Part shown: in pieces, positions 1-64,000 of the stretch
Layout: the number at the start of each line of letters is the position of its first letter
Numbering within the stretch: position 1 is the stretch's first letter
Assembly (NCBI RefSeq): GCF_016807805.1
Contig: NZ_CP063362.1
Coordinates: 4,196,501-4,260,500, forward strand
Length of the DNA stretch: 64,000 bases
Direction of reading: 5' to 3'
Source of the DNA: Xanthobacter dioxanivorans
Lineage (GTDB): Bacteria > Pseudomonadota > Alphaproteobacteria > Rhizobiales > Xanthobacteraceae
Translations under genes and position numbers: made by a program
Notes under the pieces: generated by a model
The model's database searches: none
What the model was told of the DNA's origin: nothing
What the model saw: the letters and a program-made list of their open reading frames with translations, nothing else

Positions 1-3000
1 AGAGCAGGCCGAGGGCTTCGGCGTCCGTCCGGCCTTCCAGCTGTTCCTGAAGGTTGCCGCTCTCGCCCGTGGTCCCGTGGGCCGTGCCGGCGAAGAGGCG
101 GGGGAAGCTGGGCGTCTTCAGCACCGAAAGCTGGCTGGCGATGGCGGTCTGGTTCACCTGCGCGTAGACGTTCACCGGCTCGGCTTCGCCGCCCTGGGCC
201 ATCAGTCGCTGGAGGAAGGCCAGGGCGTCCCGCGCCGGGATGCCTGCCACGCCGGTCGCCCGCTGGAGGCGCAGCCCCAGCGCCTCGTCCTGGGCGAGGA
301 CGCCGGCATCGGAGATGGCGCCCCACGCGACCGCGAGGCCGCTCTCGCCCCGGGCGCGGCGATTGCGCACCACCCCTTCCAGGAAGGCGTTGGCCGCCAC
401 ATAGGCGCCCTGGCCGGGGCTGCCGATCATGGCGGAGGCCGAGGAATAGACCACGAACTGGTCCACCGGATGGGCCTGCGTGACCCGATCGAGCGCGACC
501 ACGCCGTCCACCTTGGGGGCGAGGACGCTGGCGAGGCTCTCCGGCGTGAGATTCTGGATGATGCCGTCCTCCAGCACCATGGCAGTGTGGTAGATGCCCC
601 GGAGCGGGCCGTGCTCGGCCACCAGCCGCGCGACGAGGGCGGCAACCGCATCCGCGTCCCGCGCGTCGAGCCGCTCGATCACGATGCGGGCGCCGGCGCG
701 GCGCGCCGCATCGATGCGCGCCTCGATCTCGGGCGCGCAGGCCCCGGCGCGGGAGGCCACCACCACCACCCCCATCGTCCGCGCCGCGAGGAAGAGGGCG
801 GTCTCGAACCCGAAGCCGCGCGTGCCGCCCACCACCAGATGCACCCCTTCGCGCAGGGCCAAAGCGGGAGCAGGCGCCGGCCGGACGCGGCCCTCCCGCG
901 GCGGGCGGACCACGAGCTTGCCCACGTGCCGGGCCGCCTGCATTTGGCGAAAGGCGTCTTCCACCGCCTCCCCGGCCACGACGCGGTAGGAAATGGGCTT
1001 CAGCGTCCCGTCCGCGAAGGCCGCGCCAATGTCGCGCATCATCGCCTTCGCCCGGCCGGGATCGTGGGCGAGAAGCTGGTCGAGGTCGATGCCGAAATAG
1101 CTCAGGTTCCGCGCGAACGGGCGCAGGCCCACGGCGGTGTTGGCGAGGAAGTCGCGCTTGCCGAGCTCGACGAAGCGGCCGAACGGCTTCACCAGTCGCA
1201 GGCTTGCCGCCATCGCCGGACCGGCCAGTGAATTCAGCACCACGTCCACCGCGCCATAGGCCTGGGCGATCTCGCGGGCGAAGGCCAGGTCGCGGGAGTT
1301 GAACACGGCCTCGACGCCGAGAGCCCGCAGCAGCGCCGCCTTTTCCGGCGTGCCGGCGGTCGCGATCACGCGGGCGCCGCGGCTATGGGCGATCTCGACC
1401 GCGGCGAGGCCGACCCCGCCGGCCGCCCCGTGCACCAGCACCGTCTCGCCGGGGGCGAGCCGGGCGCATTCGACAAGGGCATACCAGGCGGTGGCGAAGG
1501 CCACCGGAACCGCGGCGGCCGCCTCGGGCGGCACCCCGTCCGGAATGGGGAAGGCGAACCAGGCCGGCACGGTGACGTGGGAGGAAAAGGCATCGGGGGC
1601 AAAGCCCATCACCGTATCGCCCACCTTGTGGTCCCCGGCATCGCGGCCGACCCGCACCACCGTGCCGGCGCATTCGAAGCCGAGGGAGGCGCCGGTGAGG
1701 CCCGGGCCGAGGATGTCGTCGTCGAGGGCGCCCAGCGCCAGCATCACGTCGCGGAAATTGAGGCCGGTGGCGGCGACCTCGATCTCGATCTCGCCGTCGG
1801 ACGGCGCGATCCGGTCGGCCACGCACCATTCCATGGAGCCGAGCGCGCCCTGCTGGGGCACGTCGAGGCGAACCCTGAGCGTGTCCGAGATCTCGGCGCG
1901 CAATGCGCCGGCGCCGCGCAGCACCCGCGCGGCGCGCTCGCCCTGCCGGGTGGAGACGCGCTCTGTCTCCGGGCTGTCGAGGCGGACGAGGCCGAGCACG
2001 CGGCGGGCCGCCTCGGCATCGAAGGCATCCACGTCGATAAGGCGGATATCGAGGCCGGGGTGCTCGTTCATCGCCACGCGGGCAAAGGCGCAGACGGCGG
2101 TCGCCCGCGGATCGAGCGCGGCGCCTTCGGCCGTGCGGCCGCGCGCGGTGACGATCCACAGCCGGAAGGCGTCGCCGGCGGCACTCGCCTTCGCGAACAC
2201 CGCCTTCAGGTCCATGAGGGCGGACGCGAGCCCTGTGCGGGCGGGGGGATCGGGCTCGAAGGCGACGGGCACCACCAGGGCGCCGCCGGTGGGCCGGGCA
2301 GGCAGGGCATCGCCGCTGCCGAGGAGGGTGGTGCCGGGCTCGGCCTCCCGGATGAGCTGCGCGAAGGCGCGCGCGGCACCGCTCCACAAGACGGCGACCG
2401 GTGCCGGCGCAGGCGCGGAGGCGGTTGCGGGCAGGGTGCCGGTGAGCAGCGCGGACGCGCCGTCCGCCAGCAATTCCGCCTCGTTGACGAGGCCGCCGAT
2501 GCGCTGGAGGAGCGCTTCCAGCTCCGCCCGCGACGGCACGAGATGCGGTGCGGCGGAGGCGCCGAGCAGGAGGTCAAGGGCCGGATCGGGCGCCGGGTGC
2601 ACCACCGCCAGGTGCGCGCCGGCGGCGAGGGCGGCGAGGCGCGCGCCCTCGGAGGGGTCGCCGCCGAACAGGCCGCCGGAGGCGACACCGACCACGACGT
2701 CGGCCGGTGTCGGGTGTGTGTCGTCCTGCGTCGTGTCAAGGAAGCCGAGGGCCCCCATGCCGGAGCGCGAGGCGATCCGATCGAAGGCCGCCCCGTCCGC
2801 CCCGGCCAGGGTGACGCGGATCGCATCCGCCTGCATGAAGGGCAGGAGGGTGCGCATGAGGCCCGCCGTCCAGGGGCGTGCGACGACCACATGCGGCCGC
2901 GCGGGCGCGCAGGCGGCGATCCGCGCCGTCACCGTGCGCCGGATGGCGTCGAGGCCGGCGCGGAAGGCGAGGCCGTCCTCCTCGAACTGCTCCGCCAGCG

Positions 3001-6000
3001 CCGCGGGCAGGCGCCACGGGACGCCCTTCTCCAGCGCGTCCGGCAGGCTCGCCTGGAAATGGGCGGCGAGCCGGATCTCCGCGTTCGCTTCCGGGAAACG
3101 CGCCACCAGGGTGCGCAGGAGGATGGTGGATGCGGGCAGCTCAGCCGGCAGCAGGCGCCAGCCCGGTCCCGCCGCGACGGCGAGGCCGTAGGTGGCGAGA
3201 TGGTCCAGCAGGGGGGTGAAGCGGTCCTGCGCCTCCGGCGAAAGGCGGCCGTGCGCGACGAGGGTGGCGGGGGAGACGTCGTCGCCCACGGCGAGCCGCC
3301 GGGCAGTCTCGTAGGCCTGCGAGCGCACGAAGGCGCGCAGCAGCAGGAGGGCGTCGGTGGCGAGGGGCGGCGCGGGCGGCGCCGCGGGACCGGAGGCGGG
3401 CGCGGCCAGCGCGATGCGGACGGGCTCCAGCTCCATGCGGAACAGCCGTTCCGCGTCGTTGCGTCGGGCGAGGACCACCTCGCGCAGCACCAGCCCCTCC
3501 ACTTCCGCCACCACCGAGCCGTCGGCGGCGATGAGGGTGATGTCCACCGAGGAGGTGAAGCGGTTCTCCCGCCGCCGGCGCAGGATGCTTTCGGTGACGG
3601 GGGTTCGCGCCTGCCACAGGCGCAGGGCGCCGATGCGCACGGGCAGGTGCGTGCGGACCTCGCCGTCGCGCAGCCGGGCATCGAGGAACAGGGGGTGGAG
3701 CGCCGCATCGAGGGAGGTGGGATCGATGACGTGCAGGTCCTGGAACATGCCGAGGGGAAGGGCGCCGGTGGCGAGGCGGCTCACGCTGCCGTCGTCGTCC
3801 CGCAGCGTCCCCAGCACCTTGCGGAAGCTCGGGCCGTAGTCCAGGCCGCACCGGATCGCCGCCGCATAGATGGTTTCGGCGGCGACAGCCCTCAACCGGC
3901 CCGGATCGGGCGGTGGCAGGCGCACCGGCTTGCCGGCGGCGGGGGCGAGATGGCCGGTGGCGTGGAGCGCGAATTCGCCGCCGCCCAGCCGCCGCCGGGC
4001 CCAGATCTCGCAGGTGTGGGTCGCCTCGTCGAGGCGGGTCGAGACCTCGCGCATGCTCCCCTCGGCGAGGGTGAGCGGGCGCAGGATGTCGAAGGCGGAC
4101 AATTCCACCGGCACGGCGCCGAACGCCTCCCGGCCCACCGCCAGCATCATCTCCGCGAGGGCGGCGCCGGGCACGACCGCCTCGCCCTCCACCTTGTGGT
4201 CGGCGAGATAGGGGATGATCTGCGAGTCGATGAAGCCGAGCCACTCCGGCACGCCGGCGCTGACCCGCCGGCCGAGCAGGGGATGGGTCGGCGTGGCAGC
4301 GACCGTCGCCCCGTAGAGGTCGAGGGCCTCGGATGTGCCGGACAGGATGAAGCGCTGGCGCTGCCAGGGATAATGCGGCAGGGGCAGCGGCGCGCCCGGC
4401 GCCGGCCCGAAGGCGCGCGCCTCGTCCATGCGCATGCCGCGCACGAAGGCGCGCGCGGCGGTGGCGCGCACGGGATCGCCGTCGCCCTCGTCGTCGCGCT
4501 CCGACAGGCTGCCGAAGCATTCGGCCGCATAGCCGGCCTGCCTCAGGGTCTCGCCCGCCGCCGAGACGAGGATGGGGCGCGGGCCGATCTCCAGGAAATG
4601 GGTGCCGCCCAGCGCTCCGGCCCGCGCCAGGGCGTCGGCGAAGCGCACCGGGTTGCGGATGTTGCGCCACCAGTAGCTGGCGCCCAGCGCCGTGCCCGGC
4701 AACACGTCGCCGGTGACGGTGGAGACGAAGGTGATGCGCGTGTCGCGGGGGGCGAGTGCCCGCAGGTCGTCGCGGATGCCAGCCTCGGCCCCGTCCAGCA
4801 GGTGGGAATGGAAAGGATAGTCGATGCCGAGCTGCACCGTGGCGAGGCGACGGAGCCGGGCCGCCTTCTCCGCCAGGACGATGGCCTCCTCGGAACCGCT
4901 GAGGGTCACCGAGCGCGGGCCGTTCACCGCGGCGATCTCGAGGTCCGCGCTGCCGAGGTCGTCGACGAAGGCGGCGGCCTGCTCCTCCCCTGCCGCCAGG
5001 GCGATCATCCGGCCGCGGCCGGCCACGCTTTCCTGTCGGAGGCTGCGGTGGTGGATGAGATGGACCGCCGATTCAAGATCGAGCGCGCCACTTGCCAGCG
5101 CCGCCGCCACGTCCCCGACGCTGTGGCCGAGGACGATATCGGGCGCCAGGCCTTCCTCCGCCAGGGCGGCGGTGGTCGCGGTCTGGATGGCGAAGATGAG
5201 TGGCTGGGCCACCGAGGTGTGGGCGATGCGATCGGCGAGGTCGCCCGCGTGCAGCGCCGCGACGAGCGACCATCCCCCGACCTGCATGTAAAGCCGGTCC
5301 ACCTCCCCGAAGCAGGCGCGGTAGGCGGCGTTGCGGGCGTAGGCGGCGCGGCCCATGCCGACCCACTGGGCGCCATTGCCGCTATAGACGAACACGGCCT
5401 TCCCGGTCCTCGGCGTCGCCTTGCCCGAGGCCACGCCCGGCTCCGCGAGGTCGCCGCGGGCGAAGCGGCGCAGGGCGGAGGCCATCGCCGCCGGTTCGCT
5501 CACCGGCACGGCGAGGCGCTGGTCGAGGAGGTCCCGCTGGTGACGGGCGGCGCCGGCGATCTCCGCTGGGGCGGCATCGCCGGCCTCCAGGCGCCCGGCA
5601 TAGGCGCCGGCGAGGGCGCGCAGCGCGTCCTGCGACCGGGCAGAGAGGGCCAGGAACCGCGCCGAAGCGGGTTCCGGCGTGGTGTCCGGCAGGGCCGGCA
5701 GGTCGTCCGGAGCGCGCAGCACCACATGGGCATTGGTGCCGCCGAAGCCGTAGTTGCAGATGCCGGCGAACGGCGTGCGGACCGGGTCGAGGATCGTCTC
5801 CGCCCGCGCCGGATCGAGGTTCAGCTCGGTGAAGGGAATGTTCGGATTGAGCTGTTCCAGGTGCAGCGTGCGCGGCAGCACGCGGTGCTTCAGGGCCAGC
5901 GATGCCTTGAGGAATCCGGCCAGGCCCGACACGCATTCCAGGTGGCCGATATTGGACTTCACCGAGCCCACCGGAAGCGGCGCCGCGCGCCCCACGGCGA

Positions 6001-6991
6001 GGGCGCCGCCGATGGCGCGCGCCTCGATGGGGTCGCCCACCGGGGTGCCGGTTCCATGCGCCTCGACGAAGGCGAGAGCGTCGCCGCCGATGCCGAGGCT
6101 GCGGTAGGTGGCGCCCATCAGCTCGCTCTGCCCCTCGATGGAGGGCAGGGAGATGCCGGAGGTCCGGCCGTCCGAGTTCACCCCGGCGGCGACCACCTGC
6201 GCATGGATGCGGCTGCCATCCCCCCGCGCATCCGCGCCGCGGCGCACGACCAGGGCGATGGCCCCCTCCGAGCGCACATAGCCGTCGGCGGCGGCGGAGA
6301 AGGGGCGGCAGCGGCCGGTGGGCGACAGCATGGAGGCGCGCGAGAAGCCGATGAACGGGGCCGGCGACAGCAGCAGGTTCACCCCCGCCACCACGGCGGT
6401 GTCGATCATCCCCGCCTCCAGGGCCGCCGCCGCCTGGGCAAGCGCCACGAAGGAGGACGAGCAGGCGGAGTCCACCGTGAAGCTCGGCCCCCGCCAGTCG
6501 AAGATGTAGGAGATGCGGTTCGAGACGATCGACAGGGAATTGCCTGTCATGAAATGGCTCTCGATCGCCGCCGGGTCGCCGGAGGCGCCGGCCTGGTAGT
6601 CCACGTTCGAGGCGCCCACATAGACGCCGATGTCCTGCCGGGCCGTTCGCGACGGCGGCAGGCCGGCATCCTCCAGCGCCTCCCAGACCACCTCCAGCAG
6701 CAGGCGCTGCTGCGGGTCGATCTGCTGCGCCTCGCGCGGGGAAATGCCGAAGACGGACGGATCGAACGCGAAGGGGTCCGCGATATAGCCGCCGGCAAAG
6801 GTGTAGCTGAAGCCCGGCTCTGTCCGCCGCGGATGGAGGGCCCGCTCCACCGGCCAGCGGCCGACCGGGGCATCGCTCACCGCCGAGCCCCCGGCGCGGA
6901 GCAGCGCCCACAGTTCCGTTACATCAGAAGCGCCGGGCAGCCGACACGCATGGCCAACGACGGCGATGTCATATGGAGAAGATCGGTTCAA
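1..6991 (-). CDS. RkpA-like type I polyketide/fatty-acid synthase (KS-AT-DH-ER-KR, C-terminus beyond left edge)
   Basis: One uninterrupted minus-strand frame covers the left 7 kb, giving about 2330 residues with no stop before base 1. Seen in order: ketosynthase with active-site Cys in DSACSSS (about residue 175), HGTGT (about 312) and SNIGHLE; acyltransferase GHSVGD (about 621); dehydratase with H-x3-G-x4-P (about 930) and a matching DAALHP Asp motif (about 1097); enoylreductase HGAAGGVG (about 1857); ketoreductase nucleotide site GGTRGFG (about 2058) and a YVAAN Tyr (about 2196). An ACP probably begins at the edge. The stretch at about 1200-1600 has methyltransferase-like size but no SAM motif and may be degenerate. 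All reductive domains look intact, so a fully reduced acyl chain is expected. No ATG fits; the TTG at 6991 gives MNRSSPYDIAVVGHACRLPG, a normal KS start. The capsule neighbourhood suggests rhizobial RkpA, which makes a lipid for K-antigen. A stand-alone secondary-metabolite PKS is the alternative. Confidence 0.85.
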   Translation of the reverse strand, partial: MNRSSPYDIAVVGHACRLPGASDVTELWALLRAGGSAVSDAPVGRWPVERALHPRRTEPGFSYTFAGGYIADPFAFDPSVFGISPREAQQIDPQQRLLLEVVWEALEDAGLPPSRTARQDIGVYVGASNVDYQAGASGDPAAIESHFMTGNSLSIVSNRISYIFDWRGPSFTVDSACSSSFVALAQAAAALEAGMIDTAVVAGVNLLLSPAPFIGFSRASMLSPTGRCRPFSAAADGYVRSEGAIALVVRRGADARGDGSRIHAQVVAAGVNSDGRTSGISLPSIEGQSELMGATYRSLGIGGDALAFVEAHGTGTPVGDPIEARAIGGALAVGRAAPLPVGSVKSNIGHLECVSGLAGFLKASLALKHRVLPRTLHLEQLNPNIPFTELNLDPARAETILDPVRTPFAGICNYGFGGTNAHVVLRAPDDLPALPDTTPEPASARFLALSARSQDALRALAGAYAGRLEAGDAAPAEIAGAARHQRDLLDQRLAVPVSEPAAMASALRRFARGDLAEPGVASGKATPRTGKAVFVYSGNGAQWVGMGRAAYARNAAYRACFGEVDRLYMQVGGWSLVAALHAGDLADRIAHTSVAQPLIFAIQTATTAALAEEGLAPDIVLGHSVGDVAAALASGALDLESAVHLIHHRSLRQESVAGRGRMIALAAGEEQAAAFVDDLGSADLEIAAVNGPRSVTLSGSEEAIVLAEKAARLRRLATVQLGIDYPFHSHLLDGAEAGIRDDLRALAPRDTRITFVSTVTGDVLPGTALGASYWWRNIRNPVRFADALARAGALGGTHFLEIGPRPILVSAAGETLRQAGYAAECFGSLSERDDEGDGDPVRATAARAFVRGMRMDEARAFGPAPGAPLPLPHYPWQRQRFILSGTSEALDLYGATVAATPTHPLLGRRVSAGVPEWLGFIDSQIIPYLADHKVEGEAVVPGAALAEMMLAVGREAFGAVPVELSAFDILRPLTLAEGSMREVSTRLDEATHTCEIWARRRLGGGEFALHATGHLAPAAGKPVRLPPPDPGRLRAVAAETIYAAAIRCGLDYGPSFRKVLGTLRDDDGSVSRLATGALPLGMFQDLHVIDPTSLDAALHPLFLDARLRDGEVRTHLPVRIGALRLWQARTPVTESILRRRRENRFTSSVDITLIAADGSVVAEVEGLVLREVVLARRNDAERLFRMELEPVRIALAAPASGPAAPPAPPLATDALLLLRAFVRSQAYETARRLAVGDDVSPATLVAHGRLSPEAQDRFTPLLDHLATYGLAVAAGPGWRLLPAELPASTILLRTLVARFPEANAEIRLAAHFQASLPDALEKGVPWRLPAALAEQFEEDGLAFRAGLDAIRRTVTARIAACAPARPHVVVARPWTAGLMRTLLPFMQADAIRVTLAGADGAAFDRIASRSGMGALGFLDTTQDDTHPTPADVVVGVASGGLFGGDPSEGARLAALAAGAHLAVVHPAPDPALDLLLGASAAPHLVPSRAELEALLQRIGGLVNEAELLADGASALLTGTLPATASAPAPAPVAVLWSGAARAFAQLIREAEPGTTLLGSGDALPARPTGGALVVPVAFEPDPPARTGLASALMDLKAVFAKASAAGDAFRLWIVTARGRTAEGAALDPRATAVCAFARVAMNEHPGLDIRLIDVDAFDAEAARRVLGLVRLDSPETERVSTRQGERAARVLRGAGALRAEISDTLRVRLDVPQQGALGSMEWCVADRIAPSDGEIEIEVAATGLNFRDVMLALGALDDDILGPGLTGASLGFECAGTVVRVGRDAGDHKVGDTVMGFAPDAFSSHVTVPAWFAFPIPDGVPPEAAAAVPVAFATAWYALVECARLAPGETVLVHGAAGGVGLAAVEIAHSRGARVIATAGTPEKAALLRALGVEAVFNSRDLAFAREIAQAYGAVDVVLNSLAGPAMAASLRLVKPFGRFVELGKRDFLANTAVGLRPFARNLSYFGIDLDQLLAHDPGRAKAMMRDIGAAFADGTLKPISYRVVAGEAVEDAFRQMQAARHVGKLVVRPPREGRVRPAPAPALALREGVHLVVGGTRGFGFETALFLAARTMGVVVVASRAGACAPEIEARIDAARRAGARIVIERLDARDADAVAALVARLVAEHGPLRGIYHTAMVLEDGIIQNLTPESLASVLAPKVDGVVALDRVTQAHPVDQFVVYSSASAMIGSPGQGAYVAANAFLEGVVRNRRARGESGLAVAWGAISDAGVLAQDEALGLRLQRATGVAGIPARDALAFLQRLMAQGGEAEPVNVYAQVNQTAIASQLSVLKTPSFPRLFAGTAHGTTGESGNLQEQLEGRTDAEALGLL

Positions 6992-7377
6992 TGTTCTTGT
7001 CCGTGCCCCGGAAAAATTCAGTGTTCCAGAGCAGACGCTGTGACAATGAACGCGTTCATCATCCTGACTTCGTCAGCAGATTCCAGTTTACGTGCAAGTT
7101 CAATTTCTTCTCCGCAGTGCGGGGAAGTTGTGTTGCGCCCTGACCTTGACATGAACTTTCTCTCGTCGCCCAGTCTTTCAGCTATATCCCAGCACCGGAG
7201 GCTGGTCGAGGAAAAATCCGGTGCAATCATGGCGGGAGATCGGTCCCGATGCCCAAGACATGAGCATTTAGTCAGGTACCTCCGGGAGATATCACGCGAG
7301 CGTGATCTGCGGCCGCTCACGTCAGGGGGATCGCCGACGCCGGGCGGGGCCGGCCATCGGCGGCGTCGGCCGCCGAA
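6992..7377. other. Intergenic region upstream of the synthase
   Basis: This 386-bp stretch is less G+C-rich than its neighbours and probably carries the promoter of the synthase. A minus-strand reading frame at 7018-7320 (100 codons, ATG also possible at 7230) ends 27 bp before the TTG start. Its codon use is not the strongly GC-ending pattern of neighbouring genes and I recognise no family, so I do not call it as a gene. Confidence 0.4.
7333..7370 (-). terminator. Possible terminator hairpin after the glycosyltransferase
   Basis: GCCGACGCCG (7333-7342) and CGGCGTCGGC (7361-7370) are perfect 10-bp inverted arms around an 18-base loop, just past the stop of the glycosyltransferase on the minus strand. 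There is no T-tract, so the terminator call is tentative. Confidence 0.35.
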
Positions 7378-8619
7378 TCACCCCCCCACCGCCCAGGCGA
7401 GATAGTCGCGGGCAGCCTCTTCCACGTCGACCGGCGGCTGCATGTTCTGGTGCATGCGCTCCCACCGGTCCGCGTCCGCCGCCGCGGACAGCATGGTCTC
7501 GCCCCAGTCGGCGGTGTTGCCGACGCCCACGTGCAGGCCGTCCAGGCCGTCCCGCACGTGCTCCGCCATGCCGCCGATGTTGGAGCAGAGGATCGGCCGG
7601 CCGAAGCGGCGGGCCTCCTGGATCACCACGGGAGAATTTTCCCACCAGACGGACGGCACCACCACCCAGTCGATGCGCGCCATGCGGCGGGCGAGGTCGT
7701 CCCGGTGGTACGCCCCCGGCCAGTGGAGCACGCCGTCCTCCATGAGCGGACCACGCAGCGCCTCGACGCGGGCGCGGAAGTCCTCGGCCTGGGCCTCCAG
7801 ATTGGCGCCGTGCACCTCCAGGTGGAGCTCCTTGCGCAGCCGGCGCGGCAGATGGGCGAGGGCGGCGAGCAGCACGTCGACGCCCTTGAACGGCGTCACC
7901 TGCCCGAAGAAGGCGAAGCGGTTGCGCGTCCCGCCCGGCGGCAGGGGCCGCGGCGGCAGGCGCGCGCCGCGTGGCTGGCCGTTCTCGATGACGCGGATGC
8001 GCCCTTCCGGCAGGCCCCAGGCCACGTAGCGCCGGCGCAGGAAGTCCGAGGGGGCGATGAAGCGGTCCACCGCATCGAAATGGCGGCGCACGAAGTGCTT
8101 GCGCAGCCAGAAATCCTCCTCGCTGCGCTCCGGGAAGCAGCCGGCGCAGGCCTGCAGGCTCTCGCCGAAGCACAGCTCCCGCGTGCCGGGCTTCACCATC
8201 TGGCCGTTATTGGCGCAGATGGCGAGGAATTCATGCAGCGTCAGCACGATGCGCGCGTTGGGGCAGGTGCGGCGGATCTCGCGCAGCATCTCCAGGCCCA
8301 TATGCGCATAATGGTGCACGAAGACGATGTCCGGCTTCAGCCCGGCGAGGAAGCGCCGGAAGGCGGCCGGCACCGCTTCCGGCACGGCGCTGCGGAACTT
8401 GAACCAGTCGCCCATGCCGGTGCGCCAGAGATATTCGTCCTCGCGCAGCACCGAGATGAGCCCGGACTGCTCCGGACCCGCGTGCCGCGCCAGCAGCGCC
8501 ACCTTGCGCGCCACGCCCATGCGGCGCAGCGCCTCGAACAGCTGGTGGGCGGCGACTTCGGCGCCGCCGGTGCTGAACTCGCGGTGGCCGTGGGCGATGA
8601 CGAGGATGGTTCCGATCAC
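7378..8619 (-). CDS. GT4-family glycosyltransferase
   Basis: A 413-residue GT-B type glycosyltransferase. The N-terminal half starts with ILVIAHGHREFSTGGAE, the usual first Rossmann strand and Gly-rich loop. The C-terminal half has FFGQVTPFKGVDVLLAAL and the family E-x7-E region in the form ENSPVVIQEARRFGRP. It probably transfers a nucleotide-sugar-derived residue to a capsule or lipid-linked acceptor in the cytoplasm. A Cys cluster (LCFGESLQACAGCF) lies near the domain boundary; the glycosyltransferase at 18757 has a similar one. The chosen start is GTG at 8619, which overlaps the upstream stop as GTGA, indicating translational coupling. A second GTG lies one codon upstream. Confidence 0.85.
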   Translation of the reverse strand: MIGTILVIAHGHREFSTGGAEVAAHQLFEALRRMGVARKVALLARHAGPEQSGLISVLREDEYLWRTGMGDWFKFRSAVPEAVPAAFRRFLAGLKPDIVFVHHYAHMGLEMLREIRRTCPNARIVLTLHEFLAICANNGQMVKPGTRELCFGESLQACAGCFPERSEEDFWLRKHFVRRHFDAVDRFIAPSDFLRRRYVAWGLPEGRIRVIENGQPRGARLPPRPLPPGGTRNRFAFFGQVTPFKGVDVLLAALAHLPRRLRKELHLEVHGANLEAQAEDFRARVEALRGPLMEDGVLHWPGAYHRDDLARRMARIDWVVVPSVWWENSPVVIQEARRFGRPILCSNIGGMAEHVRDGLDGLHVGVGNTADWGETMLSAAADADRWERMHQNMQPPVDVEEAARDYLAWAVGG

Positions 8620-10586
8620 CACGCGGCCTCCGCTTGCGCGCCGGCATGGCCGGCCCGGGCATCCTGGGCGCGGATATCCTGGGCGACGGCATGGCGGGCG
8701 AGGGCCTCGCCCCACCGCTCCTGGTGGAGCCAGGCGTTGAACAGCATCACCCGCACCCGGAACTCGCCCGACCCGTGCAGGCCGAAGGACTGGCGCTCCA
8801 GGTGGGTGAGCGCGATGTCCGGGCAAACGCCGATCTTCCGCCCCGCCGCCTCCACCTTGAGGCAGAGGTCGGAATCCTCGAAGTCGCCGATGAGATAGTC
8901 CTCGCTGAAGCCGCCGAGGGCGCCGATCTCTTCCCGCCGGCCGATGAGGCAGGCGCCGGTGGCGGCGGGCCAGTCCACCACCGCGCCGTCCGTCGCCACG
9001 GGGGCGGGCAGGCCCTTGCCGGGATGCTGGTTCAGCCACACGCCGTAGGTGCGGTTGAACTCGAATGCCATGCCGTCGTGCTGCAGCCCGCCGCCGGGGA
9101 ACAGCAGCCGCGCGCCGAGCAGGCCGTGGCCGGGATGGGCGTCCAGCCGCCGGCTGAGCTTTTCCAGCCAGCCGGGGGCGGTGGGCACCACGTCGGAATT
9201 GAGGAACAGCACCTGCCGCCCGCGCGCCACCGACAGGCCGAGATTGTTGGCGCCGGAAAAGCCGCGGTTGCGCCCGCCCCACACCACCGTGAGCGGCACG
9301 CCGTAGAGCTGCCACCAGCCCTCCATCGCCGACAGCACGGGGGCGGCGATGTTGGGGTCGTCGACGATGTAGATCACCTCGCAGCGCCGGGTGATGAACG
9401 GGTCGTCGGCGAATTCGAGCAGCTGGTGGTCGACGAAGTCGTAGCGGCCGAAGAGCGGCACCAGCAGCGACACCTCCGGCGCCTCCACCTGCGGGCCGAT
9501 GCGCTTGACGAGGGGGGCGTTCGCGGCCGTGTGGGTCCGGCTGCGCGCCACCAGCCGCCGCAGCACCGCGCCGTCGTGGCCGGCGAAGCGCTCCACCATG
9601 CGCTCGGGGGGCACCGGCAGGGCGAACGACCAGCGGGCAAATCCCACCGCATCGAGGGGCGCGAGCTCCAGCGGGCGCTCGTGGACGAGCACAAGCTCGG
9701 TGCCGGAGCGGGCGACGAGCCGCACCGCGGCCTTCTCCCGGAGCGTTTCCGGCAGCGCCTGGAGGAAGCCGGCGTCGGCGCAGTCCGCGCCGTAGTCGGC
9801 CTCGAAGCCGTGGAAGATGTCCGGCCGGTTCCAGCGCAGGGCGCGGCCGGCCAGCGGCAGGCATCCGCCGGCATCGTCCACCAGGAAGAAATCGACCCGC
9901 CCCAGGGTCCATCCCGCGCACAGGCCGCCGGCGCCGGGCACGGCATTGAGGATGTCGATATGCCCGCGCGGACCGCCGGGATGCGGCGACGGTGTCGCGG
10001 CCCAAGCCACGTGCTTCAAATGAACGGGGAAATCGCGCAGCGCGTCGAACAGGGCGCCGCGGGCCGGCGCGTATTCCCGCAGGATGCGCGCGAGATCCGC
10101 CTCAAGCCGCGCGGCGGGAAAGTCGGCAAGGGCGAGCACCTTCTCCTGCCCTTCGACCCGGGCGACGACTGCGGCCGACGGTGACAGGGGCCCGAGCCAG
10201 AACAGAAGGAATCCCCGCACGGGTACTTCGAACGGATAGAGCTCCTCGACATCGGGGCGCGACACATCACAGCAGACTTGCGGAGTCGCAAGACCCTGCC
10301 CTCCAGTGACGAAAATGGAGGCGGCACCGCAGGTCCATCCTGTAAGAACAAGGATTCCATCCTTGAAGAAAATGCGATCGAGGCCTGCGCCGCCTTGCGC
10401 CCGACCTGCGGCACCCAGATCTATGAGCGGTGACCAAACAGGTCCCTCCACCGTGGCATTCGCTGAGGTTGGCGACTCAACCGACGGCTCAATGGGCGAT
10501 GGCATTTGGCCCGAAATCGGCGCTTGAGCGCCCTCCAAACGATTCCCCATGCGGCCTAATCGTAGGCGAGTAAAAAGCCACCTCAT
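8616..10586 (-). CDS. GT2-family glycosyltransferase with long N-terminal extension
   Basis: A 656-residue protein. The C-terminal part (from about residue 365) is a GT-A glycosyltransferase: VSLLVPLFGRYDFV, the VDDPN acidic motif, a LFLNSDVVP metal-site equivalent, and FEDSDLCLKV toward the end. The first 360 residues match no family I know. Residues about 70-130 contain VLTGWTCGAASIFVTGG followed by RPDV and GFLLFW, a pattern weakly like the N-terminus of the protein at 22279. It probably builds a capsule or glycolipid glycan in the cytoplasm. An internal ATG at 10550 is an alternative start. The gene is coupled to the next glycosyltransferase through a 4-bp overlap. Confidence 0.8.
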   Translation of the reverse strand: MRWLFTRLRLGRMGNRLEGAQAPISGQMPSPIEPSVESPTSANATVEGPVWSPLIDLGAAGRAQGGAGLDRIFFKDGILVLTGWTCGAASIFVTGGQGLATPQVCCDVSRPDVEELYPFEVPVRGFLLFWLGPLSPSAAVVARVEGQEKVLALADFPAARLEADLARILREYAPARGALFDALRDFPVHLKHVAWAATPSPHPGGPRGHIDILNAVPGAGGLCAGWTLGRVDFFLVDDAGGCLPLAGRALRWNRPDIFHGFEADYGADCADAGFLQALPETLREKAAVRLVARSGTELVLVHERPLELAPLDAVGFARWSFALPVPPERMVERFAGHDGAVLRRLVARSRTHTAANAPLVKRIGPQVEAPEVSLLVPLFGRYDFVDHQLLEFADDPFITRRCEVIYIVDDPNIAAPVLSAMEGWWQLYGVPLTVVWGGRNRGFSGANNLGLSVARGRQVLFLNSDVVPTAPGWLEKLSRRLDAHPGHGLLGARLLFPGGGLQHDGMAFEFNRTYGVWLNQHPGKGLPAPVATDGAVVDWPAATGACLIGRREEIGALGGFSEDYLIGDFEDSDLCLKVEAAGRKIGVCPDIALTHLERQSFGLHGSGEFRVRVMLFNAWLHQERWGEALARHAVAQDIRAQDARAGHAGAQAEAAW

Positions 10587-10707
10587 GTGCTTGCCTGACC
10601 TGTCCTTCTTGAATTAAATGCAACGTTATGATTTTCCGATCGAGGAATAGTGGGTTGGAAACTATGTAAATGGTGAGTCAAATTGCGCCGCATATCTTTG
10701 AGATAGG

Positions 10708-12036
10708 CTAGTCTGCCAGCGAAAACTTGTCCCGCAGTATAGCCCTGGCCTTCTCTTCAGCTCCTTCAATCTTGCGGAAAACTGCTAACCGCTCGACTCT
10801 TCCCACAGGCGCAAGGAACTCCTCGACGAGGCCATACTGGGGTCTGTCGAAGTAATCATGAAACATGATGACGGTATTGCTGGTAATGGCAAGTGCTGCT
10901 GCGGCTGCCACAGCGACTCTGTAGCGGCCATCTATGAGAATTAAGTCGATCCCATCAATCTTGGATGGCCATGAAATATAATTATGTATTTGACGTTCGG
11001 GTGGAGTGGAGAGGGGATATCCCCAGTTACCAGTCTTTCCAATATTAACATGGCGCAACGCAAGCCGCCCAGTATCGATGTAACTACGTAGACTGTATTT
11101 TTCAATCAGCTGCGTGCAAAATGCAAGGTCTGTATCTATCGAGGTAATGCTCTGGACTCCAAGCTCGCACGCAAGCAGCGTGGTGCCCCCAGAACCATAT
11201 TCGAGATAGCAGGATGATTCCCGCATGCGGCGCGCGATCTCGTCGATCTCGGCTGCCGTGGCGTGAATCTTGTCGATGTAGGTATGCGCGGTGACGGATC
11301 GTTTTCCCAGAGTCTTGACCGGGTGGATGAAGGCGCCGTCGCTGGGGGTATCGTACTCACGCGCCACGGTATTGAACTCGCAGTAGGATGTCAGTTTCAA
11401 CCCTTCTTGCCCGAGTTCGACCAGCGGGACACCCGCTCGGCGAGCCAAGGTCGGCATCAACGCCTCGTAATGCCCTCGCCAGCCCCTTTCCAGCTCGGTC
11501 CTGTAATGCTCGATGAATTCACGGGAAAAAAACATCAAGGGCAAGAACCCGGTCATCCTCTCTGTCGCAGAGACAGACTCCCCAGGTGACTCCTGCAAAG
11601 TAGGCCAGTACATCCAGGTGCTGTCGTTGCTCTGACTTCGAATGAAGCTTGCGCCGAATGCGCCGCTAGTTGCATGCCGACAGAGCTCCGGAATGTGTGC
11701 GACGGCTTTATCCGTCGGCCACACGTCGAACTCGATTCTTATGAAGTGCGTGAACTCGGGTAAGCACTCCACGGAGGCGAGGAGCTTGAGGTCTACGTTG
11801 CCGGGGATAAGCGAGTCGCCCTTTTGGTGTGCAGTGTTGTTAAAAATCTCGGTGCTAGAAAGCTCAATCACTCTCTCAAATGGCAGATTGTCCGCGCCTT
11901 TCCCTTCGAAAACCGCGACAACATCAGCAAATCCTTCGAAAAGTGATGAGATTTTATTGTAGTTAACCGCTAGGAGGTCCCTGTTGTTCCTCGTATCGGC
12001 GTCAAATAGCACGCAGAGCCTGGCAGCTTCCGACAT
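10708..12036 (-). CDS. Glycosyltransferase-like (DUF3405-like) plus SAM-methyltransferase-like fusion protein
   Basis: A 442-residue two-part protein. The N-terminal 230 residues contain IPGNVDLKLLASVE and FIRIEFDVWPT, a layout I associate with DUF3405-type glycosyltransferases, where the IEFDV strand carries the acidic site. The C-terminal part has YLEYGSGGTTLLA, SIDTDLAF and LILIDGRYR, a class I methyltransferase-like fold; no catalytic role is certain. I chose ATG 12036 (MSEAARLCVLFDADT). The frame is open further upstream, with an ATG at 12123, but that extension would run into the divergent acetyltransferase. Base composition is clearly lower in G+C than the flanking export genes, suggesting transfer as part of a serotype-specific block. 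Gene reality is fairly sure; function is an inference. Confidence 0.65.
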   Translation of the reverse strand: MSEAARLCVLFDADTRNNRDLLAVNYNKISSLFEGFADVVAVFEGKGADNLPFERVIELSSTEIFNNTAHQKGDSLIPGNVDLKLLASVECLPEFTHFIRIEFDVWPTDKAVAHIPELCRHATSGAFGASFIRSQSNDSTWMYWPTLQESPGESVSATERMTGFLPLMFFSREFIEHYRTELERGWRGHYEALMPTLARRAGVPLVELGQEGLKLTSYCEFNTVAREYDTPSDGAFIHPVKTLGKRSVTAHTYIDKIHATAAEIDEIARRMRESSCYLEYGSGGTTLLACELGVQSITSIDTDLAFCTQLIEKYSLRSYIDTGRLALRHVNIGKTGNWGYPLSTPPERQIHNYISWPSKIDGIDLILIDGRYRVAVAAAAALAITSNTVIMFHDYFDRPQYGLVEEFLAPVGRVERLAVFRKIEGAEEKARAILRDKFSLAD

Positions 12037-12077
12037 TCCCTCTCTGCGCCCCCTGCTATCCTCAAATATTTGTTTCC

Positions 12078-12091
12078 CGTATATATATACG
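12078..12091. promoter_or_regulatory. 14-bp perfect palindrome between divergent genes
   Basis: CGTATATATATACG is a perfect palindrome in the 85-bp gap between the divergent fusion protein (start 12036) and acetyltransferase (start 12122). It could be an operator or supply overlapping -10 elements; no regulator is known. Confidence 0.35.
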
Positions 12092-12121
12092 TACCGTGGT
12101 TTTTCAATCAGAAATGTGACC

Positions 12122-12808
12122 ATGCCTTTGGCGTCCCTCGTTTCGATCGTCCCGCCTCCGCCAGCTGCGGGCGCACGGAATTTCCGGCTCGAACCGCCCG
12201 CGCGGATCACCAAGCAGATCCGTTGGGATACGGCCGTGGAGGTTGGTGCGTTCACCATGCTTCATGGTCCGGGCGAAATTGTCTGCGCCAGCATCGGTCG
12301 GTATTGCTCGATTGCCCCCGGGGTTGTGATCGGTGCAAACGAGCATGCCATGGAGTGGCTGACCACTTCGTCTTTGGCGGAGAATCCCAACCTCTTCGGC
12401 TGGCACCGGGCGCTTGCGGGAGAAGAGGGTCCTGCACGCAATTTCGCAGGCAGCTTGCGGCCGATTAAAATCGGGAATGACGTATGGATTGGGCAGAACG
12501 CCTTCATCCGGGGTGGGGTGACGATCGGCGATGGAGCGGTGATCGGCGGCATGTCGAACGTGATCCAGTCTGTTCCTCCTTATGCGATCGTTGCGGGGAA
12601 CCCGGCGCGAATCATTCGCTATCGGTTCGATGGTCCGACGATCGCGCGTCTCTGCGCTTCCAGTTGGTGGCGCTATTCGTTGGTTGATCTGCAACGTTTC
12701 GACTTGAGCGATCCCCTTAGGGCGCTGGACGAGATCGACAAAGCGATCGAAGAGTGCAGGCTGCGCGAGTACAATCCGGGGTGGTTGACGGTAGCTGATC
12801 TGCTCTAA
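12122..12808 (+). CDS. Left-handed beta-helix (CatB/LbH) O-acetyltransferase
   Basis: A 228-residue hexapeptide-repeat acetyltransferase. Visible repeats include IGRYCSIAPGVVIGANEH and IGNDVWIGQNAFIRGGVTIG followed by DGAVIGGMSNV and AIVAGNPARIIRYRF, the standard xenobiotic/serine-acetyltransferase-like C-terminal coil ending. This family transfers acetyl from acetyl-CoA to a sugar hydroxyl or amine; in this locus a capsule sugar is the likely acceptor. The start at ATG 12122 (MPLASLVSIVPPP) shares the CATG tetranucleotide with a possible divergent ATG on the other strand. The frame is open upstream to 11984, but that part would overlap the fusion gene and has no homologous look. Confidence 0.8.
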   Translation: MPLASLVSIVPPPPAAGARNFRLEPPARITKQIRWDTAVEVGAFTMLHGPGEIVCASIGRYCSIAPGVVIGANEHAMEWLTTSSLAENPNLFGWHRALAGEEGPARNFAGSLRPIKIGNDVWIGQNAFIRGGVTIGDGAVIGGMSNVIQSVPPYAIVAGNPARIIRYRFDGPTIARLCASSWWRYSLVDLQRFDLSDPLRALDEIDKAIEECRLREYNPGWLTVADLL

Positions 12809-13102
12809 TTTGTCGAAATGCCCGTCTAAACGTCGGATGAATTAGAGTGCACTATGTGGCGCGATTAGAAATTTGCCCGGATGGGTTCTCAACGGCGATG
12901 TCGGCACTTTCGCGCTGTCAAGGCAGGGAGTCTTGTTTCAGGAAGTCGCACACGATTTCGGAGCGAATGTTTCGTGGAAGGCCGGGCATCACGGACCGCT
13001 CGCGGCTTTCCCAGGCTTGAAGAGCATCCGATCCGGCGGGGAGCCGTGATGACGTCAGCGCCCTCTAGTATATAAATTGAATTTCTAGAAATATAATTAA
13101 AT
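12809..13102. other. Intergenic spacer
   Basis: This is 294 bp between the acetyltransferase and kpsM stops, so the flanking genes are convergent. A 64-codon plus-strand frame (12881-13075) has no recognisable content. The right end turns strongly AT-rich. Confidence 0.4.
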
Positions 13103-13918
13103 TTAGGAAATCCGGCGCATTATTGGTACCAGCGCCATGCCTGAAAAAAATATAATTAATATGCTATAGTTTATAAAATAAATGTCCAGGAATGAGCTCG
13201 TAAATTCCGCATAATACGCAACACGCACGTCGCATATTATCTGCGCTAAAGGATTGAAGAAAATAATATTTCCTAGTTTTTCTGGCAACTCATCCGGAAG
13301 AAAGAATACGCCGGATGTTGCCCAGAGAAGCGGTCCTAAAATATTTCCCAATATGAATGCTATATGCGTGATATTTGAGAAGCAGCCAAATATAATTCCG
13401 GTACCAACACCGAGCATCCAGGCGTAAATCAGGCCTGAAATAAATCTAGGCCAGTTATCAATGAAAATTGCATCCTCAACAAAAAATATTGATGATATAA
13501 CAATGGTGACAACCAATGTGCTGTTCGCTATTTCGACAATTATCCGTGCCATAAAAAGATCAAATATATCAACATTTGGAAAGTTTAACAGAGGACGATT
13601 CTGCGCGATTGTTGTCATTATTTGACGGTGAGTATATAGCCAAATAATAAATGGTAAAACTCCGGTCATTAGGAATACAATAGTATTTGAACCTAGCGGC
13701 GCCGGGCGGCCAAGGAGCGCTGTTATCACCATCGCGATCGTGAGGTGCCCCAGTGGCATGATCAGCCCTAGCAGAAACCCCAGATAGCCGGTGCCGAAGC
13801 GGGTCTGGAGGTCGCGCATGATCACCGCCCCCACCACCCGCGCATGCATCGCCGAGGCGGTGGACCAGCCGTCGAGGGCGGGACGGGGGTTGGAGGTGTC
13901 GGGGGCGGTCATGCTCAT
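13103..13918 (-). CDS. kpsM: Capsule polysaccharide ABC transporter, permease
   Basis: A 271-residue ABC-2 type permease with six predicted membrane segments. The N-terminal cytoplasmic stretch RDLQTRFGTGYLGFLLGLIMP is characteristic of KpsM/Wzm-type exporters. It should form the inner-membrane channel for capsular polysaccharide with the adjacent ATPase. Start ATG 13918 overlaps the ATPase stop (ATGA), so the two are coupled. Composition is oddly split: codons for about the first 75 residues are G+C-rich like the ATPase (43 of 60 bases in 13861-13920), whereas the rest is very AT-rich (15 of 60 in 13141-13200). The reading frame stays intact across the switch near 13690, so this looks like a recombinant gene, not a broken one. 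Confidence 0.9.
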   Translation of the reverse strand: MSMTAPDTSNPRPALDGWSTASAMHARVVGAVIMRDLQTRFGTGYLGFLLGLIMPLGHLTIAMVITALLGRPAPLGSNTIVFLMTGVLPFIIWLYTHRQIMTTIAQNRPLLNFPNVDIFDLFMARIIVEIANSTLVVTIVISSIFFVEDAIFIDNWPRFISGLIYAWMLGVGTGIIFGCFSNITHIAFILGNILGPLLWATSGVFFLPDELPEKLGNIIFFNPLAQIICDVRVAYYAEFTSSFLDIYFINYSILIIFFSGMALVPIMRRIS

Positions 13919-14571
13919 GCCTCCATGGCCTGGCGATGCACCTCGATGGCATCGTTGATGTCCTCGAACACCATCAGCCGCCCCTTCTGCAGCACCATGC
14001 CGGCGCCGCAATAGTCCTTGATGGTGCCGGTGGAGTGCGAGGCCATGATCAGGCCGGCCCGCGCCCGGCGCTCGGCGAAGGCGCGCGCGCATTTGAGCTG
14101 GAAGCGGGAATCGCCCACCGCGGTGATCTCGTCCACCAGGTAGAAATCGAACTCGATGGCCATGGACACGGCGAAGGCGAGGCGCGAGGTCATGCCGGAG
14201 GAATAGGTCTTCACCGGCATGTCGAGGTCGCGGCCGAGCTCGCTGAAATCCTCGACGAAGTCGGTGACCTCGGCGATGTCGGCATCGTAGACGCGGGCGA
14301 GGAAGCGCACGTTCTCCCGCCCCGTCATCAGCGGATGGAAGCCGCCGGCAAATCCCAGCGGCCAGGACATGCGCACCGAGCGGTGGATGCGCCCGGAGGT
14401 GGGCGCCTCGGTGCCGGCGATCAGCTTGAGGAAGGTGGACTTCCCGGCGCCGTTCTGGCCCAGCAGGCCGTAGCTGAGCTTGGGGTCGAGGTTCACCGAC
14501 ACGTTGCTCAGCACCACCTTGCGGCGGAAGTGGGTCCAGTAGGTCTTGGTCAGGCGGTCGATGACGATCAT
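13915..14571 (-). CDS. kpsT: Capsule polysaccharide ABC transporter, ATPase
   Basis: A 218-residue ABC ATPase of the KpsT/Wzt class, the size of the short form without a C-terminal glycan-binding domain. Walker A is GQNGAGKST (about residue 38), the signature is YSSGM and Walker B is FYLVDEITAVGD, where VGD replaces the usual LDEP tail as in capsule exporters. It energises export of the lipid-linked capsule through KpsM. It lies 8 bp after the KpsE-like gene and overlaps kpsM by 4 bp, forming a kpsE-kpsT-kpsM transcript on the minus strand. Confidence 0.92.
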   Translation of the reverse strand: MIVIDRLTKTYWTHFRRKVVLSNVSVNLDPKLSYGLLGQNGAGKSTFLKLIAGTEAPTSGRIHRSVRMSWPLGFAGGFHPLMTGRENVRFLARVYDADIAEVTDFVEDFSELGRDLDMPVKTYSSGMTSRLAFAVSMAIEFDFYLVDEITAVGDSRFQLKCARAFAERRARAGLIMASHSTGTIKDYCGAGMVLQKGRLMVFEDINDAIEVHRQAMEA

Positions 14572-14578
14572 GCCCGCC

Positions 14579-15862
14579 TCACGCCTTCAGGTGCCGCATG
14601 ATCTCGAACACCGAGACGATCACCAGCCAGATCAGGCAGAACACCAGCGCCGCCGCCAGCGGCAGCCAGAAGCGGTGGGGATAGTCCGCCTCCTGCGCCA
14701 GTACCGGCTTGACGAAGGTGGCGAGGTACATGCCCTGCCGCTCCGCCGCGATGCGTGCCTGTTCCTGCGCCGCCGCCGCCGCGGTGTACTGCCGCTCGGC
14801 GATCTGGCGCTCCAGGTCGAGGGTGTCGTAGCGGGTCATCACCGCCGAAAGCGTGTCCTTGTCGCCGCCGGCGGCGACGGTGAGGCGCGCCTTGAGCAGG
14901 GCGATGTTCTCCCGCGTCGCCTGCCGGCGCGCCTCCAGCAGCGCGAACTGCGGCGCCTCCGGGCTCAGGGTGCGCCGCGCGGTGGCCAGCTCCTGGTCGA
15001 TGAGCAGGAGATCGCTTTCCAGGTCGCCGACCAGCTTGGCGATGCCTTCGTTGGTGCGGGCGGGATCGATCACACCCACCTCGTTGCGCAGGTCGCGCAA
15101 GGCGGCGCGGGCCCGGCGCAGCCGCGCCTCGGCGCGCTCCAGCTCGGTCCGGCTCTGGGCGATGGCGTCCTCGCGGGTGCGCTCGCCGAGCTTGTTCACC
15201 ATGTCCTCGCTGAGGCCGACGATGGCTTGGGCGATCGCGAGCGAATCCTCCGGCGAGAAGGCCCAGACCCGCACCGTGATGATGCCGGAGGGCGCCTCGA
15301 TCGCCGTCTCGATCTGGCTGCGCCAGCTCTTCTCCAGCCGCTCGATGGGCCGGTCGGGATTGAAGCGCGAGATCCAGTCGATCCCCGGGCGGGAGAACAG
15401 CGCGCGCAGGCCGACGCGCTGCTCCAGCGCCTCCACCACCGCGAGGCTCTTCACGTAGTTGGCGATGATGAGGGAATCCTGCACCTCCGAGAGCCCCTGC
15501 AAGGCGGAGGCGCCGCTGAGGCTTTCCAGCCCCGAATGCTCGGCGGCGCGCACGGCGAAGCGCGCCTCGGAGAGATACTGGCTGGAGGCGATGAAGACGA
15601 AGTAGAACGCCACCAGCAAGGACGGCACCACCACGATGGTGATGAAGCTCGCCATGAGCGGCAGCCGGAACTCGGCGATAGCGCGCGCCTCGGCGCTCCA
15701 GAAGGCGGCGCCGGACGGGCGCACCACCGACTGGCGCATGCGCGCCTGCCGCGCCTGGCGGCGCAGCTCCTCGCGGATGCGGGAATTGCGCTTGAGCAGG
15801 ACGTCGGGTGCGGCGTGCTGCTCCGGCAACCTCTGCACGGGCGATGCGACGGTCTGGTTCAC
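14579..15862 (-). CDS. kpsE: KpsE-like capsule export inner-membrane protein (PCP family)
   Basis: A 427-residue polysaccharide co-polymerase/export protein. A membrane segment (FITIVVVPSLLVAFYFVFIA, about residues 73-92) precedes the SSQYLSEARFAVRA motif typical of the family. A long helical, coiled-coil-rich periplasmic part follows (about 190-380), then a second membrane helix near the C-terminus (PLAAALVFCLIWLVIVSVF). It should bridge the ABC exporter to the outer-membrane channel. The start is GTG 15862 after a purine-rich AGGGTGGGAAG. It is the first gene of the kpsE-T-M unit and is divergent from the glycosyltransferase at 16017. Confidence 0.87.
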   Translation of the reverse strand: MNQTVASPVQRLPEQHAAPDVLLKRNSRIREELRRQARQARMRQSVVRPSGAAFWSAEARAIAEFRLPLMASFITIVVVPSLLVAFYFVFIASSQYLSEARFAVRAAEHSGLESLSGASALQGLSEVQDSLIIANYVKSLAVVEALEQRVGLRALFSRPGIDWISRFNPDRPIERLEKSWRSQIETAIEAPSGIITVRVWAFSPEDSLAIAQAIVGLSEDMVNKLGERTREDAIAQSRTELERAEARLRRARAALRDLRNEVGVIDPARTNEGIAKLVGDLESDLLLIDQELATARRTLSPEAPQFALLEARRQATRENIALLKARLTVAAGGDKDTLSAVMTRYDTLDLERQIAERQYTAAAAAQEQARIAAERQGMYLATFVKPVLAQEADYPHRFWLPLAAALVFCLIWLVIVSVFEIMRHLKA

Positions 15863-16016
15863 CTTCCCACCCTCGCCACTCCCGCGGGGACCGCAGCTTC
15901 AACCTTCGCGCTCACTGTCATGTGGCTACTAGCATTCGGACACCTTCCGTGTCTATCTTGCGGCGATCCAATTTGCGATCCGCTCCCCCGTTCCACCACC
16001 CCAGATCGACGCCCGG

Positions 16017-17600
16017 ATGACCCGACCGCTTCCTGCCAGTACGCCCCCATTCGCCGAGGATCGCGGGGGCGGGGAGGAGAGGGCGCAGGGGGATGCCGTG
16101 GCGGCGCTTCCCGAAGCGATCGCCGCGCTCAACGGGCGGATCGAGGACCTCGCCCGCCAGAACGCCGCCCTCCTCGCCGGCCAGGAGGCCCTGCGGGAGC
16201 AGGTGGCGGCCATGCAGGTGCACGCGAACCTCGTCGGCCACATCCTCCAGCAGGTCCACGCGAACCAGCGCCCGCCGCGCGACCTGCCGCTGCCGCTGGC
16301 GCGGCTGCGCGACCTCGTCGTGTCGCCGGGGCCCTCGCTCGCCTTCCTCCGGGAGATGGCGCGCGCCGGCGTCATCACCAGCACCGGCCTCGTGCAGGAC
16401 GCCTCCGGCGCCTGGCACCCGCGCGTGCGGCCGCTGCGCGCGGCGCGGCACATGGCGCGCGATTTCGCCGGGCTCATGCTCGGGCACCGGGGGGTGGTGT
16501 ATCGGGTGCGTCCGCGCCATGCCCCGGTGGGCGAGCGCCCGCGCGTGCTGCACGTCATCCCCAACGTCTTCGTCGGCGGGTCGACGCAGCTGGTGGTGGA
16601 CCTGCACGAGCGCCTGGGGCACCGCTACGAGATGCAGGTGGTCACCGCGGCCCTGCCCCCCAACGGCCGGCACGAGGGCATGGTGCTGCACCACCTGCCC
16701 CTCGGCACCCCCGCCACGGCCTTCGCGGCGCTGCTCGACGCGGTGAAGCCGGACATGGTGCACCTGCATTACTGGGGCGAGGGCGATCGGCCGTGGTACG
16801 AGGCGGCCCTCGACGCGGCGAAGGCGACCTCCGCCGTGATCCTGGAAAACGTGAATACGCCGGTCGAGCCGCTGCGCGACCCGCGCATCCACGCCTATCT
16901 GTTCGTTTCGAACTATATCCGCGTCACCTTCGCGCCCGGCGTGGGCAACGGGCGCGTCATCCATCCAGGCATCGACCTCGACCGCTTCCGGCCGCCGGCC
17001 GCGTGGGCCCCGGGGGCGGCGGACACCATCGGCATGGTCTATCGCCTCGCCCGCGACAAGCTGGACGACGCCTCCATCGAGCCGCTCATCGAGGTCGCCC
17101 AGCGGCGCCCGCGCACGCGCGTCCTGGTGGTGGGGGACGGCGAGCTGCTGCCGGTCTACTTCGCGCGGGTGAGCGCGGCCGGCGTCCGGCGCAATTTCGA
17201 GTTCACCGGGGTGGTGCCGTTCGATCAATTGCCGCAGCTCTACCGGCAGTTCCGCACCTTCGTGGCGCCGGTGGTGCGGGAGAGCTTCGGGCAGGTGACC
17301 CCCTTCGCCATGGCCATGGGGCAGGCGGTGGCGGGCCTGCGCACCGGCGCCCTGCCGGAGATCCTAGGCGGCGACGAGACGCTCGGCGCCACCGGCGGCG
17401 CGCTCGCCGATATCCTCGTGGGCCTGCTCGACCAGCCCGAGCGCATGGCCGCCCTGTCCCGCGCCAACATGGAGCGCGCGCGCCGCTTCTCCCTCGACGG
17501 AATGATTCGCGCCTACGCGCAGGTCTATGCCGAGGCGCTGGGGCGCGAGGCGGACCCCATGCCGGGCTTTCCGCCGGCTCAATTCTACCCAGAGGTGTGA
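16017..17600 (+). CDS. GT4-family glycosyltransferase with N-terminal coiled coil
   Basis: A 527-residue protein. Residues about 25-80 are a Leu/Ala/Glu-rich predicted coiled coil. The GT-B fold begins at about 175 with RVLHVIPNVFVGGSTQLVVDL and continues with IHPGIDLDRFRPP, VLVVGDGELLP and the donor-binding region ESFGQVTPFAMAMGQAVAG. It is a cytoplasmic sugar transferase probably acting on the capsule repeat or its lipid acceptor. The specificity cannot be read from the sequence. It starts the plus-strand half of the locus from a 154-bp divergent promoter region shared with the kpsE-T-M unit. Confidence 0.82.
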   Translation: MTRPLPASTPPFAEDRGGGEERAQGDAVAALPEAIAALNGRIEDLARQNAALLAGQEALREQVAAMQVHANLVGHILQQVHANQRPPRDLPLPLARLRDLVVSPGPSLAFLREMARAGVITSTGLVQDASGAWHPRVRPLRAARHMARDFAGLMLGHRGVVYRVRPRHAPVGERPRVLHVIPNVFVGGSTQLVVDLHERLGHRYEMQVVTAALPPNGRHEGMVLHHLPLGTPATAFAALLDAVKPDMVHLHYWGEGDRPWYEAALDAAKATSAVILENVNTPVEPLRDPRIHAYLFVSNYIRVTFAPGVGNGRVIHPGIDLDRFRPPAAWAPGAADTIGMVYRLARDKLDDASIEPLIEVAQRRPRTRVLVVGDGELLPVYFARVSAAGVRRNFEFTGVVPFDQLPQLYRQFRTFVAPVVRESFGQVTPFAMAMGQAVAGLRTGALPEILGGDETLGATGGALADILVGLLDQPERMAALSRANMERARRFSLDGMIRAYAQVYAEALGREADPMPGFPPAQFYPEV

Positions 17601-17836
17601 TTTTCCCGCCGCACGCCGGGAGGAATTTCCGCACCGCAGTAACATTCGGTGGCGTCAGGGTAGTGCTCGCGCTAGGGTGGTATCACAGGGGGATGGGTCC
17701 TTCCCAAGGGGCGTCATGCGGCGTCCAGGGAAATCCCACGGTCTTTCCTGTGCCGGCCGGAGCGGGTGCCCCGGATCGGCGATCGCCGGATGTCAGGGGA
17801 CGCGGAGCGCAAGAGCATCGCGTCGGTGGGGTGGGG

Positions 17837-18832
17837 ATGACAAGTCTGGTTGTCGGGGGTACCGGGCTGATCGGACGGCGGCTCTGCGAACGGCTGTCGC
17901 GGCTCTCGGTGGGCATCATCGCCACCACGCGGGCCGCAGGTGAGCGGCCGGCCTGGCCGGGGGTGCAGTGGAAGGTCGTGGACCTCGCCTCGTTCGACGG
18001 GTGGGACGAGCTGCTCCGGCAGGTCGACACGGTCTACCACCTGGCCTGGTCCACCATTCCCTCCAGCGCCTCCCATGATCCGGCGCAGGACGTCACCGAC
18101 AACGTGGTGGGCACCGTGCGCATGCTGGAGGCGGCACGCCGGGCGCCCGGCGTGCGCATCGTGTTCGCCTCCTCCGGCGGCAGCGTCTACGGCCCGCCCG
18201 ATGCCCTGCCGGTGAGCGAGCGGCACCTGACGCGGCCGGTGAGCGCCTATGGCATCTCCAAGCTCACGGTGGAGCACTACATCGAGAAGTATCGCGCCGT
18301 GCACGGCGTGGACGGCATCGCGCTGCGCTTCAGCAATTGCTACGGCGCCGGCCAGAACGAGAAGAAGGGCCTCGGCGCCGTGACCCTGTTCGCCCGCGCC
18401 GGCCTGCGCGGCGAGCCGGTAACCCTCTACGGGGACGGGGACGTGGTGCGCGACTACATCCACGTGGACGACGTGGTCGCCGCCCTGGTCGCCGCCGGCG
18501 GCCGGCGGAACGTTCAAGGCCCGATCAACATCGGCTCCGGGGTCGGGCATTCCCTGAAACAGGTCATCGTCAAGCTCGAGGCGGTGCTCGGGCGTCGCCT
18601 CGCCGTCCACCAGGCCGCGGCGCGCGCCTTTGACGTGAAGGCATCGGTGCTGGATATCGAGCGCGCGCGGGAGCGAATCGGCTGGGGTCCGACCATCGAC
18701 CTCGACCTCGGCATCGAGATGCTGATCGGCGAGTTGCGTGCGGAGTTGGGTCTGGAATGCGCGTCGCCCTTTTCGTCCACTGCTATTATCCCGGGCATTT
18801 TTACGGGACCGAAAGTTACACACGGAACCTAG
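17837..18832 (+). CDS. NAD-dependent epimerase/dehydratase (extended SDR)
   Basis: A 331-residue extended short-chain dehydrogenase. It has the GGTGLIG nucleotide loop at residue 7, the catalytic SAYGISK (Y-x3-K), an upstream Ser in FASSGGSVYG, and NCYGAGQ and RDYIHVDDV further on. These are hallmarks of UDP/GDP-sugar 4-epimerases and 4,6-dehydratase relatives. It probably supplies an activated sugar for the capsule. The start is ATG 17837 behind GTGGGG. The C-terminal 76 bp overlap the start of the next glycosyltransferase in another frame, an unusually long overlap that ties their expression together. Confidence 0.85.
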   Translation: MTSLVVGGTGLIGRRLCERLSRLSVGIIATTRAAGERPAWPGVQWKVVDLASFDGWDELLRQVDTVYHLAWSTIPSSASHDPAQDVTDNVVGTVRMLEAARRAPGVRIVFASSGGSVYGPPDALPVSERHLTRPVSAYGISKLTVEHYIEKYRAVHGVDGIALRFSNCYGAGQNEKKGLGAVTLFARAGLRGEPVTLYGDGDVVRDYIHVDDVVAALVAAGGRRNVQGPINIGSGVGHSLKQVIVKLEAVLGRRLAVHQAAARAFDVKASVLDIERARERIGWGPTIDLDLGIEMLIGELRAELGLECASPFSSTAIIPGIFTGPKVTHGT

Positions 18833-20088
18833 CCCGCGAGCTCGCGTCGCTCGGGCACGAGCCGGTCGTGGTCACCGCCACCTTTCCCGGCGAGCCGCGC
18901 CAGTCCACGCTCGCCGAGCGCGACAGCTTCGACGGCATCCCGGTGATCCGCATCGACCGCAACGTCATCCCGAACCGCGGCGTGCGCGACACCTATGACC
19001 TGCCGGACCTGCATTTCGTCCATGAACGCATCCTGCGCGACGTGCGGCCGGACATCGTCCATGTGTGCCACCTCATCAACCACACCACCGCGCTCCTCGA
19101 CGTGACGCGGCGGCTGGGCTTGACCACGGTGGCGACCTTCACCGACTTTTTCGGCTTCTGCTACAACAACAAGCTCAGCACGCCGGACGGCGCGCTCTGC
19201 GCCGGGCCGAACCGGCAGCGCTCCAATTGCCTCGCCTGCGCGCTGTTTCCGCAGCAGGCGGCGGACGAGGGGTCGGCCGGGCGCCTGCGCCGCGCGATCG
19301 TGCCCCGGGTGCTCGCCCGCGTGCCCCGGCTCGCCGGCCCCGAGGCGCCCACCATCGCCGCGCTGCGCGCGCGGCCGGACCATTTGCGCGCCGCCTACGG
19401 CGCCTATGCCGGGGCGCTGGCGCCGACGCGGTTCCTGCTGGAGGCCTATCGCAAGGCGGGCATCCCGGTGCCGCTGGAGCTCAGCCGGTTCGGCATCGAC
19501 ATCGACCGCGCGCCCAAGCCCGAGCGCCCGCCGGGGCCGACGCGCATCGGCTTCGTCGGCCAGCTCGCCGCTCACAAGGGGCCGCATCTGCTCATCGAGG
19601 CCCTGCGGCGGGTGGGCTCGCCGGCCCTGACGCTGGACATCCATGGCGACGAAGCCATGGACCCGGCCTATGCCGGCCGCCTGCGGGAGCTGGCCGCCGG
19701 CCTGCCGGTGACCTTCCGCGGCACCTTTCCCATGGAGCGCATCGCCGCGGTGCTGGGGGAGATGGACGTGCTGGCCATTCCCTCCACCTGGGTGGAGAAC
19801 AGCCCGCTGATCCTGCTCCAGGCGCTGGCGACCCACACGCCGGTCCTCGTCTCGCGGGTGGAGGGCATGAGCGAGTTCGTGGAGGAAGGGCGCAACGGCT
19901 TCAGCTTCCCCACGGGGTCCGTGGACGACCTGGCCGGACTTCTGGGGCGGTTCGCGGCGACGCCGGGCCTTGCGCGCGAGCTGGGGGCGCAGACGCAATA
20001 TGGACGTACCTCGCGCGCTATGGTGGCGGATGTGGTGGCGCTTTATGATCGCGTCCGTGCCGGGGCGACGGGTCCGGGCGGCGAATGA
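18757..20088 (+). CDS. GT4-family glycosyltransferase
   Basis: A 443-residue GT-B enzyme. The N-terminus VALFVHCYYPGHFYGTESY is the family pattern for the first strand and acceptor loop. The C-terminal half has IGFVGQLAAHKGPHLLIEAL and VENSPLILLQALATHTPVLVS. It carries a Cys-rich insertion (ALCAGPNRQRSNCLACALF, about residue 145-165) comparable to the one in the enzyme at 7378. It is a probable capsule sugar transferase. The start ATG lies inside the 3' end of the epimerase gene. Confidence 0.85.
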   Translation: MRVALFVHCYYPGHFYGTESYTRNLARELASLGHEPVVVTATFPGEPRQSTLAERDSFDGIPVIRIDRNVIPNRGVRDTYDLPDLHFVHERILRDVRPDIVHVCHLINHTTALLDVTRRLGLTTVATFTDFFGFCYNNKLSTPDGALCAGPNRQRSNCLACALFPQQAADEGSAGRLRRAIVPRVLARVPRLAGPEAPTIAALRARPDHLRAAYGAYAGALAPTRFLLEAYRKAGIPVPLELSRFGIDIDRAPKPERPPGPTRIGFVGQLAAHKGPHLLIEALRRVGSPALTLDIHGDEAMDPAYAGRLRELAAGLPVTFRGTFPMERIAAVLGEMDVLAIPSTWVENSPLILLQALATHTPVLVSRVEGMSEFVEEGRNGFSFPTGSVDDLAGLLGRFAATPGLARELGAQTQYGRTSRAMVADVVALYDRVRAGATGPGGE

Positions 20089-20097
20089 GGGCGATGC

Positions 20098-20934
20098 GTG
20101 AAGGCGATGGCGGGCGAGATCAAGGCGGGGGCAGCGGTGCTGGAGCGTGAGCCGGCGGGCATCGCCGGGGATTTCGACCGCTGGCTCGAACGCAACCTGC
20201 TGCGCGACGGCATCGTCCCGGCGGAAGGCGAGATCGCCCCGTTCCCGCCGGCCGATCTCATGCACAACACCACCGGGCTGACCGAGCCGCGCGACTTCGC
20301 CAGCCACGGCGTCGACTTCATGCGCGCGCTGGAGCGCATCAGCCCGCGGCCGCTGCGCACCTGCCCGTCGATCCTCGATTTCGGCGTGGGGGTCGGCCGC
20401 CTCGCCCGGCTTTTCCACGGCTTTGGCGGGCGCTACGTGGGCATGGACGTGGACCCGCGCCACATCGCCTGGGTGGCGGAGAACCTCGCTCATGTGGAAG
20501 CGGTGCTCACCGCGCCCCGCAAGCCGCTTCCGTCCCCTGCCGATAGCTTCGACGCCGTCGTGTCCGTCTCCGTCTTCAGCCATCTGAGCGAGAAGGACCA
20601 CCTGTTCTATCTCGCCGAGCTGGCGCGTGTCGCCCGGCCGGGGGCGGTGCTGCTGCTCTCCATCCACGGGGCGCGGGCGTTGGAGCGGGCGCGTGGCGAG
20701 GCGCGCATCTTCGAGATGCTGTCCATCCCCCGACCGGCCCTCGACGCCGCCGCGGCGGAGCTGGCGGCGGGGCCCGGCTATGCCTTCATCCTCCAGAACG
20801 GCCATCTCACCAGCGCCGCCTATGACTACGGCATCACCTTCGTGTCCGAGGCCTATGTGCGCGCGGTGTGGGGCGGTGGTTCGAGGTGGCGGGCATCGCC
20901 GTCGGCGCTCTTCACGACTTCCAGGACGTCGTGA
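20098..20934 (+). CDS. SAM-dependent methyltransferase (C-terminus shifted)
   Basis: A class I methyltransferase, 278 residues as read. Motif I is ILDFGVGVGRLARLF (about residue 92), followed by VGMDVDPRHIAWV and FDAVVSVSVFSHL. It may methylate a capsule sugar. After YVRAVWG the frame runs into Arg/Ser-rich sequence. If one G is added to the GGGG run at 20870-20873, the protein instead continues RWFEVAGIAVGALHDFQD and ends VVILKAR at 20951, three bases before the next start, a far more natural end. I therefore think the true gene is 20098-20951 with a one-base deficit in this sequence. Confidence 0.75.
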   Translation: MKAMAGEIKAGAAVLEREPAGIAGDFDRWLERNLLRDGIVPAEGEIAPFPPADLMHNTTGLTEPRDFASHGVDFMRALERISPRPLRTCPSILDFGVGVGRLARLFHGFGGRYVGMDVDPRHIAWVAENLAHVEAVLTAPRKPLPSPADSFDAVVSVSVFSHLSEKDHLFYLAELARVARPGAVLLLSIHGARALERARGEARIFEMLSIPRPALDAAAAELAAGPGYAFILQNGHLTSAAYDYGITFVSEAYVRAVWGGGSRWRASPSALFTTSRTS

Positions 20935-20953
20935 TCCTGAAGGCGCGGTGAGG

Positions 20954-22237
20954 ATGGCCGGGCTGCCCGCCGCGCCGCCCATCCGGATCCTTCTGGAGCG
21001 GGGACGCGCCCTTGTCGCGCGGCCGTTCGTGCGGCCCGCCCTGCGCTGGCGGCGGCTGCCGCGGACGTATGGATCCGGCGCCTCGGCCTCCTCGCGCTGG
21101 TTCCGCCTGCTGCGCCTGTCCTTCGTGGCCTGCGTCCTGGTGCCGGCCGTGCTGGCCGCGATCTTCGCCGCCTTCGTCGCCTCGCCGGTCTATGTGTCCG
21201 AGGCCCGCCTCGCCATCCGCGAGGCCATTCCGGAGCGGGCCGGGGCCGATCCCGGCGACGAGGGCGCCAAGGGGGCGGCGGGCGGCATCCTGCGGGGCCT
21301 CTCCAACCTGCTCGGCGGGCTCGGCACCAGCCAGCAGTCGCAGGCGCCCTTCATCTTTACCAATTACGTGACCAGCCGGTCCTATGTCGCCCGGCTCGAC
21401 GAGGAGGGCTGGCTGCGCCGCTTCTTCTCCCGCGCCGGCATCGACCGCTGGTCCGCCCTCGGCGCCGACGCCAGCCTCGAGGACCTGTGGCGCTACTGGA
21501 ACCGGCACGTCACCGCCGCCGTGGACCGCCGGTCGGAGATCGTGCTGCTGCGGGTGCGGGCCTTCTCGCCACAGGATGCGCGCACCCTCGGGGAGCGGGT
21601 GGTGACGGACGGCGAGCGCCTGCTCAACGACATCGTCGTGCGCGCCCGCGCCGATAGCGTGGGCCGGGCGCGCGAACAGCTGGACCGCGCCAGACGGCGC
21701 TACGAGCAGGCGCTGGTGAGCCAGCAGGAATGGCGCGGGCGCCAACGCTCGGTCGATCCCGTCCAGGCGGCCGACGCCCTCGGCGCGAGCCTGCTGCGGC
21801 TGGAGCAGGAGCGCATCTCCGCCGACCGGGAAATGCGCGCGCTGGAACGCCTTTCGGCCCCGGACGGGCCCACCCTCGGCGTGCTGCGCGACCGGGTGCG
21901 GGCGGTGGATTCGGAGATCGCCGACTTCCGGGCGCGCCTCGCCGAGCCCGGCGCGCGGCGCTCGGCGGTGGACGCCCTTGCGTCCTACGAGGAGGCAGAG
22001 CTGGAGGTTCGCTTCGCCGAGACCCTCCAGTCCATCGCTGTTGCCGGCCTGCAGGAGGCGGAGCGGCGGGCACGGGCGCAGAGCGCCTTCGTCAACGTCT
22101 TCGTGCCGCCGAGCCTGCCGACCACTGCCTCCGAGCCGAAATGGTGGAAGACCGGCCTGTTCGTGTTCGCCCTCGCGGGCATCTTCTGGATCAATGCGAT
22201 GATCCTCCTCGCGGTCATCCGCGACCACCGCCACTGA
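20954..22237 (+). CDS. KpsE/Wzz-family capsule export inner-membrane protein (second copy)
   Basis: A 427-residue PCP-type protein. A membrane segment (FVACVLVPAVLAAIFAAFVA, about residues 56-75) is followed by SPVYVSEARLAIRE, a helical periplasmic part with RLEQERISADREMRALERL, and a C-terminal membrane helix (TGLFVFALAGIFWINAMIL). The start ATG 20954 lies 2 bp after the repaired stop of the methyltransferase, a tight operon. It is clearly different in sequence from the KpsE-like proteins at 14579 and 23362. It may serve another exporter or set chain length; its partner is not known. Confidence 0.82.
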   Translation: MAGLPAAPPIRILLERGRALVARPFVRPALRWRRLPRTYGSGASASSRWFRLLRLSFVACVLVPAVLAAIFAAFVASPVYVSEARLAIREAIPERAGADPGDEGAKGAAGGILRGLSNLLGGLGTSQQSQAPFIFTNYVTSRSYVARLDEEGWLRRFFSRAGIDRWSALGADASLEDLWRYWNRHVTAAVDRRSEIVLLRVRAFSPQDARTLGERVVTDGERLLNDIVVRARADSVGRAREQLDRARRRYEQALVSQQEWRGRQRSVDPVQAADALGASLLRLEQERISADREMRALERLSAPDGPTLGVLRDRVRAVDSEIADFRARLAEPGARRSAVDALASYEEAELEVRFAETLQSIAVAGLQEAERRARAQSAFVNVFVPPSLPTTASEPKWWKTGLFVFALAGIFWINAMILLAVIRDHRH

Positions 22238-22278
22238 GGAGGGACGAGGCATGACCGACGCCAACCCGGAGCCGTGCC

Positions 22279-23355
22279 GTGCTGTTTAGCATCGACGAGG
22301 ATGCAGGTTCGCGCATCGTCGGCTGGATCATGCCCGACAATCCGGCGAGCACGCCCCACGTGGCGGTGTTCGCCGGTGGCGAGCTGAAGAAGGTGGTGTC
22401 GGCCAGCGTGCTGCGCCCGCTGCTGCGCGAGCAGGGGCTGCACGAGACCGGAATCTGCGGCTTCGTGATCGACGAGCAGATCCTGTCGAACCTGTCCGAG
22501 GTGCAGGACCTCGAGCTCTACGACGATGCCACCAACATCCGCATCTACCGCCGTCGGCCGGCGGCGGCGCGGACGGATCTCAAGTTCTTCCGGCTGGAGA
22601 CCCGGCTGGTGCCGCAGGCGGCGCTGAACGAGCCGTTTCAGAGCCTGTTCCACATGACCTTCACGCGGCTCGACCGCATTCCCGAGGAGGCGGTGAAGTC
22701 CATCCTCGGCATCGCCTTCACTCCCTCGATCTTCGCCACCGGGCGGCTGTACTACCGCGCCTACGAGCCGCTGCTGCGCGATCGCGGGTTCAAGTGCTCG
22801 GTGCTGGTGCGCGATCCGTTCGAGGAACTGGCGGAGCAGCTCCTCGTGCTGCGCTGGGGGGTGAAGACGCCGAACCTCGCCTATTCGGTGCTCAACGAGG
22901 CCTACCGGCCGCTGGTGGAGAGCCTCTCGCGCGCCAATGTCCAGGAGATGGGCGACCTTCAGACCTGGATCGGCACGCTGACGCCGTTCGAGCGCTCGCT
23001 GATCGCAAGCCCGCTCGCGCGCCTGCTCACCTGCCGTGGCTCGGATGATCAGCTGGAGACCACGGCGGTGGAGAACGCCCTCGACATCCTGTCCGAGATG
23101 GACGTGGTGGGCCTCTCCAGCGAGGTGGAGGCCTATTGGGACACCCTCGCGGCGGTGCTGGAGATCCCCTTGCCCGAAGTGCCGCCCTTGTCCTGGTCGC
23201 GGCAGGTGAAGGAGCTGGAGGCGCAGGTGCGCGAATGGCCGGTGGTGCACGATTTGCTCGCGGCGGACGTGCAGCTCTTCACGGATATCACCGAAGTGTT
23301 CGCGCGCGCCGACGAGGTGACCGAGGAGGCGCCGGTGGCGACCGCGTCGGCCTGA
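22279..23355 (+). CDS. Hypothetical protein of capsule locus
   Basis: A 358-residue soluble-looking protein that I do not recognise. It has no signal peptide or membrane segment. The first 90 residues (VGWIMPDNPAS, VAVFAGGEL, then GICGFVIDE) look like a small beta domain. The rest is helical and acidic, ending with an Ala/Thr tail. The start at GTG 22279 is weakly supported. A strong ribosome site (GAGGAGGGACGAGG) precedes ATG 22251, which opens a 12-codon peptide ending TAG at 22289 that overlaps this GTG. Either translation is coupled to that peptide or the 5' end is misread. The position between two PCP genes suggests a capsule role. Confidence 0.6.
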   Translation: MLFSIDEDAGSRIVGWIMPDNPASTPHVAVFAGGELKKVVSASVLRPLLREQGLHETGICGFVIDEQILSNLSEVQDLELYDDATNIRIYRRRPAAARTDLKFFRLETRLVPQAALNEPFQSLFHMTFTRLDRIPEEAVKSILGIAFTPSIFATGRLYYRAYEPLLRDRGFKCSVLVRDPFEELAEQLLVLRWGVKTPNLAYSVLNEAYRPLVESLSRANVQEMGDLQTWIGTLTPFERSLIASPLARLLTCRGSDDQLETTAVENALDILSEMDVVGLSSEVEAYWDTLAAVLEIPLPEVPPLSWSRQVKELEAQVREWPVVHDLLAADVQLFTDITEVFARADEVTEEAPVATASA

Positions 23356-23361
23356 CGCCTC

Positions 23362-24732
23362 TCACCGGCTGCGGGCGTAGACGCTGGTCACGTAAAGGGC
23401 GATCACCGCCCAGGCCGCGGCCAGGATGCCGAACACGGCGGCGGCCTGCAGGAACGGATGGGGAAAGGCGCGGTCGGCGGGCATGGAAGGCGCCATGAAG
23501 GTGAGGATGTAGACCTGCTTCTGCGCCTGCTGCGCGCGGGCGTCCATCAGCTCCGCCTCGGCGCGCTGGAGCCGCTGCTCGGCCATCCGCCGGCGCATCT
23601 CGATGGCGGCGGAGGCGGCGAGGTTGGCGCTGCTGCCCTCCTGCGGCCGAGCCGTTCCACCCAGCAGTGCGGAATCCAGGGCGGCGATCTTCTCGTCCAG
23701 CGAGCGCAGCCGCTCCTTGAGCGCCCGCACCACGGGGGAATCCTCGTCAAGGCGGGCGCGGGCGGCGGAAAGGTCGGTGTTGAGCGACGAGCGCTGGTCG
23801 CGCAGCTTGGCGATGGTCGTGAAGGAATTGAGGGCGGAGCGGGTGGGGTCGATGGTGCCCTGCACGTTGCGGAACTGCTCGAGCTCGGTGCGGACGAGGG
23901 CGAGCTCGGCGAAGGCGCTGCGTTCCTCCGCCTGCGCCTGGAGCACGCGGTCGCCGCGGTTGCGGGTGGTAAGCTCGTTGGTCACCGCCTCCGCCTGCCG
24001 CAGGATGAAGGCGGCGAGCAGCGCGGCGCTCTCCGGGCTGAAGGCGTCGACCTGGACCTTGATCACCCCCGACAGGGATTCCAGGCTCACGCTCACCTGC
24101 CGGTTCCAGTAGGCGAGCACGTCCTCCATGCTGGCGTCGGCGGCGAGGGCGAAGACGGGGTCGCGCCCCGATACGCCGAACACGCGGCGCAGGTCGAACT
24201 GCTGCTGCAGCGCATCGACCATGGCGCGGCTCTTGAGATAGTCCACCACCACGCGGGCTTCCTGGCTGTTGGGCACCTGCGGGACGCCGTTGCCCGAGGT
24301 CGGCGCGCCGGAGTTGGCGATGGTCTCCAGGTTGCCGCGCACCACGAGGCGCGCCTCCGAACGGAACTGCGGCATCGCCACGAGCCAGAGATAAAGGAAA
24401 GTTGCCGCCGTCGGCAGCACCACCGCGAGGAGAAAGCTCGCCAGGGCCACCTGCGCGCGGGTGAGCGTCAGCAGCCGGGCGCTCGCTCCGGGCGCGGTTC
24501 CAGCCCGGACACCAGCGGGCAAGGGGCTCGGGCTCGGCGCAAGGAGGGGCGCGAGGGTGGCGATGCGGCGGGCGACCGGGCGCATGATCGGCGCCAGGCG
24601 GCGGAGCACCACCAACGGCATCTGCGCGATCGGCCGGACGGTACGGCGCACCGCCTCCGCCCCACCCGCCTCCGCCTGACCCGGCTGGAGCGCCTTGGAG
24701 ATCCCGCTGTGCGCGTGCGCCGGGGAGCTCAT
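23362..24732 (-). CDS. KpsE/Wzz-family capsule export inner-membrane protein (third copy)
   Basis: A 456-residue PCP protein. A Pro/Ala-rich cytoplasmic N-terminus (about 100 residues) is followed by a membrane helix (ASFLLAVVLPTAATFLYLWL, about 97-116), the PQFRSEARLVVRG motif, a coiled-coil periplasmic region (about 240-400), and a C-terminal membrane helix (AAVFGILAAAWAVIALYV). It lies 11 bp downstream of the KpsD/Wza-like lipoprotein gene on the same strand, so these two probably pair across the envelope. It is convergent with, and 6 bp from, the hypothetical gene at 22279. Confidence 0.85.
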   Translation of the reverse strand: MSSPAHAHSGISKALQPGQAEAGGAEAVRRTVRPIAQMPLVVLRRLAPIMRPVARRIATLAPLLAPSPSPLPAGVRAGTAPGASARLLTLTRAQVALASFLLAVVLPTAATFLYLWLVAMPQFRSEARLVVRGNLETIANSGAPTSGNGVPQVPNSQEARVVVDYLKSRAMVDALQQQFDLRRVFGVSGRDPVFALAADASMEDVLAYWNRQVSVSLESLSGVIKVQVDAFSPESAALLAAFILRQAEAVTNELTTRNRGDRVLQAQAEERSAFAELALVRTELEQFRNVQGTIDPTRSALNSFTTIAKLRDQRSSLNTDLSAARARLDEDSPVVRALKERLRSLDEKIAALDSALLGGTARPQEGSSANLAASAAIEMRRRMAEQRLQRAEAELMDARAQQAQKQVYILTFMAPSMPADRAFPHPFLQAAAVFGILAAAWAVIALYVTSVYARSR

Positions 24733-24743
24733 CGCCGCGCCCG

Positions 24744-25895
24744 CTACTGCGCCACCACGGCGGTGCTCACCACGGGCTGAGCCACGGCGTTGAAGAGGGA
24801 GGTGATCTTCTGCAGGTCCGCCAGCGGCGCATTGGCGATGTAGATCGCATCCTTGTTGCGGATCTGGAAGCTGCGGGCGAGGAACAGGGCGTTGGGATCA
24901 CGCATGTTCCAGCGATAGATCACGCGCACATAGCCCTGGCTCTGCAGCGGCCGGGCATCCGGCCGCAATTGCGCGGCGAAGCGCACCGGCTCGATGCGCA
25001 TCAGGTACACGCCGGACGGATCGGCGCGGGCATCGAGCAGGCCGCCCACGCGGGCGATCGATTCTTCGAGGGTGATGCCCACCGCGTCGAATGGCACGAT
25101 GGTGGGATTGCCGGCGGCGCCGAACACGGTGAAGGTCTGCGGATCGCGGATGAGCACGATCTTGTCTTGCGGGCGGACATAGACGTCCTCGGCCGGATTG
25201 TTCAGCAGGACCTGCATGGGCACGGTCACGGTGGCGCCGCTGCGGCTGAGCCGCACGAACACCTCGTGGGCCGGAACCTTGATGCCCCCGGCCGCGGCGA
25301 TCACGTCCAGCACCCGGTCGCCGCGCGGGGACAGGGGCACCACCGCGCCGGTGGTGACCTCGCCGAGCACGGTCGCGGCGTTGCTGACGCTCTTCGACAC
25401 CACCACCACCACCTGCGGCTCGATGGCCTTGCCGGAGAGGCGGTCGACGATGGTGGCCTCGATCTGCGCCGTGGTCTTGCCCGCCACCGGGATCCGGCCG
25501 GCATAGGGCACGGTGATCGAGCCATCCTGCGCCACCTGCTGCTCCGGGATCGCGGCGCTGCGCGAGCCGGTGCCGAGGCGGTCGATCACTGGCCCGGAAA
25601 ACAGGCCGCCGGCCGCCGCCTCCCAGATGGTCACCGTCAGGCTGTCACCGACGCCGACCACATAGCGGCTCGGGGGCCGGTAGTCGCCGAAGCGCGCCCC
25701 GAACGTGGCGGGGCGCTCCTGGGCCAGGAGATAGAGGGTGCGATCATCCACATCCACCAGCAGGTACCGCTGGTCGTCCTCCGGCTGGGCCGTCTCCAGA
25801 TCGACCCGCGATGGCCCCGACGATGGCAGCGCGGTACAGCCAAGCAGGCTCCCGCACAGGAGCGCGAATGCAAGAATTCGAGCGTAAGCCTGCAT
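24744..25895 (-). CDS. kpsD: Polysaccharide export outer-membrane lipoprotein (KpsD/Wza family)
   Basis: A 383-residue protein with a lipoprotein signal peptide, the lipobox LLGC placing the lipidated Cys at residue 20. The polysaccharide export domain begins around RYVVGVGDSLTVTIWE and includes QDGSITVPYAGRIPVAGKT. SLBB-like segments follow (VLGEVTTGAVVPLS and later FGAAGNPTIVPFD). It should form the outer-membrane channel through which capsule leaves the cell. It is the first gene of a minus-strand pair with the third KpsE-like protein. A 218-bp AT-richer region separates it from the divergent SDR gene and should hold both promoters. Confidence 0.9.
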   Translation of the reverse strand: MQAYARILAFALLCGSLLGCTALPSSGPSRVDLETAQPEDDQRYLLVDVDDRTLYLLAQERPATFGARFGDYRPPSRYVVGVGDSLTVTIWEAAAGGLFSGPVIDRLGTGSRSAAIPEQQVAQDGSITVPYAGRIPVAGKTTAQIEATIVDRLSGKAIEPQVVVVVSKSVSNAATVLGEVTTGAVVPLSPRGDRVLDVIAAAGGIKVPAHEVFVRLSRSGATVTVPMQVLLNNPAEDVYVRPQDKIVLIRDPQTFTVFGAAGNPTIVPFDAVGITLEESIARVGGLLDARADPSGVYLMRIEPVRFAAQLRPDARPLQSQGYVRVIYRWNMRDPNALFLARSFQIRNKDAIYIANAPLADLQKITSLFNAVAQPVVSTAVVAQ

Positions 25896-26113
25896 GAAAA
25901 TTCAGATTCTCGTCCGCCGCTACGATACCGTCGCTGTTATACATGTCGCGATTGGCGAGATCGACCTAGCCATACAACGTTTAAGGGAGTGTTGCGGTTG
26001 TGCAACATTGGGACGACTGGTCGCATAACCGGGCCACTGGTATGGGGATGGCGTCCTGTGGCGCCGGGGGAAAAACGGCCCGGCGGTAGCACAGGGGGTA
26101 TGGCGGCGCGGGC

Positions 26114-26926
26114 ATGACGGACGCGGACATGAATCACCCGCTCGCGGTCATCAGCGGCGGGTCGAGCGGCATCGGCCTCGCCTGCGCCCGGCTTCTGGGC
26201 GGTGAGGGGTGCCGCGTGGCGCTCCTCGGTCGCGACGAGGCGAGGCTTGCCGCCGCGGCCGGCGCCTTGCGGGCGGAGGGCATCGCGGTGGAGGCGCGCT
26301 GCCTCGACGTGCGCGACGGGCCGCGCTGCGCGCGGGTGGTCGACGCGCTGGCGGCGGAGTTCGGGCCGCCGCTCTGGGTCATCGCCAGCGCCGGCATCGT
26401 GGAGCCCGGCTTCTTTCTCGATCAGGATCCGGCGCTGCTGGAGGAGCAGGTCGCGACCAACCTGCTCGGCACCTGCCATCTGGTCCGCGCCGCGGCGCCG
26501 GCCATGGCGGAGGCGGGGCGCGGCCATATCATTCTGGTCTCCTCGGGCGCGGGCCTGTTCGGAGTTGCCGGCTATGGCGGCTATTGCGCCACGAAGTTCG
26601 CGGTGCGCGGGCTTGGCGAGGTGCTGCGGATCGAGCTCGCCGCGGCGGGGGTGGGCGTCACGGTGGCGGTGCCGCCGGACACGGATACGCCGCAGCTCGC
26701 TCACGAGCTGTCCCGTCGCCCGCGCGCCATCGCCGCCTTCGCCGCGGGCGGGCCGCCGCTGAGCGCGGAGGCGGTGGCGCGGCACATGATCCGCACGGCC
26801 CGGCGCGGCGGCTTCCTCTCGGCTCCGAGCTGGAAGCTGCGCGCCATCGCCGCGCTCGGCGACCTCGTCCGGCACCGCCTCGCCGCCATCCAGATGCGCC
26901 TTCTGGTAGGCAGGCGCGCACCGTAG
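26114..26926 (+). CDS. RkpH/3-ketosphinganine-reductase-like SDR
   Basis: A 270-residue classical short-chain dehydrogenase. It has a cofactor loop SGGSSGIG (residues about 14-21), NLLGT, a catalytic Ser in LVSSGAG and YCATK (Y-x3-K). The loop after the active site reads PPDTDTPQL, a motif typical of 3-ketodihydrosphingosine reductases, not of FabG. In rhizobia the RkpH reductase works beside the RkpA synthase and RkpG, an alpha-oxoamine synthase, in making a lipid needed for capsular K-antigen. The presence of an RkpA-like synthase at 1-6991 supports that role here. An RkpG-like gene is not in the window and may lie beyond the left edge. Confidence 0.78.
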   Translation: MTDADMNHPLAVISGGSSGIGLACARLLGGEGCRVALLGRDEARLAAAAGALRAEGIAVEARCLDVRDGPRCARVVDALAAEFGPPLWVIASAGIVEPGFFLDQDPALLEEQVATNLLGTCHLVRAAAPAMAEAGRGHIILVSSGAGLFGVAGYGGYCATKFAVRGLGEVLRIELAAAGVGVTVAVPPDTDTPQLAHELSRRPRAIAAFAAGGPPLSAEAVARHMIRTARRGGFLSAPSWKLRAIAALGDLVRHRLAAIQMRLLVGRRAP

Positions 26927-27025
26927 CCCGACCGCGCCGCGGACCGATGCCCGAGCCGGGCGTTGCCATCGGATCTCGGCGCCCTCCAGGACCGATCGAC
27001 CTTCAGTGTCCGCGTTTTTCTTCGG

Positions 27026-27064
27026 CCACCGTCATGGCCGGGACAAGCCCGGCCATGACGGTGG
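27026..27064. repeat. 17-bp perfect inverted repeat (REP-like)
   Basis: The arms 27026-27042 (core GTCATGGCCGGG) and 27048-27064 are perfectly complementary around the 5-base loop ACAAG. Hairpins of this sequence type are common between genes in Rhizobiales. It lies 100 bp after the SDR and may also terminate its transcript. Half-copies of the core occur near 30973 and 34320. Confidence 0.7.
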
Positions 27065-27193
27065 TGCAGGGAGGGCGCCGGTCGATCTGAATGTCGATCG
27101 GTCCCAGAGCCGGATCCACGCACATCATATCGCCGCATGATACGACGTGAGTGATGAACCGGCCTCAATTCAATGGTTTAGAGAGTGGTTCCT

Positions 27194-27230
27194 CCATCGG
27201 ATGAAAACAGTTTCTGTTTCCATCCGATGG
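27194..27230. repeat. Second inverted repeat before the MoxR gene
   Basis: CCATCGGATG+AAAACAG (27194-27210) pairs with CTGTTTC+CATCCGATGG (27214-27230), a 17-bp stem with one mismatch and a 3-base loop. It ends 22 bp before the MoxR start codon, so it would lie in the mRNA leader. It could be a repetitive palindrome or a control hairpin. Confidence 0.6.
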
Positions 27231-27252
27231 GATCGCGCTCTAGTCTTCGGCC

Positions 27253-28181
<929 letters not shown>

Positions 28182-28185
<4 letters not shown>

Positions 28186-29435
28186 GCCCCGAGGCGACGA
28201 CCCCCGGGGCGAGAGCCGTGGCCGGCGGCCGCCTGGCCGACAACATCGCCTATTTCGGCCGTGCCCTGCGGGCGGCCGGGCTCTCCGTGGGGCCGGGGCG
28301 GGTGCTGGATGCGGTCGCGGCGGTGGAGGTGGCGGGCATCGGCTCGCGCGCCGACTTCTACTGGACCCTCCACGCGCTCTTCGTCTCCCGCCACGAGGAC
28401 AGCCCGGTGTTCGACCAAGCGTTCCGCCTGTTCTGGCGGCGGCGGGCGCACCAGGAGAAGCTCATGGCGCTGCTGTCGCCGGTGGCGGTACCGCAGCGGG
28501 AGAAGAAGCGCGAGAGCGTGCTCCGGCGGGTGGAGGAGGCGCTGTTCTCCGGCGTCGGCACGCCACGCCCGCCGGACAAGCCGCGCATCGAGGTGGAGGC
28601 GCGGCTGTCCGCCTCCAGCGAGGACGTGCTGCGCACGAGGGACTTCGCCGAGATGACCGCCGCCGAGCTGGCCGAGGCGCGCCGGCGCATCGCCGCCCTG
28701 CGCATGCCCGACGACCGCGCCCGCACCCGGCGCCTCGCCGGCGATCCCCGTGGCCGCCGCGTGGATTTCCGCGCCTCCCTGCGGGCCGCGCTCGCGACCG
28801 GCGGCGACCTGCTGCAACTGAAGCGGCGCGGCCCGCGCCTCAAGCCTCCGCCGGTGGTGGCGCTGGTGGATATCTCCGGCTCCATGGCGGACTATTCGCG
28901 GCCGATCCTGCATTTCCTGCACGCCTTGGGGGCGAAGCGGCGCGTCGGCGTGTTCCTGTTCGGCACCCGGCTCACCAATGCGACGCGGGCCCTGCGCCGG
29001 CGCGATCCCGACGCGGCCCTGAAGGCGGTGGCCGAGGTGGCGCAGGACTGGGCCGGCGGCACCCGCATCGCGCCCTCCCTCCACGCCTTCAACCGGCTGT
29101 GGTCGCGGCGGATGATGGCGCAGAACCCGGTGGTGCTGCTGTTCACCGATGGGCTGGAGCGGGACGTGGACCCGCAGCTCGCGGCCGAGATGGCGCGCCT
29201 GAAGCGCTCGTGTCGGCGCCTCGTCTGGCTCAACCCGCTCTTGCGCTACGAGGGCTTCGAGCCGAAGGCGCGGGGGGTAAAGGCCATGCTGCCGCACGTG
29301 GACGATTTCCGCCCGGTGCACGACCTGAAAAGCCTGGAAAGCCTCGTGGCGGCGCTCGGGCGGGACTATTCCGGCTCCGCCGGCCGCTCGGCGGCGTGGC
29401 GCGGCAGTCCGGCCCCCAGCCCCGCGCTCATCTGA
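28182..29435 (+). CDS. VWA-domain protein (CoxE-like)
   Basis: A 417-residue protein with a C-terminal von Willebrand A domain. The metal-ion-dependent adhesion motif is VALVDISGSM (D-x-S-x-S, about residue 230), and LLFTDGLERD supplies the later Asp. The N-terminal half is an Arg-rich helical region common to CoxE/YeiM-type proteins. The start is GTG 28182, overlapping the ATPase stop, so the pair is made together. It probably presents or remodels a client metalloenzyme for the MoxR ATPase. Its 3' end overlaps the convergent GFA gene by 70 bp. Confidence 0.85.
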
Positions 29436-29803
29436 AGGGCGGTTTCGGCCCAGATGTGATGATCGGGCCGAACCGCGTCGGGATCGTCCAGCGTGCCGAG
29501 GGTGACATCCACCGCCGCCTCCGCCGCCATGTCGAACAGGATCGGGCTGCCGCAAGTGCCGCAGAAGGCGCGCACCACGCCGGGCGAGGAGGCATAGGTG
29601 GCCGGGGTGCCTTGGGTGAAGGCGAAATCCTGCCGCATCACGGTGGCCCACGGCAGCGCGCCGGCCCCGGACACCCGCCGGCACATGGTGCAATGGCACC
29701 AGTAGGCGCTCTGCACCCGCCGGACGCCATAGCGCAGCCGGCCGCACAGGCAGCCGCCGGTCAGGGGCGCCATGGCGTTCCCCTTCATGGCGTTCCCGTT
29801 CAT
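29366..29803 (-). CDS. GFA/CENP-V family zinc protein
   Basis: A 145-residue member of the glutathione-dependent formaldehyde-activating (GFA) family. The Zn-binding Cys motifs are all present: GGCLCGRLRY, CHCTMC and AFCGTCGSP. The family is broad; real formaldehyde-glutathione activity is uncertain. The 5' end has two 15-bp tandem repeats, each beginning with ATG and encoding MNGNA and MKGNA, before ATG-GCG at 29773, so three start codons are possible. I give the one 4 bp after the xthA stop. The 3' end overlaps the VWA gene on the other strand. Confidence 0.8.
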   Translation of the reverse strand: MNGNAMKGNAMAPLTGGCLCGRLRYGVRRVQSAYWCHCTMCRRVSGAGALPWATVMRQDFAFTQGTPATYASSPGVVRAFCGTCGSPILFDMAAEAAVDVTLGTLDDPDAVRPDHHIWAETALQMSAGLGAGLPRHAAERPAEPE

Positions 29804-29807
29804 GGCG

Positions 29808-30596
29808 TCACGCCGCGATGGCGAAATCGGCCCAGACCGGCACATGGTCGGAGGGCTTCTCCCAGGCCCGCACGTGCTTGTCGACGCCGGTGGCGATGAG
29901 CTTGTCCGCCGCCTGAGGGGAAAGCAGCAGGTGATCGATGCGGATGCCGTTGTCCCTTTGCCAGGCGCCGGCCTGGTAGTCCCAGAAGGTATAGAGCCGC
30001 TCCGCGTCCGAGGTGGCGCGCAGCGCGTCGGTGAGGCCGAGATGGGTCAGGGCGCGGAAGGCGGTGCGGGTGCGCGGCAGGAACAAGGCGTCGTTCACCC
30101 AGGCGGCGGGGTCGGCGGCGTCGCGCGGCTCGGGGATCACGTTGAAGTCGCCGGCGAGGATCAGCGGCTCCTCCAGCGCGAGGCGGTCGGCGGCAAAATC
30201 GTGCAGGCGCTGCATGAAGCCGAGCTTGTAGGGGTATTTCTCGGTGTCGGGCGGGTTGCCGTTGGGCAAATAGAGGCAGGCGACCCGCACCACCCCGCCC
30301 TTCACCGACACCACCGCCTCGATGAAGCGGGCCTGTTCGTCCCCGTCGTCGCCGGCGAGGCCATGGGTCACGTCCTCCAGCGGCAGGCGGGAGAGGACGG
30401 CGACGCCGTTGAAGCCCTTCTGGCCGTGGACGGAAACGTTGTAGCCCAGCGCCTCGAACGGCTCCTTCGGGAACGCCTCGGTCTGGCACTTGATCTCCTG
30501 GAGGCAGACGATGTCCGGCCGCGTCTCCGACAGCCACTTCACCGCGTGGTCGAGACGCTGGCGGACGGAATTGACGTTCCAGGTGGCGATGCGCAT
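29808..30596 (-). CDS. xthA: Exodeoxyribonuclease III
   Basis: A 262-residue AP endonuclease/3'-5' exonuclease for base-excision repair. The start MRIATWNVNSVRQR is diagnostic of the family. Catalytic signatures are VCLQEIKCQ (metal-binding Glu), LAGDFNVIPEP (Asp-Asn pair) and the C-terminal SDHVPVWADF (Asp-His pair). ATG 30596 is chosen. The frame stays open upstream, but that part lies in repeat-rich intergenic sequence. Confidence 0.95.
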   Translation of the reverse strand: MRIATWNVNSVRQRLDHAVKWLSETRPDIVCLQEIKCQTEAFPKEPFEALGYNVSVHGQKGFNGVAVLSRLPLEDVTHGLAGDDGDEQARFIEAVVSVKGGVVRVACLYLPNGNPPDTEKYPYKLGFMQRLHDFAADRLALEEPLILAGDFNVIPEPRDAADPAAWVNDALFLPRTRTAFRALTHLGLTDALRATSDAERLYTFWDYQAGAWQRDNGIRIDHLLLSPQAADKLIATGVDKHVRAWEKPSDHVPVWADFAIAA

Positions 30597-30751
30597 GGGG
30601 CCGGGCTCCTTCGGGCGGGAGGATAGCCCCGGGCCGGAGCCGGGCGCCAGAGGGCGGGGACCGGAAGCGGGGGAGGGGGCTGACGGGAGGCGGGGAGAAA
30701 GACAGCAGGCGGCCGACTCATCGGGGGCGTGATGCGACCCAGGCACCGGCT

Positions 30752-30916
30752 CGCCCCCTCTCCCCTCGCGGGAGAGGGTTGGGGTGAGCGGGTGGCAGGC
30801 GCTCTCCAAGTCGGAACTCTGCGCCAAGCGGCACCAGCCCCCTCACCCGTCTCGCGGCTTGGCCGCGATCCACCCTCTCCCGCGAGGGGAGAGGGGAAGA
30901 GGCACCGCCCGCCGCG
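30752..30916. repeat. About 165-bp palindromic intergenic repeat, copy A
   Basis: It begins with CCCTCTCCCCTCGCGGGAGA and ends with the mirror form CTCCCGCGAGGGGAGAGGGG, so the ends form inverted repeats. The interior (CTCTCCAAGTCGGAACTCTG and onward) is nearly the same as copy B, 261 bp away. Confidence 0.8.
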
Positions 30917-31012
30917 CCGCAGTCGGTCGGGATGCGAGAGGGGTGCCGGACGAGACGTGGTTCTCCGGGCAATCCCGGCCATGACGGATGGCAAGAAGTC
31001 CAGGCACCACCG

Positions 31013-31177
31013 CGCCCCCTCTCCCCTCGCGGGAGAGGGTTGGGGTGAGGGGGTGGCAGGATCTCTCCACGTCGGAACTCTGCGCCAATCGGCACCATCC
31101 CCCTCACCCGTCTCGCGGCTACGCCGCGATCCACCCTCTCCCGCGAGGGGAGAGGGGAAGAGGCACCGCCCGCCGCG
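31013..31177. repeat. About 165-bp palindromic intergenic repeat, copy B
   Basis: It is near-identical to copy A in the same orientation, differing at scattered positions (for example GTGAGGGGG against GTGAGCGGG, and CACGTCGG against CAAGTCGG). A shared 16-base tail, GGCACCGCCCGCCGCG, follows the right arm in both. Confidence 0.8.
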
Positions 31178-31445
31178 CGGCGAGCCCTTGCGCGGGGACC
31201 CCGCGCGGGGTCCCGGCTCGCATTCCGCCCCGCTGCAGTCGGCGGGGACGCCGGCGGGCGATGCGGCGGAGAGGGGCGGGACACGCACGGCGCGGCGATT
31301 CCGGAGGATGGGCCACGGCTCTCCTGCCGCTATCGCCGCAGTCGGCCGAGGCGCGAGGGGAGCGCTCGCCATTCCCCGCAAGGGTTGCGAGCGCGGGAAA
31401 AGAGTGGCAGGAACGCCCCTTGTCCCTCACAGGCGGCAGAGCGGC

Positions 31446-32852
31446 ATGACGTTCGCGTCCATCGAATTCCTGTTCTATTTCTTCCCTCTGTTCCTCGTCA
31501 CCTACTTCTCCGCGAAGACCGTCACGACGCGGAACTACATCTTTCTTGCCTTTTCGCTCGTCTTCTACGCGGCTGGCTATACGCCGCACATCCTCATTCT
31601 TCTGGGATCGGTGGCGGTCAACTTCTTCCTCGCCCGCGCCATCGACGGGCGCGAGGGCCCGGGCCGCCAGCGCCTGCTCGCTGGCGGCGTCGCCTTCAAC
31701 CTGATCCTGCTCGGCATCTTCAAATATACCGGCTTCCTGGTGGAGAACCTGAACGCGCTGGTCGCGCCGGCCGGCTTCGCCCTGCCGCTGCCGAGGATCT
31801 CGCTGCCGCTGGGCATCTCCTTCTATTCCTTCCACGCCATCTCGTACCTCGCGGACATCTACAAGCGGAAGGTGCACGCCAATCGCGACCCGGCCCAGTT
31901 CGCGCTCTACATGTGCATGTTCCCGCAGCTCGTGGCCGGCCCCATCGTGCGCTACGCCACCGTGGCGCGGCAGCTCTCCGAGCGGCGCGTCACGCTGGGG
32001 CGGTTCTCGGCCGGGGCGCGGCTGTTCGCCATCGGCCTCGCCTGGAAGGTGCTCATCGCCGACGAGGTGGCGCGGCTGGTGGACGGGGTGTTCGACACCA
32101 CCACGCACCCCACCTTCGTGGAGGCGTGGCTGGGCCTTTATGCCTACACGGTGCAGATCTATTTCGACTTCGCCGGCTATTCCACCATGGCGGTGGGCCT
32201 CGGCGTGATGGTGGGCTTCGTGCTGCCGCGCAACTTCCGCCTGCCCTATACGGCGCACTCGATTACCGATTTCTGGCGCCGCTGGCACATGAGCCTGTCC
32301 GCCTTCCTGCGCGACTATCTCTACATCCCGCTGGGCGGCAACCGGCGCGGCGAGCTGCGTACCTACATCAATTTGTCCGCCGTGTTCCTGCTCTGCGGCC
32401 TGTGGCACGGAGCAAGCTGGAACTTCGTGATCTGGGGCGCGCACCACGGCGCCTTCCTCATCATCGAGCGCGCCTTCCTCGGCCGCTGGCTGAAGCGGGC
32501 GCCGGGCGTCCTCGCCCATCTTTATACCGTGCTGGTGGTCATGCTGGGCTGGGTCTGGTTCCGCGCCGACAGCTTCCCCGGCGCCGTCGACATGTTTGGC
32601 GGCCTCGTCGGCCTCCACGGCTTCAGCCGCGCCTCCATGGCGCTGGGCTTCGGGCTCACCCCGCTCGCTGTCGTCATGCTGGTCGCGGGCGGCCTCATCG
32701 GCTTCTTCCGCTGGCCGCGCTGGAAGGCGTTGGCGGGGGAGGGGGCCTTGGCCAGCGTGGCGGACTATGCCCTCGTCGCCGTGCTGATGCTGGCGAGCAT
32801 CGCCTGGGTGGGCGGCACCACCGCCACCCCATTCCTTTATTACCGGTTCTGA
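31446..32852 (+). CDS. MBOAT O-acyltransferase (AlgI-like)
   Basis: A 468-residue polytopic membrane protein of the MBOAT family. It has FYSFHAISYLADIYK, the conserved DFWRRWHMSLSAFLRDY with YIPLGG, and the catalytic-His region CGLWHGASWNFVIWG. AlgI-type proteins pass acetyl groups across the inner membrane for O-acetylation of exported polysaccharide. The next gene, 14 bp downstream, encodes an AlgJ-like SGNH partner, the usual pairing. The acceptor here could be the capsule or another exopolysaccharide. Confidence 0.9.
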   Translation: MTFASIEFLFYFFPLFLVTYFSAKTVTTRNYIFLAFSLVFYAAGYTPHILILLGSVAVNFFLARAIDGREGPGRQRLLAGGVAFNLILLGIFKYTGFLVENLNALVAPAGFALPLPRISLPLGISFYSFHAISYLADIYKRKVHANRDPAQFALYMCMFPQLVAGPIVRYATVARQLSERRVTLGRFSAGARLFAIGLAWKVLIADEVARLVDGVFDTTTHPTFVEAWLGLYAYTVQIYFDFAGYSTMAVGLGVMVGFVLPRNFRLPYTAHSITDFWRRWHMSLSAFLRDYLYIPLGGNRRGELRTYINLSAVFLLCGLWHGASWNFVIWGAHHGAFLIIERAFLGRWLKRAPGVLAHLYTVLVVMLGWVWFRADSFPGAVDMFGGLVGLHGFSRASMALGFGLTPLAVVMLVAGGLIGFFRWPRWKALAGEGALASVADYALVAVLMLASIAWVGGTTATPFLYYRF

Positions 32853-32866
32853 GCGGAGGACGGATC

Positions 32867-34031
32867 ATGACGATGCTCGCGCGCCACCGCCGCTACATGG
32901 GCCTGATGGTCGCCGGCCTGTTCGGCTTCCTGCTGGTGTCGAACCTCATCCCCGACCCCCTGGCACGGGGGATTGGCGGGTGAAGGTCCCGGCCGAATTC
33001 AGCTGGGACAAGAAGCTGAACTACTGGTTCCGCAACATCGGCACCTACATCCAGGACAATTTCGGCTTTCGCGCCACCCTGCCGGTGCTGCGCCGCGAGC
33101 TGCGCGCGGACCTGCGCTCGCCCGACAGCCGGCCCTTCTATGCCGGGCGCGACGGGCAGCTGTTCTGGGGCGCGAGCAGACGCCGCAGCAATCCTCCGGC
33201 GCCCTGGTGCGGACCGCCAACGTGGAGCGCTTCGTGACCATGGTGGGCGAGATGCAGCGGGTGCTGGCGCCCCAGGGCACGCGCATCGTGGTGGCGATCC
33301 CGCCCAACGCCCAGTCGGTGGAGCTGGAGGCGCTGCCCGCCTGGACCGACGCGCTTGCCTATCCGGTCACCGAATACGACCTCGCCCTGCAGGGGCTGAA
33401 GGCCGAGGGCGTGGCGACGGTGGATCTCAGGGCGGTGCTGCGCGCCAGTCCCCGGCCCCGGTACCTGCTCACCGATACCCACTGGAACAACCGCTCCAGC
33501 GTGCTCGCGTTCAATGCGGTGATGGCAGCGGCGGGGCATCCCGGCTGGCAGGTCGACCCGGCCCAGCTGGTGGGGGAACTCCACGAGGCGCCGCGTGGCG
33601 ACCTGCTGCGCGCCATGCGCATGCCGCCCGACGTGAAGGAGGAGAATTTCCGCCTCCAGATCACCGACCGCTCGGCCAAGCCGCGCTTCGACCCGGCCCT
33701 GTCGCACCACAACGAGCATATCGCGTTCAAGTCCGTGGTGCGCGACTACGCGCCGACCGGCCAGCGGGTGCTGATCATGGGCGATTCGTTCACCGCGGTG
33801 ACGTGGCCGCGCCTGTTCGCCAACGCGGACGTGAGCGTGGTGGGCTGGATGCACGCCTCGGCGCGGGTGACTGGCAATTGCGATTTCAGCTTCGACGACG
33901 TGAGGCGCTTCAAGCCAGACCTGATCATCTTCGCCCGCACCGAGCGATTCTTCCCCTGCTACGGCGACGACTGGCCCAAGGGCCTGCCGCGCCCGTGGAC
34001 CCGGGCGGTACCGCTCAACGTGGCGCCGTAG
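32867..34031 (+). pseudogene. AlgJ/AlgX-like SGNH acetyltransferase, two frameshifts
   Basis: The coding sequence is spread over three frames. It starts at ATG 32867 behind GGAGG with an N-terminal membrane anchor (MGLMVAGLFGFLLVSNLIPD). Adding one G to the run at 32967-32971 gives LARGDWRVKVPAEFSWDKKL, and adding one G at 33167-33170 gives LFWGREQTPQQSSG. The frame then stays open to the end, with TDTHWN and MGDSF, the two signature blocks of the AlgJ/AlgX SGNH fold. Repaired, the protein would be about 388 residues, normal for the family. Both faults are single-base deficits in G runs, so sequence error is at least as likely as true gene loss. Confidence 0.75.
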
Positions 34032-34156
34032 GGTGGGGATAGCGCCCGTCTGCGGTCATGGCGAGGTCCGGCGCCTGGCGGCGGCGTCGGCATTTGCCTC
34101 CAATGCACCCGTCATCGCTGCTCGCCGGGGGCATCCACCGTTCCGCCGGCGCGGTG

Positions 34157-34272
34157 CTTCTCCCCTCGCGGGAGAGGGGCCGGGGGTGAGGGGCTGGTTT
34201 CTCCGTTTGCGCTCTGTTTTCCGAGGCCGTGCCACCCCTCACCCCAGCCCACTCCCACAAGGGGAGAGGGGC
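34157..34272. repeat. Diverged, shorter copy of the palindromic repeat
   Basis: It starts CTTCTCCCCTCGCGGGAGAG, continues into GGGGGTGAGGGG, and ends CACAAGGGGAGAGGGG. This is the same arm architecture as copies A and B, with a different, shorter interior. Confidence 0.55.
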
Positions 34273-34446
34273 GCAGCGGGCGGGATGAGGCGGCGGCGCA
34301 TCCGATCCGAAAGCAACCGTCATGGCCCGGCTCGTCCGGGGCATCCACCCGGCGGTCGGGAACGACGCAGGGCTTTGGGCGCAGCCGCAACCGGACAAGC
34401 CGGATGGCGACCCGAATGGGGAGGTTTCGCGCGCCCTGCCGTCGTC

Positions 34447-34474
34447 GATGGACAGGCATGGATGGACAGGCATG
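34447..34474. repeat. 14-bp tandem duplication
   Basis: GATGGACAGGCATG is present twice head to tail (34447-34460 and 34461-34474), with no gene around it. Confidence 0.7.
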
Positions 34475-34531
34475 GACTTGCGCGCCCCCGGATGCCGGGG
34501 GGCGCAGGTCCTCATGCCCGCCGTGCGCGGC

Positions 34532-34906
34532 TCAGACCGCGAAGCTCGATCCGCAGCCGCACTTCGCCGTGGCGAGGGGGTTGGAGATCTTGAAGGCGGA
34601 GCCCATGAGGTCCGCCTTGTAGTCGAGCTGGGAGCCCTTGATGTAGTCGAGCGAGAGGCGGTCGACGACGATCTTGGCGCCTTCCTTCTCGATCACGAGG
34701 TCGTCCTCGGTCTGCTCGCGGGTCACGTCGTACTTGTACGAGAAGCCGGAGCAGCCGCCGCCTTCCACGCTGAGCCGCAGGAAGGTGCCGGGCGGCTCAG
34801 GGGAAAGGATCTGCCCGATGCGGCGGGCCGCCGCGTCGGTGACGGTGAATTCGAGTTCGACCGCGGGAACATCGGCGGCCTGGGTCGGGGCGAGGGTGGT
34901 GTCCAT
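34532..34906 (-). CDS. erpA: Iron-sulfur cluster insertion protein (ErpA/A-type carrier)
   Basis: A 124-residue A-type Fe-S carrier of the HesB/IscA/ErpA family. The three cluster-binding cysteines are seen as GGCSGF and a C-terminal CGCGSSF. SYKYDVTREQTEDD and GSAFKISNP are also typical. It hands Fe-S clusters to target enzymes in the cytoplasm. ATG 34906 (MDTTLAP) gives the usual short N-terminal extension. It is divergent from dgt, as is common in alphaproteobacteria. Confidence 0.9.
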   Translation of the reverse strand: MDTTLAPTQAADVPAVELEFTVTDAAARRIGQILSPEPPGTFLRLSVEGGGCSGFSYKYDVTREQTEDDLVIEKEGAKIVVDRLSLDYIKGSQLDYKADLMGSAFKISNPLATAKCGCGSSFAV

Positions 34907-35080
34907 GGTATCGACTTTATGAAATGAAGCTGGCAATGGCCCTTAAGGTAAGGCCAACGGTCCCTGAATTAAAGGGATGCACTGCAAAAAGCGCCGGCAC
35001 GGGGCATCCCGCTCCGGCATGCGCCCTCTGCCGGCCGCTGGCGGACGGGCCGGCAAGAGGACCGAGGGGAGGGGGCGAAG

Positions 35081-36286
35081 ATGGCGGTTTCCGGCGCAAG
35101 GCCCCGCGTGGCCTGGGCCTGCGATGCCCTCGAGGCGCGCGGCCGCCTCTTTCCGGAACCGGAGATGCCGCCGCGCAGCCCGTTCCGGCGCGACTGCGAC
35201 CGCATCATCCATTCCACCGCCTTCCGCCGGTTGAAGCACAAGACCCAGGTCTTCGTGTTCAACGAGGGCGACCATTACCGCACCCGCCTCACCCACACGC
35301 TGGAGGTGGCGCAGGTGGCGCGCTCCATCGCCCGGGCGCTCGGCCTCGACGAGGACCTGGCGGAGGCCCTGGCGCTGGCCCACGACCTCGGTCACCCGCC
35401 CTTCGCCCATGCGGGCGAGCGGGCGCTGGATGCCTGCCTGAAGGGGCAGGGCGGTTTCGACCACAATGCGCAGTCCCTGCGCGTGGTGACGCGCATCGAG
35501 CGGCGCTACGCCCAGTTCGACGGCCTCAACCTCACCTGGGAGACCCTGGAGGGCATCGCCAAGCACAATGGCCCGCTCACCGACCGGCAGGGGCGGGGCA
35601 TCGGCCGCTACCGCGACGGCCTGCCCCACGCCATCCGCGTGCATTCCGCGCAGCAGGACCTGGAATTGTGGAGCCACGCCTCGGCCGAGGCGCAGGCGGC
35701 GGCCATCGCCGACGACATCGCCTATGACGTGCACGATTTCGACGATGGCCTCAGGGCCGGCATGTTCACCCTCGACGACCTCGCCGAGCTGCCGCTCCTG
35801 GGCGAGGCCATCGCCGAGGTGCGCCAGCGCTATCGCGGCCTCGATCTGCCGCGCACGGTGAACGAGGTGTTCCGGCGCGTCATCACCCGCCTCATCGAGG
35901 ACGTGGTGGCGGAAAGCGAGCGGCGGGCGGACGCCGCCGGCGTCGCCTCGGCCGAGGCGGTGCGGGCGCTGGACGGCCCGGTGGTGGGCTTCTCGCCGGC
36001 CATGCGGGAGAAGGAAAAGGCGGTGAAGGGCTTTCTTTTCCCGCGCATGTACCGACACGAGCGGGTCAACCGCATCATGGCCGACGCGCAGCAGGTGGTG
36101 CGTGATCTCTACGGCCATTTCCTGAGCCATCCCAAGGATATGCCCTCCTCCTGGCATGACGACATCGACGGCCTCGGTTCCGAGCGGATGGCGCGCCGCG
36201 TGGCCGACTACATCGCCGGCATGACCGACCGCTACGCCCTCGACCAGCACGCCCGCTTCTTTGACTTGACGCCGGACTTGCGATAG
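35081..36286 (+). CDS. dgt: Deoxyguanosinetriphosphate triphosphohydrolase-like protein
   Basis: A 401-residue HD-domain dNTPase. The HD metal site is seen as [10 protein letters not shown] and [15 protein letters not shown], with a second His in [12 protein letters not shown]. The N-terminal [20 protein letters not shown] is typical of the bacterial family. It hydrolyses dNTPs to the nucleoside plus triphosphate and so helps control dNTP pools. It is 34 bp upstream of argS on the same strand. Confidence 0.93.
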
Positions 36287-36320
36287 GCGCCCGGCAACCA
36301 ACCCGATCGGACCCCACCCC

Positions 36321-38081
36321 ATGAACGTCTACGCGATCTTCGCCGATCACGTGCGCGCAGCCGTCGCCGCCCTTGCCGCCGAAGGACAGGTCTCCCAGGG
36401 CCTCGACCTCGCCCGCGTGGTGGTCGAGCCGCCGCGCGATGCGAGCCACGGCGACCTCGCCACCAACGCCGCCATGGTGCTGGCCAAGGATGCGGGCGTG
36501 AAGCCGCGCGACCTCGCCGAGCGCATCGCCGGCAAGCTCATGCAGGTGCAGGGCGTCGCCAAGGTGGACGTGGCCGGGCCGGGCTTCATCAATATCGGCC
36601 TCGACGCCACCTTCTGGCCCGCCGTGCTCGCGGCGCTGCTGCGGCAGGGCCTGGATTTCGGCCGCTCCCCGCTCGGGGCCGGCGAGAAGGTGAACGTGGA
36701 ATACGTCTCCGCCAACCCCACGGGGCCCATGCATGTGGGCCATTGCCGGGGCGCGGTGTTCGGCGACGCGCTGGCGCGGCTGCTGGATTTCGCCGGCTTC
36801 GCCGTGACCAAGGAATATTACATCAACGATGCCGGCGCGCAGGTGGACGTGCTGGGCCGTTCCGCCTTCCTGCGCTACCGTGAGGCGGTGACCGGGGAGC
36901 CGGCGGACATTCCGGACGGGCTCTATCCGGGCGACTATCTCGTGCCCGTGGGCCAGGAGCTGGCCCGGATGCACGGCGGCGAATACATGGAGGCGCCGGA
37001 AGCCGAATGGCTGCCGATCTTCCGCAGCTTCGCCATCGGCGCCATGATGGTGATGATCCGCGACGACCTCGCGGCGCTGGGTATCGAGTTCGACGTGTTC
37101 TTCTCCGAACGGTCCCTTTCGGTGGGCGCCGTGGACAAGGTGGGCGCCACCATCGAGGCCCTGCGCACCACCGGCGAGGTCTATGAGGGCCGCCTGCCGC
37201 CGCCCAAGGGCGCGCCCATCGAGGATTGGGAGGATCGCGAGCAGACCCTGTTCCGCTCCACCGACTTCGGCGACGACGTGGACCGGCCGCTGAAGAAGTC
37301 GGACGGCAGCTACACCTATTTTGCCGGCGACATCGCCTACCACAAGGACAAGGTGGACCGCGGCTTCCTGAAGATGATCGACGTCTGGGGCGCCGACCAC
37401 GGCGGCTATGTGAAGCGCATGCAGGCGGCGGTGAAGGCGGTATCCGGCGGCAGGGCGTCGCTGGATGTGGAGTTGATCCAGCTGGTGCGCCTGTTCCGCG
37501 CCGGCGAGCCGGTGCGCATGTCCAAGCGCGCGGGCTCGTTCGTCACCCTGCGCGAGGTGGTGGACGAGGTGGGGCGCGACGCGGTGCGCTTCATGATGCT
37601 GTTCCGCAAGAACGACGCGCCGCTCGACTTCGACCTGGCCAAGGTGATCGAGCAGTCGCGCGAGAACCCGGTGTTCTACGTGCAGTATGCCCACGCCCGC
37701 GCCAAGTCGATCCTGCGCAACGCGGCCGAGGCGTTCAAGGACCTGCCGCGGGAAGCGGCGGCGTTCGCTGGGGCGCCGCTCGACCGACTCGACGACGAGG
37801 GCGAACTTCTCGTGCTGCGCCGGCTGGCCGGCTGGCCGCGGCTCATCGAGCAGGCGGCGGCGGCGCGGGAGCCCCATCGCATCGCGTTCTTCCTGCACGA
37901 TTTGGCCAGCGAGTTTCACGGCCAGTGGAACCGTGGAAAAGACTTGCCACATTTACGCTTCATTATGGAGAATGATCGAGAGTTGAGCTCGGCGCGCTTG
38001 GCATTGGTCCATGGCGTGGCTGCGGTGCTCGCCTCGGGTCTCAAAGTGCTGGGGGTGGAGGCCGTTGACGAGATGAAATGA
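36321..38081 (+). CDS. argS: Arginyl-tRNA synthetase
   Basis: A 586-residue class I aminoacyl-tRNA synthetase. The HIGH motif is [16 protein letters not shown] (about residue 134), and the KMSKS equivalent is [13 protein letters not shown] (about residue 395). The N-terminal Add1 domain ([20 protein letters not shown]) and C-terminal anticodon-binding DALR domain are both present, the latter ending EAVDEMK. The length is normal. It charges tRNA-Arg and is followed by the SPOR-domain gene, a common alphaproteobacterial order. Confidence 0.96.
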
Positions 38082-38164
38082 TTGCCCGCCCCGCGCCCCG
38101 ACAGGGCGGTAGTGCCTGGGCCGGGATCCCCCCTCCGGGGCGAACGACAACGCATCGAGGCGAT

Positions 38165-40000
38165 ATGGGCGACGAAAGCAGGTTCCGCTACCGGCGTGAC
38201 GATGGTGCCGCGGAGCGCGTGATGCGCGAACGCAGCGCGCCAGCTTCCTCGGGCGGGGGTGACCCCCTCGCCGAGCTTGCCCGACTGATCGGTGACAACG
38301 ATCCGTTCGACGATTTCTCCGACATGCCGCCGCAGCAGGCCCCTCAGCGCCAGCTGACGGCGCCGCGCCCGGCCGCCGTGCCGCAGCCGGCCCATGCCGA
38401 TCCTCGCCAGGCGCAGCGCGCACCCGCTTATGCCGCTCCGGCCGCGCGCCAGCCCGCCGCCCAGCCGGCTGCCTATTACGACGAGGACGATACGGACGAC
38501 GATGCGACCGACTGGGCGCCCGCCCCGCAGGCCGCTCCCGCCGCCGCCCGGTACGCAAGTGCTCCGGCCCGCGTTGCGCCGTCTTCCCCCGCCTACCGCA
38601 CGCAGGCCGAGGCTTCTTCGCCCTATCCCACCCAGGACGGGACGGTTCGGCTCGGCTACGGCTCTCTCGCGCGGACCATGCCGGCGCGTCCGCAGCCGGC
38701 CGTGGTCGACGATGAGGACGACTACGAGGACGATGTCCCGGCCCGGCCGGCGGCCACGCAGGCCCGCGGCGGGCAGTCCTATGCCTCGCAGGGATATGCC
38801 GCCCCTCAGGCCTATGCCGACGATGACAACGATGATCACACCTATGATGATCGCGCCGCCTATGGTCGTGGCCAAGATCCGCGCCAAGGGACTGCTGCGC
38901 GTCCCGCCGAGCCGCGCTATGGCGAGGCCCGCCCGGCGGACGCCCGCTACGAGGACGCCCGAGCCTACGGCACGCGCCGCGATGATCGTGACGACGAGGA
39001 TGACGACCAGGCGGCCTACGCCTACTCCGCCCCCCGCCGGGACGACGACGCCTACGACGATTACGACGACGCCTACGATCCTGAATACGCCGACGAGGGC
39101 TATATGCCCCCCCACGGCGAGGACATCTACGACCAGGAGCCGCGCCGCCGCAGGGGGCGCATGGCGCTGCTGCTCGGCGTCTCCATCCTCGGCCTGCTGG
39201 TGGCCGGCGCGGCGGGCGTATTCGCCTACAACATGGCGGTGGGCAAGCACGCGATGAGTGCCAGCGGATCGCCGCCGGTGATCAAGGCCGACGCGGGCTC
39301 GTCCAAGACCGTCAATCCGACCCCGCCGCCGGCCGATCCGCAGCAGAAGCTCATCTACGACCGCCTCGGCGGCAATACCACCGCCGCCAACGAGCGGGTG
39401 GTGCCGCGCGAGGAGCAGCCGGTGGACGTGACCGCCGCCGTCTCCAAGTCCTACGCCGCCGCTCCGGATGCCGGCGCACCGTCCCAGCCGGCGCCGTCCG
39501 CCCAGGCCCAGGCGTCCACCCAGGCCCAGGTGTCCGCAGCCGGCGCCCCCAGCCTCAACGAGCCGAAGAAGGTCCGCACCCTCGCCGTCCGGGCCGACAG
39601 CGCCGCGCCGGCGGTGTCGGCCTCTCCGGTGACGGCCTATGCGGCCAATCCCGCGTCCTCGCTGCCCGACCCGGCCAGCGCGGCGACCGCCGCCGCGGCG
39701 CAGAATGCCGGCGCATCCAACGCCACCGCCATGCCGACGCCCCTGGCCAACGGCGCCTATGTGGTGCAGGTGGCGTCCCAGCGCACCGAGGCGGACGCCA
39801 ACGGCTCCTGGCGCGCGCTCCAGCAGAAATACCCGAACATTCTCGGCAGCTACCGGGCAAGCGTGAAGAAGGCCGACCTGGGTGACCGGGGCATCTTCTT
39901 CCGCGCCCAGGTGGGACCGTTCGCCACGCGCGACCAGGCCAACCAGCTCTGCCAGGCGCTCCACGCTCAGGGTGGGGACTGCATCGTCGCAAAGAACTGA
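38165..40000 (+). CDS. SPOR-domain membrane protein
   Basis: A 611-residue protein. It has a long, low-complexity cytoplasmic N-terminus (about 330 residues) rich in Ala, Pro, Tyr and Asp, with many DDD/YDD patches. A single membrane helix (MALLLGVSILGLLVAGAAGV, about residues 333-352) follows, then a Pro/Ala periplasmic linker and a C-terminal SPOR domain (GAYVVQVASQRTEADANGS to the end). SPOR domains bind denuded peptidoglycan glycan at division sites, so a role at the septum is likely. The large acidic N-terminus resembles the SPOR protein usually found after argS in Rhizobiales. Confidence 0.85.
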   Translation: MGDESRFRYRRDDGAAERVMRERSAPASSGGGDPLAELARLIGDNDPFDDFSDMPPQQAPQRQLTAPRPAAVPQPAHADPRQAQRAPAYAAPAARQPAAQPAAYYDEDDTDDDATDWAPAPQAAPAAARYASAPARVAPSSPAYRTQAEASSPYPTQDGTVRLGYGSLARTMPARPQPAVVDDEDDYEDDVPARPAATQARGGQSYASQGYAAPQAYADDDNDDHTYDDRAAYGRGQDPRQGTAARPAEPRYGEARPADARYEDARAYGTRRDDRDDEDDDQAAYAYSAPRRDDDAYDDYDDAYDPEYADEGYMPPHGEDIYDQEPRRRRGRMALLLGVSILGLLVAGAAGVFAYNMAVGKHAMSASGSPPVIKADAGSSKTVNPTPPPADPQQKLIYDRLGGNTTAANERVVPREEQPVDVTAAVSKSYAAAPDAGAPSQPAPSAQAQASTQAQVSAAGAPSLNEPKKVRTLAVRADSAAPAVSASPVTAYAANPASSLPDPASAATAAAAQNAGASNATAMPTPLANGAYVVQVASQRTEADANGSWRALQQKYPNILGSYRASVKKADLGDRGIFFRAQVGPFATRDQANQLCQALHAQGGDCIVAKN

Positions 40001-40050
40001 GGGTGACCGGCTGACGGATCCGCTCGCGATCGTCAGGCCGTCTCAGGAAT

Positions 40051-40086
40051 AAGGGCCGCCGGTTCCCGCGAGGGACGGCGGCCCTT
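40051..40086. terminator. Bidirectional terminator hairpin
   Basis: AAGGGCCGCCG (40051-40061) and CGGCGGCCCTT (40076-40086) form a perfect 11-bp stem between two convergent genes (SPOR protein and DUF815 ATPase). AA on one side and TT on the other suit both directions. Confidence 0.75.
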
Positions 40087-40091
40087 CCGAT

Positions 40092-40982
40092 TCACGCCGC
40101 CTTGAGCGGCACGCCGAGGCGGCCGGCGAGATCCTGCACGAACTGGTAGGCGGTGCGGCCCGAGCGGGCGCCACGGGTGGTCGCCCATTCGAGCGCCTGC
40201 GGCCGCCATGCCTCTTCGCCGACCGGCAGGCCGTGGTGCGCCACATAGGCCGCCACCATGGCGAGGTATTCGTCCTGGCTGCACTTGTGGAAGCCCAGCC
40301 ACAGGCCGAACCGGTCGGAGAGGGAGACCTTCTCCTCCACCGCCTCGCCGGGATTGATGGCGGTGGAGCGCTCGTTCTCCATCATGTCCCGGGGCAGCAG
40401 GTGGCGCCGGTTGGAGGTGGCGTAGAAGATCACATTGTCCGGACGCCCCTCGATGCCACCCTCCAGCACCGCCTTGAGCGACTTGTAGGAGGTATCATCC
40501 GCGTCGAAGGACAGGTCGTCGCAGAAGACGATGAAACGGTGGGCGGAGCGGCGCACCAGCCCCATGAGCAGCGGCAGGCTCTCGATATCCTCGCGATGGA
40601 TCTCCACCAGCTTCAGCCGGGGGCCGTCCGGGGATGCCTGCGCGCGGTTGATGGACGCATGGGCGGCCTTGACCAGCGAGCTCTTGCCCATGCCGCGGGC
40701 GCCCCACAGCAGGGCGTTGTTGGCCGGCAGGCCGCGGGCGAAGCGCTCGGTGTTCTCGATCAGCTGGTCGCGCACGCGGTCGATGCCCTGCAGCAGCTCC
40801 ATCTCCACCCGGTTCACCCGCGGCACCGGCTCGAAGCGGGCGGGCTCGGTGGCCCACACGAACGCGTCGGCGGCATCGAAATCGGGCTTGGCGATGGGGG
40901 CGGGGGCGAGGCGCTCCAGCGCGTCCGCGATGCGGGCAAGCAAGGCAAAGGTGGCGGTCTCGGTTTCCTGTCGATCTGGCAT
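40092..40982 (-). CDS. DUF815 family AAA+ ATPase
   Basis: A 296-residue ATPase. Walker A is LLWGARGMGKSSLVKA (about residue 85). FIVFCDDLSFDADDTSYKSLK gives a Walker B-type acidic pair, and VIFYATSNRRHLLPRDM resembles sensor 1. This matches the DUF815 family, common in proteobacteria but with no settled function. ATG 40982 (MPDRQETETATFALL) is the natural start; the longer frame upstream is Arg-rich. It is convergent with the SPOR gene across the hairpin at 40051. Confidence 0.85.
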   Translation of the reverse strand: MPDRQETETATFALLARIADALERLAPAPIAKPDFDAADAFVWATEPARFEPVPRVNRVEMELLQGIDRVRDQLIENTERFARGLPANNALLWGARGMGKSSLVKAAHASINRAQASPDGPRLKLVEIHREDIESLPLLMGLVRRSAHRFIVFCDDLSFDADDTSYKSLKAVLEGGIEGRPDNVIFYATSNRRHLLPRDMMENERSTAINPGEAVEEKVSLSDRFGLWLGFHKCSQDEYLAMVAAYVAHHGLPVGEEAWRPQALEWATTRGARSGRTAYQFVQDLAGRLGVPLKAA

Positions 40983-41185
40983 CTTGGTCCTCCCGGTGGC
41001 GGGATAGGACCCCGCTCGCCCGCCCGCAAGGCACCGGCGTGCGTTCGGCCGGCGCGAGCCATGCGCGGATCGCATGCAGCGGGGGGCGGCGGCCTTCGGC
41101 AAGGCTGCCTTAACTTCTCCGCATGCATCTGGGATGAACCCGATACCCGCGGCGCCGCCCGCGCCCGTTCTGCCGGAGGATGCCG

Positions 41186-41821
41186 ATGATGCCCCGCACC
41201 GCGCTCCTTTTGCCCGTCCTCGTCGCGCTCGCCGGCCCTGCGCTGGCGGACGGGCAGGTGGTGGCGAAGACGTCCCTCAACCCGGACGGCACTACGTCCA
41301 TGACCTATTCCAGCGCGGTGGACGACCTGGGCACCGTGTTCGGCATGGACCTGTCGACGGCGGCGGCGAGCGCCGCGCCCGTCCCGGCCGCCGGGGCGAG
41401 CGATCTTGCCGGCACCGCTTATGCCAAGGTCTCGCTGCGGAGCCTGCCCGACTGGATGCTGTGGCAGAAGAATACGGTGAATGTCTCGCTCAGCCCCACG
41501 GACGCCAGGGGCAAGGTCGCCACCACCTTCGAGCGCACCATTCCCCTCGTGGACGGCATCGACGCGGTGTTCGCCGACAGCTATGCGGTCGCCGGCGGAG
41601 CGCAGGCGTGGGAGACCGACAAGACGGTGAGCCTGAAGCTGGCCGAGACGGGCACCACCTTCTCCCTGGCCACCAAGGCGACGCAGGAGACCCCGAAGCT
41701 GCTGCCCTCGGTGAGCGCGCAGCAGAAGCTGTTCGGCGACGTCAGCGTCACCACCTCGCTCGCCGATACGGGCTCGACCCTCAACAAGAGCATCACCGCC
41801 GGCTTCTCCCACCGCTGGTGA
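41186..41821 (+). CDS. Secreted hypothetical protein
   Basis: A 211-residue protein with a Sec signal peptide (MPRTALLLPVLVALAGPALA, then DG). The mature part is rich in Ser, Thr and Val with alternating hydrophobic residues and ends in an aromatic (SHRW), as outer-membrane beta-barrel proteins often do. I know no family. I prefer ATG 41186 over 41180 because GGAGG at 41175-41179 is then 6 bases away. It is convergent with the TauE/SafE gene, 4 bp apart. Confidence 0.65.
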   Translation: MMPRTALLLPVLVALAGPALADGQVVAKTSLNPDGTTSMTYSSAVDDLGTVFGMDLSTAAASAAPVPAAGASDLAGTAYAKVSLRSLPDWMLWQKNTVNVSLSPTDARGKVATTFERTIPLVDGIDAVFADSYAVAGGAQAWETDKTVSLKLAETGTTFSLATKATQETPKLLPSVSAQQKLFGDVSVTTSLADTGSTLNKSITAGFSHRW

Positions 41822-41825
41822 GCGG

Positions 41826-42662
41826 TCAGCCGGTGATCACGGCGTAGAGGAAGCGCGCCGCGATCAGCAGCATGAACAGGCCGAAGGCCATCTCCAGGTG
41901 CCGGCGGGCGAGCCGGTGTGCGAGGCGCGCCCCGAACGGCGCGACGAAGGCGGCCAGGGGCGCGATGCACAGGAAGCCGATCACCGACACGTAGCCGATG
42001 GACAAGGGCGGCAGCTCGGACAGGTGCGGCCAGCCGGCGATGGCATAGCCGATGACGCCGGGGATGGGGATGATGATGCCGATGCCGGCGGACGTGGCCA
42101 CCGCCGCGTGGATCGGCACGCCGTACAGCAGCAGGATGTTGGTGGCGATGCCGCCGCCGGAGATCCCCACCAGGGACGAGGCCAGGCCGATGAAGAAGCC
42201 GTAGGCCCGCATGGCGCCGGCGCCCGGCAGGTGGTCGGAGACTGTGATGTCGTTGCGGCCGACGAGGCTTTTCAGCCCGAGCAGGCCGATGACCAGCACG
42301 AAGGCGGCCTGCAGCACCCGTCCCGGCGCCACCGCCGCGATGGCGCTTCCGGCGATGATGCCGATGATGGCCGGCGCGCGCCAGGTGCGCACCACCCCCG
42401 GCAGCACCGCGCCCTTGGCCATGTGGGCCCGTTGGGAGGTGATGGCGGTGGGGATGATGACCGCCAGCGAGGTGCCGACACACAGTTGCATCCGCACGGA
42501 ATCGCTCACCCCGATGATGCCGAACACCTCGTAGAGCACCGGCACGATGACCCCGCCCCCGCCCACGCCGAACAGCCCGGCGATCAGCCCGGTGAGCACG
42601 CCGCCCGCCAGAAGCGCGGCGAGCAGGACGGCCAGTTCATCGAGGGGGACGGATTGCAGCAT
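41826..42662 (-). CDS. TauE/SafE-family permease
   Basis: A 278-residue membrane protein with about eight predicted helices. The duplicated Gly-rich motifs typical of the family are seen as GLIAGLFGVGGGGVIVPVLY in the first half and SSLVGISGGGIATNILLL in the second. The family exports sulfite, sulfoacetate and related organic anions; the substrate cannot be read from the sequence. ATG 42662 starts MLQSVPLDELAVLL. Confidence 0.88.
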   Translation of the reverse strand: MLQSVPLDELAVLLAALLAGGVLTGLIAGLFGVGGGGVIVPVLYEVFGIIGVSDSVRMQLCVGTSLAVIIPTAITSQRAHMAKGAVLPGVVRTWRAPAIIGIIAGSAIAAVAPGRVLQAAFVLVIGLLGLKSLVGRNDITVSDHLPGAGAMRAYGFFIGLASSLVGISGGGIATNILLLYGVPIHAAVATSAGIGIIIPIPGVIGYAIAGWPHLSELPPLSIGYVSVIGFLCIAPLAAFVAPFGARLAHRLARRHLEMAFGLFMLLIAARFLYAVITG

Positions 42663-42854
42663 GGGATGTCCGGGGCAGGCGGAACACCGGTCGCGCGACG
42701 GCCGGTTCAGCCGGCGCGGACCGGAAACGGGAAGACGGGGGCGATCAAGTGGCGTGGATTCGGTCTTCTGTCCACCATCCGCGCCGCATGCGGCGCGGGC
42801 CAAGCCGCGCATTCCACGCAGGCCTGGCGCAATGGGGAGGCGGCGGCGGGCCGA

Positions 42855-43847
42855 TCAGGCGGCGATGGGATCGCGCCGGCGCACCTCGTCCACGGCGGAG
42901 CGCAGCACGTCGAGCCCGGCGCCCGGCATGATGGCCTCGGTCGACAGGCGCCGGCGGAAGATGCGCGCGCCCTTGCGGCCGCCGAACAGGCCCAGCATGT
43001 GGCGGGTGATGTCGCTGAGGCGGCCGCCGGCCTCAAGGTGCCGCGCCACATAGGGCTCGAACGCCTCCAGCGCCGCGAAGGTATCCGCATGAGGTGCGGG
43101 GGCGCCGAAGAGGAGCGGGTCCACCGCGTGCAGCAGCTCCGGCTCATGGTAGGCCGCCCGCCCCAGCATCATGCCGTCGAGGCCGTGGCCCTCGGCCAGC
43201 CCCTGCTCCAGGCTGGTCAGGCCCCCATTGAGGGAGATGGGCAGGTCCGGCAGGCGCGCTTTCAGCCGCCGCACCCGGTCGTAGTCGAGGGGCGGGATAT
43301 CCCGGTTCTCGCGGGGCGACAGGCCATTCAGCCACGCCTTGCGGGCATGGACGATGAGCCCGTCCACCCCCGCCGCCACCACCGCGTCGGCGAGGGTGTC
43401 CAGGGCTTCCTCGGGGTCCTGCTCGTCCACGCCGATGCGGCACTTGACGGTGACCGGAAGCGTGACGGCGGCCTTCATGGCGGCGACGCTGTCGGCGACG
43501 GTGCCGGGCTCGCGCATGAGGCAGGCGCCGAAATTGCCGCCCTGCACCCGGTCGGAGGGGCAGCCCACGTTCAGGTTGATCTCGTCATAGCCGAAATCGG
43601 CGCAGATGCGGGCCGCCTGCGCGAGCTGCGCCGGATCGCTGCCGCCGAGCTGCACCGCCACCGGGTGTTCGTTCGCCGCGAAGCCGAGCAGCCGGTCGCG
43701 GTCGCCATGCAGGATGGCGGGGGCGGTGACCATTTCCGTATAAAGCCGCGCATGGCGCGAGAAGGTACGATGGAAGGCGCGGCAGTGCCGGTCCGTCCAA
43801 TCCATCATGGGCGCAATGGCAAATCCAAATGATTGATTTTTCGACAT
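42855..43847 (-). CDS. dusA: tRNA-dihydrouridine synthase A
   Basis: A 330-residue flavin enzyme that reduces U20/U20a in tRNA. It has FAIAPMMDWTDRHCRAFHR at the N-terminus, AVQLGGSDP, LNVGCPSDRVQGGNFGACLM with the catalytic Cys, VKCRIGVDE and the FMN-phosphate motif LNGGL. ATG 43847 is chosen. The DNA directly upstream is AT-rich with short repeats and carries an integrase fragment pointing the other way. The 5' end of dusA is a known attachment site for prophages and islands. Confidence 0.94.
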   Translation of the reverse strand: MSKNQSFGFAIAPMMDWTDRHCRAFHRTFSRHARLYTEMVTAPAILHGDRDRLLGFAANEHPVAVQLGGSDPAQLAQAARICADFGYDEINLNVGCPSDRVQGGNFGACLMREPGTVADSVAAMKAAVTLPVTVKCRIGVDEQDPEEALDTLADAVVAAGVDGLIVHARKAWLNGLSPRENRDIPPLDYDRVRRLKARLPDLPISLNGGLTSLEQGLAEGHGLDGMMLGRAAYHEPELLHAVDPLLFGAPAPHADTFAALEAFEPYVARHLEAGGRLSDITRHMLGLFGGRKGARIFRRRLSTEAIMPGAGLDVLRSAVDEVRRRDPIAA

Positions 43848-43932
43848 TATCTTTGTGGTTTCAAGGCATTGGGCCGCGTCGTGTGCACTCGATTTTTCGC
43901 CACGATACGCCCCAATTTCCGATTTTTCGACG
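43835..43932. repeat. Three short direct repeats at the dusA 5' end
   Basis: GATTTTTCG recurs from about 43835, at 43891 and at 43921, the first overlapping the dusA start. GTGTGCAC (43881-43888) and GTGCACAC (43943-43950) add an inverted pair. This could be a remnant attachment or integrase-binding region, or regulatory sequence of dusA. Confidence 0.45.
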
Positions 43933-43964
43933 CGTGAGTGCGGTGCACACAGAGCGCGCACGGA

Positions 43965-44171
43965 TTGGCGACCCTCCCTATACTAAAATCCGGCTCCTGG
44001 AGAACCCAGATCCGTCGGAAGGGGCAGTACGTCAGCGAGACGTTCCTGCGCCGCAAGGATGCCGGGGAATGGGCGCTCGACATGGAGCGCCGCATCGATC
44101 GCCAGGAACCCGCCGTCACGCGCAGGTCGCGTGACGCGAAACGCTTCCGCGCTCACGCGGCGCCGTGGTGA
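43965..44171 (+). pseudogene. Truncated tyrosine-recombinase (integrase) N-terminus
   Basis: The frame from TTG 43965 reads LPILKSGSWRTQIRRKGQYV and continues SETFLRRKDAGEWALDMERR and IDRQEP. This is the AP2-like/SAM-like N-terminal pattern of phage and island integrases. After about 50 residues the similarity stops and the frame ends at 44171, where the convergent OYE gene begins. The catalytic core (R..HxxR..Y) is absent. It lies immediately 5' of dusA in the orientation expected for a dusA-targeting integrase, so I read it as the scar of an integrated element. Confidence 0.6.
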
Positions 44172-44204
44172 AGGTGCGCGTCGTCGGTCTGCGACAGCCG
44201 GGCG

Positions 44205-45317
44205 TCAGCGCGCGCCCGTAAGGGTCTCGCCGAACAGCTGGCGATTGCCGGAGGGCTGGCAGCGCCAGTATTGGGGGGCGGCCTCCACGCTGGCGCCCAG
44301 CTCCGCCGCCGCATGCCAGGGCCAGCGCGGGTCGTAGAGGAGGCCGCGGGCCAGGGCCACCATGTCGGCCTCGCCCGTGGCGACGATGCGCTCCGCCAGG
44401 GCCGGCTGGGTGATGAGCCCCACCGCCACGGTGGGCATGCCCGTCGCCGCCTTCACCGCCGCCGCGAATGGCACCTGGTAGCCGGCACCGAGGGTGATCT
44501 TCTGCAGGGGGGACACTCCCCCCGACGACACGTCGATGAAGTCCGCGCCATGGGCCTTCAGCGCGCGGGCGAAGACGATGGACTGGTCGAGGTCCCAGCC
44601 GCCCTCCACCCAGTCGGTGGCGGAGATGCGCATGCCCACCGGCCGGTCGTCCGGAAACGCGGCGCGCACGGCATCGAACACCTCCAGCGGGAAGCGCATG
44701 CGGTTCTCCAGCGAGCCGCCATAGGCATCGGTGCGCCGGTTGGCGAGGGGCGAGAGGAACTGGTGCAGCAGATAGCCGTGGGCGCCATGGAGCTCGATGG
44801 CGTCGATGCCGAGGCGCGCCGCCCTTCGTGCCGCCGATACGAAGGCCGTGCGCACCCGCGCGAGGCCCTCCGCGTCCAGCGCCTGGGGCGGCGGTTCGCT
44901 CTCCTTGTGGGGCACGGCGGACGGAGCGAAGGGATGCCAGCCGCCCGCCTCCGGCGGGAGCAGGGCGCCGCCCTTCCAGGGCACATTGCTCGACGCCTTG
45001 CGCCCCGCATGGCCGAGCTGCACCGCGACCGGCATGCGCGAATAGGCGCGCACCGCGGTGAGAACGCGGGCGAGGGCTGCTTCGGTGCGGTCGTCCCACA
45101 GGCCGAGGTCGTGCGGAGAGATGCGGCCGGCCGGCTCCACCGCCGTCGCCTCCAGGCACAGCAGGCCCGCGCCGGAAAGGGCCATCTGGCCGAGGTGGAT
45201 CAGGTGCCAGTCGGTGGCGGCGCCCTCGTCCGCCGAATATTGGCACATGGGGGACACGACGATGCGGTTGGCCAGCGTGACGCCCCGCAGGGCCAGGGGG
45301 GAGAACAGGGCGCTCAT
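44205..45317 (-). CDS. Old yellow enzyme family NADH:flavin oxidoreductase (YqjM-like)
   Basis: A 370-residue FMN-dependent ene-reductase. It has NRIVVSPMCQYSA (YqjM-type Cys near the flavin), QLGHAGRKAS, ELHGAHGYLLHQFLSPLANR with the GYLLHQFLSP hallmark, NRMRFPLEV, and MVALARGLLYDPRWP at the C-terminus. It reduces activated C=C bonds with NAD(P)H. It is the last gene of the minus-strand catabolic group. A reductive step on a ring or an unsaturated intermediate would suit the enamidase route proposed here, but that link is an inference. Confidence 0.92.
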   Translation of the reverse strand: MSALFSPLALRGVTLANRIVVSPMCQYSADEGAATDWHLIHLGQMALSGAGLLCLEATAVEPAGRISPHDLGLWDDRTEAALARVLTAVRAYSRMPVAVQLGHAGRKASSNVPWKGGALLPPEAGGWHPFAPSAVPHKESEPPPQALDAEGLARVRTAFVSAARRAARLGIDAIELHGAHGYLLHQFLSPLANRRTDAYGGSLENRMRFPLEVFDAVRAAFPDDRPVGMRISATDWVEGGWDLDQSIVFARALKAHGADFIDVSSGGVSPLQKITLGAGYQVPFAAAVKAATGMPTVAVGLITQPALAERIVATGEADMVALARGLLYDPRWPWHAAAELGASVEAAPQYWRCQPSGNRQLFGETLTGAR

Positions 45318-45395
45318 GGGGCTCGCCAGTTTGGGGAGGGCAGGGGAACGGCATTGTCGGCCAAGACGGTCGGCGCGTGGATGGACCGCTGGGCC

Positions 45396-45791
45396 TCAGG
45401 GTGCATCAAGCACGCCCGGGTCCGCGTAGGAGACATGGGCGCTGACGATGCGCCAGCCCTCCGGCAGGCGCACCCAGGCCTGGCTCTGGCGGCCGATGCG
45501 GGTCTCCCCCTCGTTGCGGAACACCGCATTGGCGCTCGCCATATGGGTGCCGAAGGTGGTGACCACGTAGGACAGGAGCGCGCGCGGCCGCGGCGCGGCG
45601 GGGCGGGCCGCACGGAAGGCGACGATGGCGTCGCGGCCGTAGAGGTGCTCCGCGGCGCCGAAGCGCAGGGTGAGCGGGCTGTCCCAGAACAGGTCCCGCA
45701 GCGCATCGAGATCGTTGGCGACCAGCGCCGCCTCATAGCTGAGGAAGGCGGCCTCGGCCTCGGCATGCACATCCGGCAGATCGATATTCAT
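45396..45791 (-). CDS. AtzH/HpxZ-like protein (SnoaL fold)
   Basis: A 131-residue NTF2/SnoaL-like protein. VHAEAEAAFLSYEAALVAND, LFWDSPLTLRFGAAEHLYGR and RIGRQSQAWVRLPEGWRIV match the AtzH/HpxZ (DUF3225) pattern. Family members act beside amidases in ureide and s-triazine degradation; AtzH decarboxylates 1-carboxybiuret. Here it sits between the OYE gene and a metallo-beta-lactamase-fold hydrolase, so it may handle a small amide or carbamate released from the ring substrate. Confidence 0.8.
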   Translation of the reverse strand: MNIDLPDVHAEAEAAFLSYEAALVANDLDALRDLFWDSPLTLRFGAAEHLYGRDAIVAFRAARPAAPRPRALLSYVVTTFGTHMASANAVFRNEGETRIGRQSQAWVRLPEGWRIVSAHVSYADPGVLDAP

Positions 45792-45870
45792 GGCGGGTCC
45801 TCTTGCCATCGGCCCCGGTACGCGACCGGAGCCGGGTGGGTTCGCGCACGGGCCGCGCAGGCGTCGGGCG

Positions 45871-46686
45871 TCAGGGGGCCGGGCGATCGAGCCACGCGAT
45901 GTGCCGCGCCACGGAGCGGGCCATGGCCTCCTGCGCCCCGGCGGGGATGAGGCCGTTCCAGAAGGCGCCATAAATCGCGTCATAGGCGAACGGCGCGACC
46001 CGCGCCGCCACCTGCGCCACCGCTTGCGCGCCGAGCGGGATGAAGTTCGGATAGGAGCGCATGAAGCCCAGGTGCTTGCGGTCCGCCACCACCTGGAGGA
46101 GGTCGCCGGAGAGCAGCGCGCCGCGCCCGCCTGCGCCCGCCGCCCAGTGGGCCACCGTGCCGCCCTCGAAATGGCCGCCGCTGCGCACCAACGTGAAGCC
46201 GGGCGCGATCTCCAGCGTTTCCCCCTCCCAGAAGCGGATTGAGGGATCCGGGCGCATCACCCATTCCGCATCCGCCTTGTGGAGATAGACGGGGATGCCG
46301 CCGAAGGCGCGGCTCCAGTCCACCAGCGTGGTGTAATAATGCGGGTGGGAGATGGCGATGGCGGTGAGGCCGCCGAGGCCCTTGATGAGATCCACCATGG
46401 CCGGGCTCACCAGGCTGACGCAGTCCCACATCACGGTCCCGGCGGGCGTGGGCACGAGGAGCGCGCGCTGGTTGATGCCGAAGGCGGGGGCGATGCCCAG
46501 CGCCATCAGCTCGCCTTCGTAGCGAAAGATGGGGCTGTGGGTCACCTGGAGGCGCTCCAGCGTGGTCCAGGCCTGGCCGGTGGCGGCCACGAACTGGCGC
46601 TCCTCCTCGCAGATCAGGCACCGGGCCGGAGGCTCCGGCGTCGGGGCATATTGGGTGCCGCAGGTGGTGCAGATGAAGGCTGTCAT
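45871..46686 (-). CDS. Metallo-beta-lactamase-fold hydrolase with N-terminal zinc ribbon
   Basis: A 271-residue protein. The first 35 residues carry two CxxC pairs (ICTTCG and CLICEE), a small zinc ribbon. The rest is an MBL-fold core, but the usual HxHxDH motif appears as ISHPHYYTTLVDW. RSGGHFEGGTVAHW supplies a later His and LLSGDLLQV the bridging Asp. The divergent HPHYY motif suggests an unusual metal site. The role is unknown; a hydrolytic step in the catabolic pathway is the natural guess from its place between the NicC-like and AtzH-like genes. Confidence 0.75.
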   Translation of the reverse strand: MTAFICTTCGTQYAPTPEPPARCLICEEERQFVAATGQAWTTLERLQVTHSPIFRYEGELMALGIAPAFGINQRALLVPTPAGTVMWDCVSLVSPAMVDLIKGLGGLTAIAISHPHYYTTLVDWSRAFGGIPVYLHKADAEWVMRPDPSIRFWEGETLEIAPGFTLVRSGGHFEGGTVAHWAAGAGGRGALLSGDLLQVVADRKHLGFMRSYPNFIPLGAQAVAQVAARVAPFAYDAIYGAFWNGLIPAGAQEAMARSVARHIAWLDRPAP

Positions 46687-46716
46687 GGATGCCTCGCCGT
46701 GTTGCCGACCCGCAGG

Positions 46717-47874
46717 TCAGGCCAGTTCCCTCGGGGCCTCCTGCGGTGCCAGGAGCGGCACGGCGCAGGCGTCGTAGCAGAACAGCCAGTCGGGATCGGT
46801 GGGGCCGCGGAACCAGGTGTTGGCCACGGAGATGCGCTGCACCTTGTTGGTGCGCGGCATGCGGTTTGCGGCGTACCAGGAGAACGCCGTGGCGGGGTCG
46901 TCATGGCCGATGTCGGCGAGGCAGCGGGCGAGCACCGCGCCGTCCTCGATGGCCATGGCGGCGCCGGAGGCCATGTAGGGCCGCAGCGGGTGGCAGGCGT
47001 CGCCCAGCAGCACCACGTTGCCCCGGCTCCAGCAATCCACCGGCTCGCGGTCGAACACCGGCCACATGGTCACCTCCGGCGCCGCCGCCACCACCTGCTG
47101 CAACTCGGGATGGTAGCCGTCGAAGGCGGCGATGAAGGCGTCGCGGTCGCACGGCAGGAAGGACTGGGGCGAGGTCCATTCGCGATGGGGCACGCTGGAG
47201 ACCACGTAGACCTCCTCCCGCGCCTGGGTCATGTAATAGACGAGGATGTGGCTGCCCTCGCCCCACCATTTGGTGCAGGCGCGGATGGGCAGGCCGTTCA
47301 GCAGCGCCGCCGGGAACACCGCGCGGTGGGCGACGTGGCCGCTATAGCGCGGCTTTTCCGTGCCGAGCAGATATTCCCGTACGCGGGAATTCACCCCGTC
47401 CGCGCCGATGACGAGATCCGCCTCGGCCTTCGCTCCGTTCTCGAAGGCGAGGTGCACGATGCCGTGCCGCTCCTCCATCGCGCGCAGCTTGTGGCCGAAG
47501 GCGACCGTGCCGTGATCGAGGGCGGATTCCAGCACCTGATGCAGGTCGCCCCGGTGCACGTTGATGTAGGCGGCGCCGAAATGCGCCTCGTTCTGCGGGT
47601 GGAACGGCAGTTCGAACAACACCTCGCCCGTGTCCCACTTGCGGCTCACGAAGGCGTCGGGATGCAGGCCGATGTCTGTGAGCGTCGTTTCGATGCCCAG
47701 GCGGCGCATCACCTTCATCACATTGGGGCTGAGGTGGATGCCGGCGCCAATGCGGGAGAAGGCGGCCGCCTGTTCGAACACCTGCACCTTGAAGCCGGCA
47801 CGCTGGAGCAGGCCGGCCGTGGTCATGCCACCGAGCCCCGCGCCGATGACCGCAATCCGGATGTCGCGCCGCAT
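46717..47874 (-). CDS. NicC-like FAD-dependent aromatic hydroxylase
   Basis: A 385-residue group A flavoprotein monooxygenase. It has IAVIGAGLGG (FAD), DLVIGADGVNSRVRE (DG motif) and VVLLGDACHPLRPYMASGAA (GD motif). Detailed stretches such as IGAGIHLSPNVMKVMRRLG, AAYINVHRGDLHQVLE and CTKWWGEGSHILVYYMT recall 6-hydroxynicotinate 3-monooxygenase (NicC) more than salicylate hydroxylase. NicC converts 6-hydroxynicotinate to 2,5-dihydroxypyridine with loss of CO2. The substrate is likely a hydroxylated N-heterocyclic or aromatic acid. It starts 1 bp after the stop of the amidohydrolase, so the two are translated together. Confidence 0.83.
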   Translation of the reverse strand: MRRDIRIAVIGAGLGGMTTAGLLQRAGFKVQVFEQAAAFSRIGAGIHLSPNVMKVMRRLGIETTLTDIGLHPDAFVSRKWDTGEVLFELPFHPQNEAHFGAAYINVHRGDLHQVLESALDHGTVAFGHKLRAMEERHGIVHLAFENGAKAEADLVIGADGVNSRVREYLLGTEKPRYSGHVAHRAVFPAALLNGLPIRACTKWWGEGSHILVYYMTQAREEVYVVSSVPHREWTSPQSFLPCDRDAFIAAFDGYHPELQQVVAAAPEVTMWPVFDREPVDCWSRGNVVLLGDACHPLRPYMASGAAMAIEDGAVLARCLADIGHDDPATAFSWYAANRMPRTNKVQRISVANTWFRGPTDPDWLFCYDACAVPLLAPQEAPRELA

Positions 47875-47875
47875 G

Positions 47876-48919
47876 TCAGCCCTCTCCCTCTGCAAGCGGC
47901 GCATCGGCCGCGGAAAGGAGGTCCCGGATGGTGCCACCGAGCACCGCATCCTCCTGCGCCGTGCCGAGCCCCAGCCGGCGCACCCGTTCCGGGCCGGTGG
48001 GATCCAGCATTTCGAACGGATAATCGCTGCCATAGACCACCCGCTCCGCTCCCACCTGCGTCACCAGGAAGGCGAGGGCGGCATCGTCATGGGTGAGCGT
48101 GTCGTAGAAGAAGCGGTCCAGCAGGCGGGAAGGTGCCGTGCCGAGGCTGCGGCTGCAGGCCGGATGGGCCGCGAAGCCCCGGTCCATGCGGCCGATTTGG
48201 TAGGGCAGGAAGCCCCCCGCATGGGCAAGGCAGATCTTGAGCCATGGCAGATCATCGAGGATGCCGCTGAACATGAGGCGTGCGGCGGCGATGGTGGTGT
48301 CCACCGGGAATGAGATGAGATTGTTGAGGAAATAGTCGCCGTTGCGGCCCTCGCCCACGGGCTTGAAGGGAGGATGCAGCAGCACCAGCATGTCGAGATC
48401 GCACAGGCGCTTCCACAGGGGCCGGAAGTCCGGATGGTCGAGATCGCGCCCATTGATGTTGGTGCCGATCTCCACCGACCGGATGCCGAGATTCCGCGCC
48501 ATGTGGTCCAGTTCCGCCAATGCGAGCGAAACATCCTGCAGGGGCAGCGTGCCCATGGCCGCGAAACGGTCTCCGGACTTGGCCGCATCGGCCGCGAGAG
48601 TCTCGTTCTGAAGCCGCGACCACCGCGCGCCCTGCGCCGGGGGGATCTGGTCGCCGGCCATGTCGGTCCAGGTGGACACCACCTGCAGGCCGATGCCCGC
48701 GGCGTCCATGCCGAACACGCGGACGCTAAGGTCGCACAATTCGTGGAAGAAGGGGCGCAGCACGGTGCCGTCGGCGAAGGCGAGGCGGGCGCGGCCATCC
48801 GCGTCACGCATTATGCTCACGCCATAGTCCGTGCCGTGGCGCTCCGCTTCGTGGATGAGGTCGGGTGCCACGTAATGGGCGTGCATGTCGACCACGGAAA
48901 GGTGACTGGGGCGAAGCAT
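47876..48919 (-). CDS. ACMSD-like amidohydrolase/decarboxylase (amidohydrolase 2)
   Basis: A 347-residue TIM-barrel metal enzyme. Metal-site residues are seen as VVDMHAHYV (HxH), VLLHPPF, ICLAHAGGFLPYQIGRMDRG and VYGSDYPFEM. This is the ACMSD/gamma-resorcylate decarboxylase/isomerase subgroup, which acts on carboxylated ring or ring-opened products. ATG 48919 lies behind GGGACACGAG. It heads the minus-strand operon and is 86 bp downstream of the palindromic operator at 49005. Confidence 0.85.
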   Translation of the reverse strand: MLRPSHLSVVDMHAHYVAPDLIHEAERHGTDYGVSIMRDADGRARLAFADGTVLRPFFHELCDLSVRVFGMDAAGIGLQVVSTWTDMAGDQIPPAQGARWSRLQNETLAADAAKSGDRFAAMGTLPLQDVSLALAELDHMARNLGIRSVEIGTNINGRDLDHPDFRPLWKRLCDLDMLVLLHPPFKPVGEGRNGDYFLNNLISFPVDTTIAAARLMFSGILDDLPWLKICLAHAGGFLPYQIGRMDRGFAAHPACSRSLGTAPSRLLDRFFYDTLTHDDAALAFLVTQVGAERVVYGSDYPFEMLDPTGPERVRRLGLGTAQEDAVLGGTIRDLLSAADAPLAEGEG

Positions 48920-49004
48920 CTCGTGTCCCGATCCAACATGGGGGCGGCCGGGCACAGGTCAGGGCAAGGGAATGCGCTCGGTCGCAACTCGTTCAATATC
49001 ATAT

Positions 49005-49022
49005 AATTCGATATCGAACTAA
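49005..49022. promoter_or_regulatory. MarR-type operator upstream of the NicC-like operon
   Basis: AATTCGATATCGAACTAA contains the perfect palindrome TTCGATATCGAA (49007-49018). The same 18-bp sequence with two changes recurs at 50011-50028 in front of the other operon. It lies 86 bp from the ACMSD-like start. Confidence 0.6.
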
Positions 49023-49068
49023 TTGACCATAGGATGCGCTTTTCATCCTGTCAATCGCCCGGAAATGG

Positions 49069-49740
49069 TCACGCTGAAGGTTCGGCCCCGATGTCTTCCA
49101 TGAGGGCCGCGGAGAGGCGCTCCAGCAGGCCCAGCAGCATTTCGGTGTCCGCCAGGCCAAGGCGGGCGACGAGGCGGTGTTGCGCCTCCACGAACTTCGG
49201 GATGATCTCATCTATCAGCTTCACACCCTTCTGGGTGAGCTGGATCTTGAGGCTGCGCCGGTCGTTCGGTTCGGGCAGGCGGGCGATGAGGTTGAGGCTT
49301 TCCAGCCGGTCGAGCCGGTTGGTCATTCCGGCCCCGCTCAGCAGCAGGGATTCTGCCAGTTGCTTGGGGGTCAGGGAATAAGGCAGGCCCGCCCGGCGCA
49401 AGGCGGAAAGCACATCGAACGTGCCCCGCACGAGGCCGTGCTGCTCCAGCACGTTGTTCATGTAGGGCGTGGTCAGAAGGTGTGCCTGCGCCAGGGCGCC
49501 GAACAGCCGCATCGGCTCGGGGTCGAGGTCCGGCCTCTCGCGATGCCACTGCTCGACGATGGCGTTGATGGGCACCTGAAGCTGCCCCGCCTTCGCGGTC
49601 CCTTTCTTGGCGCCCCCCTCTGCCGCACCCTTGCGCCTGCCGGTTCGCGCCGGAGCCGGTGCAGGGATTTCTCCGGCATCAGGTTCCGTCTCGGCGGGCG
49701 TGGAGGTCCTGTCCTTGCTGCGGGTCCCAATCCTGACCAT
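49069..49740 (-). CDS. MarR-family transcriptional regulator
   Basis: A 223-residue regulator. A 50-residue Lys/Ala/Pro-rich N-terminal tail precedes a winged-helix core. FDVLSALRRAGLPYSLTPKQ, SGAGMTNRLDRLESLNLIAR and DRRSLKIQLTQKGVKLIDEI are the recognition helix and wing of MarR proteins. MarR proteins are usually ligand-responsive repressors of adjacent catabolic genes. Two copies of one palindrome flank this gene, in front of the minus-strand and plus-strand operons, so control of both is likely. Confidence 0.88.
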   Translation of the reverse strand: MVRIGTRSKDRTSTPAETEPDAGEIPAPAPARTGRRKGAAEGGAKKGTAKAGQLQVPINAIVEQWHRERPDLDPEPMRLFGALAQAHLLTTPYMNNVLEQHGLVRGTFDVLSALRRAGLPYSLTPKQLAESLLLSGAGMTNRLDRLESLNLIARLPEPNDRRSLKIQLTQKGVKLIDEIIPKFVEAQHRLVARLGLADTEMLLGLLERLSAALMEDIGAEPSA

Positions 49741-50074
49741 GCCGCGTCGCCTCCGCTAATCATTCGATGTAAAATGGTTTTGGACGTTGCGCGAGCGCAT
49801 TCCCGAAACGTTTCCCGAATAACCTGTATTCCGTGTCATGGCAACGCATCCTGGCGACTTCGCCGCTTCCCGAGAGCGGATTGCCGCATAGGCTTGCGGT
49901 TGCACAAATTTTGGCGCCCCACCTGCCGGCAGGCGCATAAAATTTGGGATACCCCTTGAATTGACACGCCTTTCATACCGCAATAACGTCTACATAGTTC
50001 GACGAATAATAATTTGATATCGAACGAATGTCCTGCGCTTCAACTGCGATCTCTTGGTGATCTTGGAGACCCGG
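49741..50074. promoter_or_regulatory. Divergent promoter region between marR and the enolase-superfamily gene
   Basis: This 334-bp region is AT-richer than its surroundings and has no gene. It contains the palindrome GAAACGTTTC at 49805-49814, close to marR, and the operator copy at 50011-50028, close to the plus-strand operon. Confidence 0.6.
50011..50028. promoter_or_regulatory. MarR-type operator upstream of the transporter operon
   Basis: AATTTGATATCGAACGAA matches the copy at 49005-49022 at 16 of 18 positions. It lies 46 bp before the ATG of the enolase-superfamily gene, where a bound repressor would block transcription. Confidence 0.6.
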
Positions 50075-51177
50075 ATGACCATAGCCGCCCTGACCGCCTA
50101 TCCGCTCGCGACGCCTCAGCCGGCCTGGTCGGGCCGGTCCGGCTCCGTGAAAGGCCTCGTGGTGGAGGTTGTCACCAAGGATGGGCGCAGCGGCTTTGGG
50201 GAAGCCTTCTCGCCGGCCGCGCCACAGGCCGCCGCCAGCATTGTCGAGGCCACCCTGTCTCCGCTCCTGCTGGGCGCCGATGAAAACGCCATCGGCGGCT
50301 TATGGGAGCAGATGCGCCGTGCGCTTGTGACGCCGGTGGGCGGAGCGGGAGCCGAGGCAATTTCTGCCATCGACATCGCCTTGTGGGATCTGCTCGGCCA
50401 GCGCCTCGACGCGCCCATCCATACGCTGCTGGCCGGTCATGGGCGCAGCCGGGTACCGGCTTATGCGTCCTTTATCGGCTGGATCCCCGACGCGCAGGCC
50501 GTCGCCGTGGCGGAGCGGGCCGTCGCCCTCGGCTTCCGCCAGATCAAGGTCAAGATCTCGCCGCCCCTCGACGCGGCGCTCGCCCGCGTGGCCCTTATCC
50601 GCGACGCGGTGGGTGAAGGCGTCGCCCTGGTTGCCGATCCCAACGGCGCCTTTGATTTTCCTGCGGCGGTCACGCTCGCCCGCCGCCTTGCCGAGCTTGG
50701 GTATCTGTGGCTGGAAGAGCCACTGGATCCCGCCGACGTGGCAGGGCTCGCGCGGCTGAATGCCCATGGCATCCTGCCGCTGGCGGCGGGCGAGAGTGAA
50801 TACGGCCCGCGTGGCGCCATCGCCCTGGTTTCCGCCGGCGCCGTGGATCTGCTCCAGCCGGATTGCGGGCGCATCGGAGGCATTACCGGCTTCATGCGGG
50901 CGGCGATGGCCGCCGCTAGCCTCGGTGTGCCATTCGCGCCCCATCATGCGGGGGCCCGGTCAAGGCTGCCGCCGCGCTGCATCTGGCGGCGGCGCTGCCG
51001 GAATTCCGCATCATGGAATGCAGCCTGCTGCGCACACCGCTCCACGATGACCTGACCGAGCAGCCCGTCGCCCATCCCTGCCTGCTGGATACGGAAGGCA
51101 CCCTTCCGGTGCCCGGCGGGCCCGGCCTCGGCATTACCGTCAATCGCGACGCGCTGCGTCGCATGCGCCTCAATTGA
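50075..51177 (+). pseudogene. Mandelate racemase/muconate-lactonizing-type enolase-superfamily enzyme, frameshifted
   Basis: Start ATG 50075 behind GGAG. The barrel has the KxK base pair (RQIKVKIS), metal ligands in VADPNGAFD, WLEEPLD and AAGESEYG, then PDCGRIGGI and the catalytic-His region FAPHHAG. After that point the frame runs into Arg-rich sequence. Adding one G to the run at 50950-50954 restores GGPVKAAAALHLAAALPEFR, then ECSLLRTPLHDD, to a stop at 51177, a normal C-terminal end. The repaired length, about 367 residues, is standard. All catalytic positions are intact, so I suspect a sequence error rather than gene decay. It probably isomerises or lactonises a carboxylate in the pathway. 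Confidence 0.8.
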
Positions 51178-51237
51178 GTAAGCAACAGCCCTGGTCCACG
51201 TCCCGGACAGCCCCGAATTCGATCGACGGAGAGCGCG

Positions 51238-52314
51238 ATGACCTTTGATATCAAGCGCAGAGACCTGCTGGCAGGTGGCGCACGCCTCGCCCTTGGCGCC
51301 GCCGCCTTCGGCGCCCTCGGCGCGGCGTCGGCCGGGCGCTCGGCCCGCGCCGAAGACGTGACGCTACGCGTCACCCATTTCGGCGGCCCCTATCAGGTGC
51401 TCGGCGACATCATCGCCAAGCCGTTCGAGCAGGCGACCGGCATCAAGGTCATCTACGACGTCGAGATCTCGCCCAGCGCCAGCGCCAAGATCCAGACCCA
51501 GAAGGCGGACCCGCCCTTCGACCTGGTGATGATCTCGCGCGCCTGGGGCCTGCGCGGCATGAAGGGCGGACTGTTCGCGCCGGTGAAGCCCACTGATTTC
51601 GCCGAGGCGCCGCACCTTCTGCCCCACATCATCCCGGAGGGCGGCTGGGGCGTGGCGACCATGCTCGACACCTTCGACCTGATGGTGGACACCAAGCAGA
51701 TCCCGACCCCCGTCACGTCCTGGCTCGACCTGTGGCGCGACGACATGAAGGGCAAGATCATGCTGCCGAGCGCCGTCAATGGCTCCTCGGCCTTCGGCTT
51801 CCTCGCCTGCCTGGTGAAGGCCATCGCCGGCGACATGAAATCGGAAGCCGGCCTCAACGAGGCCTTCGCGCGTCTCAAGGCGCTGAAGCCCGCCGTCCGC
51901 TCCTTCTATGCCGACGGCAGCCAGCCCAACATGCTGATCGAGCGCGGCGACATCGGCATCGCCCCGCAGTTTGCCATCCGCATCGCCAACACCACGCGCA
52001 AGGCGCCGCAGGTGGTGAAGTGCTCGCCCAAGGAGGGCGTGCTCGCGGTGCCTTACGATCTGTGCATCCCGGTCAATTCCCCGCGCATCGCGCAGGCCAA
52101 GACCTACATGAACTTCACTCTCACCAAGCCGTCGCAGGCGGCCATGGTCACCAACCTGCTCGCCACCCCGGTGCGCGCCGACGTGACCATTCCCCCGGAC
52201 GTCGCTCCGCTGGTGAATGCGGATGCTTCGCTGGTCTGGTTCCAGGACGAGGAGTTCGCCGCGCTCCGGCAAAAGGAGTGGCTCGATCGCTACACCCGCG
52301 AGGTCCAGAGTTGA
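51238..52314 (+). CDS. ABC transporter substrate-binding protein (Tat signal)
   Basis: A 358-residue periplasmic binding protein of the spermidine/putrescine-like (PotD/type 2) class. The N-terminus has KRRDLLAGG, a twin-arginine motif, then a hydrophobic stretch and ARAED cleavage region. LRVTHFGGPYQVLGDIIAKP begins the mature fold. Binding proteins of this class take many small anions and amines; linkage to the catabolic genes suggests the ring substrate. It is the first transporter gene after the enolase-superfamily enzyme. Confidence 0.88.
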   Translation: MTFDIKRRDLLAGGARLALGAAAFGALGAASAGRSARAEDVTLRVTHFGGPYQVLGDIIAKPFEQATGIKVIYDVEISPSASAKIQTQKADPPFDLVMISRAWGLRGMKGGLFAPVKPTDFAEAPHLLPHIIPEGGWGVATMLDTFDLMVDTKQIPTPVTSWLDLWRDDMKGKIMLPSAVNGSSAFGFLACLVKAIAGDMKSEAGLNEAFARLKALKPAVRSFYADGSQPNMLIERGDIGIAPQFAIRIANTTRKAPQVVKCSPKEGVLAVPYDLCIPVNSPRIAQAKTYMNFTLTKPSQAAMVTNLLATPVRADVTIPPDVAPLVNADASLVWFQDEEFAALRQKEWLDRYTREVQS

Positions 52315-52319
52315 ACGCC

Positions 52320-53447
52320 ATGGTCACCATGCCGGCGGACACGACAGGCAGCGGAGCCGGCATGGAGCCACCCGAGCTGGTGCTCGACAATCTGTGCAAG
52401 TCGTTCGACGGCCATGTGGCGGTGGACCGCTGCAGCCTCGCGCTGCGGCGCGGGGAGATCGTGGCGCTGCTCGGCGCCTCGGGCTGCGGCAAGTCCACCT
52501 TGCTCAACATGATCGCCGGTTTCGAGACACCGGACTACGGCACCATCAGCCTGCGCGGCAAGGCCATCACCGGCATTGCGCCGCACAAGCGCAACGTGGC
52601 GATGGTGTTCCAGCACTACGCCATGTTTCCGCACATGACGGTGACGGACAACATCGCCTACGGCCTCCACGCCCGCCGCCTCGACAAAGCGGAGATCCGC
52701 GCGCGGGTCGCCGAGATGGTGGCGCTGCTGCACCTCGGCGGCCTGGAGACGCGTTTTCCAGCCCAGCTCTCGGGCGGCCAGCGCCAGCGCGTGGCCGTCG
52801 CCCGGGCGCTGGCCGTGCGCCCGGACATGCTGCTGCTGGACGAGGCCTTCAGTGCCCTTGACCGCAACTTGCGCGAAGACATGCAGCTGGAGCTGTCGCT
52901 GCTGCTGCGCCGCCTCAGGGTCACCACCGTCCTCGTCACCCATGACCAGCGCGAGGCTTTCGCGCTGGCCGACCGCATCGCCATCATGCAGGGCGGCCGC
53001 ATTGCCCAGATCGGCACGCCGGAGGAGGTCTACCGCGCGCCCCAATCCAGCTCCGTGCTGCGCTTCCTCGGCACCACCAACCGCCTCGCCGGCGTCCTCG
53101 TGGCCGAGGGGGCCGGGCATCGCATGCGGGTGCCGCCGGCCCTCGATTTCATCGCGCCCGAGGAGACCGTCGCCGGGTCCGGGGCGGGTCCGGTGAGCCT
53201 TGACCTGCGGGCCGAGGACATCGCCCTGTCGCCGACGCCGACGCCTGTGCATCCCACGGCCCCCGGCATCGTCACCCTGCGCACCTTCCTCGGCGCGCAG
53301 GAACGGGTCATCGTCTTTCTCGGCGATGCCCAGATCGTGGTGGACCGCCCGGCTCAGGCGGGTGTCCAGCAACTGGCCGTGCGGGTGGGCGACGCCGTCT
53401 ATCTGGACTTCGATCCGGCGGCCTGCCGGCTCGGCGCGGCCGGGTGA
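52320..53447 (+). CDS. ABC transporter ATP-binding protein (PotA-like)
   Basis: A 375-residue importer ATPase. Walker A is GASGCGKST, the Q-loop is VFQHYAMFPHMTV, the signature is LSGGQRQRVAVARAL and Walker B is MLLLDEAFSALD. A C-terminal TOBE-type domain starts around residue 275 (VSLDLRAEDIALSP). It drives uptake with the two permeases that follow. ATG 52320 is chosen; TTG 52311, overlapping the previous stop as TTGA, is an alternative. Confidence 0.9.
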   Translation: MVTMPADTTGSGAGMEPPELVLDNLCKSFDGHVAVDRCSLALRRGEIVALLGASGCGKSTLLNMIAGFETPDYGTISLRGKAITGIAPHKRNVAMVFQHYAMFPHMTVTDNIAYGLHARRLDKAEIRARVAEMVALLHLGGLETRFPAQLSGGQRQRVAVARALAVRPDMLLLDEAFSALDRNLREDMQLELSLLLRRLRVTTVLVTHDQREAFALADRIAIMQGGRIAQIGTPEEVYRAPQSSSVLRFLGTTNRLAGVLVAEGAGHRMRVPPALDFIAPEETVAGSGAGPVSLDLRAEDIALSPTPTPVHPTAPGIVTLRTFLGAQERVIVFLGDAQIVVDRPAQAGVQQLAVRVGDAVYLDFDPAACRLGAAG

Positions 53448-54313
53448 GCGCCATGGCAACGCGCAACAGCCTCACACCCTGGCTCTGGCTCGCGCCCACC
53501 GGCGCGCTGCTCATCCCGTTCTTCGTCATCCCCATCGCCATTACCGCGCGCAACAGCGTCTATATCGACGACCCCATGGGGATCCTGGTGCCGGGCTTCA
53601 CCTTCGCCAACTACGCCAAGGTGCTGAGCGACAGCTATTACCTCACCGTTTTCACCAACACCCTTCTGGCGGCGGGCGGCGTCGCGCTGCTGGCTTTGGC
53701 CATCTCCTATCCCTTCGCCTGGCTGCTGGCGCAGTCGTCCGGCTCGGGCCGGGCGTTCCTGCTGTGGGCGGTGTACCTGCCCATCTATGTCAGCGTCATC
53801 ATGCGGGTGTTCGGCTGGATGGTGATCGTCTCCGACAGCGGCATGCTCAACCAGGCGCTCATCCGCCTGGGCCTGGTGAGCCAGCCGGTGCACATCATGA
53901 ACGAGGTGAGCGGCATGGGCCTCGGCCTCATCCACCGCTACCTGCCGCTGATGATCCTGCCGCTGGTCACCTCGCTCCGGAAGGTGGACGAGACCATGCT
54001 GCGCGCCTCGGCCAATCTCGGCGGCGGGCGCTGGTTCACCTGGTTCCGCGTGGTCATGCCCATTTCGCTCCCGGGAGCGGTGGCGGGCATGCAGCTGGTG
54101 TTCGCCGGCGTGCTCTCGGACTATGTGATCCCGGCCTTGATGGGCTCCACCCGGTTCCAGATGCTGGCTCCGGCCATCTTCTACGAATCCAGCACCAATG
54201 CCAGCTGGGCGCTCGCCGGGGCCATGGCCACGCTGGTGCTGGCGGCGGTGGCTCTGTTCCTCCTCACGGCCAACCTCATCGTCCGGCGCGTCGCGCCGTG
54301 GGCGAGCATCTGA
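53444..54313 (+). CDS. ABC transporter permease (PotB-like)
   Basis: A 289-residue inner-membrane permease with six predicted helices. The cytoplasmic loop around EVSGMGLGLIHRYLPLMILP and LRASANLGGGRWFTWFRVVM is the EAA motif region that contacts the ATPase. The start GTG 53444 overlaps the ATPase stop as GTGA. Confidence 0.9.
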   Translation: MSAMATRNSLTPWLWLAPTGALLIPFFVIPIAITARNSVYIDDPMGILVPGFTFANYAKVLSDSYYLTVFTNTLLAAGGVALLALAISYPFAWLLAQSSGSGRAFLLWAVYLPIYVSVIMRVFGWMVIVSDSGMLNQALIRLGLVSQPVHIMNEVSGMGLGLIHRYLPLMILPLVTSLRKVDETMLRASANLGGGRWFTWFRVVMPISLPGAVAGMQLVFAGVLSDYVIPALMGSTRFQMLAPAIFYESSTNASWALAGAMATLVLAAVALFLLTANLIVRRVAPWASI

Positions 54314-54323
54314 GGGGGAACCG

Positions 54324-55112
54324 ATGGCGACCTCGCAGAGCTATTCCACCCCTGGCCTTGCCAGCCGCTTCTTCGCGGCGCTGGTGGTGCTGTTCCTCAT
54401 GGGACCCATCATCATCGCCGGCATCGTCGCCTTCTCCAGCGGCGACCGGCTGGAGTTCCCCATTCCGGGCTTCAGCCTGCGCTGGTTCGCGGTGGCGCTC
54501 CAGACGCCGCAATATATCGAGGGGCTGACGGTTTCCGCCATCATCGGCCTCGGCAATGCCGCGCTCGCCACCATCGCCGGCACCGGGGCGGCCATCGCGC
54601 TGCACCGCTACCGGTTCCGTGGGCGTGCGGCGGTGCAGGCGGTGGTGATGCTGCCCATCGCCATGCCGGCCATCGTGCTTGGCCTCGGCCTTTTGTTCAC
54701 GCTGGCGGTCTACGATATGCGGCCCGGCATCCTCGCCGCGACGCTCGGTCACGCGGTGCTCGGCGTGCCCTACGTGGTGGCCATGGTGAGCGCGGCCCTG
54801 GCCAACCACGACGGCTCGCTGGAGCGCGCCTCCCTGAATCTCGGGGTGGGTCCGGTGGGCACTTTCTTCCGCGTGACCCTGCCCATGATCCGCGGCGGGG
54901 TGATCGCGGGCGGGGTCTCGGCCTTCCTGATCTCTTTCGACAATTTCTCGCTCTCCCTCTTCATCACTCGCGGCGACACCCTGCCGCTGCGGCTGATGCA
55001 GCAGCTCCTGGCCTATGCCGACCCCTCGGTCGCGGCCATCTCCACCCTCCTCGTCTTCGCCTCGCTGGCCGGCCTCATCTTCCTGCTGCCGCTGGCCTTG
55101 CGGGGCCGCTGA
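54324..55112 (+). CDS. ABC transporter permease (PotC-like)
   Basis: A 262-residue permease, second half of the membrane channel. ERASLNLGVGPVGTFFRVTL is its EAA loop. ATG 54324 lies behind GAGGGGG, 10 bp after the first permease. With the preceding three genes it makes a complete four-component importer. Confidence 0.9.
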   Translation: MATSQSYSTPGLASRFFAALVVLFLMGPIIIAGIVAFSSGDRLEFPIPGFSLRWFAVALQTPQYIEGLTVSAIIGLGNAALATIAGTGAAIALHRYRFRGRAAVQAVVMLPIAMPAIVLGLGLLFTLAVYDMRPGILAATLGHAVLGVPYVVAMVSAALANHDGSLERASLNLGVGPVGTFFRVTLPMIRGGVIAGGVSAFLISFDNFSLSLFITRGDTLPLRLMQQLLAYADPSVAAISTLLVFASLAGLIFLLPLALRGR

Positions 55113-55139
55113 CCCTTCCTTCCGCCTCGGGACCCCTCG

Positions 55140-55718
55140 ATGATTGAGCTTCTGCGGACCTTCACCCAGATGGAGGAGATCCATCACGAATTCGGCCCGC
55201 CTCCGGCCGTGCCACGGCGGCGCGCGGCGGTGGGCATCGTGTTGCGCAATCCCTTCGCCGGCCGCTACGAGCCCGACATCGTGCCCATGATGGAGGCGCT
55301 GAAGCCCCTGGGCCTGGAGATGGCACGGCGCACCAGCGCGGCGCTGGGGGTGCCGCTGTCGGCCATCGATGGCTATGGCAAGGGCTCGCTGGTGGGCACT
55401 GATGGCGAATTGGAGCACGGCGCCCTCTGGCACGTCCCGGGCGGCTATGCCATGCGCGCCCTGCTCGGCGATGCCAGGGCCATCGTGCCCTCGGCCAAGA
55501 AGGTGGCGGGGCCGGGCGCGACGCTGGACGTGCCCATCACCCACACCAATGCCAGCTACGTGCGCAGCCATTTCGACGCCTTCGAGGTGCGGGTGCCCGG
55601 CGCGCCACAGCCGGACGAGATCGTCTTCGTGCTGGCCATGACCAGCGGCCCCCGCGTGCACGACCGCCTGGGCGGCCTGCGCGCGGACCAGATTTCCGCA
55701 ATGGACGGACTGAGGTGA
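55140..55718 (+). CDS. DUF1185/PF06684 amino acid synthesis family protein (first copy)
   Basis: A 192-residue protein of the PF06684 family. RRRAAVGIVLRNPFAGRYEP, the YGKGSLVGTDGELEHGALW block and VPSAKKVAGPGATLDVPITH are its landmark segments. A crystal structure of a Bordetella member showed a variant of the chorismate-mutase fold and led to a proposed role in amino-acid metabolism; no reaction is established. It overlaps the second copy by 4 bp. The pair probably forms a heteromer or acts in successive steps. Confidence 0.85.
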   Translation: MIELLRTFTQMEEIHHEFGPPPAVPRRRAAVGIVLRNPFAGRYEPDIVPMMEALKPLGLEMARRTSAALGVPLSAIDGYGKGSLVGTDGELEHGALWHVPGGYAMRALLGDARAIVPSAKKVAGPGATLDVPITHTNASYVRSHFDAFEVRVPGAPQPDEIVFVLAMTSGPRVHDRLGGLRADQISAMDGLR

Positions 55719-56308
55719 GGGTGATGAAGGCAGAAATCCGCAAGGTCGTCGTGCAGATTGACGAGATCCATTCGCAGATGGGCCGCCCGGTGGATCCGCC
55801 CACCCGCCGCGCCGTGGCCATGGCGGTGATCGCCAACCCGTTCGCCGGCACCTATGCCGAGGACCTCTCGGACCTCTCCGATATCGGCCTGGAGCTGGGC
55901 GACCTGCTCGGCCGGCGCTGCGTGGAGGCCCTCGGCATCGCGCCGGAGGCGGCGCACAGCTATGGCAAGGGCGTGATCGTGGGCGACCAGGGCGAGCTGG
56001 AGCATGCCGCCGCCATCCTGCATCCCAAGCTGGGCACCAGCCTGCGCGCCACGGTGGGCGGCGGGGCGGCCCTCATCCCCTCCGCCAAGAAGATGGGCGG
56101 CCCCGGCACCGCCATCGACGTACCCCTCGGCCACAAGGATGCGGCGCGGGTGCGCAGCCATTTCGATGCGGTGGAGGCCCGCATCGGCGATGCGCCACGC
56201 CGCGGCGAGATCGTGGTGGCCATCGCCGTCACCGACAGCGGCCGGCCCGCGCCCCGCGTCGGCGGCCTGACGCTCGACCAGGTGGTGGGCACCGACGGGC
56301 TCGTCTGA
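55715..56308 (+). CDS. DUF1185/PF06684 amino acid synthesis family protein (second copy)
   Basis: A 197-residue paralogue of the previous gene product. Shared landmarks are RRAVAMAVIANPFAGTYAED, the YGKGVIVGDQGELEHAAAI block, IPSAKKMGGPGTAIDVPLGH and a C-terminal RVGGL. Divergence between the two is large, so this is not a recent duplication. The start is GTG 55715 in a GTGA overlap; ATG 55724 is an alternative. Confidence 0.85.
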   Translation: MRVMKAEIRKVVVQIDEIHSQMGRPVDPPTRRAVAMAVIANPFAGTYAEDLSDLSDIGLELGDLLGRRCVEALGIAPEAAHSYGKGVIVGDQGELEHAAAILHPKLGTSLRATVGGGAALIPSAKKMGGPGTAIDVPLGHKDAARVRSHFDAVEARIGDAPRRGEIVVAIAVTDSGRPAPRVGGLTLDQVVGTDGLV

Positions 56309-56334
56309 GCCCCTCAGCGAACAGGGAGCCAACC

Positions 56335-57534
56335 ATGGCCCATGACCAGGCCGCACCTTCGGCCGGCAAGCTTGTCGTCCGCAACATCGGGCTTGCCCTT
56401 TCGGGCGACCTCGCCAACCCCATCCTCGCGGCGGATACGCTGGTGTGCGAGGGCGGACGGATCACCGCCGTCGGCGCCTTCGCTGATTGCGACACCGAAG
56501 GCGCCGATACGGTGATCGACGCCCACGGCGCGGCGGTGGCGCCGGGCCTCATCGACAGCCATTCGCACCCGGTGTTCGGCGACTGGACGCCACGGCAGAA
56601 CCAGATCGGCTGGATCGATTCCATGGTCCATGGCGGCGTGACCACGCTGGTCTCCGTGGGCGAGGTGCACCTGCCCGGGCGCCCGCGGGACGTGATCGGC
56701 GCCAAGGCGCTGGCCATCACCGCCCAACGCGCCTTCAGCACCTTCCATCCTTCCGGCATGAAGGTCCATGCCGGCGCGGTGGTGGTGGAGCGCGGCATGA
56801 GCGAGGCCGACTTCGCCGAGCTCGCCGCCATCGGCGTGGACCGCATCGCCGAGATCGGCCTCGGCACGGTGAAGGAGGCGGACGAGGCGCGCCAGGCGGT
56901 GGCATGGGCGCGCAAATACGGCATGCGCACCATCATCCACACCGGCGGGCCGTCCATCCCCGGCTCGGGCATGATCGACAAGAACGTGGTGCTCGCCTCC
57001 GATGCGGACGTGATCGGCCACATCAACGGCGGCCACACCGCCTTGCCGCCGGATGAGATCCGCGAGCTGATCGAGCGTTCCCCCCGGGCCATCGAGATCG
57101 TCCACAACGGCAACGAGAAGATGGCGGTGTTCGCCGCCCGCACCGCCGCCGAGCTGGGCTGCCTCGACCGGGTGATCCTCGGCACCGATTCCCCCGCCGG
57201 CTCCGGCGTGCAGCCGCTCGGCATCCTCCGGGTGATGAGCCTCCTTTGCGGGCTCGCCGACATCCCGCCGGAAGCGGCCATCTGCTTTGCCACCGGCAAC
57301 ACCGCCCGCATCCAGCGCCTGGACGGCGGCCGCCTCGAAGCCGGCCGCGCGGCGGACCTCGTCTTCCTGGCGCGGGCGCAGTGCAGCTCCGGCAAGGACC
57401 TGCTCTCCAGCATCTCCGCCGGCGACCTGCCGGGGGTGGGCATGGTGGTGATCGATGGCATCGTGCGCTGCGGCAGGAGCCGCAACACACCTCCGGCGGA
57501 GGTCGTGCCCGAGATCGTCAAGGCGCGCCCCTGA
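56335..57534 (+). CDS. Enamidase-like amidohydrolase
   Basis: A 399-residue member of the amidohydrolase superfamily. Metal-site features: LIDSHSHPVFGDW (HxH, about residue 70), MKVHAGAVVVERG with a candidate metal-bridging Lys, TIIHTGGPSIPGS, IGHINGGHTAL and GTDSPAGSG (Asp). GVTTLVSVGEVHLPGRPRD, KALAITAQRAFSTF and the C-terminal RSRNTPPA recall the enamidase of Eubacterium barkeri, which hydrolyses 1,4,5,6-tetrahydro-6-oxonicotinate to 2-formylglutarate plus ammonia. Nicotinate breakdown in Azorhizobium is reported to use the same intermediates. It is the last gene of the plus-strand operon. Confidence 0.85.
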   Translation: MAHDQAAPSAGKLVVRNIGLALSGDLANPILAADTLVCEGGRITAVGAFADCDTEGADTVIDAHGAAVAPGLIDSHSHPVFGDWTPRQNQIGWIDSMVHGGVTTLVSVGEVHLPGRPRDVIGAKALAITAQRAFSTFHPSGMKVHAGAVVVERGMSEADFAELAAIGVDRIAEIGLGTVKEADEARQAVAWARKYGMRTIIHTGGPSIPGSGMIDKNVVLASDADVIGHINGGHTALPPDEIRELIERSPRAIEIVHNGNEKMAVFAARTAAELGCLDRVILGTDSPAGSGVQPLGILRVMSLLCGLADIPPEAAICFATGNTARIQRLDGGRLEAGRAADLVFLARAQCSSGKDLLSSISAGDLPGVGMVVIDGIVRCGRSRNTPPAEVVPEIVKARP

Positions 57535-57598
57535 GCCGCCTTGCTTCCGGGGCAGGGGATCCTGGCCAGCGGCGCGCCGGCGCCGTTTCTGATGCGAA

Positions 57599-57628
57599 GG
57601 CCTTGAAGGTGCCGAAGTTTTCAAGGCC
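57599..57628 (+). terminator. Possible terminator hairpin after the enamidase gene
   Basis: GGCCTTGAA (57599-57607) and TTCAAGGCC (57620-57628) are perfect 9-bp arms between convergent genes. No T-tract is present. Confidence 0.4.
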
Positions 57629-57724
57629 GAAGGGAAGGGTTCTGTCTGCGCACGGGTTGAGGCCGGGCTTCTCTGCGCCGACGCGTGGGGCGCTGTTCGC
57701 GATCCTGTCCGTTGATCGGAGCGC

Positions 57725-58899
57725 TCAGTTCCGCCCGGCCGCGAACACCTGGATCGGCGCGGTGACCACGGTGCCGACGGCGCCGCCCAGGGCCTGGACG
57801 GCGGTGGCGCCGGGGCTCGCGTCGTCGGCGATGGTCTGGCCGGCCATCAGCCGGTCGCCGAGGAGGCGCACCATGTCCGGCTGGGTGGCGAACTTGCTGT
57901 GGTTCAGCGCGTCTCCCCCCTGCAGGGCGGTGAGGTCGAGCACGGTGATCCCCGTCGCCTGCTCCAGCCGGGCGGCATAGGCCGGATCGGTCAGGTCCAC
58001 GGACCCCACGCGCGTCACCTGGCCGGCGAGGAAGCGCGACAGGCCCAGGGCCTGGTCGTTGCGCGAGACGAAGATGGTCAGATGCGGCCGCTTCGGCCCC
58101 AACTCGCGCACCTGCCGCTCGAACACGTCGATGTCGAGGTCCGGCGAGGCGAGGATGACGTTGGAGATTTTCGCCGGCACCCGCCCCTGCGCCAGAGTGA
58201 GCTGGCGCAGCGCCTCCACCGCCAGCCACGCGCCCATGGAGTGGGCCAGCACCACCACCTCGTCCACGTGCGGGCTCTTCGCCGCGGTGGCGAGGACATA
58301 GGCCAGGTCGGAGCGGGAGAAATTGGTGCTCTCGCGGTCATAGATATAGTCGCCCACCCGCCCGCGCGACGGCCAGGAGAACAGCACCGGCACGTAGTCG
58401 GTGCCGGTGTCGTGCACGAACTGGGCGAAGCGGAACACCGAGGCATCGAAGCGCGTGTTGAAGCCGTGAACGAACACCAGCACCCGGCGCTTGGCGCGCG
58501 GCTGGCCCTGGAACCAGGGCAGCACCTGGCTGCGGGCGAGGGGGCCACCCGCGTCACCGCGAAGTCCCGCGCGGGATCCGCGGGCACCTGCCGCGGCCAC
58601 TGGATGGAGCCGACCGCCCGATCCGGCGGGATGGAGACGACGATATTGGTAAAGGCGAGGCCATCGCCCCGCTCGCCGGTGAACACCACGCCCTCCGCCG
58701 GCGAGGGCGCGCGGGTGGTGGCCACCAGCATGTCCACCCGGTCGCCCGCCGGCGTGCCGGGGTTCAGCGGCACCAGCACGCCTTCCGGATTGGCGCAGGC
58801 GCCAAGGGCCAGCAGAAACAGGGGCGCGAGAAGCCGGATCCTGACTGCCTTCCGCCGGTTTGCCGTGCCCGCCTCCGTCACTCCGTCGTCTCCCGGCAT
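57725..58899 (-). pseudogene. Lipoprotein alpha/beta hydrolase (DUF900 type), frameshifted
   Basis: ATG 58899 starts a lipoprotein signal (LLAPLFLLALGAC) and a family N-terminus with VDMLVATTRAPSPAEGVVF. The hydrolase core follows in another frame: VLVFVHGFNTRFDASVFRFA, VVVLAHSMGAWLAVEAL (nucleophile Ser), and the C-terminal LNHSKFATQPDMV with the catalytic His. Adding one base to the five-base run at 58540-58544 joins the parts as FAVTRVAPLARSQVLPWF. The repaired protein would be about 391 residues. It is a likely cell-envelope esterase/lipase, with the sequence fault noted. Confidence 0.75.
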
Positions 58900-59047
58900 A
58901 CCGTAACCGGGCACCGTCGCAGCGCGCGCCCGCCGTTTTTGTTCTTGTAGAGTATGGACGCGCGGATGCAAACGGGTCGGCCGCGCCGGCCTCTGGACCT
59001 TCCTGAGGGCTGGGCTAAGGTCGCAGCCGAACGAGGCGGGGCGGAAG

Positions 59048-59880
59048 ATGCGGACGGTCACATTCCCCAACGGCGAGACGGTGCCGGCCCTCGGCCAGGG
59101 GACCTGGTACATGGGGGAACGCGCGGCGGCGCGGGCCGGGGAGGTGGTGGCTCTGCGTGCCGGGCTCGACCTCGGCCTGACCCTGATCGACACGGCGGAA
59201 ATGTATGCCGACGGCGGGGCGGAGGAGGTGGTGGCCGAGGCCATGGCCGGGCGGCGCGGGGAAGTGTTCCTCGTCAGCAAGGTCTATCCGCACAACGGCA
59301 GCCGCTCGGGCGTCATCTCCGCCTGCGAGCGCAGCCTGCGGCGGCTGAAGACGGAGGTCATCGACCTTTATCTGCTGCACTGGCGCGGCAACCACCCTTT
59401 CGCCGACACCATCGCCGGCTTCGAGGCGCTCCAGGCCGCGGGCAAGATCCGCATGTGGGGGTGAGCAACCTCGACGCCGCCGACATGGACGAGCTTCTCG
59501 CCACCCCCGGCGGAGAGGCCTGCGCCGCCAACCAGGTGCTGTACAATCCGAGCCGGCGGGGGCCGGAGTTCGACCTCTTCCCGCAGCTCGCGGCCGCGCG
59601 GATCCCGGTCATGGCCTACAGCCCCATCGAGCAGGCGCGCCTGCCGCGGGGCGGCGCGCTGGGGGCGGTGGCGAAAAAGCACGGGGTCGATCCGTTCCAG
59701 GTGGCGCTGGCCTGGGTGATGCGGCGCGGCGACGTGATCGCCATCCCGAAGGCGAGTCGCATCGCCCATGTGGAGATGAACGCCGGCGCCCGGGCCCTCG
59801 TGCTGGATGCCGAGGACCTCGCAGCCATCGATCGCGCCTTCCCGGCGCCGCGCCGCAAGACCTCCCTCGAAATGCTCTGA
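59048..59880 (+). pseudogene. Aldo/keto reductase, frameshifted
   Basis: ATG 59048 begins [20 protein letters not shown]. Catalytic residues are present: [11 protein letters not shown] (Asp, Tyr), LVSKVYPHN (Lys) and LYLLHWRGN (His). The frame stops at 59464 after RMWG. Adding one G to the run at 59457-59461 gives [17 protein letters not shown] and continues to 59880, with AIPKASRIAHVEMNA as the NADPH-binding end. The repaired length, about 277 residues, fits the family. All active-site residues are intact, which argues for a sequence error. Confidence 0.78.
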
Positions 59881-60187
59881 CGCCGCTTCGAGCGACGTCG
59901 CGCAAGCCGGGCCCGCGCGTCCCCGCCGCCCGGCAAAGCCGGCTCGCGCGCGGGCCCGCCCGTAGTGCCGGCGGCGACGACGGGACGTGCCCTCCCCACG
60001 CCTAGGCTTGAGACGCGGGGCTCGCTGTCGCGCATCTGTATCCACATGGGTGCAAGCGGCTTGATCAGCCGGCGACAATGTATTACTCAAGGATAAGCAT
60101 GTGGTACTCTAGTATTGAATACTTCTAAAGTGGCCGGCAACTGTCCGGGTTGCGACGAGGGTGCTTCCAAATCTGGAGCGGTTCAAA
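59881..60187. promoter_or_regulatory. Intergenic region with hemP promoter
   Basis: This is 307 bp without a gene. The left 170 bp are G+C-rich and hold nothing I recognise. The right part turns AT-rich and contains the iron-box-like palindrome at 60113-60129 ahead of hemP. Confidence 0.6.
60113..60129. promoter_or_regulatory. Irr-type iron control element (ICE box)
   Basis: TATTGAA-TAC-TTCTAAA fits the Irr consensus TTTAGAA-N3-TTCTAAA: the right arm is perfect and the left arm matches at 5 of 7. It lies 58 bp before the hemP start, where Irr or HmuP acts in Rhizobiales. Confidence 0.6.
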
Positions 60188-60460
60188 ATGTCTGAATTTG
60201 AACATCGGGTTCATGCCCGGCACGACGGCCGGGAGCATGGCGGGCAGGAGCATGGCGGGCTGGAGCACGACGGCACGGACATGGGAGGGCACTGGCGCGG
60301 CGAGGCGGGCTGCGGGCCCCGGCGCGCCATTCCCATGGTGGATGCGCAGCTCGACAGCCGCGACCTGTTTGCCGCCGGGCGCCTCATCACCATCGCGCAC
60401 GGTGAGCACACCTACCAGTTGCGCCTCACCTCGCAGAACAAGCTGATCCTCACCAAGTAG
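60188..60460 (+). CDS. hemP: Hemin uptake protein HemP/HmuP
   Basis: A 90-residue protein whose C-terminal 40 residues (SRDLFAAGRLITIAHGEHTY then QLRLTSQNKLILTK) match the HemP family exactly in layout, ending in the hallmark KLILTK. The N-terminal half is rich in His and Gly (HGGQEHGGLEH), longer than usual and perhaps metal- or heme-binding. In Bradyrhizobium the homologue HmuP works with Irr to activate heme-uptake genes. No heme transporter is adjacent here. Confidence 0.85.
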   Translation: MSEFEHRVHARHDGREHGGQEHGGLEHDGTDMGGHWRGEAGCGPRRAIPMVDAQLDSRDLFAAGRLITIAHGEHTYQLRLTSQNKLILTK

Positions 60461-60648
60461 GGACCCGCCGGGAACGGCCGGGCGGACGATCCCCCGGAGA
60501 GTTGCGGCGTGCCATGCCTTCGCCGCGTTTCGTCTGCATCAGGTCCGCGCCGGCCGGAGGGCGCTTGTCGCACCCCTCGTCCGGGCCTTTCCGGCACGGG
60601 CGTTTCTGCTATTGTCCGCGCCCAATTCGAGCGGATCCAAACAGAAGC

Positions 60649-62382
60649 ATGGCCATCTCCGAGCCTGCGTCCGGCCAGCGGCGGGCGTTCGTCCTCGACC
60701 TTCCGCGACGCTTCGTGCGCATCCTCGACGGGGCGTCGGCGCGTCACGGCCGCGCCAGCCTCCTTCTGGTGGCGGTGTCGCTCCTCGCCTTCCTGCCCGG
60801 CTTCTTCCAGCTCTCTCCCATCGACCGCGATGAGGCCCGCTTCGCCCAGGCCACGAAGCAGATGCTGGAGAGCGGGAACTTCGTGGACATCCGCTTCCAC
60901 ACCCAGGCCCGCCACAAGAAGCCCATCGGCATCTACTGGCTCCAGGCCGCGACGGTGAAGGCCGGCGAGGCGGTGATCGGCCCCTCGGCGCGCGGCTCCA
61001 TCTGGCTCTACCGCCTGCCCTCCCTGTTCGCCGCCATCGGTGCCGTGCTGCTGACCTACTGGACGGCGCTCGTCTTCGTCTCGCGTCGGGGCGCGCTCCT
61101 CGCCGGCCTCATGATGGCGAGCTGCGTGCTGCTGGGGGTGGAGGCGCGCCTCGCCAAGACCGATGCGGTCCTGCTGTTCACCATCATGGCGTCCTTCGGC
61201 GCCCTGGCGCGGGCCTATGCGCTGCCGGCCGCCGGGCGGAAGGGGGACCTGAAGCTCGCCGCCATCTTCTGGACCGCGCTCGCCGCCGGCATCCTGGTCA
61301 AGGGGCCCATGGCGCCGCTGTTCGTGGGCCTCACCGTGGCGGCGCTGGCCATCGTCGAGCGCTCGGGGGCGTTCCTGAAGCCGCTCAAGCCTTTGGCCGG
61401 GCTGGCGTGGTGCCTGCTTCTGGTGCTGCCGTGGTTCGTGGCGATCTATTACGTCACCGGCGGCGCCTTCTACCAGCACGCGGTGGGCGTCGACATGCTG
61501 GGCAAGGTGACGGAAGGGCAGGAGGGGCACTGGGGCCCGCCCGGCACCTATTTCCTCGCCGCCTGGGGCACGTTCTGGCCGGCCGTCGTGCTGGTCGCCA
61601 TGGCCGTGCCCTTCGCCTGGCGCGCACGGCGCGACGAGAAGGTGCGCTTCCTCCTGTGCTGGGTGGTACCGAGCTGGATCGCCTTCGAGGTCGCCGCCAC
61701 CAAGCTGCCCCACTACGTGCTGCCGCTCTATCCGGCACTCGCCATCCTCGCCGTCATGGCCCTGGAGCGGGGCGCCCTGGCCAGGCCGGGCAGCCGGCTG
61801 GCGGCGCTGGCCCGATTCTGGCCGGTGTTCGCCATCATCGTGTCGCTGGGGCTCGGCTTCGGCTTCTTCTGGCTGGGCAGCGGCTTCGGCCTCGCCGCCT
61901 GGCCGCTGCTGCTCCTCGCCATCGTGCTGCTGTGGATGGCCGCGCTCGCCTTCCCCAAGGGCGGCGCGGAGGGCGCGTTCCTCACGGCGGTGTGTGGTGC
62001 GCTGGTGCTGTACGTGGCGGTCTACCAGGCCATGCTGCCGCAGATGCGCGCCCTGTGGATCTCCGAGCGCCTCGCCGCCGTGGTGCGGGAGCAGGGCTGC
62101 CCGGCGGAGAACGTCGCCTCCTTCCCCTACCAGGAGCCGAGCCTCGTCTTCCTGGTGGGTACCAAGATCAATTACGGCCTGCCCAACGAGGCGGCGGCGC
62201 TGCTGAAGAAGGGGGGCTGCGCGCTCGCCTTCATCGACGACCGCTTCACCCCGTCGTTCGAGAAGCACGCGGCGACCCTGGAGCTGAAGTACCACGCCGT
62301 CGCCACCATTTCGGGCTTCGCCTATAACGGCGGGCGGCCGGTGGCGATCACCGTGTTCCGCTCCGACGAGGCGGCCCAGTGA
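60649..62382 (+). CDS. GT39/ArnT-like membrane glycosyltransferase
   Basis: A 577-residue polytopic protein with about 11-12 predicted helices. The first periplasmic loop has SPIDRDEARFAQATKQMLES, the acidic DRDE site of GT39/GT83 (PMT/ArnT) enzymes, followed by RHKKPIGIYWLQA. These use polyprenyl-phosphate sugars to modify lipid A or other envelope lipids on the periplasmic side. ATG 60649 follows a 188-bp gap after hemP. A 4-bp GTGA overlap couples it to the PAP2 gene, and a GT2 enzyme that could make the polyprenyl-phosphate sugar comes next. Confidence 0.88.
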   Translation: MAISEPASGQRRAFVLDLPRRFVRILDGASARHGRASLLLVAVSLLAFLPGFFQLSPIDRDEARFAQATKQMLESGNFVDIRFHTQARHKKPIGIYWLQAATVKAGEAVIGPSARGSIWLYRLPSLFAAIGAVLLTYWTALVFVSRRGALLAGLMMASCVLLGVEARLAKTDAVLLFTIMASFGALARAYALPAAGRKGDLKLAAIFWTALAAGILVKGPMAPLFVGLTVAALAIVERSGAFLKPLKPLAGLAWCLLLVLPWFVAIYYVTGGAFYQHAVGVDMLGKVTEGQEGHWGPPGTYFLAAWGTFWPAVVLVAMAVPFAWRARRDEKVRFLLCWVVPSWIAFEVAATKLPHYVLPLYPALAILAVMALERGALARPGSRLAALARFWPVFAIIVSLGLGFGFFWLGSGFGLAAWPLLLLAIVLLWMAALAFPKGGAEGAFLTAVCGALVLYVAVYQAMLPQMRALWISERLAAVVREQGCPAENVASFPYQEPSLVFLVGTKINYGLPNEAAALLKKGGCALAFIDDRFTPSFEKHAATLELKYHAVATISGFAYNGGRPVAITVFRSDEAAQ

Positions 62383-63353
62383 GCGCGCCGGCGACCGGGG
62401 ACGCGGGCACCGGGGAGGGACCGCGTCACCAGGGCATGAGACCCCGGGGGGAGACGCCGCCCCGGGACGACTGGCGGAAGATCGGCACGGCTTTCGCCGG
62501 TATTCTCCCCGGCCTGTGGCAGGCGCTGGCCTATCTGTGGCGGCGGCCCCGGCGTGCGCCCGCGCCCCGCATCGGCCTCTCCGGCTCCATGGAAGGGCTG
62601 GCGCTCGTGGCGCTGGTGGCGGGGCTGGTGGCCGCCTCCATGATTCTGCTCGATCCGCTGGTGACGGGCCTGCGACCGAAGCTGCCGGTCTGGCTGGTGA
62701 TCCTGTCGGAGCGCCTCACCGACCTCGGCTTCAGCGGCACCGTGCTATGGCCGCTGGGCATCGCCATCGTCTATGTGCTGGCGCTCATGCCCGGCCTCGA
62801 CGCCATGGGCCGGCGCGTGGCCGCGAGCGTGCTGGCGCGCCTCGGCTTCCTGTTTCTCGCCATCGCCCCCGTGGGCCTCGCGGTGGCGGTGGTGAAGCAC
62901 CTGCTCGGCCGCGCGCGGCCGCACGCGGCATTCCACTTGCCGGGACCCAATCCCCAGCTCACCTTCGACTGGCTGGTGTGGAAGTCGAGCTTCGCCTCCT
63001 TCCCGTCGGGCCATTCCACCACCGCGCTGGCCGCCGCCGTCGCGTTCGCGGCGCTGTTTCCCCGGGCGCGCGGGGTGCTCCTGGCGCTGGCCGTGCCGGT
63101 GGTGGCGACGCGCATCGTGCTCGGCTCCCATTATCCGAGCGACGTGATCGCCGGTGCGGCCATCGGCAGTGCGTGCGCGCTGCTGGTGGTGAAGGCGTTC
63201 GCCGCGCGCCGCGTGGTGTTCACCGTCGACCCCGAGGGTCGTGTTGCGCCCATGGCCGGGCCTTCCGCCCGCAGGCTCGGCTGCCTCGTGCCCAACGGCG
63301 CAGCAAACGCCGCAACCCGCCCCGCCGTCCCTGTTGAAGAGGCGAGACCTTGA
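62379..63353 (+). CDS. PAP2-family membrane phosphatase
   Basis: A 324-residue membrane phosphatase. The three PAP2 motifs are complete: KHLLGRARPH, SFPSGHSTT and RIVLGSHYPSDVIAG. About six helices and a charged N-terminus (about 60 residues) are seen. Family members remove phosphate from lipids such as undecaprenyl pyrophosphate, lipid A or phosphatidate. It is coupled on both sides by 4-bp overlaps (GTGA, TTGA), so it probably serves the same lipid-linked sugar pathway. Confidence 0.9.
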   Translation: MSAPATGDAGTGEGPRHQGMRPRGETPPRDDWRKIGTAFAGILPGLWQALAYLWRRPRRAPAPRIGLSGSMEGLALVALVAGLVAASMILLDPLVTGLRPKLPVWLVILSERLTDLGFSGTVLWPLGIAIVYVLALMPGLDAMGRRVAASVLARLGFLFLAIAPVGLAVAVVKHLLGRARPHAAFHLPGPNPQLTFDWLVWKSSFASFPSGHSTTALAAAVAFAALFPRARGVLLALAVPVVATRIVLGSHYPSDVIAGAAIGSACALLVVKAFAARRVVFTVDPEGRVAPMAGPSARRLGCLVPNGAANAATRPAVPVEEARP

Positions 63354-64000
63354 CCATTTCCGAAGTCCACGCGACCGCAGCCCCCCGGCTGTCGGTGGTG
63401 ATTGCCGTGAAAGACGAGGCGGAGAACGTCATCCCGCTCATCGCCGAGCTCGACGCGGCGCTCGCGTTCGAGCCGTTCGAGCTCATCTTCGTGGACGACG
63501 GCTCCACCGACGCCACCCTCGCCAACCTGCGCGAGGCAGGCCGCACGCGGCCCTATCTGCGCATCCTGGTGCACGAAAAGTCCTGCGGGAAGTCCGCCGG
63601 CGTCGACACCGGCGCGCGCGCGGCGCGGGGCGACCTGCTGCTGCTGCTCGATGGCGACGGCCAGAACAACCCCGCCTACCTGCCCGAGATGATCCGGGTG
63701 ATGGATGCGGGCGGTCCGGTCGTCGGCCTCGTCCAGGGCGAGCGGCAGGGCCGCAAGGACACGCGCTTCAAGCGCTTCCAGTCGCGCCTCGCCAACCGCG
63801 TCCGCGGCGGCCTGCTCAATGACGGCACCAGGGATACCGGCTGCGGCCTCAAGGTGGTGCGACGCGAGGTGCACTTGCGCCTGCCCATGTTCGATGGTCT
63901 GCACCGCTTCATGTCGGCGCTGGTGAAGCGCGAGGGCTACGAGATCCGCACCGTGCAGGTGGTGGACCGGGAGCGCTGGCACGGTGTCTCCAAATACGGC
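63350..64000 (+). CDS. GT2 polyprenyl-phosphate glycosyltransferase (ArnC/DPM1-like), cut by right edge
   Basis: The visible 217 residues are a GT-A domain: LSVVIAVKDEAENVIPLIAE, LIFVDDGSTDATL, LLLLDGDGQNNP and the conserved DTGCGLKVVRR. This matches dolichol/undecaprenyl-phosphate mannose or arabinose transferases, which charge the lipid carrier in the cytoplasm. The start is TTG 63350, overlapping the PAP2 stop as TTGA. Any C-terminal membrane helices lie beyond the window. Confidence 0.87.
   Translation, partial: MTISEVHATAAPRLSVVIAVKDEAENVIPLIAELDAALAFEPFELIFVDDGSTDATLANLREAGRTRPYLRILVHEKSCGKSAGVDTGARAARGDLLLLLDGDGQNNPAYLPEMIRVMDAGGPVVGLVQGERQGRKDTRFKRFQSRLANRVRGGLLNDGTRDTGCGLKVVRREVHLRLPMFDGLHRFMSALVKREGYEIRTVQVVDRERWHGVSKYG

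What the first reader, a model, noticed from the sequence alone, without database searches (positions are those of the whole stretch)
43965..57534. Two-operon N-heterocyclic acid degradation module joining a NicC-like hydroxylase with an enamidase
Seen: a NicC-like FAD hydroxylase, ACMSD-like amidohydrolase, MBL-fold hydrolase, AtzH-like protein and OYE on one strand; an enolase-superfamily enzyme, four-gene ABC importer, two DUF1185 proteins and an enamidase homologue on the other; marR between. Known: aerobic nicotinate routes use NicC then NicX/D/F/E; anaerobic Eubacterium uses enamidase; Azorhizobium nicotinate breakdown is reported to pass through tetrahydro-6-oxonicotinate and 2-formylglutarate. 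Neither standard set is complete here. I infer a hybrid or new pathway for nicotinate or a related pyridine/lactam acid in which the OYE could reduce the ring before enamidase opens it.
Basis: partly seen in the sequence, partly recalled or inferred. Interest (0 to 1): 0.75.

Follow-up and report, generated by a model that had tools for sequence, protein, structure and literature searches.

The report
Two-operon pyridine-acid breakdown locus
A bacterial chromosome carries a matched pair of operons, read from one control region, that look built to import and break down a nitrogen-ring acid without the signature enzymes of the two best-known nicotinic-acid routes beside them; the chemistry is inferred, not tested.

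Summary
A NicC-like hydroxylase (nearest solved structure NicC, 402 bits) and an enamidase homologue (nearest enamidase, 367 bits) sit in two divergent operons with a MarR gene between. The enamidase + DUF1185 pair usually sits with 6-hydroxynicotinate reductase (Hnr; 57 of 80 loci). Such a set lies elsewhere in this genome, but the window locus lacks Hnr, G1004 gave no Hnr match, and its enamidase is a separate clade. No close NicX was found in this genome. OYE and AtzH are not shared with G1004, so the proposed OYE step is not supported. Best reading: a MarR-controlled, Hnr- and NicX-independent catabolic locus for a hydroxypyridine/lactam carboxylate, ending in hydrolysis of a cyclic enamide. 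Substrate unknown. New variant of a known kind.

The parts
44205..45317 (-). OYE-family (YqjM/NamA-like) flavin oxidoreductase; no match in the G1004 locus
   Evidence: PF00724 E 5e-67; NamA model 337 bits, below its cut-off; not in L178
45396..45791 (-). AtzH/HpxZ-like small protein; no match in the G1004 locus
   Evidence: PF11533 E 2e-48, NCBIfam HpxZ 164 bits over cut-off 135; not in L178
45871..46686 (-). MBL-fold-like protein with N-terminal rubredoxin-like CxxC/CxxC ribbon
   Evidence: 74% to L178 copy; H114, H116, H172, D195 and four Cys invariant in 11 aligned sequences; Lactamase_B weakly in 5 of 11
46717..47874 (-). NicC-like FAD hydroxylase, distinct subfamily
   Evidence: 5eow NicC E 2e-119; 79% to L178; pocket residues
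47876..48919 (-). ACMSD-like amidohydrolase-2 protein (probable decarboxylase)
   Evidence: human ACMSD E 3e-46, both substrate Arg positions kept (roles recalled); 65% to L178
49005..49020 (.). putative MarR operator palindrome upstream of the ACMSD-NicC-MBL genes
   Evidence: TTCGATATCGAA, 0 mismatches at 49007
49069..49740 (-). MarR-family regulator
   Evidence: MarR_2 E 9e-12; 73% to L178 MarR, 46-49% to MarRs near NicC homologues in L147, L148, L180
50011..50026 (.). second copy of the putative operator, before the enolase gene
   Evidence: TTTGATATCGAA, 1 mismatch at 50013
50054..51055 (+). enolase-superfamily enzyme, mandelate-racemase-type; frame broken at the G5 run 50950-50954
   Evidence: MR_MLE_N/C; 72% to the L178 copy
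51238..52314 (+). ABC importer, substrate-binding protein
   Evidence: SBP_bac_8 E 1e-22; 73% to L178
52320..53447 (+). ABC importer, ATPase with TOBE_2
   Evidence: ABC_tran E 1e-36; 73% to L178
53444..54313 (+). ABC importer, permease 1
   Evidence: weak BPD_transp_1, below its cut-off; 76% to L178
54324..55112 (+). ABC importer, permease 2
   Evidence: BPD_transp_1 E 2e-12; 80% to L178
55140..55718 (+). DUF1185 (PF06684) protein a; L178 has a single DUF1185 gene, nearer to protein b
   Evidence: E 8e-65
55715..56308 (+). DUF1185 (PF06684) protein b
   Evidence: E 1e-68; 2qtp E 9e-81; 77% to L178
56335..57534 (+). enamidase homologue, clade found without Hnr
   Evidence: 2vun E 8e-109; 75% to L178; own clade 100/100 in the tree

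Best explanation
One MarR-controlled catabolic locus for an N-heterocyclic (hydroxypyridine or lactam) carboxylic acid. Shown by sequence: two divergent operons kept together in two genomes, the same palindrome before both, no Hnr gene with them. Inferred: the regulator represses both operons until the substrate or an early product binds. The ABC importer brings the acid in. The ACMSD-like enzyme decarboxylates a (di)carboxylated ring compound, and the NicC-like enzyme swaps a ring carboxylate for a hydroxyl. The mandelate-racemase-type enzyme isomerises or dehydrates at a carbon next to a carboxylate. The enamidase-clade enzyme hydrolyses the resulting cyclic enamide and releases ammonia. DUF1185 acts beside it, perhaps on the ring-opened formyl acid (Lys85, Glu94/96, His97 and Arg177/181 are invariant in 32 aligned members). 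The step that creates the enamide is unknown.
For: Same gene order in G1004 at 65-80% identity. Palindrome at <=1 mismatch at two places in 64 kb, both promoters; also at both promoters in L178 and twice between SBP and NicC in L147; background 4 in 1,780,382 bases. NicC pocket: H47, C202, H211 and Y215 kept in 121 of 121 clade members. Enamidase similarity 367 bits with the metal-ligand motifs aligned (ligand roles recalled). DUF1185 beside the enamidase in three context types: Hnr loci, A. vitis pAt, Shinella p3_Teo12. No Hnr match in G1004 (the same query rings in G000).
Against: No substrate, growth, binding or assay data. Only one complete second locus was read, and its kinship to the window's genome is not told; both may belong to one family. 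The NicC clade has over 100 listed proteins while the enamidase clade, cut by identity, has about 12, so the NicC-ACMSD part may often occur without the enamidase. NicC removes the carboxylate that the known enamidase substrate carries, so a straight line NicC then enamidase does not fit known chemistry. L148, a NicC-homologue locus with a related MarR, has a glyoxalase/dioxygenase-family protein nearby, which would fit an ordinary aromatic route there. The window's enolase frame is broken.
Confidence: 0.6

Rival explanations
1. Auxiliary operon of the ordinary reductive nicotinate route: Hnr encoded at 1.94 Mb makes tetrahydro-6-oxonicotinate (THON), and the window enamidase and DUF1185 pair are a second copy for the same steps, while NicC diverts some 6-hydroxynicotinate.
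For: The genome holds an Hnr set with its own enamidase and DUF1185 pair; the window enamidase keeps the metal-ligand motifs.
Against: G1004 has the locus but no Hnr match; the window enamidase is in a separate clade, with 9 diagnostic residues, 5 of them within three residues of motif residues.
Confidence: 0.18
2. A pyridine-dicarboxylate route (for example quinolinate or pyridine-2,5-dicarboxylate): the ACMSD-like enzyme acts like PicC and removes one carboxylate, NicC-like then converts the 6-hydroxynicotinate-type product to a dihydroxypyridine, which is opened by a route without NicX. This is one specific case of the best explanation.
For: ACMSD-like keeps both Arg that bind the ACMS diacid (residue roles recalled); PicC, a pyridine-acid decarboxylase, is annotated as an amidohydrolase-family protein (PMC10142695 passages); NicC pocket mostly kept.
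Against: No ring hydroxylase for the first step and no dioxygenase were recognised in the locus; PicC was not compared by sequence here; ACMSD Trp191 position not kept.
Confidence: 0.12
3. The substrate is not a pyridine: NicC-like acts as a 4-hydroxybenzoate-type decarboxylative hydroxylase, and the enamidase opens some other lactam.
For: Tropone 2-monooxygenase, a decarboxylative vanillate hydroxylase and a chain named 4-hydroxybenzoate decarboxylase also match (185, 185 and 173 bits); NCBIfam has 3-hydroxybenzoate 6-monooxygenase first at 240 bits, below its cut-off of 459; pocket changes M213L and G229S against NicC; a glyoxalase/dioxygenase-family protein lies near the NicC homologue in L148.
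Against: NicC is far closer than these (402 bits); five of eight published NicC pocket residues kept; the partner enamidase is nearest a THON-opening enzyme.
Confidence: 0.08
4. Two unrelated neighbouring operons.
For: In the 80 enamidase loci NicC (35%) appears once, OYE once, and ACMSD and MBL not at all at the threshold used.
Against: Conserved order in G1004 and a shared palindrome.
Confidence: 0.02

Closest known systems
Hnr/enamidase nicotinate cluster (Eubacterium barkeri, Azorhizobium caulinodans, Bradyrhizobiaceae SG-6C)
   Same: Enamidase homologue, DUF1185 pair, an ABC importer; PMC3511419 (passages) describes a conserved cluster with the first three steps, an ABC transporter and two proteins of unknown function, which I take to be the DUF1185 pair
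   Different: No Hnr, UPF0280 protein, ferredoxin/FNR or molybdenum hydroxylase at the locus; other importer class; NicC/ACMSD/MBL/enolase added; separate enamidase clade
nic cluster (NicC, NicX, NicD, NicF, NicE)
   Same: NicC-like hydroxylase, a MarR regulator in two of the three clusters fetched (L187, L188) and, in Mesorhizobium AR07, a distantly similar importer (permeases 25 and 32%, ATPase 47%)
   Different: No NicX/D/F/E at the locus; MarR does not look BpsR-like in the alignment; NicC pocket differs at 213 and 229, and at 302
pic cluster (picolinate; PicC, PicR)
   Same: Amidohydrolase-type decarboxylase and MarR repressor by published description (passages and a reference title)
   Different: No PicA/B and no 2,5-dihydroxypyridine genes recognised at the locus; no sequence comparison with pic proteins made
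Fungal hxn pathway (HxnX, HxnT)
   Same: NicC-like enzyme plus an OYE-family reductase (PMC9304392 passages)
   Different: OYE is not shared with the second bacterial locus; no HxnV/W/M/N equivalents were sought

Membership tests
NicC (6-hydroxynicotinate 3-monooxygenase) | Closest solved relative is NicC | tested here: met
   402 bits to 5eow, next kind 185 bits
NicC (6-hydroxynicotinate 3-monooxygenase) | Published pocket residues H47, C202, H211, M213, Y215, V227, T228, G229 (list from PMC9304392 passages) | tested here: not met
   Window keeps 5 of 8; M213 is Leu in 121 of 121 and G229 Ser in 120 of 121 clade members; T228 is Ser in the window, Ser 36 and Thr 85 in the clade; the NicC of L187, L188 and L189 (3 of 3) keep all eight
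NicC (6-hydroxynicotinate 3-monooxygenase) | Neighbouring NicX/D/F/E | tested here: not met
   None recognised at the locus. With a protein taken as NicX from its place in the L187 nic cluster (annotated hypothetical), best match in the genome 29%, 49 bits, against 286-288 bits in two control plasmids
NicC (6-hydroxynicotinate 3-monooxygenase) | Activity on 6-hydroxynicotinate | not testable with these tools
   needs enzyme
Enamidase | Full-length similarity and conserved metal-ligand motifs | tested here: met
   381 residues aligned, 367 bits; HxH, E, HTGG, HINGG and D motifs aligned (ligand roles recalled)
Enamidase | Genomic association with Hnr (context, not strictly defining) | tested here: not met
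   Hnr in 57 of 80 enamidase loci, not at this locus, no match in G1004
Enamidase | Opens THON to 2-formylglutarate and ammonia | not testable with these tools
   needs enzyme
ACMSD | Metal ligands and two substrate Arg (human R47, R243) | tested here: met
   Aligned; roles recalled; W191 position not kept
Hnr-type reductive nicotinate cluster | Hnr, UPF0280 protein, ferredoxin/FNR present | tested here: not met
   Not among the genes of the window locus; present at L134 in the same genome
BpsR (6-hydroxynicotinate-sensing MarR) | Tyr15, His23, Arg26, His32 (PMC6837509 passages) | tested here: inconclusive
   Window MarR aligns poorly with a BpsR-annotated protein in this helix; its best solved relative is another MarR (8ylf)

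The most novel reading that the evidence does not exclude
A further bacterial way to open a hydroxypyridine ring: a NicC-type product or a related pyridone acid is opened hydrolytically as a cyclic enamide by an enamidase clade, needing neither NicX oxygen cleavage nor Hnr reduction, with DUF1185 as a dedicated enzyme of the ring-opened formyl acid.
Probability: 0.2. Interest if true: 0.75.

Novelty: new variant of a known kind. Interest (0 to 1): 0.52.

Why it matters
It would add a new branch to the few known ways in which bacteria break the pyridine ring, and it ties the uncharacterised DUF1185 family to the enamidase step in several contexts. The shared operator and defined gene set make the function directly testable in ordinary soil-type bacteria.

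Tried and rejected
The idea that OYE and AtzH are core parts was dropped because the G1004 stretch has no match to them. The idea that the window enamidase is a recent duplicate of the 1.95-Mb copy was dropped on the tree. NicC-homologue loci L147-L152 and L180-L181 and MBL loci L135-L146 were scanned for the same gene set; none held it. ACMSD as a hook found nothing at E <= 1e-80 in 397 genomes of the order of G811 (that set held no known positive), and a viral-contig scan with NicC found nothing. The A. vitis monooxygenase beside an enamidase is not NicC-like (32% over 80 residues). A similarity of DUF1185 to cyanuric-acid-hydrolase-type folds was considered but not tested. The structure job for the MBL protein never finished (polls), so there is no fold evidence. 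Composition gave no sign of foreign origin: GC 0.688 for the cluster, 0.695 for the rest; no tRNA gene was found in the window.
Full report
Gene content. ORF listing, Pfam, NCBIfam and PDB sequence searches confirm the genes at 44205-57534. The NicC-like protein matches P. putida NicC (5eow) at 402 bits, E 2e-119; the best chain named salicylate monooxygenase has 129 bits. The amidohydrolase matches enamidase 2vun at 367 bits, E 8e-109, and imidazolonepropionase at 23 bits. NCBIfam gave no better name: its best models are 3-hydroxybenzoate 6-monooxygenase (240 bits, cut-off 459) and imidazolonepropionase (48 bits, cut-off 298), both far below cut-off. The ACMSD-like protein matches human ACMSD at E 3e-46 and keeps the two Arg positions that bind substrate (roles recalled). 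The second DUF1185 protein matches 2qtp at E 9e-81.

The usual setting of the enamidase. A scan of genome contigs found 259 relatives, of which the best 80 were kept as loci. Among these 80, tblastn with representative queries found DUF1185b in 60, a ~540-residue protein in 57, a UPF0280/ApbE-like protein in 56, DUF1185a in 52, LivK and LivM in 51 each, FNR in 45, and NicC, OYE, the enolase and each window-type permease in one. Many of these contigs are short, so absences are soft. The ~540-residue protein is annotated 6-hydroxynicotinate reductase in CP099606. This is the known reductive nicotinate cluster; PMC3511419 (passages only) describes it with two proteins of unknown function, which I take to be the DUF1185 pair. 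The window's genome holds such a set at C1:1.9375-1.9574 Mb (L134): Liv importer, DUF1185 pair, UPF0280, Hnr (68%), molybdenum-hydroxylase pieces, ferredoxin, FNR and an enamidase 66% like the window one; the TetR and FAD5-subunit queries found nothing there.

The window locus is different and is a unit. In a protein search the 120 listed rows are the window's own NicC-like protein and 119 others at 69-93% identity (only 8000 candidates scored). In sampled genomes this subfamily is rare: at E <= 1e-160, 1 of 295 genomes in the family of Bradyrhizobium dw_411 (the same one of 18 in its genus); at E <= 1e-120, 2 of 385 in the class, one of them G000 itself and the other a 55% relative. Among 61 relatives, G000 included, all have some FAD-hydroxylase match but none other than G000 exceeds 55% identity. 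Of 40 genomes with enamidase loci that could be searched (42 of the 80 loci were asked, 2 not held), 2 had a match at E <= 1e-100, at 46-48%. The one close match, G1004, carries the two operons in the same order and orientation: enamidase 75%, DUF1185b 77%, permeases 80 and 76%, ATPase 73%, SBP 73%, enolase 72%, and on the other strand MarR 73%, ACMSD 65%, NicC 79%, MBL 74%. Its kinship to the window's genome is not told; they may share a family. OYE, AtzH and a second DUF1185 gene are missing there. Downstream of its enamidase lie an amidohydrolase, a second amidohydrolase-2, a 3-hydroxyisobutyrate-dehydrogenase-like protein, a RidA-type protein and a GntR regulator. G1004 gave no Hnr match with the query that rings in G000. 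Comparing contig lengths printed, the NicC and ACMSD lists share 7 values (one is the window's own), and two of these are also shared by the ten enamidase rows nearest the window; a value of 1899 shared by enamidase and ACMSD was set aside as too short for both genes. Equal length is only a hint of one contig.

Shared operator. A palindrome seen in the MarR-ACMSD gap of the window and of L178 was then sought elsewhere. TTCGATATCGAA at one mismatch or fewer occurs at two places in the 64-kb window: 49007, before the ACMSD operon, and 50013, just before the enolase. A 13-base version at two mismatches gives 4 strand matches (the same two places) against 0.38 expected; 1 of 100 shuffles reached 4. 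L178 has it at 13066 and 14138, again before both operons, and three places with 2 mismatches elsewhere. L147 has it twice between SBP and NicC (0 and 1 mismatch); L148 has it once, about 270 bases from its MarR, with 2-mismatch copies at the NicC-SBP gap and just inside the predicted SBP gene; L180 has two 2-mismatch copies in its NicC-SBP gap; L187 and L188 have none at one mismatch, and L142 has one that is not at its MarR gene. In the other loci of 8 kb or more (these seven dropped before the count) it occurs 4 times in 1,780,382 bases at one mismatch or fewer. So the palindrome goes with some NicC-homologue loci that have a related MarR, and both window operons carry it. That the MarR protein binds it is inferred.

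Is it NicC, is it enamidase? Of the eight NicC pocket residues named in PMC9304392 (passages), the window keeps five; M213 is Leu in 121 of 121 clade members and G229 is Ser in 120 of 121. The NicC proteins of three plasmid nic clusters keep all eight: L187 and L189, whose neighbours are annotated by family (maleate isomerase or Asp/Glu racemase, alpha/beta hydrolase, amidase types), and L188, which has a NicX-like neighbour (residues). H302, a residue I recall but that is not in that list, is Tyr in 121 of 121 and His in those three. The fungal HxnX works on 6-hydroxynicotinate while keeping only H211 and Y215 of that set, so the changes do not exclude that substrate. The enamidase tree has 82 rows (6 of 88 dropped as short or interrupted); window and L178 form their own clade at 100/100, while L134 sits with Bradyrhizobium, Afipia and Xanthobacteraceae rows. 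The program flags the window as a long branch, and the place of the clade among the others is open. Its no-Hnr labels include truncated contigs and plasmid loci not tested for Hnr. Nine positions separate the window clade (12 sequences, ten of them chosen by an identity gap, not by the tree) from 54 Hnr-linked enamidases; 5 of the 9 lie within three residues of motif residues. At one of the nine (149) the E. barkeri enzyme has the clade's Val.

DUF1185. The family was described as a hexameric chorismate-mutase-like fold of unknown function (PMC2954203, section 12 read). Here it sits beside the enamidase in Hnr loci, in A. vitis pAt with one copy and no Hnr annotated in the 19 kb shown, in Shinella p3_Teo12 and in the window. 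In 32 aligned members Lys85, Glu94, Glu96, His97, Arg111, Asp135, Arg147, Glu165, Arg177 and Arg181 are invariant. A role on the ring-opened formyl acid is my inference.

No NicX found. A protein taken as NicX from its place in the Paraburkholderia nic cluster (annotated hypothetical) finds relatives in the two control plasmids at 44%, 286-288 bits, but in the window's genome only 29%, 49 bits; G1004 has a 36% match about 3 Mb from the locus. NicD, NicE and NicF were not searched genome-wide.

Mechanism and limits. The parts fit a MarR-controlled importer and catabolic set for a pyridone or lactam acid in which a cyclic enamide is opened by hydrolysis. Which compound it is, and which step makes the enamide, is not shown. 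The window's enolase frame is broken at a G5 run, so the window copy may be impaired or misassembled. Print search: 'enamidase' gives 8 papers, 'DUF1185' 3, '6-hydroxynicotinate reductase' 2, and oxonicotinate/oxonicotinic/formylglutarate 17, of which 15 were listed. I saw their listings and, for a few, passages; no listing pointed to this two-operon locus, but the library misses most subscription papers.

Noticed in passing
L134 (same genome, C1:1.9375-1.9574 Mb): Hnr-type nicotinate set with Liv importer, DUF1185 pair, molybdenum hydroxylase with cytochrome c domains, ferredoxin, FNR and its own enamidase.
   Followed up: partly
window 50950-50954: Enolase-superfamily gene loses its frame at a run of five G; the G1004 copy is open there. 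Assembly error or real loss cannot be told.
   Followed up: partly
L147:8740-11407 and L148:8363-10445: NicC homologues (54 and 51%) followed by a protein that in L147 matches polysaccharide deacetylase (L148 has its homologue); in L147 two copies of the operator precede NicC. Another possible non-NicX route.
   Followed up: partly
L148:7394-8314: Glyoxalase/dioxygenase-family protein next to the NicC-homologue genes, which could be a ring-cleaving enzyme of an ordinary aromatic route there.
   Followed up: no
L182 (Agrobacterium vitis pAt) 8399-14849: DUF1185 + enamidase (47%) with a different FAD monooxygenase, a DUF4286 protein and an ABC importer, no Hnr annotated nearby.
   Followed up: partly
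L077: Two separate enamidase matches at 66% and 63% on one contig (two genes or one broken gene).
   Followed up: no
L178:1706-6089: Beside the G1004 enamidase: two more amidohydrolases, a 3-hydroxyisobutyrate-dehydrogenase-like protein, RidA and GntR; the dehydrogenase type recalls 2-(hydroxymethyl)glutarate dehydrogenase (recalled).
   Followed up: partly
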